Positions 1 through 64,000 of a DNA stretch of 64,000 nucleotides are shown one piece after another; the stretch's first letter is position 1; each line of letters starts with the position of its first letter. The notes under the pieces were generated by a model. It saw nothing but the letters and a program-made list of their open reading frames with translations, did not search any database and was not told where the DNA came from. Origin of the DNA: Patiria pectinifera (Eukaryota > Echinodermata > Asteroidea > Valvatida > Asterinidae); assembly GCA_029964075.1 (NCBI GenBank), contig CM057148.1:29753916-29817915 (forward strand), read 5' to 3'. The position numbers and the translations under genes were made by a program.

Positions 1-136
1 TCTCATCCCGGCGACTGAAATCGTCTAATTCTGCCTCCATGTTGTAAATCGCGCGGGACCGGCTTGATGAAACTCCAGGTATTACAAAAACAAACACGGT
101 GAAGAGCATTCTTGCCAACTGTCCATTCGATGCCAT
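1..136 (-). CDS. First coding exon of an unidentified secreted protein, cut by the window edge
   Basis: Read on the minus strand from the ATG at 136-134, the frame stays open to base 1, giving about 45 residues. It starts MASNGQLARMLFTVFVFVIPG, with a short polar start, a hydrophobic stretch (MLFTVFVFVIPGV) and small residues (SSS) that suit signal-peptidase cleavage, followed by a charged region (MEAELDDFSRRDE). An in-frame TGA lies about 27 bases upstream, so Met1 is the first possible start; Met10 is an alternative. I see no domain in what is visible and cannot name the protein. The exon may continue past the edge or may be spliced within it. The call rests on the open frame plus the signal peptide, so it is moderate. 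An upstream inverted repeat (about 430-585) and a TGACGTCA site near 557 lie on the promoter side. Confidence 0.45.
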   Translation of the reverse strand, partial: MASNGQLARMLFTVFVFVIPGVSSSRSRAIYNMEAELDDFSRRDE

Positions 137-429
137 TATTCGCACTTTCTTCAAGGTTTGCACTCAACTAAAACTTGGAAACCTGACTTGTGGTAAATTT
201 ACCGCTAACTTCGCCCTCCCGATGGTACACATATGTACGGCCGCAACCGACGTCATCACCAACAATGAACAGCACAGACATAAGCGTCGCCCATTGAGAA
301 GTATCATCCAATTGTATGATGATGTCTTTGCTACCGCGTTGTGAATTTGGGTGACGTTTATGAGCGTGGTTTGTCATTGCGGAACGGTGATCCCGGCGCG
401 TTCATGCACACTGATTGTTCCATTTCCCA

Positions 430-585
430 ATAGACCGAAGACCTAATGACGTAATGGCCTTGTGTACATATGCGCTTTCCTATGGGAGCGAAGTCGGGAC
501 GGCAGACGAAGTAGGGACCGTCTACCACATAGGAAAGCGCACATGTAAACACAGCGTGACGTCAGGTCTCAGACCTATTCACCGT
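430..585. repeat. Imperfect inverted repeat with CRE-like site
   Basis: Arms of about 45 bp around a short spacer: the left arm contains TGTACATATGCGCTTTCCTA (about 460-480), the right arm its near complement TAGGAAAGCGCACATGTAAA (about 530-550). Outward the similarity continues through a TGACGTAA/TGACGTCA pair and AGACCT. It may be a small foldback element. The 137-640 stretch otherwise shows nothing I can support. Confidence 0.45.
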
Positions 586-639
586 CTACGACCTTGTTAT
601 AACAGCTATGATTAACGTTCTCAAAATCATGGGTGAGCT

Positions 640-1965
640 TTTCTGTATAATCTATCATGAAACAGCTTTACTGGTGCTATCGTTGCTTACTTGATGCAGA
701 ACGACTTAAATAATATGCAAGACTGGTGTTTAAATCATGACATGCTCTTCAATACAACCAAAGCTAAGGTTATGCACGTCACCAGAAGCAAAAATATCCA
801 TCCTCCAGTTTACACACTTGGTGATGCTGCCCTGTCTACAGTTACCTCTATTCAATATTTAGGTGTCACTATTAGCTCCAATCTTCAATGGAATTCCCAT
901 ATTGACTCACTTGTCCCACGTGCAAATCGCCTCCTGGGTTTCATCCATACTATTGCTGGCGGAGCATCAACTCAAGCCATATTCTGCCTTTACAAATCTC
1001 TGATCCTGCCTATCCTGGAATATGGCATTCCAGCGTGGGGTACTCACACTCTCTCAACAGCAAAAGATTGAGCGCGTACAACGCACTGCCACCCGCATTG
1101 CTTTGAAACAAAGACGCGGTGAAATGCCATATGAGGATAGGTTGGGTCAGTTAAACTGGTCTTCTCTTTCATCTAGAAGAGATTATTTACTATGCTCTTT
1201 TGCTTTCAAATGTTTATCTGGTGTTTGCAGGTGCGAGTCGATCAACGACAATGTTCTCATAAATGCACGCCATCCAGAATCCCTCACCTTCCGTCATCTG
1301 CCTTCTCGTACACAAGCTTTATATCATTCTCCTACTCGTTATCTTCCAAGACTTTGGAACCAATTTCCACCCCATATTAGGGATTCTGCAGTACTAGACA
1401 CTCTACCTGTTTTCCTTAGGAATCTTCGGCAATTACTTTTCTCAGACAACTGATTTCATTATCCTCATTAGTGTTTTCATATACGGTACTTGTTGCATTT
1501 AATTGGTGGGGACTTTCACATGACTTTCACATGATTTGGGCTTCGTTGCATTAGTCTTCTTGCTTGCGTGTAATTTGTAACAGGGGTCAGTTTTCTTGTT
1601 GCTGTTTAATATTTTCATTATTTTCTTGTACCTTGTTTTGTTCTTGTCTGCGTTTGTCTGCTTAATATGTGCGGGGTTACATACCTGTGGGTAATAGTAA
1701 TTGAATTTACTTTTGTGACCCCTGACCCACATATCGTCTTTTTATATATCGCCTTCGGATGTTTTCATTTCATTTCATATTATGCGTTGTTTTTGTGGCC
1801 CCTACACTTACACTTACACTTATACAGTGTCGTCTTTTGTGTTTATTTTGTTTTATTTTGTATTTCGTAGCTTTCATACATTTTTGTTTAGTTTTTGTTT
1901 TTCATACCGTGCTTGTGCATTGTGCATTGTTTTGGTCGAATAAATAATAATAATAATAATAATGA
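640..1965 (+). mobile_element. 5'-truncated LINE retrotransposon, 3' part of the reverse transcriptase ORF
   Basis: Two overlapping frames (691-1071, then 1022-1453) read as one interrupted protein. Recognisable pieces are NDLNNMQDWCLNHDMLFNTT, KVMHVTRSKN, IQYLGVTISSNLQWNSHI, LYKSLILPILEYGIPAWGTH, then KIERVQRTATRIALKQRR and NWSSLSSRRDYLL. These are hallmarks of the C-terminal part of reverse transcriptases of CR1/jockey-type LINEs (the YLGV and L..PILEYG..AW blocks). The catalytic motifs, which lie upstream, are absent. The frame shifts near 1050-1065, so the copy is dead. A T-rich 3' part leads to an (AAT)n tail at about 1939-1965, typical for the 3' end of such elements. The left boundary is approximate; an in-frame TGA lies at 658. 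Confidence 0.85.
1939..1965. repeat. (AAT)n microsatellite, LINE 3' tail
   Basis: About eight AAT units end the LINE fragment. The following stretch to about 2330 is AT-rich and holds nothing I can support. Confidence 0.8.
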
Positions 1966-2329
1966 ATTGTTGGAATCAGACAATTACGCAATACAGGAAA
2001 ACAAAAAGGAAAACCCAAATGCCAACCTCTATTTTTTAAAGACGTTCTGCATGTACAGCATTCAAGACCTAGAATATGAAAACCAAATTATTAAGCTTTT
2101 TTCCTTAGTATATTTATTATTTCTTTATTTCTTAGTTATCCATAATTTATTAATTATTTATTTATTTCTTCTTTACCCTTGGGAAAACTCTCAGTGGAAC
2201 ACTGTTTTCCAGAGTTGCCCAGCCATTATACAGTACAATTCATTACATTTACAACTATTATTAGTTAAAGAATCATTTTAAATCACTCACGCACTTTGTT
2301 TTAACCTTTTTCACCGATCAGAATAAAGG

Positions 2330-3110
2330 TAGGTGGTACTTCATCAAAACGACAACGATTCGCATTTGTGGCGCAACAGCAGTTTGGTGGTAACCAGGGG
2401 CTATCGTAGCGGTAGAATAGATAATTACCTAGACGTCAGCCAGGGCTGATGCGCGTAATGCGCCGTGGCACCAGTCTATTTGCCGCGTGGGTATAGAAGG
2501 GCAGTTCCTGAGGAGTTCCTGAGCAGTTCCTCGGCAGTTCCGTACCAGAGTGAGACACGGGTGACCAGTGCGTCGCAGTTGCTGAGCGTGTTCATTCAGT
2601 CCCTCGCCCGTGCAGATTAGTGGTAGTAGGCAGCTGTGTCCGTAAGTTAAGTGAAGCTCTTACTGGGATAAGTTTAGCGGGGGCTAGTCGAGTCAGTTAA
2701 AGAGGGGAGGAACTCCGTCCCGACGGGAAGAGGTAGCGAGGCCGTAGTGGTGAGTGGACGTTAACCTAGTGGGGAAGATTTATAACCTGTACAGGGAACT
2801 CGTACCTGTTTAGGAAACCCGCACCTGTTTAGGGGAGGCACCTGGGAAGGTGACCAACACCTGTCAGGGCCTAGAGATGATTTGCAGTCTGCCTGAGTAG
2901 ATTATAATAAAGGAATGTCTACCTAAAGAGCAGAGTCCCGTGTTTATTTTAGAGGTGCCCCGTTTTCCTTCCCCTGCCCTGTTCCCGTGTGTGTTGGTGC
3001 GAGTGCTGCTGGCTTAAGACCCGCCTGCGAAAAAAGCTGTTCCCCTGCTGCGCCTGGCGGTAGACTGCCCCAAAACGGGCCTGCTCCCTTGGCTTTCTCA
3101 GAATTGACCG
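2330..3110. other. GC-rich block, possible solo LTR
   Basis: This block is clearly richer in G and C than its surroundings. It contains four close copies of an AGTTCC-type decamer (2508-2541), two copies of CACCTGTTTAGG (about 2800-2835) and an AATAAA-containing stretch (about 2904-2912) followed by a T-rich tract. Regulatory repeats, an AATAAA site and uniform unusual composition are what a retrotransposon LTR would show, but I found no second copy, no primer-binding site and no coding part. It could equally be an unusual CpG-rich promoter. Treat it as a compositional island. Confidence 0.25.
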
Positions 3111-4390
3111 CGCGCTGACGTTGTTTTTCCTTTCATATACATGAAGAAAATAAAAAATTCGTACAGTGTATATTATTTCATTTTCTGGGAGCAGAATTTT
3201 TATTATGCCCATGCAAAGACGAAAAGCAATAAAGAATTTATTTTTAGATAAGCATATGTTGTAGAGACTTGAAGGCTCGGTCAAAATTCTATCGGTACTG
3301 AATATAGTTTTATACCATATGTTCAGCACAAGAAATGTGATCAATATGGTTATAATGCAGAGGCAAAAACAAAGCGCAAAACAGAGTGATTGGCGATCAA
3401 ACTTTTTGTTTGCTCTACATAATTTTGGTCCTTTTCGACAATTTCTACTTCTGCTTTACACACGAATTCAGATAGGGACTGAATAGCCAATCCACATGTT
3501 GACAAGATGCAAACGCACTTAACAAAAAGATCCCCTGTTTTTCTTCTTTGATTGTACCCTGAATAGTATAACTGTATTTGATTCAAATGCGTGTACATGT
3601 ACACTTGTACAAATCACGGTTCTTTTTGTCTAGACTGGGTAGAATATGAACATTTTTAATGCACATGTATGTATAAAGAGTCTTTTTAGAATATCTCAAT
3701 GTTTAACATTTTGCATAACAAATTAAAAGTCTTTTTAGCATATTTCAATGTGTAAAATATGTATACATGGTCCTTTTAGAATGATTTCTCTTATATTGCA
3801 AATTGTAAACCATCGCAATTCAGTCTTTGGATTGCGAGAATGGTATGAACAATAAAAACCTTCAATTCATTCAATTCACTAAGCATTTGAAGCAGTAAAT
3901 TCAAAGCAAGCAAAGAAAAACACAATGAAAATATAATTTTGCAGGATTACATATTTTAATACTTTCTTAAGATATATTCTAAACTCTCTATACACGGGGC
4001 AAAAAAGCAACCGAATACAGTCGTCACAATATAAACAGGCCTACTTGTCCAGTTGTAGATGTGTATAGAATGGCAAACCATAATGGGTATACCCATATAG
4101 CTTCAAATGCGGTCATACAGGTTGTCCCACAAAAAAACCTAACAGTCGAAACCAATTAATAAAGGTATATTGCATGTGGGTTTTGGAATATTTTCAAATT
4201 ACCTCTTAAAGTCAGATAACCAATTTACCATAAAAACTTCGTTTCATTCAAATCGATCCATTGGAACAAACGCTATGCTTCATGGAAGTCAAGGGTTGAA
4301 AATCGTCTCGGGCCACTTTAATTCCTTGAAAGTGAGAATGCGAAGTTAGAGAAACACACACAAATAATTATTTCTTTTGTTCAAGAGTAG
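3111..4390. other. Intergenic stretch without recognisable features
   Basis: AT-rich sequence. The short open frames here have no family resemblance and sit in low-complexity DNA. Confidence 0.5.
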
Positions 4391-4391
4391 A

Positions 4392-4694
4392 CAGGGGCTT
4401 ATCCAGGAATTTTCGCAGGGGGGGGGTGTTTCATCAGCAAAAAAAATTGAAAATGTACACAGGTTTTTTCTCCGGACACTTGGCCTCCGTAAAATCCAAA
4501 ACCGGGTGATGTGGGGGCGCTGTTTAAATTCGACGATTATTAACACTAGATTACAGAATGGTGTACCGTATTTTCAACAGGCGGACATTATACCAGTATG
4601 ATATTTTTTTGGGGGTTCGACTTATTTTTAGGAATTTGTATGATAATTTTTGTTGTTGACAGAGCTGGGGGGTGACCCCCCTGGATCCGCCCTG
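4392..4694. mobile_element. hAT-like MITE
   Basis: The left end reads CAGGGGCTTATCCAGGAATT; the right end reads CCCCTGGATCCGCCCTG, the near complement of a CAGGGGCGGATCCAGG-type terminus. Poly-G and poly-C stretches lie just inside both ends, as in the other hAT-like MITEs of this window. No clean 8-bp target duplication is visible, so the boundaries could be off by some bases. Confidence 0.55.
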
Positions 4695-7600
4695 GTAAAA
4701 TGTGACTTATTCTACCGGCTTCGATCTGTAAACTTGATAACTACAAAAGGGGCACAAGTGGCTGTTCAAGTCCCGTATTATGATTGCTGTATGCTTGTAT
4801 CGTTTGAGCAAACATCATAATGAAGCCAACTCAAAAGCATTTGGAAGACCAATTATCCTACACAGCATATACATTAGACTCAATTTTGAATACTACCCCC
4901 ACTTTTCTGAAACATGCCAGGTTACATTTTATGGTATTTCGTTAATCTCGGCGTCAAAAGGTATATACATTTAGTAAACGTTTGAATAAGTTCAATTTAA
5001 TCTGTTGACAGAAAATTCTCTCTGTCTTTTTTTGGATTAACAAATAGGATTATGTTTCATTTTAGTATTAGACAAACCATCTAATATAAATGTGTTACTT
5101 GATGAATAGCCTAAACAAATTCTCATTTCAGCAATTTTTTTTGTAAATGCAGTAATCGGTTTCAAACAAAATGTTATATTTCAGTAAATTCTCGGACTGT
5201 TTTATAACCAGCGTCTACAAAACACGTATTTTCCTCAATGGCATTGATGACAACTGTGTTTGTTATCGATCTATTTTCCCTTCAAATGGTATATTTCATT
5301 AGCTTTTCGATGCATACTTGGCGGTTCTCCACAATGTCTTTCTGTACATCCGTTATGTTGATGACAGTGTTGTGTGAACTGCGAGCTCAAAGTCTAGGCA
5401 GGTGATCGTCGTTGAGGGCGCTTTTCACAGGTTGATGAGTACGCTGGGTTCTGTGTATAGATTGGAAGGGAGACTTTTCAGATACTTGGTTGCAGCAAAC
5501 ATACTCATTTTAAATTGTTTGTGTCATGTTTAAACTAAGGGCAAGTTCGAGCAAGGACCAGTGGTTAATTGGTGGTTGGTTCGTGACGTATCTAGCGCAT
5601 GCGCACTGAAGTTGAAGTGCGAACGACTCTATATATAGTCGATCCATTGTCATGTCAATGACCGTCAGTCGGAAAAATGGTGGTCGCACAATTATTCAAC
5701 TCTTGTTGTTTCTCTTTATTTACACAATAATAAAGATTGTGTATAGTTTAGGGGATTTAAAATAATCGCCAATACACAGTGGTTTAAAAACATGCATGAC
5801 CCAGACATCATCGATTTTCTGGAATCATCGTAAAAAAATATTATTGAAAACGAATTCAAATGCGATCGATTACCATGTAGAATATGCTACACGTTCCTAA
5901 GCACATGCATTTTTGTCAAAACGGTGTAGATTTTGCTATTCGGGACTCGGGAGTTTTACTCGCCGTTGGTGAGTAGCGCCCTCTGTTGACCAATAGTGTA
6001 CAGTGTGACCAACAATTTTAATTGGCAAAACATTGCGGATCTGGGACAACGTACGTTCATTGCACTGTTTTGTGAAATTAAAAGTAAGACTTACCCATGT
6101 TTTTATTCATTCTACACAAATGGGACTTATCAATTTACTGGAGAATGTCCATTTTCGAAGGAATGCAGAACAATTTGTAATCTTTTTCCTCGAAATTTGG
6201 GAAATAAAATTAATGATGTGGGCGACACAGGTGAAGTAATGTACGTTTTATTCAGATGATTTTTTAATTTTCTCGGCTGTTTGGTTTTGAGGAAAAGAGG
6301 GCGATCATGGAACATCAGCAAAATGTTAATGCTAGTATTTTTTTATCAAAAAATTAAAAATCAGAAGTACTTTTTAACTTACTCTATTAAGTATCGAGTA
6401 AAGTTTATGTTGGGCTAAGGAAGGTTTTATAAAAGTTATCCGTTTCACGGTGCAAGGTGTTCCTTGCTCATGCGATCGCGAAATCTGCCTGGTCTGACCG
6501 CCCGAGAAACTCATCAAGTCACACTTTTTTTTTTTGTCACTGGGCCGCGTTTGTAAATTTGTTTCCATTCACTGTTTAATAATCTGATTTGATGTTAAAT
6601 TTTCTCGGTGCATTGGGGTCCAGGTTGTCAATGGGCAACATATGTGAAGCTAGTAGTAGATCGGTGTCAACGTTTTACTTTGAGATCCCTCTTAAAAATA
6701 TCCACATTTTGTAGCTTCGGCCAGTTTGTTTCTTTAGAAAAAAAAGTAAAAAAAGACCTTAAAATTTACAGTAAATGGGCAAACCAGGTTTTGCTATAGT
6801 GAAATTCATACAGAATCGTACTGAACGCTCTCCCCCACTTCATCATGAAATAGAAATGACCCCTATTCCCAATTAATCTGTGCTGCAATTATACTCCAAA
6901 GTGGTACTTAAACACATGACATTTCGAATAAAAGTTAATGTCTGGCACGTGCAAATACCGGTAGGTAACACAAATAATATATTGTTTATAAAACTTTACT
7001 AGACAGTTTCGGACATTAGCTCCTCTACATGACATCAAAAGCCTGCAAAGAACCTGCACGTGCGAAATTTTTCACCTTTATTTTATGCCAAGGACATTCA
7101 GTAAAATGTAACATCGATGTACCTGCGGCATGTACATGTACAGGCGCGCTCACTACAGTGCAATCGGATGACAAAAGGGAATTCCCCTCTTCATAGCTTG
7201 TCAACAGAGGGCGCTGTTTTTCTTGCTCAGCCGCTGTATTCTGATCAACGGGCCTGGCGAAAATGATCGATTTTTTGGAATGAAGGCGGGATTTTTGCGC
7301 TATTTTATTTTCACAGCCAGATAGTTGGTCTAACGATTTATGAAGAAAAAAGTGCAAAATACCCTGGCCGTTAGTGGCCGATTGCAAAAATGTGTCAAGT
7401 TTTGGTTTTGTAAATATTTTTTTTTCAAAATAGCGATTTACTCTTTATGTCTCCCCCTCATTTTACTGACCTCTTGCTCTAGCTATCGATAAAAATTATA
7501 TGTCAAACAAAAGACTGATAAAGTGCTTCAGAAAAAAATGGGTTACGGAAAAACAAATTAAGGCCCTGGACACAGCAACTTCTTAAATCTCATGAAGCCA

Positions 7601-7983
7601 TATTATAATCTGCAATTATTGAATAAAGTGGCGTGGTAATAAAATGGAAATGTCGAAGTGAATTACACCTCAAAATTACACCTCAAAATTACTTTGTGGT
7701 GATCTGAATTATCTTTTTAAACATGTCAGGTAAAAGCAATAACAAAAACGGGGGAAAAAAATTGGTGAAATGTCTGGGTCTTAAACCACTGTGCAATAAT
7801 TGTTATTGTACAATGGTGACAAAAGTGACATATTCGTAAACTAACATAAAACTGTGCAATGAAAATTAATTAAATGTAGCGTTCACGGTTTCGTTTTCCT
7901 TCATTTTTGTTGACAACCATTGTCAACTGGACAGTGTTCAGGCTAACTTAAGAAGAACTATAGTTAACCATTAGTCAACAATA
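4695..7983. other. Intergenic stretch; one isolated promoter-like site
   Basis: No gene recognised. At 5590-5640 a TAGCGCATGCGCAC (NRF-1-like) motif precedes CTATATATAG by about 30 bases, and an ATG in good context follows near 5678, but its frame closes after 17 codons. A short inverted pair, GCGCCCTCTGTTGAC near 5968 and GTCAACAGAGGGCGC near 7200, brackets 1.2 kb and may be the ends of an old element. An 87-codon open frame at 5996-6259 has no family resemblance. Confidence 0.4.
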
Positions 7984-8443
7984 TAAATAATGAAAGGTTT
8001 GCGGAAACACCATGTGCGAATAATTTCTCAACTAAGAGAATGGTTCTGAAAAGAACCAGAGGTATAAACTCGACGTTCCGGTCAGTACGCTCTGACCGTC
8101 TACAGGAGAGTGCCTAAACTCAAAGTAAACACTTAAATAGCAAAAGCAAAATCGACGAAGTGTGAAGTTGCATCCTAAGACTGCAACCCTACTGTTCCTC
8201 TTAAGTGGGCACCAAGCTTGCTCTAGGATCCCAGCTACTTGGCATCCACACAGGATGCAACTTCACACTTCATCGATTTCGCTTTTGCTACTTAAGTGTT
8301 TACTTTCTTAGAGTTACTCTCCTGAAGACGGTCAGAGCATACTGACCGGAACGTCGAGTTTATACCTCTGGTTCTTTTCAGAGCCATTCTCTTAATTGAG
8401 AAATTATTCGCACATGGTGTTTCCGCAAACCTTTCATTATTTA
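7984..8443. repeat. Long inverted repeat (about 193-bp arms, 74-bp spacer)
   Basis: The left arm 7984-8177 and right arm 8252-8443 are near-perfect reverse complements with only scattered substitutions. Examples are AATGAAAGGTTTGCGGAAAC at the left and GTTTCCGCAAACCTTTCATT at the right, and GTGAAGTTGCATCC against GGATGCAACTTCAC at the centre. No convincing target duplication is visible. A transcript through it would fold into a hairpin of almost 200 bp. It could be a foldback MITE or a hairpin-RNA locus. I see no open frame in it. Confidence 0.85.
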
Positions 8444-9500
8444 GTATCTCCACCATGCAAAGCCTCAAATCCTACTAAGTCAACAATAGTTCGTGTGCGA
8501 ACTTCACCTAATGTGCGGATGCTCAAAATGACACAAACAATAGATAAGGTTTCGTGTGATTGCTGCCACCTAGTGCCTCAAAAGCATGTCCTTGCAATTT
8601 GTTTAGTAACAAATGAATAAGGATGTAGAACAATAAGGACCACTAGAAAATAGTTCTGGCACAGGAGAGTCATGCGGCTTGAAACACTTTGCCGATTATA
8701 CTATCACCAGTCTGGGTATTTATTTCGTCACCATACATGTATCATCTATCAAAGATGTAATGCAGATTCGAGGGCCTGAGAAAAATGAAAACAAAATAAA
8801 ATAGACAGACAATTTGTGATGTAATCGGCATCATGTTTCTAATGGTCCCCGTTAAAAGCTCTGTTGTTTGACGTACGCGGACTCTGGAATTATTTTCTTT
8901 ATATTACTAACAGCTATAATAGGGCGACAGATTTTGCTAACTCCGTCCACAATAGGGCGACACACCTTATTAAGGCGACACATAACTGTCGCCCTTTTGT
9001 GAAAACGACCCTTAGGACAAGGAATTTTGCTGTCGCAAACCATCTAGATCGGTTCCTCATGGTCCAATTAGTAAAAATACTAAATTTCGTGGAAAAAAGA
9101 TAAGGTAAACTTGGGTTAGGTGACAGTTTAGGTTTGTGCACAAGTCTATGGGAAAGTCGCCATATTGCAGCAAAAACAGTTATTATTATACTTGAACTGT
9201 AGGAAAGGACCCACATGATGCTGTGAACAAGGGCCAAGATCACGGAGCTGCTTAGCACGCAATCCTGCTTAATGCACAAGATGCTTGCTATAAACATTTT
9301 GATAACGAAAACGCATTGCTGCTATTTTAGTGCGATAATAAGCTAAGCGGTATTTTTTTGGCTCAATTGCTTTTTGGTGCCTGGTCTCGGCGGTAAAACA
9401 ATTTCTTGGCATGTCTGAAAAGCTAACATTGGGCATAATATTTCCAACAATTATATTTGGCAAGTTATACAATGTATCTTGTGAAACTGTGGCATATCCA
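8444..9500. other. Intergenic stretch with repeated AGGGCGACA motif
   Basis: AGGCGACA/AGGGCGACA occurs three times between about 8920 and 8980, with an inverted CTGTCGCCCTT at about 8987. On the minus strand at 8775 there is a good 3' splice acceptor with a pyrimidine tract, and an AATAAA (minus strand, 8719-8724) about 50 bases downstream. These could form the last, non-coding exon of the minus-strand precursor gene at 9964-10287; this is inference only. Confidence 0.3.
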
Positions 9501-9511
9501 GCTTATGTTGT

Positions 9512-9845
9512 CAGGGGGCAACCGCACAAGCACATGTGTAGTCATGTTTTTTTCTCCGGTCACCTGGCCTCCCTAAAATCAAAAAAAGCGGGGAGAAGGG
9601 GGGCAGGGAGGGGGAAGGGGGAGGGGTGGTACCCATCTTCCTAATGGGGGCGCTCTTCAAAACTTACCATTATTGTGCATACAGGAAAATATATACCGAT
9701 TTTCGCGGCGCATTTTTTCCATGTCATAACTTTCTAAGCCTTTATGAAAATAGTTACTGAAAACAAAGTCTTTCAAAGAAAAAACCCACTGGGGGGGGGG
9801 GGGGGGGCAAGGTCTCCCCCCTGCCCTCCGCTGGATACGCTGCTG
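9512..9845. mobile_element. hAT-like MITE
   Basis: The right end reads CTGGATACGCTGCTG, the complement of a CAGCAGCGTATCCAG terminus. The left end probably begins CAGGGGGCAACC. The interior is low-complexity with G-runs (about 9789-9807) and a CTCCGGTCACCTGGCCTCC segment that is also seen, diverged, in the element at 4392. No clean target duplication. It lies about 120 bases beyond the stop codon of the minus-strand precursor gene. Confidence 0.5.
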
Positions 9846-9963
9846 ATGTGAAGTTATTTTTCGTGCATGCGTGACTCTGGAACGGGAGAGGTCGTAGGAG
9901 TACAATACATACCTGATAGGGGTGTTGTCTGTGTAGGGTATATAGCCTCTCGCTGGCATCACG

Positions 9964-10287
9964 CTAGTCATCACGCTTCACGTACTCGTCGTTGGACCTC
10001 TTCTTTCGTTTGCCGAAATCGCCACCGTTGCCGCAGAGAGCCGGGGGCCAGGGGCAATCAGGAGGATCGTTTCGTTTACTCTCGGGAAGTTTCGCCGCAG
10101 GCTGAGCGACAGGAGCGAACCGCTTGCCGAAATCACCGCCTAAGCCGCAGAGAGCCGGGGGCCATGGGCATCCTGCGTCTCGTTTACTCTGTACAAACGC
10201 CGCTTCTTCCTCATCAGCATACACTGATACCGTAGAAGCAGCCAGAAACAGCTGTAGTGCAAGAAAGAGATGGACACTCCTTGCCAT
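9964..10287 (-). CDS. Precursor of two disulfide-loop, amidated peptides (paralogue 1)
   Basis: A secretory preprohormone. I start at the ATG at 10287 (context AGCATGG) rather than the in-frame ATG at 10299, because this gives MARSVHLFLALQLFLA, aligning end to end with the paralogue at 13193 (MAKGVIFVIATQLFLA) and placing the predicted cleavage (VYA/DE) after residue 24 in both. After the signal come a short acidic spacer and KR, then DAGCPWPPALCGLGGDF-GKR, a 16-residue spacer ending KR, then NDPPDCPWPPALCGNGGDF-GKR and a basic tail. Known processing rules predict cleavage at KR and conversion of Gly to a C-terminal Phe-amide. The two cysteines around PWPPAL should form an intramolecular disulfide. 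There are two mature peptides and no other cysteines. A strong splice donor (CAG/GTATGT) lies about 51 bases past the stop. I do not recognise the family; a receptor-binding neuropeptide is the likeliest role, an exocrine peptide the alternative. Confidence 0.85.
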   Translation of the reverse strand: MARSVHLFLALQLFLAASTVSVYADEEEAAFVQSKRDAGCPWPPALCGLGGDFGKRFAPVAQPAAKLPESKRNDPPDCPWPPALCGNGGDFGKRKKRSNDEYVKRDD

Positions 10288-10347
10288 GCTGGATCTCATA
10301 ACTGTGTGTTCTAGCAGAACGAATGAGAAGCAAAGGAAGATATATCC

Positions 10348-10355
10348 CTTTTATA
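10348..10355 (-). promoter_or_regulatory. TATA box of peptide precursor gene 1
   Basis: On the minus strand the sequence reads TATATAAAAGGG. The TATA core is about 60 bases upstream of the chosen ATG, leaving a 5' UTR of roughly 30-40 bases. The paralogue has the equivalent CATATAAAGGGG at a similar distance. Confidence 0.6.
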
Positions 10356-10474
10356 TATTTTATGACAGCTCAATTAAAAATAGATTTTTAAGGTTTTTAA
10401 AAAGAGTAAATGTCCAAGTAAGAGAGAACCAGTCGCAGTTGATGTTGACATACTTTGTGTTGACTTATCTGTAA

Positions 10475-13120
10475 GAGGCGTACTTCAACACTAAAAAAAA
10501 AAGGATTAATTGGTGGGAGATTCTGTTCCCTAAATTTGAACAGAAAAACAAACATGCAGGGTTTTGTTACACTGTCTCTCATTTCATGTGTGATTCAATT
10601 GTGTATGTTCTTCGTGCCTGATGACGTACAGCTACATCTAGAAATAGATCGGTATAAACCATTATCTGTCGTTTTCTTTGAGCAATTGCCTATCCAATAT
10701 TCCCTTTACAATTGACCATATTTTGCAACTTAGAACTTGCAATAAAGTTGAGGGGAAATTCTCCAAATTACCGCCCTTTAGAAATTTACAAAGTCGGGAA
10801 AGCTGGGAGCGGGACTGGACACTCTCTGACAATAGGGGACGCTGTTAATGGCAGAACATTATAATGTCCCCAACAAGTGTTTTATTTTGTTTTTAAATAT
10901 CTACAAAAACATGTGTTTAATTTTGAAAAAAGTTTGGTTGTTCTAAGTGAACTGTTTCACTTCCTTCACGTTGTTGAAAGTGCTGGAGTTGAGATTGGAA
11001 TCATTTGCCTGGCTATCAGTCATCATGGCAAGACCTCAGTTTAATGCTCAAGGGCGAATGATTCCAAATTCAAACCACATCAGCCTTTTTTTCACAACAT
11101 GTAGAATTGTACACAGCTTACAAAAACAACACTGAAATTTGTTAAGGCAAGGAACTTGGTCACAAGGTCCAAACATGTTGTTGTGATCAATTGACGATTG
11201 TGAGGTGATGCATGCCTGAAATTAAATGAAACTCATAGGGGTTGAGATCAAGGCTTACGAGTATCTGCAAAACTTTAAAAAATATTATGACAACAGTCGA
11301 CGGACACTTTTTTTTGGAGGGGGACATACTCTACATTGGATACGAGTTTGTTTATGTACAAAGAAGTATTTTGCCGTTCCCTGCCATTGTTTTCCATGTT
11401 TGACTAATACATTAAATATCGTGTCTTATGTAGTCTATGGTGGTATAAAACTTAGGCTAGTTTTGGACTAGTTAGCAGAGCTCGATATTGACATCATAGA
11501 GGATCAGTTCAGGGGTGCTTCGTTTGAAAACGCACGAGATCTGGTAGGGGCTGGAAAACCAACCCACATGCGGACCACGACGGGAGTGGAGCACGGGACA
11601 TAAAAGTGGAAGACAATGAGAGAAACACGTCCAAATTGTTGCAAAACAAAAGAAAGGTTCTGATTTTTTTTAAAATTCTTAATAAGTACCCTTTTTGTTA
11701 CCGTGACTAATGCTGAAAACGGAATTATGAAACTGGGTATTTTTTTTATAGGGCAACGAAAACTGATGAGGCGCCCTACTATTCATTGTAGACCAATTCG
11801 TAACGGACGTCAATTGACGACTAGTGCCATTATAATATTGTGAATGTAATCATAGGGCCGTATTATCTCTTTATGGTAACCAACCATGTTCGCCTTTGTA
11901 CAATCATTGTCTGCTTAAAAAAATAAAAAGGGAACTGTCCAACGCCGTCTGATGCTTGGATAGTTTCTGGTCGTTTCGAGTGATTCGAAATGAGCTTGAG
12001 ACAATGCATTGCATTGAAAAGATGAATTTGATGGTGGGCTTTTGACAGAAAATTTGAACAACAAAACAATGAGTACACAATCCAGTGCATTATTCAGGAC
12101 CAGTAAAATGTATCCTTAATGTATTGTCATTGCGAGTTGTCTTTAGGGAAAATTAGTAAGTTTCATTGGGACAACCGATATTGCCCAGCATTTGTTCATT
12201 TGAAGAGGTATGACGTAAAATTAAGTTTAGTTTTTAAATCGGTGAAGTAATTTGGATACTCTTGAAGCCGTCGCTCTTTCTATCGGCATTTGTTTTAGGA
12301 GAACTTATCTCGAAATCACGTACCGTTATTTGCGTTCTCGTGCCGCGATCGTGCTCAATGAATGACATACAGAAGAATGTATTGAAATTCAAAGTGAACT
12401 ATTTCTTACGCACGACCACAAACCTCGATATCTAACAATTAGGGTCTTTAATTGTGATGTTTTCCACAAGCCGGGAGATTTATTACTATCTGCGTGAAAG
12501 AAAGGGGACAAATGCTGTATGTGTCGTATAATTACTTTTTATTTGCATAAAATAATTGCGGTTGAAATCCACCTGCGTCAGCACAGCCGCTGTTACCATC
12601 TCCAAATTAGGTCTAATTAGTAATGATAAATGTCTCTCGAAAGATTAAAGTTTACTTACTTGGAAAATAATTTTTGTAAAGCAGAAACATGGAGATCGTA
12701 TGGACGGTAAACCAAACACCTGCTAAATTGGGATATGACACCCTTATGAGAATGTTTCAGGAGTGTTTGCCCGTTGAAGCACGGACAATAATCATTGTAA
12801 AGTGATTTGATATACCACGTTGCGGCGTAAGAGCGCTACTTAAATGCCTGCTTTTTATTATTTTAATTATACCATTGCAAGTGTGTAGACATTTAACAAA
12901 AAAAGGAATAACATAACCTATTTTAATAACTAAACCTATGGTGTACGCTTCTTATTCTGCAAATATTGTAAGAAAACCCTGGCACTTAATTAAAAAAAGG
13001 TCTGTGTGATGTGGACCTGTTTTCCGCCGAAAGGCCTGTTCGTACCTCCGTTTGCTGTTTGCTTGACCTACATCAAATGAAACTCAAAATGCATGTCTTA
13101 TTTATGGAAGCCGTAAAAAA
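10475..13120. other. Intergenic region between the two divergent precursor genes
   Basis: About 2.8 kb between the two TATA boxes. AT-rich with no recognisable gene, RNA or element. Because the two genes point away from each other, shared enhancers could lie here. The short open frames are not supported. Confidence 0.5.
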
Positions 13121-13124
13121 CGCA

Positions 13125-13130
13125 TATAAA
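13125..13130 (+). promoter_or_regulatory. TATA box of peptide precursor gene 2
   Basis: CATATAAAGGGG lies 68 bases before the ATG at 13193. Transcription would start near 13155, giving a 5' UTR of under 40 bases. Confidence 0.6.
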
Positions 13131-13192
13131 GGGGAGTTGTTTCAATTTTCTTCCAATTCGTTCTGCCCTAGCGCTCCACCTGTTTTTCTAGA

Positions 13193-13525
13193 ATGGCGAA
13201 GGGTGTGATTTTCGTGATTGCTACGCAACTGTTTCTGGCTGTTTTGCTGCTATCCGTGTCGGCTGATGACGAAGCAGCGAAACGCGACCTGAACAAACGG
13301 AGTGAGGAGGATTGTCCCTGGCCCCCGGCTATGTGCGGCAGGGGCGGCGATTTCGGCAAAAGGTCCAAGCAACTCCAAGAGAAAAAGAAGTGGTCTAACT
13401 CCCTTGAAGACGACTCGGACCGGTTCGAGAAGCGTGCGGAACCCTGCCCCTGGCCTCCAGCTCTCTGCGGCAGCGGAAGCACTTTTGGGAAAAGAAGGAT
13501 TCGTGATGCTGATGAGAAACGATAA
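13193..13525 (+). CDS. Precursor of two disulfide-loop, amidated peptides (paralogue 2)
   Basis: A 110-residue preprohormone in one exon. Residues 1-24 are a signal peptide (MAKGVIFVIATQLFLAVLLL, cleavage SVSA/DD). A short spacer has KR at 30-31 and 35-36. Peptide 1 is SEEDCPWPPAMCGRGGDF followed by GKR (55-57). A 24-residue spacer rich in Lys, Ser and Asp ends at KR (80-81). Peptide 2 is AEPCPWPPALCGSGSTF followed by GKR (99-101). The tail is RIRDADEKR. Both peptides should be amidated at Phe and closed by one Cys-Cys bridge over six residues. Against paralogue 1, the signal length, two-copy layout and loop are conserved and the spacers are not, the pattern expected for a bioactive peptide under selection. 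A strong donor (CTCAG/GTAGGT at 13555) lies 30 bases after the stop. The family is unknown to me; low-level similarity to other amidated cyclic peptides cannot be judged without a search. Confidence 0.87.
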   Translation: MAKGVIFVIATQLFLAVLLLSVSADDEAAKRDLNKRSEEDCPWPPAMCGRGGDFGKRSKQLQEKKKWSNSLEDDSDRFEKRAEPCPWPPALCGSGSTFGKRRIRDADEKR

Positions 13526-13555
13526 ACTGTATACAGACTGCAGAGAATATCTCAG

Positions 13556-15590
13556 GTAGGTGGTACGAAGACTCTTTCAAACCCAGACCCTTCTGTTTCC
13601 TCCCAGACGGAGAGTATTTAGCATTATAGCAAACATCTTACAACGCAGAATGGGTACGTAGGCAACAGGTATTTGTTATCAACGTATTTTTGCCTCCTTA
13701 GGGAAGAACTTCTCGCAAATTTAACAAACTCTGTTTTGTCTCAATCCTTAACAACGTCATTGCGATACTTCAAGAACGCAATGATGGTCAGAAGTTCCAA
13801 TTAGTAATACAAAAACTAGTAAGCTCTTGATGTCATGACCATTCTGGTAACTATTGGTCTCCGGTCTGCTAAACCGACAACCTCTGGCTGTACCGCGATC
13901 TTACCGATCATGGGGGAAGGATCCTAGCTTTCATATGTAGTCTCCCCATTATAACACCAGATCAAGTACATCTCTCAGCTCATTCAAAATGACCCTCAAA
14001 GCACACTACAATTTAGCCTACGACACAATAGCATCAGTTCTCCTGCCATTGTATTTGTTCGTTTGTTATTTTTGTTGTAGTGCATGAGCGCCTATTAGGT
14101 GGATGTGTGCGCATTATTTATAACTAATATTGCCTATTGCGATTCCAAAAAAAAAAAAAAAATCAGAACAGAGTATGCCAATGTATAACAATAACTCGCA
14201 TGCAGAGCCTGCGTCAAAGACATAATTTGATGAATGCGATTTAAAACAAAAATCCTCTTCCTGGCACCTGTCAGCACTTTCGCGCTATGAAAGTCAAAAG
14301 GTTTTTATCCCCGCAAGAGTAAGCAAAACCTTTTCTGCTAACGGTAGCAAGCCTGATAAAAGGGAGGGTAGTTTTTACCACGAAGTTGACCTTTACATGT
14401 CTAATAAAAAGTTGATTACGCATGGAAATCGAAAACTTTGATATGTCAAATAACAATCGCCAGCAAACAGTAGACTTGCGCGGTTGATTTTTCCCCTAAC
14501 CCCGCACCCATCCCCTACCTACGGGTCTGCATATCTGTGAACTCTACCAATCAATACATCGCAAATCTCCAGTATTTTCTTTAAATGTTTCTACCTCCAC
14601 CGACGTCTTAAAGGTATCATTCAATCAAAGGTTTACAAAGGCAAAATATGTCTTCTGTCACCCAGCGTTTGTGTAAAGTATACTCTAAGTTTGTCTTTTA
14701 TTTTGTTCTGTCGTTCCCTTCAGGAGCTTGAACGTTCATCACATCTAGCAATTGCCCACCTGATTTGACTCGTCAAGAACACTTTCGCATCCCAAGAGGC
14801 GTTCGACAGTTACACTACACTGTTATACCAGCCAATAAGAACATTTACCATTATTGTTAGAAGTAGGAAATCTTTGCTAACAAAATGGTCTTGTGTAAAT
14901 TATTTTAGGTTTTGAGTTCTTCTCTTGATAAAACAAACATCTTTATGTTTAAAACTGAAATTGAATGAAAAAAAGAGAAGAAAACATATCTATGAGAACG
15001 GTAAAAATATAATTAAAACTAACCTAATTCCTGTTTAATCATCGAGACAGACTCGATTTTGGTTGGTCTGATAAAAGAGGTTTATGTAGCTTTTTCAACT
15101 ATGTATCAATGTATCCGTACCCCTAAAAAAAATACCTTTTCGACAATGAGTATAAACCTTTGAATTTACATTCATTACAAATAACGCTGTGAAAACAAAT
15201 ATATAAAATCGTCACATTATTTTCGAAAGTTTAACATAAATTGGTATTTGTCCTTAATTATGTGCCCAACAATAGTGAATTTTGAACTTTAATATCGTAA
15301 GCATGTTGTACCATTAAACTTCTACAAATCCGTCGTATTCAGTATTTTTCCCTTGGCCGCAATGTTGCTGGTAAAATAATTGGATGCGTAATGAGTCAAT
15401 GTCCTGAAACGTCCTTAAGCCACGTCTTTGGACCAAGCTACGCTTTCTAAAAAAAAATGTTTAAGTGATCTTTAAACTATCGAAGTATTATAAACTCCCA
15501 AACACTGTTAGGAGTTGATATGCTTGTCAAATCCTTTACTTGTCTTCCGTTATATCAATGTGTATGAATAAAAAGCTGCAGAAGAATTAA
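13556..15590 (+). other. Probable 3' UTR intron and terminal exon of peptide precursor gene 2
   Basis: The donor at 13555/13556 could join a strong acceptor at 14723 (a long pyrimidine tract ending CTTCAG, exon from 14724). The terminal exon would run to about 15590, where AATAAA (15567-15572) is followed within 20 bases by an A-rich end. There is no coding sequence. This is inferred from splice signals only; the region otherwise holds nothing I recognise. Confidence 0.3.
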
Positions 15591-15719
15591 AAAAAAAAAA
15601 ACACCAATGCGGTTCTATAGTGTTTTTCTTCAGAAACAAAAGTGGTGAGTAAGGCCAATGACACCTATGGTTAGACATATGGTTTGTCCTATTTGATACG
15701 ATTAAATCTTTTTTACAAT

Positions 15720-16215
15720 CTACAAACAGTATTTAGCTTCAGACCATATTCCTTTTCACATTTACTGTTGTAACCGTTTCTATATCTTCACGGCACGCCA
15801 TTTCTCGGCATGACGTCCTTACCGATTTGACCGAGATTCGAGATGCTGTAGCAAAAGGAAAACACAAATATTAAAAGCGCAAACATTGCATTTGTTTTGC
15901 GTCATTTCAAACCTAGAGTTTTCGTTTGGTTTCGTGTTTAATATCTACCTTCCTGGACGATTTGGTTACGCTGACAATTTCCAAAGGATTCACTGTCCAT
16001 ATATAATCTACCCTTTCATCAACTAGGCAACAGTTGCTACTTGTGGTGTCGTATTGATTGTTGGTTATGTACGCGCTTGGTCAAGGTTGTCATTGAGTGT
16101 ATAAGCAATTTGATAAATTACCACCTGCAAGGAACAACTGATAGGACCTACACAACTTGGCTAGCATACACAAAGTCTCTCCCACGAAGAAGTCTCCATA
16201 CAACCACAAAGCTTT
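15720..16215 (+). repeat. Copy 1 of a dispersed '5' flank type 2' block
   Basis: Shares ordered blocks with 29345-29780 and 31745-32310: GCTTCAGACCATA, a CATATCTTCACGGC-like block, GATTTGACCG, then TACGCGCTTGGTCAAGGTT, AAATTACCACCTGCAA and ACAACTTGGCTAGCATAC followed by CTCCCACGA. The third copy leads directly into a signal-peptide exon (32413); this one has none, so it looks like a promoter relic of the F5/8C family. Confidence 0.6.
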
Positions 16216-16502
16216 GGATCCTTGCCAGACGCTCGCGCTCTTTCGCGATGTTATGATTTTGTAACACTTATTTCGTCGCAGAGTTGACATACCGGCGAAT
16301 CTGCCAGTTTGTCGGATTGGCGATCCATTTCACAAAACACGTCGTAAGTACAACGCGTCGTGGGTGTATTTATAGCACAACTCGGTGACTGTTTTATGTA
16401 TTTAGTCAACGTTCAGTAAATTGTCGTCTGATATTCAACAAAGAGTCGTCGGATCCCAGCTCGAAATGTGTTAAAATGTAAAACAAATTGGCGGCCGTGC
16501 GA

Positions 16503-17476
16503 TAATCCCGGGACATACCGTTATTTCGTTTTACCGTTTTGGATTTCCTCAAAAACAAAAACAGTAAACGCACCGTTGACCGTTTTTTCGTTTTACAGTT
16601 TTGTAAAACGGTCAAACGGTATTAGGTCACAAAAAACAATGACCTTTTTGTTGTTTTTCTTAATTGTTGAAAGCGATAAACGGTTAGTTGCTTCATTTCA
16701 GAGTGTTGTTTTACAAGAACATGACAATGAGCAAACGGTCAATAGTCCTGTCGACCATTTTTTGATTTAGGTTGGGCAATTAAGCAATAAACCTAGGAAT
16801 GTTAATGCGTCCTCATGGATCGAGTCTTTGCCTGGGACCCAAATTACCATCCTCATATTTCGTTCGCATGACATAGTTTTCGAACTGGCTATTGAAGAGC
16901 CGCGCCGAACTCCAATTTCCTTCAAATATCTGCAACTTCTCCAAACGTATTACCATCCTGTATCCATTGTAAAAAGTAATGTCCTCCCTTGAAGTTTTCC
17001 AGCGCCATTTTTGCTTGCAGCTCTTAATAAGGCCCACCAACTGAATCGCGCGAGAAAGGGGTCAAGGTCACGCCAGGAATCACACCACGCATGCCGAGGT
17101 AACACTTTTTCATGTAAAGCATGGTCCTCCTCCATCCCCTTGCCCAGCACCACAAAATGCACCACGGACTGTTCACTATGACACTGAAATAAAAACAAGT
17201 CTGTATTCAATACTGACCGTTTTGCTGTTTTTCAAAATTATTTGTGTAAAACTGTAAAACAAAAATCATTGATCATTATGCTGTAATGAATTTTAATGAA
17301 CTGATAAAACAAAATAAACGTATTTATCTTAATACCGTTTGACCGTTTTACAAAACTGTAAAACGACAAAACGGTCAACGGTTTGTTTACTGTTTTTGTT
17401 TTGAGGAAATGCAAAACGGTAAAACGAAATAACGGTTTGTCCCGCGATTTGCGATGCAAGTATGTCCCGGGATTTG
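16503..17476. mobile_element. Inverted-repeat element with about 130-bp termini
   Basis: The left terminus (about 16503-16635) and right terminus (about 17328-17476) are inverted copies rich in ACCGTT/AACGGT and AAAACGGT motifs, with CCCGGGA near the outer ends. The right end also carries a local duplication of its TGTCCCGGGATTTGCGATGC segment. The interior (about 16790-17200) is less repetitive and holds an exon-like stretch on the minus strand. Transposase motifs are not recognisable. Confidence 0.65.
16813..17183 (-). other. Exon-like stretch inside the inverted-repeat element
   Basis: On the minus strand a good acceptor (TTTTTATTTCAG at about 17184) opens a frame reading CHSEQSVVHFVVLGKGMEED and onward to HAWCDSWRDLDPFLARFS. 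An overlapping minus frame (16813-17040) continues as LVGLIKSCKQKWRWKTSRED. The composition is protein-like compared with the repeats around it. It may be a decayed transposase piece or a captured host exon. I do not recognise the family. Confidence 0.3.
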
Positions 17477-18030
17477 CGATGCAATTTTGAAGGAAAACAT
17501 GCTCTCATTGGACTGTATAGCTTCAACTTAAATATTTTAACTCTAATATTCCGTGGTAATTCATAATTATTCAATGAATTTTCCGTTTACAACTTTACAC
17601 ACATTGCATCGGTATTACAATCTCGTTAATGTAATGTTTATGGCATAAAACTGGCTTAGAAATGGCTCTTCTTATTTCTGCGATGACCACTAGACACGTC
17701 GTAACTTGCGACGTGTTTTAAGCCGTTGTCAAGGAACTTACGACGTGTTCAACATATCGCAACTTTCGTGAAATGGAAGATACGACGCGTCGCGAGTTGC
17801 GACGTGTTACACGTCGTAACTCGAGTTGCGAAGCGTCGCAGCGCTTCGTGAAATCGGGTGCAGGTGTAAATCTCAGCAACAAAACGCGACATTGGTTTAT
17901 CAAGTTGGACACGTCACGCTTTATCGAGAATTAGATGACCCTGTAATTTCTTGAATAGTAAACTGTTCATTATTTCAAAGCACATCTTTATATCTTCGAT
18001 GAAAACAGTGACTGTGAGCCATTTCAATAC

Positions 18031-18179
18031 TAGCTTTTCGCCAAGGCCATCGTGGCTTTAACCGGTGCCATTAGACGGAGCGGCGTAGCCGCGAAGAGAC
18101 TGGAGCGGAGACCATAATACGCTTTGTGCCAGTTCGCAGCTTCGCCGCTCTAAGCCACGGTGGCCTTGGTAAAAGGCTA
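18031..18179. mobile_element. 149-bp MITE with 9-bp target duplication
   Basis: The ends TAGCTTTTCGCCAAGGCCAT and the inverted TAGCCTTTTACCAAGGCCAC form about 29-bp terminal inverted repeats. The flanks TTTCAATAC (18022-18030) and TCTCAATAC (18180-18188) are a 9-bp duplication with one mismatch. The paralogous block at about 28370-28400 has the empty site, showing that it is an insertion. Confidence 0.8.
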
Positions 18180-18317
18180 TCTCAATACCTGTCTTGTGCT
18201 CATCGCGTTATAGTCCTATAATTAAGTATGCGCGTGTAGTAATTAAGATTCAAGTGTACGTTTGAATTGAAATTTACTGCAAACCAGTAAGCCATTTGCG
18301 AGTTAAATTTGAATAAA

Positions 18318-18580
18318 ATCTGGAACGCTGACTAAATCCAATGCTTTGCACGTTGTAACTTTGCATTCTCCAGACCAGAGAAACTGTTACTATATCACGT
18401 GATTCGGGGCAAGCCTTACGCTAGCAATCCGGAATGGTCTGGTGTCTTTTTGTCATTCTCAACCACAGTGTCTCTTACGTAACATGCAAGAGCTGGCATG
18501 TGATTAGCAACAGTGTCTTTGGTCTGGAGAATTCAAAGTTAAAATGTGCCAAGCATTCTGAGCAAGTCAGCGTACCAGAT
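18318..18580. mobile_element. 263-bp inverted-repeat MITE
   Basis: About 73-bp imperfect inverted arms: ATCTGGAACGCTGACT at the left against the complement of AGTCAGCGTACCAGAT at the right, and the inner TTCTCCAGACC pair. It is absent from the paralogous flank at 28.4-28.5 kb. The target duplication is not clear. Confidence 0.65.
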
Positions 18581-18660
18581 GTTTTTCAAATGTAAATCCC
18601 AAAGGGTATTGGTCAGTCGCAAATAGGCGCCTATAGCTTTTCATATTAATACAGCTAGAT

Positions 18661-18716
18661 GTAGAGGTTTTCTATTTCATGTCAAGAAAATAGAGGTTTT
18701 CTATTTCATGTCAAGA
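18661..18716. repeat. Direct repeat, two units
   Basis: TAGAGGTTTTCTATTTCATG occurs twice in a row with TCAAG after each, a local tandem duplication inside the 5' flank of gene A. Confidence 0.8.
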
Positions 18717-19437
18717 CTGCATTTGAATGTATTGTGATGACTCTATGGATTATGCGAGAAGAGGCACACGTTGCGAGTCGGTGTAGCATCGTGTCCTATC
18801 AATTGCTGAAGGTGAATAATTGCGTTGAAGGCTGTTTATGTTTTTGAAAAGGATTCACAATTATTATGCATGGCTTCTCGTCGTTCCATAGACAAAGAGT
18901 ACGTGGAGTTTTGAAGGTTTTTTTAATATCTGCCAATTCTAGATGAATGGTTGCTCGCTTCAGACTCCATAGATTCATTGTAATCCATGTTCACGCTTTC
19001 CTATCGAGGCCGGACTTTATTGCAGCCCCTGTGGTTATAAAAGTTAGAAGCATATAACTGCGTGCGACGCTGCAACGTATCGCATCGATTCTTTAATATC
19101 TACTACTTCGGCGAAGGCTACGTTCAATTTTAGGGATCGCATTGTTAATTAAATGCGAAACCGCTTCTAGCAGCTGAGAGACATCGTTAATTTGCTACCT
19201 CTACATGCATTCAAATAGGCTCCTCCCATGTGAGACTGACATATAATGTGAAAGTGTTGAAACCTCGCCCGAAGTTATTATAACACTCTCTCCTGATTGG
19301 TTGGCCTTTAAGACTATGTCAGCGTCAGCCTCTGCGCAGTGCTATGGTCTGCGTATCTGTTGCAGCGAGTCTGTGTGGTTTATGCACTCGGTAATAAAAG
19401 ATCAAACAACGGCTTCTCGATCATTTCATCTGGGAGA

Positions 19438-22400
19438 ATGGACGGAGCGGCAGCCTGGATTTTGATGGTATCGGCAATGACAGGTAGGCTTCAAATTTGA
19501 CTGAAACCAATAACCATCACACAGTGGAACTCACGGCAAAAAAAAATCATTAGTATTTATTTTTTATAATGATGCCTTAAAATCCCAGATCATATCATTA
19601 TAGTTTTTTTTCTTTTGGCAAGCCATGAAGGTTTGATCCTATGAACAATAAAGGTTCGAAATCTATTTCTCAGATAGACGATGCCTTTTCGGTGTCCTAA
19701 GAGGGCGCAATGTATTCACTAACCCTTCCAGAACAGGAGTATTTAGGATTTTCTCAGGACGGCGGTGTCATTGTGCACCGAATATAATTTCCAAAATGCT
19801 TTGGCGTGTTTTCTTAAATATAGTATGAATGGATGTCGGCCGGTCACTTATCATTTAGTTGCACAACGTAAAGAGCAAGAGGGGCTTTACATTTTTACCC
19901 ATTTGTGGTCACAAGAACTACTTTGGCGTAATGTTTACATTTCTATTCAAATACTTTCAAATTTGGTATAATTAATGTTAGGTTAATTTTCATCCGATGA
20001 AATAACCGTAAAAGGTTTCCACACCTACTTTTGGAGATAAAAGCATTATTTGTTAGTGATTTGTGTCCCGAGTTGTTGTTTCCTATATATTTTTTTTTTT
20101 TCAGTTCTCCTCTTGAAACGTTAAAGGAAACGTTATTATTCATTAATCAGTAACAATGGGAAAGGGACACATCCATTTACTACCCGTATCCGTCTCGTTT
20201 TCTCTTGCTAAAACGTTGATTTAAAATAAAAACAACCCAACCCAACAGAATGAAACACACGTTTTGAGAGCTAGTTTTGAGTAACAAGCCTATCGATCGA
20301 ATCTTACACAATGAAAATTATTGGTAGCAGTCAACATTTCTACAAAATTAATATTTTCAACTGCATACATTAAGATGTTATACTGAGTGATAAGTAAAAC
20401 TGAAGAGCATTTTATGTGCTTCGTACTGCATGTGAAAACTTGTCAGTGAAGAAAAATATTTCAGTCTAGATGGTAAGGAGAGTTGTGGTGGAGATCAGAG
20501 CAAGAAACAGTATAGTACATAAAGGATAATGCAGCATTACCATGGTGAACTCATGGTCTTTCAAATTCCATAATGTCTAATTGTTTCACGTATACAAAGA
20601 CATTCAAGTTGATGACATATGAACACAGCACCAATCTATAACAACCGGGCAGATGGATGAGAACAAATACAGGCTGTCTAAAAAAAAGGAACCCTCAAAG
20701 CGTCCCCATTTTTTACAACTTTAACAAAAGTAAATCTCAAATATTTATACATATTTAAAAAGGATAGCTTTCCAACAACGAAAACATGTTTTCAGTCGGT
20801 TAAATATTTATTGAGTTATGGCCAATTCAACTAAAGGCCGATTTTTCAAGCTGTCCATGGTTTAAATTTTCATTTGTAAGGATTGTACGAGATTGTGGGG
20901 TGAGGGTAGTTTTGCCTTTTTTAATGTTTTAATTTTTTTTTAATTTTTTTTATTTTCATTCTACATTTTAATTTTGGCAACAATGGTCTATTATACTTTA
21001 GGAAGAACTGGAAATTCCGGGAAAAAAAAACAATGCAAGCTTCGATCTGGGGTCTTAATGCAGCAGTCAAAATATCAGTCGCCGTAGACAGAATGAAGAA
21101 GTGGTCTCTGTTTTTAATTGGCCATAACTCAATAAATATTTATCCAATTGGAAAAGTTTTCTCGCTGTTGAAAAGCTAATGGACCATACTCTCTAAATAT
21201 AAATAGATATTTCCGGGGTTTTTTTTGGAAGTTGTGAGAATGAGGACGCTTTGAGGGTACTTTTTAGACACCCTGTAGTTTGAATCATGTATCAATAGCT
21301 AACAATTTTGGGGAAAATGTATCGATCAGTAAAATCAGCTTGTATTTGAAGCACTCTCGGTGCCGCTTCGTTTCAGCACACGAACAGAGAAAACGGCACT
21401 TCTTGTCACTGTATCTCCTAAATAACATTAGTGAGGAAACATTGCATACAAATTCAGCGTTTACTGGGGTCGTGGCATGGAGAACAAGGCATTAGTTGGG
21501 AACTAAATAGACCGATCACATTTGGAGAGCCCCATCCATTTGGGAACAAAATGTTGCCAGCTTTCTTATTCAGCTGTTGTACTGCATAATTGACCTATCG
21601 CGGTAGAATGGCGTTAGAATCACTTCAACGCAGCTTGCGAAATATTGTCCAACTACATGATGTACAATAGACGAGGAACGCGCACAATCTGAGACAATCA
21701 AAAGTTCGTGTACAAACATTCCATAGAGTTGTCTAAGGGACGTGGCTAACTCGCAAACGGCGATAGGTCAATAGTTATGCTGTCTCAAATATTGATGTTT
21801 TCAGTTGAGGTTGATTCTTCATTATTAAACATTTGAATAATGATGCTTTCTATATCATTCTTAGCTTGCAATTTTTTGTTTTCTTTCTTTTCATACAACT
21901 CACAGTGCTGGTGTCATGCCATAAGATTTGCTTCATCGGATCGGAGTACAACCCACAATCTGGTATCCCACCCCGATGGTTCTTACCGTACACAGATCCG
22001 TGCGAATGCACCGCTGTACGTCTCGGTGGAATGCTCATCCATGGTTCGCCCTACCGCAAGGGGGCGCCCTACTACACGGACGAGCTCTTCTCGAGTGAGG
22101 ATTCTAACGAAATTCAAAAATACTTCAACTGTAGTCGTGCAAAAACAGTTCCCACAGGTAGGTCAACACCGAATACGTGCGGTTTTGACAAATGTAAGCT
22201 TACATCAACTATTCAAGTACCAAACCTATTTTTTTTAAATTAAATACTATGTTTACAACCAAGAGCAGAATTGTCTTCATAACTGATAATGTGATGATTG
22301 GTAATAATCTTATCGATTCATCTCAGCTGAGTTGAAAAAACGTTGGTTAAATTTAAACGGTAATAAAAGAATATAAAAAGAAATCTGATGAATATATCTC

Positions 22401-24983
22401 AAAAGTGAGACATATTCTTTAAGTCGCATGATACCTATGCGCGTTTTGGCTGTTTTCATTTGCCGAGACAGCCTTTGATTTCGTTAAGATTTTATTTTAT
22501 TTAGTCATTTTTGCCCATAACATTTGTAACATTTTTTTTTGTCCCCGGCACTTTGACACTAAAATCAATCCGATTGCGTTCATACATGGCACAAACTTAG
22601 ACTAACACCTACAGAAGTGTGCCGAAGATTGACGTCATCATAAGTCATGTGACGTCACATTTAATAATTTGAAGGCCTATATCTCCAGAACTTCGTGTCC
22701 GATTGGGCTCAAAGTGAGTCATGATGACGTGACTGTGAAAGACGTGACGTCACGTTATATATTAATATATTTAATCTTTGAAAATCAATATAAAATCAAC
22801 CGTGAGAGACCTTAACATGAATTTGGTGACATAACATAATCCAGGGTCTTCATTTTTGATAGCACGTGCAAAACCACGTGATCATTCTATCCGGTTGAAA
22901 CCGGGAGTGCCTTGTAATTTTAAATTGTTAAAAGATGTGAACTTGCTTTCAACAAGATATGCTCTTCCCAAGTTGTTCTTTACAAAAAAAATTAACGGTG
23001 ACGTCATAACATGTTAGAGCACCGTCTAGCGGCAGGTTAAAAACAAATAAACTGAATAATCAGTAGATGTGTCTGGCGAATTTTGCTGAAATCGTTTTTC
23101 TAAAAGATGTACACAGCCAGCTCCATACTTGCCTAACCTGCAAGTTGAGGGGGGGGGGATTGATGACGTCGCCAGACTGGAAGTTACAATGAAAATACGT
23201 GAAGACCTTAAAAAAAATTGCACAGTCACCATAGCTCTCAATATTTCTGGTAATGACGTCACCATGACGTCATCAAGTATCAAATTATAAGCAACCAAAT
23301 ATTTCTAGATTTCATCGTCGAAAATCATAAGTCCAGTTATTCTTTTTTTCATTGTTGCGTATTTGAGCCAATATAGACTTCTTTTGTTTGTGTCCTGCAG
23401 CGGCTTTCCAATATAAACGAGAGCATCGAAACAAAAATCAGTAATTCATTTTTTATCCTGTTATATTATCAGTTGTTGAGTGTTTGAGCCCGGAGCCCCT
23501 CGGTCTTGAGGACGGTACCATCACTGATGACCGCATCACAGCGTCAAGTCATCAAACAGGCTGGCCTACCAGTGACGGACGGCTAAACGATGAGAAAGCA
23601 TGGATACCTTATGCGTAGGGCTAAATTACGAAGAAGAATTAAAGTAAAAAAAAAAAAAAAAGTGAATGAAATTTTACAAACCAAACATTTTACGATTGGA
23701 CTTAATTTTCCCAAAACCGCTGAAACACATTTAAACGCGTAATGTACGTTGGATATAAAATCAAACGTATCAAAGAACAGGATAAATAGATTACGTGATG
23801 ATACGGGATAGGATCAGAATACAGTAGAGAAAGTATTACATACTGTCAGTGTTTTCTACTGTCTCGAGAGTGAAAATAGACACTGGGATTAAGGCTGAGT
23901 CACAATCAGTTTCGCCACTCCCTCTAGTCACGTTCATTCCTCTCATTCTCCTTCTCTATTTGTACAGGTACGATGACAATCCCTGGATTGAGGTGGATCT
24001 TGTTAAGAGTAAAGTGGTGTCTGGTATCATCACTCAAGGTTCTGGTGTTTATGATTATTATTTTATGGAGCAGTACAAGGTGGCGTATAAGAAGCAGCCC
24101 TCATCCAACTATATATACGTTACAGATGGACATGGAAATAAGGTAAATATTTCGTCACCGACACCACCGTACTCAGACTCACACTTGGGGATTATTAGTG
24201 AAAACCGTGTAATCAACAATTTCGGTTTCACGAACTGACACGCAAGCGTGTTGCAGCAATACGAAACGGAGAAAACTTTAAGGTTTGACACGAATTTAAT
24301 CCATCATAATACTTATGGGCTGATACAAAATGATTAAAACTCTTTTTTTATTGGTGAAAATAAGATCAGTGTCAGTGTACTCAGTGCGCCCTGAAGATCT
24401 GCACTGTGCCGGGTGTCAGTTCGTGAAAACGAACAAACTGTAAAATACGCTTGCCAGGCACTCACGCGCCACTGAGGGTCAGTTCGTGGTGTCGGTGACG
24501 ATTTGTCGCAGTTTTCTTCATTCTAATGATTCCGATTATAACGATATTCTTCTTATTCCATACTGTCCGACATTCGTCTGTGTTTTTTTTTTTACCGTAG
24601 AAATGATGTCAAAGAACAATGGAAACAAACCAAATATACAAACAAAGATGCGACGTTAATAAATTAGCACCGGGCGTAATTTGAAACATATTATAACCTT
24701 TGTGATTCCGACAAAACGAATAGTGAATTGCATACTTCTTCTACGTTTGAAAGTAAAAACAGTGGAGATAAAACAAACATGTTTGTATTCCTGTCGATAA
24801 GAAATTGGGGAATATTTTGTTTATTAATTATGCCAGGTGTTCATCGGCAACACCGATGGCAACACCCCGGTCACTAACCTGTTTGACGAGAGTGTAGTGT
24901 CTACGATAGTGCGCATTGAGCCTATTGCATGGGAAAGAGGAGACGCTCTACGAATGGAGTTGCTAGGATGTCATCTTGATTAA
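19438..24983 (+). CDS. Secreted F5/8 type C (discoidin) domain protein, gene A
   Basis: A five-exon model built from splice sites: 19438-19483, 21906-22157, 23473-23614, 23968-24142, 24837-24983; intron phases 1, 1, 2, 0; total 253 residues. Exon 1 is a signal peptide (MDGAAAWILMVSAMT) continuing VLVS. Exon 2 is a region of unknown family with Cys at 20, 24, 48, 50 and 91 and motifs CHKICFIGSEYNP and RWFLPYTDPCECTAVRLGG. Exons 3-5 are an F5/8 type C domain: Cys103 at its start, PLGLEDGTITDDRITASS, GRLNDEKAW, NPWIEVDL, VVSGIITQG, VFIGNTDG, and the closing RMELLGC, whose Cys250 should pair with Cys103. Such domains bind carbohydrate or membrane lipid outside the cell. All junctions are GT-AG and preserve the frame. 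It is paralogous to the gene at 38120. A lectin-like role in immunity, adhesion or matrix is inference. Confidence 0.87.
20670..21275. mobile_element. Tc1/mariner-like MITE in intron 1 of gene A
   Basis: About 170-bp inverted termini: the left begins CAGGCTGTCTAAAAAAAAGG and the right ends TTTTTAGACACCCTG, with matching CCTCAAAGCGTCC/GGACGCTTTGAGG and TTGAGTTATGGCCAATT/AATTGGCCATAACTCAA blocks further in. It is flanked by TA on both sides (20668-20669, 21276-21277), as for Tc1/mariner insertion. The interior has no transposase. Confidence 0.75.
22600..23290. repeat. TGACGTCA-rich repeat in intron 2 of gene A
   Basis: GACGTCA occurs repeatedly (about 22631, 22651, 22748, 23001, 23164, 23257, 23270) next to phrases such as CTATATCTCCAGAACTTCG and TCCGATTGGGCTC. 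Related phrases with TGACGTCA recur at 42900-44060 in intron 3 of gene B. It is probably a decayed dispersed repeat rather than a set of enhancers. Confidence 0.45.
24153..24500. mobile_element. 348-bp MITE (CGTCACCGACACCAC type) in intron 4 of gene A
   Basis: The terminal inverted repeats are CGTCACCGACACCAC at the left and GTGGTGTCGGTGACG at the right, flanked by ATTT on both sides (24149-24152 and 24501-24504), consistent with a 4-bp target duplication. It begins only 10 bases after the exon 4 boundary (24142). A longer relative lies at 39438-40135. Confidence 0.8.
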
Positions 24984-26430
24984 GTCGCCTGTACCATTTG
25001 ATACGAGAATCCTGACAATTTTGAGTGAATCACTCTAATTTAAGCCCGTCCGCAACCTTTCCGATTTTACTGGTTCACCAGATCATCAGGTCATATCGCT
25101 CTTGTATGGCATTACGATTGAGGATGGGACAGACCCACAAAAGGATAACAAAAGATCCTTTCAATTCCTCGAACGACGGTGCTTTTGTTCGAAACTGTCC
25201 TCGATCGTACGTTTACGTGCTTAGTCTATGGGAACCCTTCGCGCAGCGAGCGGACGATACAATTCTCCACATTTTCCAAATATGGGCATATTTTTTTTTC
25301 AATGGGCTAATTAGGCCAAGCTTCCATGTAATCCTTACCCCTACTATACACCACAAGCCTGTAGACTCCCATGGGCCATACCCTAACCACTCTGGAGTAA
25401 GGAGTGTTAAAAGACAGAAGCCAAGATGGCGCCTAATGCCTTTGTGCAGTAATGGGAGATCTTAGTGGCCAACCCCTTAGTGCCGCCGATCCCTTTGTGT
25501 CAACCCCTCGTGCCGCCCAGATCTCAGACAGGTTGTAAACAATCCCTGGCCATGTGAATGACCTATATCTTGTGCATGTACAGGCATGCCAGGGTTAGTG
25601 ACCTATAAACACATGTGGTTATAAAATTCTCCACGTGGCCATTCCACGTAAAGTTTTTGGTCTTGATCCACGAAGGGTAGTACAGGGACAAAGGGAAACA
25701 AAATAGGTTGTCCTCAGGCGTACAGTAAAACACGACTGTGCGTACAGAGCTGTGCGCTGAATATTTGAACCGATATGACCGTATACTGGGTGACCGGATG
25801 AAATCAAACGTTTGATTTGTTCGCATCCGATTTTACTTGGTCCGATTTCACCAGATTCACGAAGGAAGTCACATGGTTATCATCAAAAACCGTACCGGTG
25901 ATGGGGTTATCCGGGAAGCCGGTAAAATCAGGAAGGTGCGGGCCGGGCTTTAGATTGGAAAACTTCGAAAAACAATCTCCCAGTAAAAACTTGATCCGTT
26001 CGATTAAATGGTCCAAGCTAAATCGTGTGGTTCTTAGTTTGAATCAGATGGATTGATTTTTCAAAACTAGAGATTCGCGTCTGTTGACTTACAAACACTG
26101 GGTGATCGGAGGGAAAACGTTTTTTTTATATGACATTACCCAGTTGTGAATATTTTGAAGTAAGAACAGACTAAGGGCCATGAAGAATTGAAGAGCCTTT
26201 CAGAAAAAACCCATTCGTTTTAATTTGATTGAAAAAAATATGAATCTTTTGGGTTATGATAAATTTCAGTAAATTGTATGTACACGTACATGTTATTTCC
26301 GGTTTGATGACGTCTGAAGTTAAAATGTGCAAGCTGAATATTAATTTAGTTCCGAGTAGTTTCGAGAAGATACGTGTTCATCATGAGATGAAAAGAACTT
26401 TTGAAAATATGTTACCTTCCGAGTGAAAGT
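24984..26430. other. Downstream region of gene A, no gene recognised
   Basis: A 146-codon open frame (25025-25465) begins just after gene A's stop, but it shows no domain and is built of low-complexity and repeat-like DNA (for example TAGACTCCCATGGGCCATACC). I do not support it as a gene. A short inverted segment around 25790-25840 (GGATGAAATCAAACG, CGCATCCGATTTTAC) is the only other structure. Confidence 0.4.
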
Positions 26431-26439
26431 TGGAATAAA

Positions 26440-26520
26440 ACCACTTGGGTGGGACTCGATCCCACGACCTTCTGCTTTCTATTGCAGACGTCTTACCACT
26501 CGATCACCGAGCTAACGGGA
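26440..26520 (-). repeat. tRNA-derived repeat or tRNA pseudogene
   Basis: On the minus strand there is an A-box-like TTAGCTCGGTGATCGAGTGG (26496-26515), a normal 33-base interval and a B box GGATCGAGTCC (26452-26462) inside a perfect T arm (GTGGG/CCCAC). The acceptor stem does not pair and the anticodon loop has eight bases, so it is not a normal tRNA gene; a SINE head or a tRNA pseudogene fits. Confidence 0.65.
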
Positions 26521-26539
26521 TCGGTTGGCCGGTTGGAAT

Positions 26540-28286
26540 ATGATGTACATAGCAGCGGGTACCGCATAAACTATTTTAAGATGGCATTTTGCGTCTCGGT
26601 GATATCAATCAAAACGTCGCTGAAGGGCAAATCCTGATTTGATTCATATCACCCCGACGCAAAATTCCATCTTACAATTTGGTTCTGTTTTGACGAATGG
26701 TCCTTAAAAATTAATGAAACAAATTTAACTGTCTTTGATGTGAATGTAGAGGGCGCCCCTTCGGGTGATTACGTCATTGTGCTGATTGTTGTATTTCACT
26801 TTCCAAACAAAACACGTGTTTATTTATTTGTATGAAAATGCTTATAGTTAAAGTTAATGTGAACGGTACTCCGTTCATTTTGAAAAGTTATAGTTCAAAG
26901 TAATTATGAATTGTATTCTAATTATTAATTGGATCCTAAATCGCTGGTAATTGAAACCCGATGACGTTATAATGACATCACCAAATTGTTCACATCTTTA
27001 GACCAGCGTTCAATTTCATACCAGGTTTTACATTCACCTACCATTGACCTTCCGGTTGACCCGGAAGTAAAGATCAAGCGACTTAACGTGCGCAACGAAA
27101 ACAATGTTTATCGATAAAGGGTCTGTCGGATAACGAAGTATAAAGATGATTAGATATTTTGTTAAAGAGTTATAGGTGAAAGAGGTTGATCACCTTTTTA
27201 AGCTAAAATTACCTGTTATTTGATAATAAGTAATAATATTAATAACATTTACAAAGCGCCTTTTCCCTAGGGTTTCAAAGCGCTCAGAGAGTGACCAAAA
27301 ATACATCTGATTATGTCATCATTACGTTACAACAATATGCACATTTCAGTTCAAGGTTGATGTTGGTCTAAAGTTTCACGTTCATGCGTTGTTCCGTTTG
27401 GAAGAAAACTCGCGGAGAATTATTGTCAAGTAAACAAAAACACTAAAGAAAGTAGAGTAATTGTTACAGCATCAAAAGGTGAAATAGCAAGAAAATACGT
27501 GGAAACGGTAATCAAATCGTTATAGCTGCAATAGATATTCATGTTTAGTTCATACATGTATAGGTTCAGATGTAAAAACAAAACTTGCCTTTAATCGATT
27601 TCGATTTCTCGCAGAAATTGGTGTTTATTTCAGTTTAATTATAATTCAGTGTATTGAACAAACAATCTTAAAGTGAATAAGCCACAAGAGAATAATTCAA
27701 TTATTCGTGTTCTTTTAAGTAACTAAACCCTTTTGGAACTATGTTTTTTTCGGTGTTGAATTTGGACAGCATACATGTATGTTCAACTTTTTATGAGGAG
27801 AACAATATTAGAAAATGCAGTGGAAAACCTTTTTAAGTATAGCTGTCAAAAATGTTTCCGTCGAAATTTTATTTTGAACGTGATGCGAAATGACGAATCA
27901 CGAATTCTACCAGTAAAACATGTTCACTGATAATCAAAAGATATTTAGAGTTTGTTTCTATACCGCTATTATATTAAACACAAATCGTATTAATAATAGT
28001 ACAAGAATCGTTTTAAATGTAATGTGTTTGTGTGCTATACTTATTAATGAATACATTTTTCAAATAAAAGCTAGTATTTTAGGTTTCATATAGTGCATGC
28101 ACATTCAAACAAAATACATTGTTTCACAGCGCTAATTCATCTTATTTACATGATTTTGGTACATTTGGCATGAATTTGTAACATTTTTGATGGTATTCCT
28201 GGTGTATTTCTGAGCAATCGGATCACGGCATTGGTTCAATATACTGGAAAGGTCACGCTGTCAATGATTACGGAAATCAAGAGAAT
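26540..28286. other. Intergenic stretch without recognisable features
   Basis: AT-rich. Short open frames only; no repeats or splice-linked exons that I can support. Confidence 0.5.
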
Positions 28287-29000
28287 TTGATGACCCTGCA
28301 ATTTCTTGAATAGTAAAACTGTTCATTATTTCAGAGCACATCTTTATCTTTCAGAGGAAAACAGTTACTATGATTCATTCATATAACTGTCTTTCTCATC
28401 AGGTTACAGTCGTGTAATGAAGGATGTACACGTGCATTACTTTAACTTCAAGTGTACGTTTGAATGGATGTAAAACAGTACTCCAAACTACTATGTAAAG
28501 TATGAAAATAAAGCTTAGACACAGATAAATTAAATACAGTTCTGACGTGGTAAACCACAATATTTCATGTCCTGATTGCATTTTGGTTGTTGACGGGGAT
28601 TCTATGGATTTTGCATGAAGAGCCACATGTCGTGAGTCAGTGTGCGACCGTGTCTTGTCTTTTCCTGAACATGGATAATTGCGTTGAAGGATATTTTATG
28701 ACGTTAAAAATGATGTATTAATTGCATGACTTCGCGTCGTTCCAAAGACAAGAACTATATACGTGGAATTTCAATAGAGAAGTATTTTAAATATCTGCCA
28801 ATTTTAGATGAATGGCTGTTCGCTGCAGACTATTTCTATCGATTCATTGATTATCCATAATATTATATGTATGCCTGCATTTATTTCAGTCCCTGTGGTT
28901 ATTGAAGTGAGAAACATATAACTGCGTACCGTATGGCATCGATTTTTGTTTTATTTTCTACGACTTCGGTGAAGGCTACGTTGAATTTAGGGCGCACCAG
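28287..29000 (+). repeat. Orphan 5' flank 'type 1' copy, no exon 1 following
   Basis: Homologous to the gene A flank from 17930 (AATTTCTTGAATAGTAAA, AGTGTACGTTTGAAT, TTTCATGTC, GCGTTGAAGG, CCCTGTGGTTATTGAAGTGA, ACTTCGGTGAAGGCTACGTT). It lacks the two MITEs found in the gene A copy. No MDGA signal exon follows within 3 kb, so it is a relic of a deleted or moved gene copy. Confidence 0.7.
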
Positions 29001-29344
29001 AAGCCGCTCTTAATAGCTGAGATAACATTAATTTGCTACCGCATGTGTCACCATGACTTCATATCAATGCTCATCTATAACACGTCCCTGTCTATATGCA
29101 TTCAAAATTTGAGATCAGTCGGTCTAATAGTTCGGTAGTTACACGACTGTAAAATTTTCGGCATGCATCTCAGATGATGGTTAATAACTATAAGCACAGT
29201 TTTAAGTTGATTGCATAGAAAGAAGTTCCCAAAGTGGCTTGTAGAATGAGAATGTGCACACAACTTATGGGAAAAGATGGAAAAAGAAGGAGAAAAATGG
29301 AAAACAAATCATAACAAAAAGAAAGGTTATAAAAGAAATAAGAT

Positions 29345-29780
29345 AAGAAATTCGCTTCAGACCATACTCCTTTTTCGTATAATTTACTGCTTTAAACGTG
29401 TCCATATCTTCATGGCATCCATTACTCGTCATGGCGTTCTGTATTGATTTGACCGTGTTTTATGTTTTTTTGTTCAGTTATTTTGCTAAAAATAGATAAA
29501 GCGTTATGTCTGGTTCGCGTCATTTCAAAGACGCCGAGAACGAGCCGTAATTTAGTTTCGTTTTTAATATCTACCTTGCTGGACGATTTCGTTGCGCTTC
29601 AGACAATTTCCAAAGATTCATTGTCCATATATTATTTACGTTTTCAAATTTTCCAGGAAAGAAGTAATTGATAGTCACGTTTGTTTGATGAGAGTTTCAA
29701 TAAATGACAACCTGCAATTAGCAACTGACACCACAACTTGGCTAGCATACGCAAAACCCCTCCCACAAGGCATTATAACG
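29345..29780 (+). repeat. Copy 2 of the '5' flank type 2' block
   Basis: Contains CGCTTCAGACCATACTCC, CCATATCTTCATGGCATCC, GATTTGACCG, then ATGACAACCTGCAATTAGCA, ACAACTTGGCTAGCATACGC and CCTCCCACAAGG in the same order as the copies at 15720 and 31745. No signal exon follows. Confidence 0.6.
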
Positions 29781-29799
29781 CAGATAAAGGTTAATCCAC

Positions 29800-31740
29800 C
29801 ATGAGATTAAGTAGGCTCACAGAACTATCAGCTGAGTTTGGGAAATTCTATAAATGCTTCACAACATACGCCCCCTCTTTAACAAAATTGGCGCCTGCCA
29901 ATTAATTACAAGCAATTCAAGAATTTTACAAAATTATTATCACTTTTATTATTTATATAAATGTGCACTGGTTAGTCCAACTCCACATCCGTCTTCGATG
30001 CTCAGCAGAATCTCGCGGTGATCCTTCGTCTGGAGGAAGAGTCTGGCCAGAACTCACAAGGGTGGTTTCCACATCTCTCATCGCATAATCTCCTGGGCTC
30101 ACTCGTCCTTGTTTCCTCCAGATGCTGGCTTGACATCCAAGCTGGACTAATACATTTTCTCAGATATCATAATTAATTTACTTAGACCCATTTTTTTTTT
30201 ACACTTTAGTGGTGACGCAAACAACCTTACTGCATAAATCTTTAAAAGTAAAAAATAATAATCAAAACAATATTCACAACATACGTCCAATAACAATCTA
30301 TTAAATTATTATTTGGCTATACACTGGACTTTTAATACAATATTTTTTTTATTTCTTTTTTATGGACTTGCGTTACTCGAACTCAAAATGAATACTCATC
30401 TAACTGAAACAACCAATCTCCATTTGGGTTTCAGGAGTCCTTAATATTTTTTTAAATTTAACACATTGTATATTATGTATATTTTATATTTAATTTAGTA
30501 TTTGCCATAAAACATTAACCAGTAATACCACTTCCCACTCAGATTCAAGACGTTTGGGGTGTAACTAGATACACACATATAATTTTCTTTTACTTTAGGC
30601 CCCCCAAAAAAAGTGGTGCGGCGACGCGGCTTTTTTTTTCCTGATTTTTTTGCTTCAAATGTCGGCTGATGACTGCAAATGGTGCTCGACTAAACTTAGT
30701 GCAAATATATGGGAGTCCAGAGAGGCCGCATAAAGCTTATTCTCGACCATTTCCCAATCTGAAAAAAAACGTTAAAATTGTGCAGCAGCAGGATTCCAGT
30801 CAAACCAGTGAGTTTGGCGGTTTCGAGACATCATCTTTCATTGAAAAAAAAAAACTTTTTCATTTTGCCGACGCGCATGGCTACGGCGACGCGCGCGCAT
30901 ACCAGAAACCGGACACTTTTTTTGTTTGAAATGTCTCAAAACCGCCAAACTCACTAACCAAGCAGGCACCAGACTACTCCAAATTTGCATACGTGTTCAA
31001 AATTATGCACATGCAAATGATCCATTCCCAGTTCGAGAAAGCAGCTAGTGGTAGGCGCGTACTGCTTGACACCCCGGGTACGAGGTTTGTGTATGTTTCC
31101 ACCCAATTTGTCTTATATTTACAAAAATTCCTTGTGTTGGGGTGGGGGAAGGATGTCCCCGTGCCCCACCACCCCGTCGACGTAGCGCCGATACTGATGA
31201 AGATATTATCTGTTTCATCAAAAAATCAAGTTTCCAATCTTCATTTATATTTATGAACCCTGAAAATTTAACTTGTCTTCGTAGTTGCGACCAAAAAATA
31301 CTAATTACGTCCGATTTTTAGAAATTAAGTGGCAACACATGCTCATGATATCAGTTTTCTTTTGTTGAGCACACAATGACATTTTTGCGGCTAAAATAAT
31401 TGGATACGGAATCCGTTCTTGACACATTAAGTGTTCGAATATGACCTTCATTTGTAATTATGGACTTACAGACCATTGCTTGGATGTTGGTTTACCTGTC
31501 GTCACTGTCAAGTTAGCCTTCCGTTTTAGAAATATATTTAAAAATATTAGGCTGAAGAAAAAGTACAAATACACATTGAGAAGTTTGTTTCTTTATCAGA
31601 GAATCACTATAGACTCCATGCACGAACTTATAATTGGTTTTTAAACTCAAACCCTATTTATACTTTCTTTCTTTTTTTCTTTTTTCTGAAGCATTTTCTT
31701 TTGTGACAAGCTTTGCGATATAACAATATTGTTTTCTACA
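29800..31740. other. Intergenic stretch with one short inverted repeat
   Basis: No gene recognised. AGTGAGTTTGGCGGTTTCGA (about 30808) and its near complement CAAAACCGCCAAACTCACT (about 30936) form a 24-bp inverted pair bracketing about 100 bases with purine/pyrimidine tracts, perhaps a small element. Confidence 0.4.
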
Positions 31741-31744
31741 ATCT

Positions 31745-32310
31745 TTACGCGATTTTACAAATAGAAATTTGCTTGAAACCATATTCTTTTTTGTATTCAC
31801 TGCTTTAGACGTTTCCATATCCTCACGAGACTTCATTTCTCGTCGTGGCGTTCTGTATCGATTTGACCGCGTTGTTTTGTTCAGGATTTGGATCGTTTTG
31901 TTCAGTTATTCTGCCAAAAATAAATATAGGTCTACAAATATAGGTCGTTGTGTCTGTTTCGCGTCATTCCAATTTGCAAAGATTCACTGTGCATATATAA
32001 TCTACACTTTCAAGTAAGTGCTAGTCGTGGTGTCATATTGATTTACAGTTATTTACGCGCTTGGTCAAGGTTATCGTTTACTTTATGAGAGTTTTAATAA
32101 ATTACCACCTGCAATTGACCTATTGCCGTTTGCAAGTTAGCCATGCTGTACGTTAAGTTTTGCTTGTCTCAGATTTTGCGCGTTCCGCGTCCATTTGCAT
32201 ATCATGTAATTGGACAATATGGACAATTCTACAGCGATAGTTTAATTAACAACTGACTCCACAGCTTGGCTAATACACAAGCCCCTCCCACGAAAAAGTC
32301 GTGATTGTTT
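31745..32310 (+). repeat. Copy 3 of the '5' flank type 2' block, leading into a signal exon
   Basis: Same ordered blocks as the copies at 15720 and 29345 (GCTTGAAACCATATTC, CCATATCCTCACGAGAC, GATTTGACCGCG, ACGCGCTTGGTCAAGGTTAT, AAATTACCACCTGCAATTGA, CTTGGCTAATACACAAGCCC). The exon at 32413 follows after about 100 bases, so this block is the probable promoter of that copy. Confidence 0.6.
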
Positions 32311-32412
32311 GCAGTGACGGTGGTCTACGTGCGTGCCGAGGCGTCTTGGTGTGTTCTTATACTGGTTATATACACTCAACTGTATGGATTGTCGTTCATT
32401 GCCTCCCTGAGA

Positions 32413-32816
32413 ATGGACGGAGCATGGATTCTGATTGTATCCGCAATGACAAGTAGGCTTAACTGTACGCTCTAATCTAATTAGCCTGAAATCGCATCGA
32501 GTCAAAATTGAAATAGTTGTGAACACAATTATTATTCAGCCTGAGGTTTTGATAGTTTTATGAAACTTGGTAAAAACAGAAACTCAAGGAACTTTGTTTA
32601 AATTGAACAACTGGATGATAGAGTTAAGTCGCAATTGATTGGCGTATAGCAGGTGCTTATGATTGTTGAGGTTATTTAGAATTGTGTTAACACATATTAT
32701 TCAAATATCGGCCAACTACGTGTCCTACTATTTTCCTTTTACCTATTGCAGATAATTATGATGAGAATTCCGACCCTATTCTCACCGGGTCCGCTCATAA
32801 GTCCGACGCCTCATAG
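32413..32816 (+). pseudogene. F5/8C-family exon 1 with aberrant short second exon
   Basis: Exon 1 at 32413-32452 encodes MDGAWILIVSAMT, two codons shorter than the family signal exon but in the same phase; its last base is A instead of G before GTAGG. A 3' splice acceptor with a pyrimidine tract (CTATTGCAG, next base 32752) could join NNYDENSDPILTGSAHKSDAS and a stop inside a 16-bp minisatellite, giving a 34-residue secreted product. The normal exon 2 and the F5/8C domain are missing. It is most likely a truncated gene copy; a mini-gene is possible but unproven. Confidence 0.45.
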
Positions 32817-32960
32817 GTCCGACGCCGCATAAGTCCGAACAAATTGCATCCCCGACCAAATAAAGGACTATAAGTCCGACGCCTCATAGGTCCGACGCCT
32901 CATAAGTCCGACGCCTCATAGCTCCAACGCCACATAGCTCCGACGCCTCGTAGGTTCGAC
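32794..32960. repeat. 16-bp minisatellite, copy in unit A
   Basis: Imperfect units of CATAGGTCCGACGCCT with CATAAGTCCGACGCCT and CATAGCTCCGACGCCT variants, interrupted once by a spacer around 32840-32870. The same array recurs at 35031-35197 and 37269-37468. Confidence 0.85.
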
Positions 32961-33391
32961 AATTAAATTTACATTTATTTCTGTCCATAAAGCCTCCATA
33001 GGTGATCCATGTAGCATGAAAAGCTCCATGGATCAATGAGTTCAAGCAGTCAGCGTTTGGTTTATAGCGCCCCTTCCATTTTATTCTGCTTGATTGTAAT
33101 AACAGCGATTCAAGTTGATTTCTTAATAAATGCGTTAAAGGATATTGTATTATTTTGAAAAGGATTTAGTATTGCATGGCTTTACTTCGCTCCTAGACGA
33201 GGCCTATGTGGAGTATTCTAAATTTGCCAATTTTAGATGAATGGCTGCAGACCTTTTCATTAGAGTAATTGTCTCTAATCTATTTCTGTCCATAAAACCT
33301 CCAGAGGTGATCCATGTAGCATGAAAAGCTCCATGGATCAATGAGTTCAAGCGGTCAGCGTTTGGTTTATAGCGCCTCCCCTATTTTATTT

Positions 33392-34106
33392 AGTCTGGTT
33401 CCCAGACCAAAAGATTCTGACTATTCCTGATGAATCTTAGGTCCGGTAGCCTCCGGTAATACATCGTATTACAATTTACGTCACGTGACTAAAACGGGAG
33501 GAATTCCTCCTTTTTCCGAAAATTTCCGAAGTTTGCCGAAGTCTTTTCGTCGACAATCGGATAGTGCCCGAGTATTTCCGAGTATATAATATATGTTTAA
33601 TTAACTGTTAATTGCTTATTAATTTTATTGTAAATGAGTTGATAATTAATACTCATTGCTTTCATTTAGAAAACGTGAAATTCAACGACGATTTTGTGCA
33701 TCAAATATACTCGGATCGTATGGGCGAACTTTTTGCTGCGTTATGTGCAATTTGGAATTTGATGACCGTTACCGAGATTTTCCAAAACTTGGTCTTCATT
33801 CTTCTCCGCCTGCTAACAGTGCTATTTGGGTGCCTAATTTTGAAGATTCCAGATCAACATTAGTTGATGTTATCTCACAGAAACATCAAACTGTATTATA
33901 ATAACTGTATGATATTACGAAGCAAGTGATTCATTTAAAAATTTGATCAGAACATTAAAAGCTACAAGTGATAAAGCGAAATCGGAAACGAAGCCGAGCT
34001 TTGAAAAAGGGCCATTAATGTCGCCATGTTTATTTTTAGCCGCGGAGGCTGCCTGACCTAAGATTCATCAGGAATGGTCAGAATCTGTCGGTCTGGGAAC
34101 CAGACT
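33392..34106. mobile_element. Foldback/TIR DNA element, copy 1 (715 bp)
   Basis: The ends are AGTCTGGTTCCCAGACC and its complement GGTCTGGGAACCAGACT, extending to about 65 bp of imperfect inverted repeat (including CCTGATGAATCTTAGGTC). The flanks CTATTTTATTT and CCATTTAATTC look like an imperfect duplication, and unit C (around 37590) has the empty site CCATTTTATTCTG. The interior holds two overlapping short frames of about 82 codons (33612-33863 and 33656-33901) without recognisable transposase motifs. Confidence 0.75.
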
Positions 34107-34643
34107 ACCATTTAATTCTGCTTGATCGTAATAACAGCAATTCATGTCGATTCCTGAATAAATGCGTTGAAGGACATTTTATTATTTTGAAAAAGATTTA
34201 CTACTGCATGACCTTACTTCGCTCCCAGACGAGGCCTATGTGGAGTATTCTAAATTTGCCAATTTTAGATGAATGGCTGCAGACCGTTTCATTGGAGTAA
34301 TTGTTATTTATAATATTTTACGCTTTCCTTTTTCAAATATTCTATTTATAGCTATTGCAGTCCCTGTGGTTATTAAAGTAAGAAGCATATAACTGTGTGC
34401 TGTGCAATACCGTATCGCATCGATTCTTTATTATCCATGACTTCGGGGAAGGCTACGTTCAAAATTAGGCAGCGCTTCGCTAAACCACTAGTGTGCTACC
34501 ACACAGCGCATATAATGGTTGGATTTCAGACCTGCATCATCCTCTTAAGTGATCTGCGTAGCTGCTGAGGCGAGTCCTTCTGGTGTGTGTACTCGGTGAT
34601 ATATGATCAAAACAACGGATTCTCGATAATTGCATTTGGAAAA

Positions 34644-34689
34644 AAGGACGGAGCAGTAGCTTGGATTCTGATTGTATTCGCAATAACAA
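34644..34689 (+). pseudogene. F5/8C-family exon 1 relic, ATG lost
   Basis: Matches the 46-base signal exon of gene B (GGACGGAGCAGTAGCTTGG), but the start codon is AAG and ATGACAG became ATAACAA before GTAGG. No downstream family exons. Confidence 0.75.
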
Positions 34690-35030
34690 GTAGGCTTGAC
34701 TGTACACTCTAACCTAATGAGCCTGAAATCGCATCGAGTCAAAATTGAAATAGTTGTGAACACAATTATTATTCAGCCTGAGGTTTTGATAGTTTTATGA
34801 AACTTGGTAAAAACAGAAACTCAAGGAACTTTGTTTAAATTGAACAACTGGATGATAGAGTTAAGTCGCAATTGATTGGCGTATAGCAGGTGCTTATGAT
34901 TGTTGAGGTTATTTAGAATTGTGTTAACACATATTATTCAAATATCGGCCAACTACGTGTCCTACTATTTTCCTTTTACCTATTGCAGATAATTATGATG
35001 AGAATTCCGACCCTATTCTCACCGGGTCCG

Positions 35031-35197
35031 CTCATAAGTCCGACGCCTCATAGGTCCGACGCCGCATAAGTCCGAACAAATTGCATCCCCGACCAAATAA
35101 AGGACTATAAGTCCGACGCCTCATAGGTCCGACGCCTCATAAGTCCGACGCCTCATAGCTCCAACGCCACATAGCTCCGACGCCTCGTAGGTTCGAC
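35031..35197. repeat. 16-bp minisatellite, copy in unit B
   Basis: Same unit order as the unit A copy, apparently base for base. Confidence 0.85.
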
Positions 35198-35627
35198 AAT
35201 TAAATTTACATTTATTTCTGTCCATAAAGCCTCCATAGGTGATCCATGTAGCATGAAAAGCTCCATGGATCAATGAGTTCAAGCAGTCAGCGTTTGGTTT
35301 ATAGCGCCCCTTCCATTTTATTCTGCTTGATTGTAATAACAGCGATTCAAGTTGATTTCTTAATAAATGCGTTAAAGGATATTGTATTATTTTGTAAAGG
35401 ATTTAGTATTGCATGGCTTTACTTCGCTCCTAGACGAGGCCTATGTGGAGTATTCTAAATTTGCCAATTTTAGATGAATGGCTGCAGACCTTTTCATTAG
35501 AGTAATTGTCTCTAATCTATTTCTGTCCATAAAACCTCCAGAGGTGATCCATGTAGCATGAAAAGCTCCATGGATCAATGAGTTCAAGCGGTCAGCGTTT
35601 GGTTTATAGCGCCTCCCTATTTTATTT

Positions 35628-36343
35628 AGTCTGGTTCCCAGACCAAAAGATTCTGACTATTCCTGATGAATCTTAGGTCCGGTAGCCTCCGGTAATACAT
35701 CGTATTACAATTTACGTCACGTGACTAAAACGGGAGGAATTCCTCCTTTTTCCGAAAATTTCCGAAGTTTGCCGAAGTCTTTTCGTCGACAATCGGATAG
35801 TGCCCGAGTATTTCCGAGTATATAATATATGTTTAATTAACTGTTAATTGCTTATTAATTTTATTGTAAATGAGTTGATAATTAATACTCATTGCTTTCA
35901 TTTAGAAAACGTGAAATTCAACGACGATTTTGTGCATCAAATATACTCGGATCGTATGGGCGAACTTTTTGCTGCGTTATGTGCAATTTGGAATTTGATG
36001 ACCGTTACCGAGATTTTCCAAAACTTGGTCTTCATTCTTCTCCGCCTGCTAACAGTGCTATTTGGGTGCCTAATTTTGAAGATTCCAGATCAACATTAGT
36101 TGATGTTATCTCACAGAAACATCAAACTGTATTATCATAACTGTATGATATTACGAAGCAAGTGATTTATTTAAAAATGTGATCAGAACATTAAAAAGCT
36201 ACAAGCGATAAAGCGAAATCGGAAACGAAGCCGAGCTTTGAAAAAGGGCCATTAATGTCGCCATGTTTATTTTTAGCCGCGGAGGCTGCCTGACCTAAGA
36301 TTCATCAGGAATGGTCAGAATCTGTCGGTCTGGGAACCAGACT
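35628..36343. mobile_element. Foldback/TIR DNA element, copy 2 (716 bp)
   Basis: Same element and same insertion point as at 33392, carried along by the tandem duplication. Confidence 0.75.
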
Positions 36344-36881
36344 ACCATTTAATTCTGCTTGATCGTAATAACAGCAATTCATGTCGATTCCTGAATAAAT
36401 GCGTTGAAGGACATTTTATTATTTTGAAAAAGATTTACTACTGCATGACCTTACTTCGCTCCCAGACGAGGCCTATGTGGAGTATTCTAAATTTGCCAAT
36501 TTTAGATGAATGGCTGCAGACCGTTTCATTGGAGTAATTGTTATTTATAATATTTTACGCTTTCCCTTTTTCAAATATTCTATTTATAGCTATTGCAGTC
36601 CCTGTGGTTATTAAAGTAAGAAGCATATAACTGTGTGCTGTGCAATACCGTATCGCATCGATTCTTTATTATCCATGACTTCGGGGAAGGCTACGTTCAA
36701 AATTAGGCAGCGCTTCGCTAAACCGCTAGTGTGCTACCACACAGCGCATATAATGGTTGGATTTCAGACCTGCATCATCCTCTTAAGTGATCTGCGTAGC
36801 TGCTGAGGCGAGTCCTTCTGGTGTGTGTACTCGGTGATATACGATCAAAACAACGGATTCTCGATAATTGCATTTGGAAAA

Positions 36882-36927
36882 AAGGACGGAGCAGTAGCTT
36901 GGATTCTGATTGTATTCGCAATAACAA
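36882..36927 (+). pseudogene. F5/8C-family exon 1 relic, ATG lost
   Basis: Same AAG-for-ATG change and ATAACAA end as the relic at 34644, showing that the loss came before the unit duplication. Confidence 0.75.
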
Positions 36928-37268
36928 GTAGGCTTGACTGTACACTCTAACCTAATGAGCCTGAAATCGCATCGAGTCAAAATTGAAATAGTTGTGAACA
37001 CAATTATTATTCAGCCTGAGGTTTTGATAGTTTTATGAAACTTGGTAAAAACAGAAACTCAAGGAACTTTGTTTAAATTGAACAACTGGATGATAGAGTT
37101 AAGTCGCAATTGATTGGCGTATAGCAGGTGCTTATGATTGTTGAGGTTATTTAGAATTGTGTTAACACATATTATTCAAATATCGGCCAACTACGTGTCC
37201 TACTATTTTCCTTTTACCTATTGCAGATAATTATGATGAGAATTCCGACCCTATTCTCACCGGGTCAG

Positions 37269-37468
37269 CTCATAAGTCCGACGACTCATAGGTCCGACGC
37301 CGCATAGATCCGACGCCTCATAGGTCCGACGCTGCATAGGTCCGAACAAATTGCATCCCCCAACCAAATAAAGGACTATAAGTCCGACGCCTTATAGGTC
37401 CGACGCCTCATAAGTCCGACGCCTCATAGCTCCAACGCCACATAGCTCCGACGTCTCGTAGGTTCGAC
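37269..37468. repeat. 16-bp minisatellite, copy in unit C
   Basis: Has extra units (CATAGATCCGACGCCT, CATAGGTCCGACGCTG) not present in units A and B, so array length varies between copies. Confidence 0.85.
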
Positions 37469-38119
37469 AATTAAATTTACTTTTATTTATGTCCATTTAG
37501 CCTCCAGAGGTGATCCATGTAGCATGAAAAGCTCCATGGATCAATGAGTTCAAGCAGTCAGCGTTTGGTTTATAGCGCCCCTTCCATTTTATTCTGCTTG
37601 ATTGTAATAATAGCGATTCAAGTGGATTTCTTAATAAATGCGTTAAAGGACATTTTATTATTTTGAAATGGATTTAGTATTGCATGGCTTTACCTGGCTC
37701 CCAGACGAGGCCTATGTGGAGTATTCTCAATTTGCCAATTTTAGATGAATGGCTGCAGACCTTTTCATTAGAGTAATTGTTATTTATAATATTTCACGCT
37801 TTCCTTTTTTGAAATATTATATTTAAAGCTATCGCAGTCCCTGTGGTTATTAAAGTAAGAAGCATATAACTGTGTGCTGTGCAATACCGTATCGCATCGA
37901 TTCTTTATTATCCATGACTTCGGGGAAAGCTACGTTCAAATTAGGGAGCGCTTCGTTAAACCACTAATGTGCCACCGCACAGGGCTTATAATGGTTGGAT
38001 TTATGACCGACGCCATTCTCTTAAGTGATCTGCGTAGCTGCTGAGGCGAGTCCTTCTTGTGTGTGTACTCGGTGATATACGATCAAAACAACAGATTCTC
38101 GATAATTGCATCTAAGAAA

Positions 38120-41100
38120 ATGGACGGAGCAGTAGCTTGGATTCTGATTGTATCGGCAATGACAGGTAGGCTTTAGATTTTACTGAAATCGTTTATATTA
38201 TCACACAGTGACAGGCTAGACAAAAACAGCAGCTTTCTTTTTTTATAATAATGGTGTGAATACTAGACAACATGCTTATTGTTTAGTTTTTTTTTTACAA
38301 GCAATGACGGGTAAATACGTTGATTCTCTGATTTTTTTTTTTTACTTATACATGATCTAACCTTCTAATAGCACGGATGAGAGAATGTTTGTTGGCTGGT
38401 AACAAATAGTAGTTCCTAATTTAGTTGCGTTGCTTGGACGACAAGAGAACGCTTTGCTAAATTTAAGCCCACTTTTCGTCAAAATAAGTAAGTGGGGGTA
38501 ATATCTATATTTTCCCATTCAAATTCAATCAATTTGGTACGTGTATTCTCGTAGGCAATACTCATCCAATGAAATAAGCGTTTGAAAGTGTTATACCTAC
38601 GTTTTTGGTAAAAGATCAAAATATTTTGTGATTTTTCCCCAAAACTTGAACATTTCTCAACAAAAAAACTTGCACAAATGACGTATGTATGGTATGCAAT
38701 AAATGCTATTCATTTTGTCATACGAAAACTGTCAAAAAATGCACCCCCTTGAGAAAAATAAAATAAAAAAGTGAGTATTGAATTCCTAGCACGCATTGTA
38801 GTAAGCTAAGATACCAGTAATTTGAGTTTCATTTTCCCCCAAATTAGAAGAGGAATGTAGGTGTCTGGTATGTCACTCGAAGCAAATTCCCTTGACCCTG
38901 CAGATTTATGAAATATGTATGCCTATAAAGTGATCTGCTAAATAGCGCTTCTTATAGCGTGAACTGAGAAAAAGGCTCAGACGTAACTGAGGGTGAGCCA
39001 CCGGCAGTAATAGGCTCGCTGGTTGACCCCTGGAAATTAGTTTTGGATCCGTCCTTGGTTTGGGTGTCGCCATAGATTTCTTACACTTTCTATAGCATAT
39101 TATTTATCATTTTTTGAGGGTAGGCGGGGACATTGGCCTACCCCACCCCTACAGACACCCATTTGTTAGAATGTGTATTAAATTAATAGCAAATAGGACT
39201 TTACACCTTTTTGTTCCCTCCCTTTGTTTGTTTGTTGTTGTTTTTTTGTTTTTTTGTTGTTGTTTTTTTGCTTTTCCAAGGGGGCCCTTGCCCCATCCTA
39301 GTGACGCCCATGGTCCTTGGTGCCCCCTAAAAAATGGTTTTCATTCGATCCCAAGATCCCCCGGAAAAACAAATCCTTGCTACGTGACTAATGGAACCGT
39401 CATTGTTATAGGTTTTACCGGCCTTTTTCCTAAAATTCGTCACCGACACCACGAACTGACACCCTCTGCATCACATGTGTACAAAAAAATACAAATTCAA
39501 ATTTTCTTTTTTTGCACATATAAGCAGTTTGTATCATGAAGTTTAACATGAGGAAGTTAAAATTGCTGAAATCATCTAAAATATGTAAATTTTACTAGTG
39601 AATTTTCAAGAAATTGGTCAATTCTGGTATTTTTGGTTACCACGAAGTGACCCTGCACAGGGTGTCAGTTCGTGAAAACCAAAATGTACGTGTTTTCCGA
39701 GAGTGCGCGCATGCAATAACGTTAGTGAGTGTCAGTTCGTGAAAACCAAAATAGACGCGTTTTGGGAGAGTGCGCGCACGCATGCTCAGTGTGTGCGCGC
39801 ACTCTCCCAAAACGCGTCAATTTTGGTTTTCACGAACTGACACTCACTAACGCTATTGCATGCGCGCACTCTCCGAAAACACGCACATTTTGGTTTTTAC
39901 GAACTGACACCCATCTTAATCATTTAATTGCTAGCCAATTAACTAAGCAAATTTTTACAATATAACGTTTATAATTGAGTAGTTTAAGCATTTTCACGTT
40001 AAGTTATACCAAAACCTCTACGATAGATGGATTATTTTGCTGAGTAAGTTCGTGTCAAGCCTTTAAAAGCGTTTTTCTCTGATTTGTATTTCTGCAACGC
40101 TGATCACTGGATGTCAGTTTGTGGTGTCGGTGACGAATTGTTCATTCACTTTTGAAAATCGGTCGTTCATTTTGGTCTGAATTTGAGAATCGCTACCAGA
40201 TAATTCCATTCCATTTCAGTTTAATCAATTAAGTGATTGAGCAGCACCTTTCGTTTATGTCCATTCGGATTCGTTTACAAGATTTCTTTTTCGCTTTTAT
40301 AGGGCGATTTCAGACATTCACCATTCTATTTCACTTTTAGTTTAATGCAATTGCCACCAGATACAACTAGGGGTTTCTTTTTCATCAACCGTAAATCAAA
40401 CCTCAAATCAATTTAGAAAAAGGTATGCTTGCGTAAATGAATGCACAGGTAACGTAATTGGCCGTCTGTTTCTCAAAACGGAATGTACGGACAATGAAAA
40501 CGATTGAACTGTCGTTGAATTGAAATGGGATTGAAGACGTTCATTCAAATTCAGACAAATGACAGATTTTCAGAAGTGAATGAATATGTCAGGAAATTGG
40601 CGGGGGAAACCTATATTACTCAGTAATAACGGGAGAGGTACACACACACAAAAACACAGCGTTTATTTTCTTTCTGTTTATACAATACACAGTGACCGTG
40701 TCGTGCCATCAAATTTGCTACATGGGTTCGGAGTACAACCCGCAATTTGATATCCCAGCCCGTTGGTTCTTACCTTACAAAGATCTATGCGAATGCACCG
40801 CTATACGTCTCGGTGGGATGCGCATCCCTGCTTCATCTTACCTCAAGGGGGCGCTCTACCTAGACGAGCTTTTCTTGAGTGAGGATTCTAACGACATTCA
40901 AACCTACTTTAACTGTAGTCCTGCGACAACAGTTCCCATAGGTAGGCCAACAATTAAGTATGTGTAGTTTGATAAATTCAAGCTTATTTGTACTAAACCT
41001 GTACCGAAAAGCAATTTTGTTTACAATTAAAGAACACTTTTTCCCACCAGTTTCAGAATTACTGTCAAGACTGATCATTCGATAATTGGTATTCATAACA

Positions 41101-44100
41101 TGAAATTTCTGTTGATTCGAAAACGTTTGTTACTTTTACACGTTATACAAATAATTTAAACTCTTAATAAAAAAAAGAAGTAAATAGTGAACAGAACTTA
41201 TAGAAGTACATAGAACAAAGCAATTGTTTTTTGTCACAAATGAGAGTTATCATACTTAAATTGTATGCGCGTTTTTAATTGTTTTGATCGATTCGTGTGC
41301 TGGTATAGACCGATCCAAAAGGACACAAACATGCAAAAATAACGCTTTTGATTTGATCTTAAAATATTAAAATGTGCATTCTGTTGCTGATTTGCGTATA
41401 CCAAAAGTTTTGGGGAATAAACAGAGCCGCAATAACCTTAATTCTGGGTGTTTGTTATTGTAATCGATAGACCATTGTTCAAGCCCAAAGCCCCTTGGTC
41501 TTGAAGACAGTACCATCACTGCTGACCGCATCACAGCGTCAAGTCATCAACCAGACTGGCCTGCCAGCGAGGGACGGCTGAACGGTCACGGTGCATGGGT
41601 ACCCAAAACGTAGGTATTATTCGCAATACATCACCAAACACTCACAACTGCATCTCAGCTCAGTGATTTGTAAATATTCTGAGAAAAACCCAAGGAAGAA
41701 GGTAGGGACTAAAAACCAAAGCCACATGTTGACCCAGGCGGGATTCGAACCAGGGTCACAGCGAAGTACCGCTACGCCATTCTGAATCCCCTCACATGGG
41801 GATGTTAATTTCGTGCCCAATGTTTTTTTTTTCTGGAAGTGGGCCTCTGTGAACTAAAGAACAGTGATATTCAGCTTGAATTAGTATATGCAAAGTCAGT
41901 TGAACAATTGAACATAAAGGGCTTAATGCACTTTTTATCACATTACTATTTTTTTTAGCAAAAAAACCTCTGGATTCTTCTCACCGGTTACACTACTGTG
42001 GCCCCTACCACCTGTAGGGTCCCTAGGGTCGGTGACCATTAGCTGTGGAAATTGCCTTATCAATCACAGCATATGCATGCCAAATATGAAAAGCATGAAG
42101 AATGGAGGTAGAATTAGAAAAAGTCTGACTTAATTATTTCCTTTCTCGAGATATGTTCGGTCCATATTTGTGATTCAAAGTTGCTTGCATAATAACTTTT
42201 GACACTATTTCCATTACTTTACAGTGTAAACAACAACCTAGTAGATTTGCGTAGATATTTTCGGTTAGTAAACTCACAGGCAGTGGTGCCATAAACCACC
42301 CGTCCACGCCTCGTAAATTCCAACTCCCTAGGGGTGTAAAAAATGGTATTAAAATTGGAAGACTGGGACTGTTAGCGCTACCATTTGGTCAGATGGAAGG
42401 TCGTGTTGAAAACTGCTCCGTCCCAAACCGTTGAGTACATACCCGAGTTTGTCATAGGCAAACTCGGGTCTGGTTCTAATTGGTGATTCACGTAATGGCA
42501 TCCTCGTCTCAACGACCGCCTAGGTGTAAGTTCCCACTAGCTGTTCTCCTGGCACTGGATGGATTAGTTGCATTGCGTGTGCCTAAATCTCGGCGTTTTT
42601 GTAACTAGGGACGGAGCAGTCTGGGTCATTTTAACAATGTTTGTTTGTTTCAGGTACGGGCGAAGTAAAGTCGCGGTTGCGTTTTTCTTTCAAGGTTGTA
42701 ATGCTCCACATGCAATATGCAATATCACGTGAAATCGAATTACAAATCGAATTACAAATCGAACTAAAGCTATGCCTTGAACAGGCTATCGATGAACAGG
42801 GCATAGGCATTTTCATTTTTTTTAAATATACACATGCATACTATTAGCATACCTACCCACCAAATGTCAAGACAATCGGACGTACCCTCATATGTTTCTT
42901 AACTCACATTTTTGATGACGTCATCATGACGTCAAACATTTATCAAAAGTGCCTATATACCTTTTATCTAAAAAAAAACCTTATTTAAAAAGAATTTAGC
43001 ATTTTGGGTTCTTCAAATTTTCAAAAATCGATATAAAATCACATGATAACGTCATGATGACATTATTTCAATTTCTATCTAAAACACATCCCGGCCTACC
43101 TACATGCCAAGATTCAACCCAATCTTACCTACCGCTCATGAGATATATCAAATTATAAGGTACTTCCGGTTTGGACCGGAAGGGTCGCGTGATTCGACAC
43201 GAAAGAGATAAAATGGAGATATTGTTTAATCGGTTTTCACAAAATTCAAGTTCAGTTGTGTAAAGGTTGATTTTATATTACTGTAGCGGGACGGCAAAAG
43301 GAGGCCGGCCCTCTATTTAAAGAGGACGAGTGTTCTAACAAAATTGATGATATGACGACTATTTACAATAACATGAACTACAATAAATTTAGTCTTAAAA
43401 CAATTCAAGTATTCAAAGCCCTATGCACAATATACAATGTGTGTGTGTGTGTGCGTGTGTGTCAAAGTTCAATACATGTACGCTACACACTATATAATAT
43501 TAAACTACACAGTCAAGACAGTACAATGCAACGAATGTCTCATCCCAAAAATACACAGTTTCTCTCACAAAATGATGATGAAACACAGCAAAATACTCAC
43601 TGGGAACTCTCTATGAAGTACCCTCCTAGAATGATATATCTCAGGAGCATGGCAGGAGCCATGCTCCCTACAAAAAGAGAGAATTTTCGGAGACAATTTT
43701 ATATCGGTCTTCTCTGCTCGAAGCCCACAGGAGAAAACTTGTTACAACTTGCCTTTACGCGGGAAGCCCAAAGGTCATGATATGCAAATCACTCGCAAAA
43801 CTTTTAGATAACAACAGAGGGCGCACTTGGTCTCCCTACATTACTTTTCAAGAATAATTTATTTATCTTTAATTGCTTGCTATTTGATACATGATTACGT
43901 CATTATGACGTCACCTCAATCTTGACCTTTAAAACATCCGGGTCTACCTACATACCAAGTTTCAATCCAATCAGAATAACAGTTCGTTAGATATAGGGTC
44001 TGAAAGTGTGCACGTTTACGATGACATGACCCAGGATGACGTAATCACGACGTTACTCATCGGGACACAAACTCACTATGGGGTCTTTACATAGGTTAGG

Positions 44101-45195
44101 TTTCATTAGAACACGAGTTTGTTTTAGGTCAAAAGTGCCTGGCCGAATAAACGTTCATGCAATTTGGGGTGGAACAAAAAGAAAGAAGAAAATTCAAGCT
44201 TTCAAGCTTTCAAGCGGAAAACCAAAACGCGAGGATTGTTTTTAAAGAACAGACGTATCAAAGCGTACCACACTGTGGAAATAAAATACATATATTAAAG
44301 AATAATATGTAAAAACATGTACATGTACTGACGATTAGGTTTCCTTGTGATTTCATTCATCTCATCATGCCTTCTTTCGTGGTACAGGGGAGATAAAAAT
44401 CCCTGGATCGAAGTGGACCTGGTTCAGAGCACGGTGGTGTCTGGTGTTATCACGCAAGGCCACGGCAACACGTACGTGACGCATTACAAGGTGTCGTATC
44501 TGAAGCAGCCATCATCCGACTATGAACACGTAACAGATGGGAATGGAAACATCCAGGTAAATAAGCAATTATCCCCGTTTTCTGCTTTCTAAAATTGCTG
44601 AAATCCAAAGTTACAATGTATTACTTCTTGCAAGCTATTTTTTTTTTGTGCATTGATTTCCTTCAAAAGTTTGTCCTTTATATTAAAATCGAAAAAGAAC
44701 GGGAAAAAAGGAAAAAGAACAAAGAAAACCATATTAAAGGAGCGACGTAATTTCATTGCCGAGTAAAATTGCTTTGTCTGGAAACATATGGTCATTATGA
44801 GTCTGCAAATCAAGACAGTGAATTACGTACTTTTGAAAAGTGAAGAAATTGGCCCTTTTAAAACAGTGGAGATAAAACGTTTTTGTTCAAAAATATGTAA
44901 CTGCTCTTTGAACTTCAATTTTATGTTGAACACCCGTTTTTAAATTTAATTTAAGATAATATTTTGCTACACCGCGTGATACTTGAATGAAAAAACCACA
45001 CCATTCATCTAGTCGATAATAATTTGTTTTACATGTCAGGTGTTCATTGGTAACATTGATGACCATACCCCTGTCACTAACCGGTTTGATGAGAGTGTGG
45101 TGGCGACAGTAGTGCGCATTGAGCCTACTGAATGGAGTGGCGTTACCGCTTTGCGATTGGAGTTGCTTGGATGTCGCCATAATGAATTCAACTAA
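38120..45195 (+). CDS. Secreted F5/8 type C (discoidin) domain protein, gene B
   Basis: A five-exon model: 38120-38165, 40693-40941, 41471-41609, 44388-44556, 45040-45195; phases 1, 1, 2, 0 as in gene A; 252 residues. The signal peptide is MDGAVAWILIVSAMT plus VTVS. Exon 2 conserves the five cysteines (CHQICYMGSEYNP, RWFLPYKDLCECTAIRLGG, YFNCS) with one codon fewer. The F5/8C domain runs from DHCSSPKPLGLEDSTITADR through GRLNGHGAW, NPWIEVDL, SGVITQG and VFIGNIDD to LRLELLGC, then a tail HNEFN. All signature positions of the domain fold (conserved Trp, WIEVDL, ITQG, terminal ELLGC) are present, so it should be functional. The exon 3 acceptor is a plain GATAG with a poor pyrimidine tract, weaker than in gene A. 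Introns carry a MITE (39438), TGACGTCA-rich repeats and a SINE. Divergence from gene A is spread over all exons. Confidence 0.86.
39438..40135. mobile_element. 698-bp MITE with internal palindrome, intron 1 of gene B
   Basis: Termini CGTCACCGACACCACGAACT at the left and the complementary GTGTCGGTGACG at the right, flanked by AATT on both sides (39434-39437, 40136-40139), fitting the 4-bp duplication of its relative at 24153. The core contains the 253-bp palindrome described separately. Confidence 0.8.
39660..39912. repeat. 253-bp near-perfect palindrome inside the MITE
   Basis: Arms read GGGTGTCAGTTCGTGAAAAC inward and mirror at the other side as GTTTTTACGAACTGACACCC, with paired GAGTGCGCGC and AAAACGCGT blocks and a very short centre around 39787. 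Each arm itself contains two related GTGTCAGTTCGTGAAAACCA blocks, so it is a nested repeat. The open frame at 39729-39965 is an accident of this structure. Confidence 0.85.
41640..41790 (-). mobile_element. tRNA-derived SINE in exon 3-4 intron of gene B
   Basis: On the minus strand an A box TGGCGTAGCGG (41769-41779) and a perfect B box GGTTCGAATCC (41741-41751) are followed by unrelated sequence ending in a T-rich, Pol III-like tract. The box spacing is shorter than in a tRNA, so the anticodon arm is degraded. It lies just downstream of exon 3, whose boundary is at 41609. Confidence 0.65.
42733..42775. repeat. 13-bp tandem repeat, three units
   Basis: Three near copies of ATCGAATTACAA in a row. 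Confidence 0.7.
42900..44060. repeat. TGACGTCA-rich dispersed repeat in intron 3 of gene B
   Basis: Repeated (A)TGACGTCA with phrases TACCAAGTTTCAATCCAATC and CCAAGATTCAACCCAATCTT and GAGATATA/TAGATATA, plus a (GT)n run at 43439-43460. It resembles the intron 2 repeat of gene A. The 142-codon frame at 43352-43780 lies inside it and is not a gene. Confidence 0.45.
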
Positions 45196-46150
45196 GGCAT
45201 TAAACATGGTTCTCACTGGGAGAATATTATTTATGTATCATTGAAGAAAAGGCTTAACAATGATTTTGACTTTGTCAGATAACGTCTAAAAGTAATACAA
45301 TTAAATGCCTTCCGGTTCAGAGAAATATTCGCAGTCATTTTGTGCTGAGGTTACAACAACGGTTTGATTGTTGGAGACTTGACATGATTCTGTTTTTTTC
45401 AAATTTGTTTAAAATAGGTTGGATTCAATGATGACAAAACAACCGGTCCCAATAAGAGCAGTATGATTGTAACTAGGAGTAACGAATCGTCGACAGATTA
45501 CTAAACAGTGTTGCGAAACATAACATACCCCCAACAGACACAACTATACGGTGCCCATTAAGGGACATTCGAAAACATGACTTATCGCATAATGAACATA
45601 CTTTTAGTTAATTATTTCATAATCTCGGAATTATTATGTGCACTCGAAATAAATATGTTCGAATGCTCGAAATTATATCTTGTTCTCGATCAATGATTTA
45701 ATTCGTGCCCTCGAAATTATTTCTTGCGTTCGAAATAATGAACTGAGAATATTTCTTCATGGGTACCCGAACTTAACATATACCTCTTCGAGTCAGTATT
45801 GAAACTCAATTTAGCGATAAATCGTGTAAGCAAGTGACTTTAGCATATCGTGTAGTATTATCTCAAAATGTATCGTTCCTTTTAACACAATGTTGTATTT
45901 AACAAACGTTTTAATGTAATCAGCATTAATTACATACTGTGTCCTATACTGGTGCATATTCTTTAATATTCTTTAACTTCTTAAGAAGTATGCATTGCCT
46001 TGCATAACGTAAATTACTATCTGGGATTTCGTTTCAGCTTTCATCAGTTTGAAAAAAAAAAAAAATAAATAGATCTACTTATCAATTGTTTTAGGTGTAC
46101 ACTAGATGTTCCCGGTCACGTGAAAAAAACACACACACACACACACTCAC
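45196..46150. other. Downstream region of gene B
   Basis: It presumably includes the 3' UTR; AATAAA occurs at 45648-45653 among several CTCGAAATTAT-like repeats (45640-45740). An (AC)n run lies near 46129-46146. No gene recognised. Confidence 0.4.
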
Positions 46151-46159
46151 CCCGGCCGT

Positions 46160-46790
46160 TAATTTGTGTATGTTTCATTAAGAGTTAGCAAAAGTAAGAG
46201 ATAAGAAAAGGAGTAATGTATTGTGTGGTTTTGTAATGCGAGTACAGCTTTACATGTAGGCTAAAGGTTAAAGGTGGCTGTCTTGATCAGTGGACATATT
46301 TTATTTTGCTTTAATTTTTTTTCTTATCGTGTCCACTACGAAGGTTCAAAAGAAGACATCTGATTTTCTGCCACTATAATAGCAGAACAGCTGATTGAAA
46401 GTTTTGTTAAAATGCATTTTTCTACTGTTCTGTTTTTCTGCTACCAGAAAAGCAAATAAAACGTCTTGTCGCGGCGGTTCAAAAGTGGCCATTGCTTTTC
46501 CGCTATAAACAAAAAGCAGATTCAACGCTCCAGAACGCAACTTTATGCCACTCTAGTGGACGGTTGCAAGTGCCTCCGCCTCCGTCATTACGTCATGACA
46601 GTGTATGCGCGCATCCCATTCAATCCAATTTCTCACGCTTCACTATGATTTGTTCATATGCCCTTGTATTCATCAGGTTATAGTTGCATACTAAAATTGA
46701 TGTAAAAATTTAATCACAAGAAATTACGTAAGAGCCTAGCTTTTCATATATAACTTAAAGCAAAGCTTCGGCTCAATAAAAGAAAAATCA

Positions 46791-46821
<31 letters not shown>

Positions 46822-48150
46822 CTGGTTTATTCATATAAAAACACGAGGTAGGCAGCCACAAAAGAGTCGCTGACATAACCACGTTTACACTTTACAGGAA
46901 TTAAAAATTGTAAAATAGCAGTTAAAAGGAGTAGAAGCATAAAATTACAACAAAGTATAGGATCATGTATACAGCACAAAACAGCACAATATTAAAAAAA
47001 AACTGATTTATAAACTTTTTTTTTTAAATTTAAAATTGAAGACAGATCATTCGTTGAAGATGGTCTAATAAGAAGTACTCACTTGCACCTACATTGTAAA
47101 CAATTAAGAATTACAAAAGTTTAGCTAAGACAGTTTTGATATAGTTAACAGTAAAATAAAATGTCCTGTTTTTTTCATGTCAAGATTGGATTTGGTTGTT
47201 GAGGTTACTATGGTCTTTGCATGAAGATGCAAACGTTGTGAGTCAGAGTAGCACCGCGTCATTTCGAGACCTTGATTAATAATTGCGCTAATGGATATCG
47301 TATGAATTTTTGAAAGGAATTTAATATTGCAAAGCTTCGTTTCGCTCCAAAGACGAGCACCACCCGGAGTCATAAAAAATATACTAATGTCTGCCAATTT
47401 TAGACGAAAACGGTTGATCGCTGCAGACTATTCCAAAAGAATCAGTGTTACCTTCGCCAAGGAGGTAATGTTTTCATCGGCGTGGTTAGTTTGTTGGTCG
47501 GTCGGTTGATTTTTCTGTTATCAAGATAAACTATAGGTTACGGACGGATTTGCATGACAATTTACGGTGGTGACAATTTTGTAGGGGTAGCCCGCGATAC
47601 AAGTTCAAATGCATTCGATTAATTCGTAAGTGATCCGGATCTGGGTCTGGATCCAGGATTGTTTGAAAGGATTCCTCATCATCTCTGAAAGTCCTTTTTG
47701 GTTATTCTTAATCTCTAACCCTTTGCTATCTAGACCAGGTGTTATTGTATCCCTTGCAGTACGAAATACGTGTATAAAACTGCGTGTAGTGCTACACGGC
47801 GATGCATCGATTTTTTATGATCTACGATGTCGGTAAAAGCTACATTGAATCATTAATGAAGCACTTTGGCTAAAAGACGCCGCTTTTAGCCACTGAGGCG
47901 CTGCTAATTTGCTACCGCAAAGGCACTGTATGAGTGAGCTTTAAAAGTTTCATGCTATGGATTGTTTTTAGGAACACATTTTGTTCAACTTTCTACTTCT
48001 TAGATGTATGAATACTATTCAAATCCGTTTTGGGTTAATTTCATTCGGTTAAAGCACATCTTAAACATGGAAAACGTTTATTTTCCATGCTTTTCTGGCA
48101 TTTTTCTTTGATGTCATTTCAGGAAGAAATTGTTAAGTTTGGAGGCCGTT
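46160..48150 (+). repeat. 1.99-kb tandem duplication, copy 1
   Basis: Shared order with copy 2: AGATAAGAAAAGGAGTAATG, a region rich in CTGCTACCAG and CCGCCTCC, a (TTA)n run (46793-46820), then a type-1 flank (47150-47850) with ATGCATCGATTTTTTATGAT and GTAAAAGCTACATTGAA. No signal exon follows in this copy. Confidence 0.8.
46793..46820. repeat. (ATT)n microsatellite
   Basis: A run of TTA units; its duplicate at 48754-48785 is longer, so the length changed after duplication. Confidence 0.85.
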
Positions 48151-48156
48151 TTTTTT

Positions 48157-48748
48157 TTGGTATGTTTCATTAAGACTTGGCAAAAGTGAGAGATAAGAAA
48201 AGGAGTAATGTATTGTGTGGTTTTGTAATGCGAGTACAGCTTTACATGTTAAGGTTAAAGGTGGCTGTTTTGATCAGTGGACAAGTTCATTTTGCTTGAA
48301 TTATCTTTCTTATCGTGTCCACTACGAAGGTTCAAAAGTGGACATCTGATTTTCTGCCACTTTAATAGCAGAACAGCTGATTGAAAGTGTTGTTTAAAAG
48401 GATTTTTCTACTGTTCTGTTTTTCTGCTACCAGGCCATTGCTTTTCCGCTATAAACAGACAGCAGATTTAACGTTCCAGAAAGCAACTTTATGCCACTCT
48501 AGTACCCACCAAAAATGGACGGTTGCATGTGCCTCCGCCTCCATCATTACGTCATCACAGTGTATGCGCGCATCCCATTCAATCCAATTTCTCACGCTTC
48601 ACTATGATTTGTTCATATGCCCTTGTATTCATCAGGTTATAGTTGCATAATAAAGTGGATGTAAAAATTTAATCACAAGAAATTACGTAAGAGCCTAGCT
48701 TTTCATATATAACTTAAAGCAAAGCTTCGGCTCAATAAAAGAAAATCA

Positions 48749-48786
<38 letters not shown>

Positions 48787-50100
48787 TGGTTTATTCATAT
48801 AAAAACAGGTAGGCAGCCACAAAAGAGTCGCTTATATAACCACGTTTACACTTTACAGGAATTAAACATTGTAAAATAGCAGTTAAAAGGAGTAGAAGCA
48901 TAAAATTACAACAAAGTATAGGATCATGTATACAGCACAAAACAGCACAATATTAATTTAAAAAAACTTGATTTATAAACTTTTTTTTTTAATTTAAAAT
49001 TGAAGACAGATCATTCGTTGAAGATGGTCTAATAAGAAGTACTCACTTGCACCTACATTGTAAACAATTAAGAATTACAAAAGTTTAGCTAAGACAGTTT
49101 TGATATAGTTAACAGTAAAATAAAATGTCCTGTTTTTTTCATGTCAAAACTGGATTTGGTCGTTGAGGTTTCTATGGTCTTCGCATAAAGATGCAAACGT
49201 TGTGAGTCAGAGTAGCACCGCGTCATATCGAGACCTTGATTAATAATTGCGCTAATGGATATCGTATGAATTTTTGAATGGAATTTAATATTGCAAAGCT
49301 TGTCGCTCCAAAGACGAGCCCCACCCGGAGTCATAAAAATATACTAATGTCTGTCAATTTTAGACGAAAACGGTTGCTCGCTGCATACTTTTTTCAAAGA
49401 ATCAGTGTTACCTCCGCCAAGGAGGTAATGTTTTATCGGCGTAGGTTAGTTTGTTGGTCGGTCGGTTGATTTTTCTGTTATCAAGATAACCTCTAGGTTA
49501 CGGACGGTTTTGCATGACAATTTACGGTGGTGACAATTTTGTAGGGGTAGCCCGCGATACAAGTTCAAATGCATTCGATTAATTCGTAAGTGATCCGGAT
49601 CTGGGTCTGGATCCAGGATTGTTTGAAAGGATTCTTCATCATCTCTGAAAGTCCTTTTTGGTTATCCTTAATCTCTAACCCTGTGCTATCTAGACCAGGT
49701 GTTATTGTATCCCTTGCAGTACGAAATACGTGTATGTAACTGCGTGTGGTGCTACACGGCGATGCATCGATTTTTTATGATCTACGATGTCAGTGAAAGC
49801 TACATTAAATCATTAATGAGGCACTTTGGCTAGAAAGACGCCGCTTTTAGTCACTGAGGCGCTGCTAATTTGCTACCGCAAAGGCACTGTATGAGTGAGC
49901 GTTAAAAGTTTCATGCTATGGACTGTTTTGAGGAACACATTGTGTTCAACTTTCTACTTCTTAGATGTATGAATACTATTCAAATCCGTTTTGGGTTAAT
50001 TTCATTCGGTAAAAGCACATCTTAAACAAGGAAAACGTTTATTTTCCTTGCTTTTCTGGCCTTTTCTTTGATGTTATTTCAGGAAGAAACAAGTTTGGGG
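48157..50100 (+). repeat. 1.99-kb tandem duplication, copy 2, flank of the exon at 50559
   Basis: The offset from copy 1 is close to 1993 bases. Visible differences (small indels, substitutions, a short deletion near 48432) are more numerous than between units A and B, so it is older. The type-1 flank at 49120-49810 lies about 750 bases before the intact signal exon at 50559. Confidence 0.8.
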
Positions 50101-50558
50101 ATTTCCGTTTAAATTATGAACCCAAAAATTGCTTAAGGAATACATCTGTGAAAAAAACGTTGCTCATCGAGTTACACAGCAATAAATCACAAAAAAGTAT
50201 GACAGTAAAACATCAAAGTCCGGCAACATTTGGTGTCGAATAGCTGTAACGTGTGGTTTCTTTTCGGAATGACATCACAGTTTTGCTTAAAATAATATGG
50301 ACATTCGCATTAGCATAAAAGCCTCCCAAAGGACTAAACATTTCCCTGTACAATTGCAAAGCGAACATTGAATATAAGGTCAAATGGGACAAAGAGGTGC
50401 GTTATTAATGATAGCAATTTACATTCTATTCCAAGCATGGCATTTTAAGGTTACGTCTGATAAGTGATCTGAATAGCTGATGAGGCGTGTCCGCATGGTT
50501 CGTCTTCTCAGTGATATACAATGAAACAAACGGAGTCTCGATCATTGCATCTATGAGA

Positions 50559-50604
50559 ATGGACGGAGCAAGAGTTTGGGTTCTGATGGTATCGGCACTG
50601 ACAG
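50559..50604 (+). CDS. Signal-peptide exon of a third F5/8C-family gene (orphan in this window)
   Basis: Forty-six bases encoding MDGARVWVLMVSALT plus one base before GTAGGC, the same phase as genes A and B, preceded by the family 5' context (GTGATATACAATGAAACAAAC, CTCGATCATTGCATC). I found none of the expected exons 2-5 between here and the next signal exon at 58422, so the rest is deleted, strongly diverged, or of another type. It could be an orphan exon. Confidence 0.6.
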
Positions 50605-53600
50605 GTAGGCTTTTGATTTAAAATTTTACCGAAACAAGTTATACCGTCACAGAGTCAACGGCTACGCAAAATAACACCTTCAGAATCATTCCTTTTTTTG
50701 TAATAATTGGGTCATACGAGAACTGTTAAAATGCACCCAAACAATATCAACCGAAAGAAATAAAAAAGTGAAAAGTTAAAGTTGCATTTTGTGTTCATGA
50801 CAGCAATTTTGGATTCCTAGCAGCATGAATTTTAGTCTGTACATTTTGTTCAAATATTTTTTTCAAACTGATCATTACGTCGATGGTCGAGCCTAATAAA
50901 CAAACAGTTTATTACCGAACCAAAGGGCGATCGGGTATCAGCTCGATCAACCAATTCTTAAACAGTGATCGGTTTTATATGCCCGATGATCGGCTTTATA
51001 TGGCCAATGATCGGGTTTATATGCCCGATGATCGGGTTTTTCATCCTTAAGGTACTAGTCAATGCACTAAAAAATATCAAAACCTTACTGTCCCAGTGTT
51101 GGAAGACAGTTCAACATTAACAATAAACTAAAATAGTAGCTATTTGTAAAAACGAATACAGCCATCTGGAATACAATGAACTAAAATGACAACAATTAGA
51201 ATCAAACAAAATAAATATAAATTGAAAAAAAATGTGCATCGCTGACGCTTTCTGTTATAATAAAGTCTACCTCTTTTTCCCTTTTGAAAACGGCAAACAA
51301 ACCGCTATCCTTTCATTATTTCCTAACACAAATTAACACATCCATTAACAGCCTGTGTCCTGTCCTGTCTTTTCAAAACGGTGTTGCTTTGAAATGGAAT
51401 CATTTGTGTCTGCATTGGCACTCCATCAATGCCAACATGTAGAATAACTACTTTTTATAGTACATTCGGATACTTCTTTCTTCAATTTTAAATTCACGAT
51501 TAAGTTCAAAGTTGTAACGAACGCAAACAGAGTGAAGATGGAAAGGCGAGTGGTGAGCAGACTGAGCGCGCAAAAAAGATGTAAAATAAACCTATGAAAC
51601 GGGGTATAGGAAGACAGACGTGAACACAAATCAATAGTCATCAGTAAAATCAGCTGGAATTTGAACCACCTTCCACGGCTCTGAGTGTCCACATGGAAGA
51701 AATAAAAAATAAACCTGACATTTTGTAAAAGTAACTTACGTTATTATTGTTGAAAAACATACTCGGTTGAAAGACAGTAAGAAGATTAAAAACTCCCGTG
51801 AAATTGTTCTTTCTGGCAAGCTGTTTTTTTTGAAGAAATCAACAAAAGAAAGCCTTTCCAACGGTATGTCTATAAGACGCACCGTTGCAATTTATTTTAG
51901 TAGTTCGGTTTTGTTTTTATTCGGCGATGCGCGTGCAACCGTTGATACAAAGCACGCGCACGCGGCTGCTTTAAAGCTATAGTCCATCATTTGCAGCCAT
52001 CCGAAAAGTAACTGGCGTAATAACTGTTGAAAAACACACTTGGTTGAAAGATAGTAAGGGAACTAAACTCCCTGTGAAATTATTCTTTCTGGGAAGCTGT
52101 CATTTTGAAGTAATCAACGAAAGAAGGCATTTCCAACGGTGATTCTTAAGAAGCACCGTAGGAAAATTTAAATTAGTAGTTCGTTTTGTTATTCAGCGCA
52201 GCGCGCACAAGTATTGGAACGACGCACACGCGCGCGCGGTTGTTATAATTCGTCGGATCAGTGCGCGACGCCGCGTATAGCTGCAATTCAAAACAATTCA
52301 AAACATGATTCAGTAACTTTTGATTTGAAATTGAGATCCTAGAATGCTGTTTTTCTCGGAATGTACAGCTGAAGCTTAGCTGAAACTTCATCAGGTTAGT
52401 TGCTCAGTATCCTTCATTAGATTTTGAACACTTTTGTTGCTTAAAACGAACAAAATGCACTAATTACAAATGATGGACTATAGCTTTAACTCGTTGGATC
52501 ACATAGTTCTATATCTATGGTTGGATCAGTGCACGACATCGCGTAGCTGTAATCAGCTCAGTGAGAACGTGCCTCGGACGCTGAATTCGGGCCCAATTCA
52601 AAACATGAATTAGCAACTGTTGATTTGAAATCGAGATCCTACACTATAGTTTTCCTCGAAATATACAGCTGAAGCTGAGCTGAAACTTCTTCAGGTTAGT
52701 TGTTCAGCACCCTTCTTTAGAGTTTGAGCACGTTTGTTGCTTCAAACGAACAAAATGCACAAATAACAAATATTGGACTGTACCTTTCACTGAATGACGA
52801 TGAGCATGATTTTGATTCTCATTGCATGTTACGAAAACCGAAAGTTACCACTAAACAAGGCGCGAATATGTAAGGACGAACGAGCAGATAATCATGCGGG
52901 GGTTACCAGAAAATTAACAATTATAAAATGTGATGAATCCCATACAGGGGAATATAAATATTCTCATCAATTTCATGAAAGACTAAAAAAAACACACATT
53001 TGCCTGATTGATTTTGCTATCCAGCGGCACTCACTGTAAAATATGTTATATTAAATGATATTAAGAAACTGCATGGTTGTGATCGAGAGCAGCTTTGAAA
53101 AAATACTAGAGTCGCGATACAAAATGTAATTATGTTGATGGTTCAATGCCCTTATATGTTTTAGGTTATTTTCTTTGTCCGCATTGAGGTGCATACAGCC
53201 ATATTTGTAGCTTAAATTGGCACTTGGAGTGTTACTTGGCTGTTTTTGAATGAGTGACTTGTTGAATTTTAATAATGAACATTTTTGGAGTATTTAAAAT
53301 AAGAAGAAAACAACATTGTGCCATACGGCACAGTGGCGATTTGTGACAATATTGGTAATTAACCGCAAACGTTTCGGATTACCTAATGAAACAAATTTAC
53401 AAAAGGACTGAAATATACACAGTACCAAGTGAAACTATATCGCCTTAAAGTGTATTGTTTCAAACACAATCGAAGATGTTACAAGTGTTCCAACAGGCAC
53501 ACTGTGAAAACTTCGATACAATCCGTTCCGATCAAATCCACTTCGATCTCGATGTCATGTAAACTAGCCATTGGAAAGTAAATCATGTCCCGAGTGATTA

Positions 53601-54500
53601 TATTCTCAAGATCAGGATTACTCTTTGGAAATGAAAACTTATTGGACCGAAGTGTAGCGAAGCATTCTATAATCTCAAAATGAACAGTTTCTACCGAGTT
53701 GAAACTTCAACACTCAAGTCGTTTGTTACACACCCTATTTTAGTGTGTTTTAATGTGCAATTTTATTGCATTTAATAAACGAAAAAGCAAATGGTGTTAT
53801 GTACCTTGAAAACTTAAAATATTTATTCTTCCCTCATTATGTCAAGTTGTATGATAGGTGTACAAGAGGTATTTGATGTTTGTGTTCTATAAAGCATTGA
53901 TAATTGCTCTTGTTGGGAAAAAAATGCGGCGATTTGTTGCGTTTTGTAAAATGTGTATAGTTTTGTTGGTAGCATATAAAGGTGACTCTGTGCGGTTTCT
54001 GAATACTCTCACTATTATAGGTAAACAAACAGTGAGTTGTTTAATATTTTGCCAGTATTCCAACCTTATCATCTTTTTTGAGCAGGAACTCCAGCTTCGT
54101 CATGTCGAGTAAACTGTTTTGTTAGAATTTTCGTTTTGTGTAATTCAGTAGTACCTATAGAGCAGACGATTAACTGTGCATGTACATAGATTATTGTTAT
54201 TTAATTGTTGATTGTATCTTTGAATAAAACAGAAAAAACTGCAATATAAAAAATGAATCTGTGCTGATCAGAAGAAACCCTTCAAGTTTTTCTTACCTAT
54301 GTAACATATCTTATGTTATTTCATTAGCACATTCATCGAAATGAGATATGTTTTGTTATTGCGAGAAATGCATGTCATATAGCCGCATAAAATACAAATT
54401 CAACTTGACATAACGTGACTCTTCATTTCCATATACGGAACACAAGGCTCCTCTAGCGAAACGCAAGCACTACTTTGACTATTGTAGACAATTAATTACT
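50605..54500. other. Region downstream of the third signal exon
   Basis: No family exon found. It contains a 21-bp minisatellite (50966-51040) and two sets of diverged direct repeats: TTGAAAAACATACTCGGTTG-like blocks near 51750 and 52030, and a TTTGATTTGAAATTGAGATC block with GTACAGCTGAAGCTTAGCTG near 52320 and 52620. The short open frames have no family resemblance. Confidence 0.45.
50966..51040. repeat. 21-bp minisatellite, about 3.5 units
   Basis: Units of TGATCGGGTTTATATGCCCGA with substitutions; each unit is partly self-complementary (GATCGGG/CCCGATC across unit borders). Confidence 0.85.
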
Positions 54501-54512
54501 TGTTAGATTCTA

Positions 54513-54704
54513 CTTGTGTCGGGCACAATGACATACACGCCACAGGTCCTGTTCCATCATCAGTGTCTCAAGTTCATCTGCGGTCGCTGCGCCACTGTCC
54601 TCCATTAGGGTCTTCACCATGGTTTTGTATGGGCACCCACGATTCATCCTCCCATGGGCTGGTTCCCAGATGATGACTTTGCTAGAGGGCAGATTATGGT
54701 TTTT
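54513..54704 (-). mobile_element. C-terminal fragment of a LINE reverse transcriptase
   Basis: Within a 121-codon minus-strand frame (54510-54875), the last 62 residues, reading PSSKVIIWEPAHGRMNRGCP and TLMEDSGAATADELETLMME then DLWRV, match the C-terminal tail pattern of RTE/CR1-like LINE proteins (WEP.HG...RG.P...F/M...L..D.G....EL...M.D...WR). The upstream half of the frame is not recognisable. A decayed fragment. Confidence 0.55.
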
Positions 54705-54817
54705 CCAGCGCAAAATAAAGGCGCCCTCTGTCGTTCTAATCGCGCCAGTCGAAAATCGTTGTTCAATGACGTCATCGACATTCTCTTTGGGCGACACGGC
54801 AACTGACTGCTCGTGAC

Positions 54818-55000
54818 TGCAATGAAGGTGTATGGCTGCAGAGTTTTCCAAGGATCTGTTAGATTCTTTTGACATTAATAGACATTTCTAAATCGGTACT
54901 AAGCCTTGATTGCTGCTAGAAATAATGGGCGTATCAGCGGATGAAAATTCATTTTGCACGCGGTGCTGCGCCGTTGCACATCGATTTCTGACTAGTATGA
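54818..55000. repeat. Diverged direct repeat, paired with 57521-57690
   Basis: Both contain TGCAAT(G/A)AAGGTGT, GCTGCAGA, TTTTCCAAGGATC(T/C)GT, ATTCTTTTGACATTAATAGAC-like and CCTTGATTGCTGC blocks. It is probably an old duplicated 5' flank; a CTGTGGTTATTACGGTAA block at about 55877 resembles the type-1 flank. Confidence 0.55.
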
Positions 55001-55738
55001 GTGCCGGGTTCTGAGTATCACCCGTTTTGTACGGAGCCATGTATCCTGTATAGCGTCTTATATGTCAAACAGCCTCAAACACGTTTACCTGCCTAACCGT
55101 GCGATACGGCCGCGCTTCCCCATAACCAAATTAAATGACGCCATCACGTTTCATAGGTCAGTATACAAAAACACCTTGTGCGAACTTTCTTTATACGAAT
55201 ATGCGTTGCGGTGTGGGTGTACGTGTAGATGTTTGTGGTATCAATAATGGCGACTTCCATCAAACTCGTTGAGCGCGAAACTGCCGATCCGAAGGAAATC
55301 GACAAATTAATAAAAATCTAATGGAATTGGTCACGGTGCGACCAAATTTTACCGGCGCAATCAGAAGTTGAACGAGTGGTCGGCAACTGCTTCCGTAAGG
55401 TTTTTACTCCCTGCCGGAAAAGCATGGTGTGAGTGTATTGTATTGTCATCAAGTACGGCAGTTGTGGAGTTAAAGGCATTGGTACAGCATGACATTAAAT
55501 ACGCATCGCAATGTACATGTAGATGCTTTTGCTGTTGTATTCATTGAAATTACATGTATGAAATTGATCGGCCAAACCTGCCTGCCCCCTAGACCCCTGG
55601 CCGTTGGACGCTCCGTTCGCTTCACTCACTACGCTTTGTTGGTTACAAAATATTTTCCTGTTTTTTTATCAACACCCATTCTCGTGCCTGCATATTATGT
55701 AGGCCTATGGCAAGTTTTTTTTATCACTTTTGATGGAC

Positions 55739-55780
55739 AGTCTGGATAATTTTCATGGCGCGAATGAAAATTATCCAGGG
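55739..55780. repeat. Short hairpin
   Basis: CTGGATAATTTTCATggcgcgAATGAAAATTATCCAG: 15-bp perfect stem with a six-base loop, described here by its arms CTGGATAATTTTCAT and TGAAAATTATCCAG. Confidence 0.7.
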
Positions 55781-55949
55781 ACAAAGTCCTGGATTCGCCC
55801 CTGTTCATATGATTAATTTTACGCAGTGATGGCTGGGTGTTAATTGCGGTAATATCTCGTCAACGCTTCACTTGGTTTCTGTGGTTATTACGGTAACAGG
55901 CGGGCGTTTCACGTACGGTGTGGCCACGTAGTGTATCGATTCTCAACAA

Positions 55950-58250
55950 AGAAGAGGAGTGTGCCAATTTGCGAGTCATTTTTGATCAACTTCACATCAT
56001 TTCCAGGTCACTTAGTGCTGAGCGTGTACACAATGTATATTACCTGCATTTTTAATATTTGCAGCGCTAAGGAATGGGACTGGCTTGAATTTTTCAAAGC
56101 TTTTATTGTTCACTTTGTCGGCGGTTTCATCATTGAGCCACAGTGAACGAGCGACTGCACGCAGTGCCGCATCGTTGGGATTCGTTCAAGGTTGTCGTTT
56201 AATTAGGAACACCGTTAGATAGGTTGCAAGCCAGTTTATCATGAAGAGAAAACCCTTGTGGCATTATTGTATGAATTTTGTTGAAAAAAATGGACTCGAG
56301 GCTAAATAAATGAAATTAAAGAAACCCTCCTGGCAATGCCAAGGACCAGTTGCGTGTGCGTTAATTGCAGCTTCAGATCAATTACATATTGATCATTTAG
56401 ATTTATGATACGTGTATGAGAACGTTGGAGCCTTTCAATGCAAATTTCTCGAAAAAAGATATTTTGCATCCAGGGGTGGATACAATTTTTTTGCAGTGGA
56501 CGGGGGGGGGGGGCGTCAGGCCCGTCAAATTTTCTGTTTGTCCGATTGTTACGAACAAGCAGAATGTCATCGTTTTCTTTACCATTACTATAATTGTAAA
56601 ACAAATACAAATAATATGTCAAAGCTGGGGGGGGGTACCGAAACCCCCACCTTCACCCCCTCTGGATCCGCACTTGGTGTCAGAGCACTCATATGCCCTT
56701 CTGCCGGGCAACCGACGTTTTGTATAAGGAGGCCATTTCGATTGGTATATTGTAGGTTTCTGTGATTAATTATTAGACATACAGAAAAGAGCAACTTAAA
56801 TGCGGCAACGCACCGTATCATGTACCGATTCCCGAGTAGAGAAACGACAACCATAAATGCTTTTCCAATTTGTTAGAGGCTGATGTTTCTCAAAGAATCG
56901 TAGTGATGAACTGGCGCGGCATGGCACTCAATTGTGACATGTTTAATGTGTCTACTGTGCTGGATTTTACAAATGGGCATCAACAAATATAACAACCAAG
57001 TAATACACTATTATTACTTGTAATTGTGGTATCGATTAATCCCATTCCTGGAGGGATCAAAAGCTTATTCCTGGTATTCGTTTGGTATTCCATCCTATCA
57101 TTTTCGTATTTGGAAAACACTAATTTGGCATATTACAGTTTCTAATTTATTATACTTATACAACTGATTTTAATATTCTGATGAACATCTTACTAAAAAG
57201 ACATGGGCCACTGACCAACATCAATAGCTTCCCACCCAAATAATCGATGCTTCCACAGCGGTACAGGTGTGCTATCAGTGACCCTCTCTTTATGGAAACA
57301 TAATGCACATGCGATTTGCTTGGTGCGTACATATTATCCGTACGAGGTCATATTAGTCAAGTCGTTCTTCTAGGGTAGACCAGCAAATTATAATCACGAT
57401 ACTTAACGCCGTGCTAGTAGTAATGGGGCCACCGACAAACGACACGACTGCCTAGCGACTTAATTGTCCTCAAGTCTAATGTGAACGCTGATGAATATAT
57501 CAAGGGCACAGTCTCGTACTTGCAATAAAGGTGTGTCGCTGCAGATCGTTTTCCAAGGATCCGTGAGATTCGTTTTACACTAATAGACGTTTCTAAATTG
57601 GGACTGAGCCTTGATTGCTGCCAGAAATTATTGGCAGATTACCGGTGCCGCGCTGTTTCACATCGATTTCTTACTAGCTTACTGACAACTGCGGAGGACT
57701 GCATTTTGTGAAGAAATTTCATTCAACCAAAACACTTTTACAACAACAGAGTTGACTGCCATGTTCCTAGCTTCTTCTGGTATTAAGCTCCACACATACT
57801 GAGAGCTCGAATCAATCTGAAAAAAATGTAAATTCCTATTCCACGTTCAAGCAAACTTTGGATAGACTGCATTCACTATAGGACACCATTTTCGATCGTG
57901 TTCCTCGAATCAGTTTTACAAATTGTAAACTATTGAATGCGACTCTAATGTGATTGCAGATTATTCTATAATTGGAGTGTGTGACTAGCCTCAACTTATT
58001 TTTTTTTTAATAATTCTTACAACATTTTTAATTAGCAATGAATATTCATTGTTCTTCAATTTGTTCTACTCGCAAATTTCAAAAATGAAGTGTTTGGTCC
58101 GCTTTTAATTTATAACAGCCGACTCGTGAATATAGGATGTTGGTTGGCTATGACGTCAGACTGTTCGAGTGTGTGCGGCTGCGTAGCTTCGGTGGGGACC
58201 TGCTGTGGTGTGTAACTACCGCAATATAGGATCACAGGATCTCGGTCATT
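55950..58250. other. Intergenic region before the fourth signal exon
   Basis: Holds the hAT-like MITE at 56471 and the repeat at 57521-57690. No gene recognised. At 58190-58260 a GCAATATAGGATCACAGGAT and CTCGGTCATTGCAT context resembles the 5' UTR found just before the other signal exons. Confidence 0.4.
56471..56676. mobile_element. hAT-like MITE
   Basis: The left end CAGGGGTGGATAC and the right end CTGGATCCGCACTTG are near-complementary; G- and C-runs lie inside. No clear 8-bp duplication. Confidence 0.5.
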
Positions 58251-58421
58251 GCATAGTTCCGACAGTTTCGGGCCTTGTTGCAAATACAATGATTACCTGC
58301 CTGTGAGGTTGGTCTAGTCCATGTTTGTAGCTGCTAATTGTACATGGCTAGTGCCGAATTGTGGGTGTGTGACTGACTTAAGGGATTCTGACTTTTAAAA
58401 AAGCTCACTTAATCTGGCAGA

Positions 58422-58467
58422 ATGGACGGAGCAGCAGTTTTGGTTCTGATGCTGTCAGCAATAACAG
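58422..58467 (+). CDS. Signal-peptide exon of a fourth F5/8C-family gene
   Basis: Forty-six bases encoding MDGAAVLVLMLSAIT plus one base before GTAAGC, a better donor than in the other copies. Same phase. The 5' UTR context found directly before other copies lies about 160 bases further up (58190-58260), so sequence was inserted or an upstream intron is used. Exons 2-5 are not found before the window end at 64000; they may lie beyond it. Confidence 0.6.
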
Positions 58468-61400
58468 GTAAGCTAAATTTTTCCAAACTTTCTGAATCCC
58501 TATCATGTGTAGTTAAATTGAACTGTAGCTTAACAAGTCGCTGCGCGTATCCTTCGCCATCAGATTCCTCCTGTACATCTTTTGGTACAGGATGCCTTTG
58601 TACTCTGGAATAATGTGGGGAAATTCAAGCCGATTATTTTTCCACCAAGACTCTGGCCTTGTGTTTGTGTGAATGATGAAAATTGAGAACAAGGGCAGTT
58701 TCACAATACAGATATTAAATCAATCAATTATCGTAGTAATCAATTCAATATCAAGACTCAGATTTTCGTTGCTGCGCCTTAGAATTTTAAACGGCATATG
58801 TTTGCACTTTAGTACAAAGTGTGATATTGATTGGAAGATATAGTTAAATCTAGAGGGAAGCTGCTGTGAAAGTATTCGCCAATAGTCATTTATAAAACTT
58901 AAACGCGTCGTTGGTATAAACAAACACGAACCTAAATGAAACGAAACGAAAGATAAATGCACACCGAAGGTGACGTCACATAGCGCGATGTCGTCGTATC
59001 GTTTCGTTTATTTTCGTTTTGTTTTGGGGTCGGCTTTTGTTTTGACCCCTCTCAAAGTTCCTTAAAGGAAATATACGAAATTTGCAACATCTAAAAACAA
59101 AACTTTGAAAACATTATGAAATACCTTAGGCTTGACTGTAAATTGAACAATAGTCTCAAGCATCCTGTGAAATCATGGCAACTGGTGTGCTGTCATTTCC
59201 AAGAAAAGAGGATTTCTGTGAATCGATTTCCAACGATGGTCGGCACAGCATCGTTAAAAAAACCCTGATTTTTTTTTCGAATACTGCCCCGACCTCTATA
59301 AATTGCTCCGTTTTTCTTGAAATAGGGTCAAGGAACCAGACATCATGAACAGCAATATTTTTCTTTATTTTCCCCCCAATTTCTATGAATACAAAACTTT
59401 AAGCAGGTCTTTGAATACACATTTTGCTATAAAAATACTAACCCGTTCATTTCTGAAAATTTGAGCAAAAGGAAATAATTGTATATTCCGTTTAAAATTT
59501 CCGCTGGCTTTTGACAATTTCTATTTTCTTAAATTGGAATGGAATTAAAGTCATCCGTTATGAGTTCATCTGCGAAGTTTTATTTTAAAACTGGAAATGG
59601 TTTTGTTGTTGTAGTCATTAATTTTATAGTTCACACTCTCATGCGTGTCACGTAATATTCATAAAGGGTCATTTAGGGTCATTCATGTGTAAAATATTAT
59701 AAAAGTATCGCAAACATGATAATATTTGTAATTGGTGAATAGCGAGATATATCCACTGAAAAGCTGTATATTCACTGTTAAGGGAATTTAATGTAGCGCT
59801 GAGTGAATTTGTAAATTAAGATTCCACACTTGCGAGTGTATTCGCTGACTTAAAGAGGCACTAGGTCCTGAAATCCCTGAAAATTTCATATTTTGAATTG
59901 ATTGGTTATTCTATTTGGTTGAAAAGACGGAAAAAACCGGTTGTCTACATCGTACACAACGGAGTACCAATACGTTTATCCTGTCGTTTTCAGTGTGCGA
60001 AACACGGTGTGTGTCTTCACACGTATACAGCACCGTGCTCGCGAACACAGCCATGTGGTTGCGAAGGGCGATTTCTAAAGGTTACGTTACACTTTATTTA
60101 TTTTGAATGAAACTTCATGTACACAGACATGTTCACACAGACGGGGGAAATCTTTGGAAAATAATTTCTCCCGTTTGGAAGACCATACCTTCATGCAACT
60201 TTCAGGGTTTGTTTCCCTTATAATGATCCAATTGTGTACTGAAAACCGTTATGATATGTTCATTACTTTTCGTTGAAATTGGAAAAATAGGCCTGGCTGC
60301 GTTCATTTGTAGTTGTAGCACGCCAGGTGACGCTTATGAATATGCCAATATACCCGTCGTTATAGTGCTGCCAGGCCGAAATTGGTCAACCGTAGCGCCT
60401 ACACGGCGCTATGAAATCCATGCAAGTGGGGTGTGTACCAGAATCAAAAATCCTCGTCGAGTTTTTCCTTAGAGATATTTCGAGCTGTAACACAAGCGTT
60501 AGCAACAAGAGATTAAGCTGAAATTCGAAATATACTTAGATGATAGAAATGTTCAACTACTCGTGTAATAACAACTTTCGTAAATTCCTAGAAATTAATA
60601 TAAATGCGTACATTTGGGGACGTTTTCGAAAGATTTCTTCCAGATTTGAAGGTCTGCTTTACCAGTAACCAGTATTGAGGTTTCGGCATCGATGACGGCG
60701 ATTTTTTCACTGACATGAAATTTAGAATTTCTTCTTTCGTTATAATTTAACATTTCAATCATACTGAGCATATGTTCTGAGAAACACATTGTTGAAAAGC
60801 CCATGGGGGGGGGGGGGTTCACGAATTTCAGTGCTTTGTTACAGCGTCTTAGTACGTAATCGGATTAGCTTTGCTTGACAATCAGCAACGCTTCGCCTTC
60901 GCGGCCATATGGCTGAACAGCGGTGACAAATCACCAATGTAGAAAATGTGGTTTCTTACGGCGCAAGGAATCACAACTAGGACCCAAACAGCTCGACTTA
61001 CGGGGGTCGCAAAACTGGACCCCGAAAGTCGGTCTCACACGCACAATACAGGAATAACACAAACACGCCTCGTTTTTTTAAGGATAGTTGTGTGGATGTT
61101 TATCAGTCATGTGGTTGCGAAGGGCGATTTCTATAGGTTACGTTACACTTTATTTTGAATGAAACTACGTGTACACATGTTCACGTTTGCGGATGAAATC
61201 TTTGAAACTTAATTTCTCCCGTTTGGAAGACCGTTTCTTCATGCAACAGGATTTATTTCCCTTATAATGCTCCAAGTATGTCATAAAAATTGTTGTGATA
61301 TGGTCTTTACTTTTCGTTGAAATTGGAAAAATAGGCCTGGCTACGTGCATTGTTTAAAGTTGGAACACTGGCGTTTGCAATATCTGTCAATCTTTTCAAG

Positions 61401-63040
61401 CCTGACGAATATTAATAAGGTTCCTATCCATTATGGTGTGCAGTAAAAATTGGGAAAAAGCCTCATTCACAAATATTGATAAATATCACCCTTTTTGCCG
61501 GCTTCCATTTTGTTTAACATCAAAATATAATTATTTGAGGATATTTAAAAACAAAACCCGTGCAGCTGTTATCCAATTTGTTATTCTAAATTAAAAATCA
61601 CCGTGATTCACATAGTAAGATATATCTTCTCGGTGTTTTTCCATTGTTTGGACCCAACTTCTCCTAAAAAGGAAACTAAAACAAAAAATATATGTGTAAA
61701 CGTGCGTTTTGAATGTTGTTTTCAAAACGAATAATGATGTTTAACGTAATTTTGCAAGGTTATAAATATTTCGATTGTCAAACACGCGGGACATTTTTCA
61801 GTGTGTCACATGCAATGTGCTTTTCACAAAAAGGAAAACGTGCAATTCTTGAGAAAAAAAAATTGAAACTATGTTGATAATGTTTTGTTAGAGAAGATTA
61901 ACTTCAACCCATGAGGATAATTGTCTGTGGTCAAACATGCAGTCAGTTGTTTAAGGGGAATATACAACATTTGCAAACATAATAAACCTACCCAAATATT
62001 ACAAAATATCTTTCTTGACTGTTTGTGAATGACCGACTAAATCATCTTGTAAAATCATGGCACCTGGTCCGCCTGTCATTTTCAAGAACACAGGTTCAAC
62101 AAGAGGGAAACAACAACAACAGCGCACGGCCGATTCAATCCCATAGACATAACGTAATAAACTGGAGCAATTTTGTCCGTACTCCAGTGCATCAAAGTGA
62201 TAACGTCATGCAATTTTGGAAATCCAAGATTGCGTCCTAAATTTTCACGAAAACAAAACACGTAAAACATGCCCCAAACTTGCCCCTAAATCATGACTTA
62301 CACATTGACTTATGGTGCCATACAGTAATTCTGACGGATAATTTTAGTTTCCACACATCGGGAGATTGAGCTGGCCCATAAAGTTCAAAATACCTTTAAA
62401 AGTCGGGTTTGATTACGCTTCGTGCGTAAGGTTTTCTGTCGCTGTTTTTTGGAAGTTGTTAAAAATCCCCGACGAAAATCCCGTATTATTATTGATACCA
62501 AGTTTTCCCCAGATATTCCTTGGTCTCTTCTTGTAAATAAGGACAACCTTAAATGACTCATGAAGTTTCATCCGAAAGCCAGCGGTAGATTTATTTCTTT
62601 TAGAACCGATAAAATACAGCCACTTTTCACGAACACCGCGCGGTAGACACACACATCACACGGCGCAATAGATGTAGAGCGTGAACGCATGCACACACCA
62701 CCGGTTAACACGGCGTTGTCGCACAGCCCTGCCCGCTGAATCGCAGCGCAGCGAAGCCGTGCGCGGCACAGGCCGGTAGTTTGTGGGGGAAATCTTCAGC
62801 AGAACTCCGGCCAGATCATGCATGTTAAGAATACAAATAGTTTCGTACGAACACCAATATTATTAAGCAGGATGAGCTTTCTACATCAGACTCCTGTAGG
62901 TCAGACGGCCTTATGAAAATAATGAGTGTTCAACGTTTGTTTGGAATTGTTCAACAATTTCATTAAACAAAAACATTCATGAAGTAAAACCACTACGGGT
63001 GCAACACTTATCACTTCAAACAAACATTTTTCATTAACCC
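58468..63040. other. Region downstream of the fourth signal exon
   Basis: No F5/8C exon found. A 240-base segment at 60049-60310 recurs at 61109-61350 (CATGTGGTTGCGAAGGGCGA, TTTCTCCCGTTTGGAAGACC, AAATTGGAAAAATAGGCCTG). Diverged similarity also links 59060-59215 and 61950-62100. A cysteine-rich exon-like stretch at 59994-60078 is listed separately. Confidence 0.45.
59994..60078 (+). other. Cysteine-rich exon-like stretch
   Basis: After an acceptor TTATCCTGTCGTTTTCAG the frame reads CAKHGVCLHTYTAPCSR then TQPCGCEGRFLK before a possible donor AAAG/GTTACG. Five cysteines in about 25 residues, with a P-C-x-C spacing like exon 2 of the F5/8C genes. The phase (0) does not match the phase-1 signal exon at 58422, so it cannot be simply its second exon. 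It may be chance. Confidence 0.2.
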
Positions 63041-63047
63041 TTACTCC

Positions 63048-63249
63048 CAGTGGCGTAGCCAGAAATATTTCAGTTGGGGGGTGCTGGGGGGTGGGGGCTG
63101 AAACATTTCATGGGGGGCGTCATGTAGATCAATGATATTTTTTTTAGAAACTCAATATCTCAGTGGGGGGCAAGTGGGGGGGCGACTGGGGACGACAAGG
63201 TTTCATGGGGGGGCTGTCGTCCACCCACGCCCCCGTGGATACACCACTG
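63048..63249. mobile_element. 202-bp hAT MITE with 8-bp target duplication
   Basis: Begins CAGTGGCGTAGCCAG and ends GGATACACCACTG, flanked on both sides by CTTACTCC (63040-63047 and 63250-63257). The CAGTGG/CCACTG ends and 8-bp duplication are diagnostic for hAT. The interior is G-rich. The 187-codon frame at 63132-63695 overlaps it and is not a gene. Confidence 0.88.
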
Positions 63250-64000
63250 CTTACTCCCGGGGGGGGGGGGGGTTTGCACATGTATTAAAATTCCAGGACT
63301 CAGGACTGTTCGGGCTATTAGGAAAACTCGAGCGTTCCACAAGTGTCCCAGATCACCTTCATCCAAACATTGAAAATCTCCCCTGTTCAGTAGTGTTTTG
63401 CTTCGGGTCGGGTCCACTAAAGGCCAAACCGATGCAAAATATTATAGATATAATCCAAATCCTGCGCCGTGTGAATTTCAAAACTGTTTCCATCTTTTTT
63501 TCCCGTTTGTTTCGGGTTTTTAATCGACCCGACCCGATCCGCAAATTTTCAAAAACAAAACTGACCAACCCAACTGAAATGACGGACAAGCCGACCCGAC
63601 CAGAAACAAAGTCGGCTTTTGGTTGGGTCGGTTACGGTTTCGAGTCGGGCCAGCACAACACTTCTGTCCATAACCCTTTCAAAAAGCAAAAGTAACCAGC
63701 AAGGTTGCTGAAATATATGGCCACACGACATCACGTACAGCATTGCCGCATTCCCCCAGAGATAGTAGAGGCTGCAGCCAATCATTGCATGTGGCACAAG
63801 CAGAGGCAGACTCCAATTGAATATTTGATTAAAAAAACTGGCAGGGTAATATTTATATTTTATTTTATTTAATTATTCAAGTTGGCGGTCAATTTAGTGA
63901 AATCCATTGGTCTCGCATTGGTCCCAGTAAACCTACAAAAACAATCAACATCCACATACACGTAAAAGTCTCATCTGTTTTAAAGTACGAAAAAGCAGGC

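Follow-up and report, generated by a model that had tools for sequence, protein, structure and literature searches.

Oxytocin/vasopressin-type peptides and CCAP are small, single-disulfide amidated rings, with loops of four and five residues, respectively, and the precursors of the former contain a neurophysin domain. Allatostatin-C/somatostatin-type peptides have a six-residue Cys loop with an aromatic residue at loop position 2, but their ring is near the C-terminus and their loop consensus is another one. Closest in architecture to the peptides described here are those of the EP/CCHamide (GGNG) type. They are defined, in the sections cited from PMC6617912, by an aromatic residue in the ring and by Gly-Gly or Gly-Ala between the second Cys and an amidated, variable end, and a C-x6-C example is GCQAYGHVCYGGH-NH2 (PMC3533232, cited in part). 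Their precursors usually harbour a single copy right after the signal peptide, with exceptions (PMC6617912, same sections). The contryphans of Conus share a Cys-Pro-Trp-x-Pro start, one disulfide and a C-terminal amide with our predicted peptides, but they have no tail, and their signal peptides are those of the O2 superfamily (PMC5100318, in the part cited). Like our predicted peptides, the doppelganger-related peptides are secreted, unnamed and recognised by a conserved peptide with diverged spacers, according to the sections cited from PMC10501145.

A head-to-head pair of precursor genes

The window analysed here is a stretch of 64,000 nucleotides from Patiria pectinifera. It contains two divergently oriented genes, A and B, coding for prepropeptides of 107-111 residues, and the ORF listing places both where the preliminary description had located them (Table 1). 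In tblastn comparisons, the gene B product is 49-50% identical to that of gene A over 109-113 columns, and no convincing third copy was found in the window, the remaining rows having E values of 1.7 and above. Among 18 other ORFs of the window scanned against Pfam, only an F5/8 type C exon cleared the curated cut-off.

Table 1. Positions of the gene features and predicted products in the window
Feature	Position	Strand	Remarks
TATA box of gene A (TATATAAAAGGG)	10346..10357	-	begins 58 nt upstream of first ATG
Precursor gene A, CDS	9964..10299	-	111 aa if read from the first ATG, 107 aa if from the second (10287); ORF listing and sequence
Predicted signal peptide of A, MARSVHLFLALQLFLAASTVSVYA	10216..10287	-	24 aa counted from the second Met; alignable with B and P0019; AlphaFold helix
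Predicted peptide A1, DAGCPWPPALCGLGGDF-NH2	10129..10179	-	KR upstream; GKR downstream at 10120-10128
Predicted peptide A2, NDPPDCPWPPALCGNGGDF-NH2	10015..10071	-	KR upstream; GKR downstream at 10006-10014
Stop codon TAG of gene A	9964-9966	-	
Strong splice donor of gene A, CAG/GTATGT	9907..9915	-	last exon base 9913, 51 nt past stop
TATA box of gene B (TATAAAGGGG)	13125..13134	+	begins 68 nt upstream of ATG
Precursor gene B, CDS	13193..13525	+	110 aa; ORF listing
Predicted signal peptide of B, MAKGVIFVIATQLFLAVLLLSVSA	13193..13264	+	24 aa; alignment
Predicted peptide B1, SEEDCPWPPAMCGRGGDF-NH2	13301..13354	+	KR upstream; GKR downstream at 13355-13363
Predicted peptide B2, AEPCPWPPALCGSGSTF-NH2	13436..13486	+	KR upstream; GKR downstream at 13487-13495
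Stop codon TAA of gene B	13523-13525	+	
Strong splice donor of gene B, CAG/GTAGGT	13553..13561	+	last exon base 13555, 30 nt past stop

Each precursor comprises two units of the form CPWPPA[L/M]CGxG[G/S]xF-Gly-Lys-Arg, and Lys-Arg directly precedes all four, such that dibasic cleavage sites flank every conserved unit. The four Cys residues of each precursor are all found within the peptides, with six residues between the two Cys of each. Both the motif with its processing sites and the two-Cys loops had been proposed from the initial inspection, and they hold for all four peptides. The ring harbours Trp in each of them, Gly-Gly follows the second Cys in three units and Gly-Ser in the fourth, and the predicted net charges are negative (-1 to -3). 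Two stop-free frames of the window contain the pattern C-x6-C-x4-8-GK[RK], twice each and hence four times in all, versus a mean of 0.125 in 200 first-order Markov resamples, none of which had a frame with two units. The neuropeptide- or hormone-like prepropeptide architecture initially suggested stood up to the tests. At the DNA level, TGYCCNTGGCCNCC is present four times with at most one mismatch, versus 0.19 occurrences expected.

The 24-residue N-terminus is hydrophobic, ends in Val-x-Ala and forms a helix in the AlphaFold model; together with the alignment, these features are signal-like and may indicate a signal peptide. The preliminary description had reported signal peptides of equal length, which is right if gene A is read from its second Met codon (10287), with 24 residues each, but not from the first (10299), which gives 28. 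In both precursors, 12 residues including Lys-Arg separate the signal from the first unit. In the AlphaFold precursor model, the chain beyond the signal helix is coil of low confidence, and the mean pLDDT is 61.4, as would be expected of such a precursor.

Comparison of A with B over the 34 codons of the peptides and their GKR sites gave dN of 0.11 and dS of 0.87 (dN/dS near 0.13). The corresponding values are 0.40 and 0.55 for the signal region, and dN reaches 0.73 with saturated dS for the spacers and tail. The peptides, which are thus under selection, are the slowest-evolving part of the window pair and the spacers the fastest, in agreement with the conserved loops and unconserved spacers noted previously.

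A TATA box and the start-site motif ATTCGTTCTGC, located downstream of the box in gene A, are common to both genes, and the whole CDS of each apparently lies in one exon. A strong splice donor is found shortly after each stop codon; like the relatives described below, these donors were beyond the reach of the preliminary description. Scored with a weight matrix, sites as good as those of genes A and B occur at 0.12 and 0.03 per kb of strand, respectively, and gene A has a further donor of almost equal score 296 nt past its stop. No AATAAA or ATTAAA signal is present within 870 nt past either stop. Because a strong donor follows the stop in both genes, a retrocopy origin is not supported. The tails of A and B can be aligned except that their stops occupy different codons, which might point to silent or decaying genes that yield no product. 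However, the low dN/dS of the peptides and the intact state of every processing site make decay highly improbable.

Relatives in public assemblies

Using a profile built from the two window genes and the first three matches, we listed 20 related proteins, of which 17 harbour CPWPP[AP]LC[GP]xGG. Judging from these sequences, the CPWPP motif also occurs outside the P. pectinifera genome of the window and is not private to it. An exact-pattern search of bacterial and viral contig collections yielded no match to the motif, nor did tblastn searches of a phage collection with gene B and of a plasmid collection with the relative P0001 return any. A search for longer, multi-copy precursors among 313 candidates, with a padded query of 324 residues scored over positions 1-106, gave none at E values up to 10.

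P0019, which is 40% identical to B over 108 columns and 35% to A over 106, has GGKRR after the motif and is the sole one of the 17 motif-bearing relatives with Lys-Arg after the Gly. Lys-Arg is found at most 12 residues before the ring in four of the 17 (P0008, P0010, P0011 and P0018) and is absent near the ring of P0019. Given this single downstream site and the four upstream ones, amidation of the relatives is unproven. In the other 16, the listed ORF shows no dibasic site behind the Gly that follows the tail; the next residue is Glu (nine cases), Lys (four), Ile (two) or Ala (one). These ORFs may read into an intron after the Gly, as all of them fit G/GTR; the near-identical P0014 and P0016 part ways two residues beyond that point. 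Alternatively, relatives may genuinely end in GEPT and hence be non-amidated, and a genuine C-terminus would also account for the GE[PS]x-stop ends of seven of these 16 proteins.

The relatives fall into several paralogue groups. Their signal peptides and pro-regions are well conserved and their tails have various endings (DF, FW, FL, MH, QF and TF), a combination that appears partly toxin-like.

Nature of the CPWPP peptides

We favour, with a probability of about 0.65, the reading that A and B are paralogous animal genes for precursors of secreted signalling peptides, which may act on a GPCR. Following established peptide biology, the signal peptide would be removed, a prohormone convertase would cut at Lys-Arg, carboxypeptidase E would trim the cut ends, and PAM would convert the Gly to a C-terminal amide. 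A disulfide would close the eight-residue ring CPWPPA[L/M]C, yielding a Pro- and Trp-rich ring with a Gly-rich tail and a Phe-amide end. For these disulfide-closed, amidated forms, monoisotopic masses of 1671.717 (A1), 1967.793 (A2), 1949.749 (B1) and 1715.744 Da (B2) were calculated, to which reduction would add 2.016 Da each. The least certain putative steps come last: the peptides would be released by neural or endocrine cells and would then act, at the cell surface, on a receptor that is probably a rhodopsin-type GPCR.

The same processing route could instead supply secreted effectors, namely venom, defensive skin or mucus, or antimicrobial peptides. The compact, TATA-driven gene pair with apparently single-exon CDSs, the paralogue groups of relatives with varied tails behind conserved signals and pro-regions, and the Cys-Pro-Trp-x-Pro ring start shared with contryphan venom peptides (PMC5100318, in the part cited) agree with this possibility. 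However, section 3.6 of PMC10501145, as cited, takes a conserved peptide with diverged spacers as a mark of signalling peptides rather than toxins. The slow peptides and fast spacers of the window pair therefore follow the signalling pattern, opposite to that of toxins, and the negative charges would be unusual for antimicrobial peptides; an effector role is thus unlikely. Another possibility is that the CPWPP peptides stem from the EP/CCHamide (bombesin/endothelin-related) peptides, as a branch that has diverged strongly and signals through the matching GPCR; this would be compatible with the C-x6-C spacing, also found in CCHamide-1/2, and perhaps with the ring aromatic and the two glycines between the second Cys and the predicted amidated end. 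All four units have two Cys residues and a C-terminal amide site, and EP/CCHamide peptides end in various residues, among them Phe (sections cited from PMC6617912 and PMC3533232). Nevertheless, the CPWPP peptides have a three-proline ring without Tyr-Gly-His, a longer tail with extra residues flanking the Gly-Gly, and two copies set apart from the signal rather than one directly after it. As Pfam also gave no family above threshold for the two genes and the eight relatives scanned, and the PDB chains of at least 20 residues gave no relevant match, this affiliation is quite improbable. The preliminary description had set the six-residue loop against the four residues of oxytocin/vasopressin and the five of CCAP but had missed this closest six-residue case. 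The loop of six and the lack of any Pfam domain at cut-off speak against oxytocin/vasopressin membership, CCAP likewise differs in loop size, and allatostatin-C/somatostatin-type peptides differ by the six-residue tail after the second Cys of the CPWPP peptides.

Membership in another described family would point above all to the molluscan and annelid doppelganger-related peptides of the Hairpin type, which are related to contryphan-Vc1 and marked by a beta-hairpin fold. The Aplysia Hairpin precursor contains several peptide copies, and its expression has been recorded in neural as well as secretory tissue (PMC10501145, sections cited), but neither A1 nor the profile of the family matched a contryphan-type PDB chain among those of at least 20 residues. 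We consider this affiliation very unlikely. The lengths and disulfide counts described for the Triangle, CHH, Tail and Medial types in the same sections do not fit the CPWPP peptides. As for the cone-snail contryphans themselves, the CPWxP ring start and amidation are shared (PMC5100318, Table 2). Their CO(W/L)xPWC rings nonetheless have five-residue loops, and in most of them the second Cys is amidated, in the part of that paper cited. Loop length and tail, six residues each in the CPWPP peptides, already rule against membership, to which we give virtually no credence; the likeness is a resemblance only, as first proposed.

The description of the family as unrecognised withstood the searches made. 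No Pfam family reached the cut-off for genes A and B or for the eight of the 20 relatives scanned, and an exact-motif text search across 5.39 million papers yielded no peptide paper showing the motif. In the PDB, neither the A1 peptide nor the family profile matched a relevant chain, and the profile search gave no Hairpin-type match; since only chains of at least 20 residues were covered, the search was blind to contryphans themselves. We take 2N24 to be the solved structure of contryphan-Vc1. By sequence criteria, the CPWPP peptides thus appear to form an undescribed family of a known type, that of secreted, disulfide-ringed, amidated peptide precursors. Whether they constitute a separate, unnamed signalling family present in more than one animal lineage, with an almost fixed CPWPPALC ring, exchangeable tail ends (DF, FW, MH and others) and an orphan receptor of its own, is a question on which we are evenly divided. 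There is barely any likelihood that the contryphan Cys-Pro-Trp-x-Pro ring imitates CPWPP peptides of prey.

Orphan peptide GPCRs lack ligands in part because precursors with one or two copies can slip through pipelines geared to many repeats. With a ring kept nearly letter for letter and at least five types of tail between the window genes and several groups of relatives from other assemblies, the CPWPP peptides would provide defined ligands to assay, and their Pro- and Trp-rich ring represents an unusual small scaffold.

Two precursor genes and their peptide units

The window (64 kb, 38.6% GC) harbours two divergently transcribed genes, A and B, with 2.9 kb between their ATGs, and the listed ORFs match exactly the coordinates of the preliminary description. 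In gene A, a signal-like stretch of 24 residues (from the second Met) precedes two units, KR-DAGCPWPPALCGLGGDF-GKR and, beyond a spacer, KR-NDPPDCPWPPALCGNGGDF-GKR; the tail that follows is short. Gene B codes for the units KR-SEEDCPWPPAMCGRGGDF-GKR and KR-AEPCPWPPALCGSGSTF-GKR, separated by a spacer and followed by a tail. As described from the sequence, KR before and GKR after the peptide are present in all four units, and each peptide has two cysteines, with none outside the units in either precursor.

The pattern C-x6-C-x4-8-GK[RK] occurs four times in the stop-free frames of the window, two per frame in two frames, versus a mean of 0.125 in first-order Markov resamples (n=200), and a frame with two such units was found in 0/200 of them. 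Similarly, the DNA motif TGYCCNTGGCCNCC, allowing at most one mismatch, has four sites in the window for 0.19 expected. Between A and B, Nei-Gojobori estimates are dN 0.11 and dS 0.87 for the peptides with GKR (34 codons), dN 0.40 and dS 0.55 for the signal (24 codons), and dN 0.73 with saturated dS for spacers and tail (40 codons); the codon samples are small and the ranking is clear. The peptide is, by sequence comparison, the conserved part of the precursors, which bears out the contrast drawn earlier between conserved loops and unconserved spacers.

A TATA box starts 58 nt upstream of the first ATG of gene A and 68 nt upstream of the ATG of gene B. Downstream of it, both genes have ATTCGTTCTGC, which may mark their start sites. 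Strong splice donors, scored with a generic splice-donor weight matrix, follow both stops, in stretches that appear alignable by eye, and gene A has a second good one 296 nt past its stop. The two stops are at different codons within the alignable tail. No AATAAA or ATTAAA was found within 870 nt past either stop, the first being at +1239 (A) and +877 (B). Each gene likely comprises a single coding exon and a putative 3' UTR intron.

Features of the window
Feature	Position	Strand	Remarks
Gene A	10299-9964	minus	ORF listing and sequence
Gene B	13193-13525	plus	ORF listing and sequence
Splice donor CAG/GTATGT, gene A	51 nt past stop		0.12 sites this good per kb of strand in window
Splice donor CAG/GTAGGT, gene B	30 nt past stop		0.03 sites this good per kb of strand in window
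Signal-peptide-like exon, seven copies	19421-19490, 32390-32459, 34627-34696, 36865-36934, 38103-38172, 50542-50611, 58405-58474	+	MDGA...VSA.T, then GTAGG or GTAAG; no ATG at 34627 and 36865
Exon-like pair	21875-22072, 40662-40859	+	83% identical; CHKICFIGSEYNPQ / CHQICYMGSEYNPQ
F5/8 type C exon	23828-24235	+	PF00754, E 1.4e-6
Tandem duplications	32390-38180, 46300-50065		periods ~2.24 kb, ~1.96 kb; 88-100% identity in most listed pieces
16-bp tandem repeat CTCATAGGTCCGACGC	32794-32960, 35031-35197, 37269-37468		in every 2.2 kb unit
Reverse-transcriptase-like fragment	661-1450	+	two overlapping ORFs in different frames; weak RVT_1 match in the first, E 0.016, below cut-off
tRNA match	26441-26513	minus	Rfam 34.5 bits; not reported by ARAGORN

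The signal-like exons, the exon-like pair and the F5/8 type C exon may together make up secreted discoidin-type genes, repeated in tandem as one family.

Relatives in public sequence assemblies

A search with gene B gave three weak matches (E 0.014, 0.024 and 7.4). A profile of genes A and B and these three first matches collected 20 proteins (P0001-P0020) at E <=10, the weakest at 2.5e-4; the three E-values <1e-30 belong to proteins already inside the profile, and others are boosted by the signal and pro-region of the three included matches, P0020 scoring without the motif. CPWPP[AP]LC[GP]xGG is carried by 17 of the 20; besides P0020, P0009 departs from it after CPWPPAL and P0013 has lost its first Cys. 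An alignment of the two window genes with these 17 (alignment A2, n=19; P0009, P0013 and P0020 omitted) shows C, P, W, P, P, L and C of the ring, and two Gly columns, to be invariant, gene B being represented by its second unit, as its first has Met for Leu. Tails end in DF, FW, FL, MH, QF or TF.

P0019, with 40% identity to B over 108 columns and 35% to A over 106, has a signal resembling that of the window genes (MARS..QLFLAA..ADDE), GGKRR after the motif, and KR sites farther upstream. Telling against the precursor reading, the final Gly of the other 16 motif-bearing relatives is followed by E (9 proteins), K (4), I (2) or A (1) instead of a dibasic site, and KR lies within 12 residues before the ring in only 4 of the 17 (P0008, P0010, P0011, P0018). 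Judged from the protein, all 16 endings are compatible with an exon end inside the Gly codon followed by a GTR donor; should this reading be wrong, these relatives would be non-amidated. We infer an animal origin of relatives and window from the signal and processing sites, the density of genes, and the presence of the F5/8 type C exon and the reverse-transcriptase fragment.

AlphaFold2, run on alignment A2 with gene A first, yielded a single helix (residues 2-37) spanning the signal and coil for the remainder (mean pLDDT 61.4, pTM 0.28), a model that does not warrant fold comparison.

Comparison with known peptide families

The view of an unrecognised family held in the searches performed. 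No Pfam family reached cut-off for the two window genes or the eight of 20 relatives scanned. The PDB gave no sequence match to the first peptide of gene A (A1), and a single chance match to the family profile (E 8.9, in the signal region). Exact-string literature searches found no peptide paper with CPWPP or its extensions; hits were a speech-recognition paper and, for the shorter CPWP, one paper on an oomycete and one review on cone snails. 'Undescribed' holds for the main text of the papers covered by this search.

The nearest architecture is that of EP/CCHamides, which have two cysteines, a ring aromatic and Gly-Gly or Gly-Ala ahead of a variable amidated last residue (His, Asn, Met, Phe or Leu), usually in a single copy right behind the signal (PMC6617912). 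The CCHamides SCLEYGHSCWGAH-NH2 and GCQAYGHVCYGGH-NH2 have six ring residues (PMC3533232), and the CPWPP units share this and largely the general features, with Gly-Ser in place of Gly-Gly in one of the four, but differ in precursor layout, tail spacing and the absence of YGH. By analogy, CPWPP peptides may work like EP/CCHamides, and we do not claim membership. CCHamide, EP, endothelin and bombesin-type peptides are treated as related in PMC5627052 and PMC12002301. Starfish two-cysteine peptides are reported in PMC4772807; among them, Arnp24 is amidated and without family assignment, and orphan peptides of this kind therefore have precedent.

Contryphans share CPWxP with the CPWPP units, but their loop is of five residues and no tail follows it (PMC5100318), in keeping with the mere resemblance originally noted. 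According to PMC10501145, cone-snail toxins and endogenous peptides can have motifs in common, signalling precursors keep the peptide and toxins the remainder, and the Hairpin family is multi-copy in Aplysia.

Genes A and B are well-formed precursor genes of an apparently unnamed peptide family. Secretion, with ring and amide formation, is likely for their products; a messenger role is probable, and a GPCR target is one that we only infer. The class of CPWPP precursors is familiar and the family seems new among those compared.
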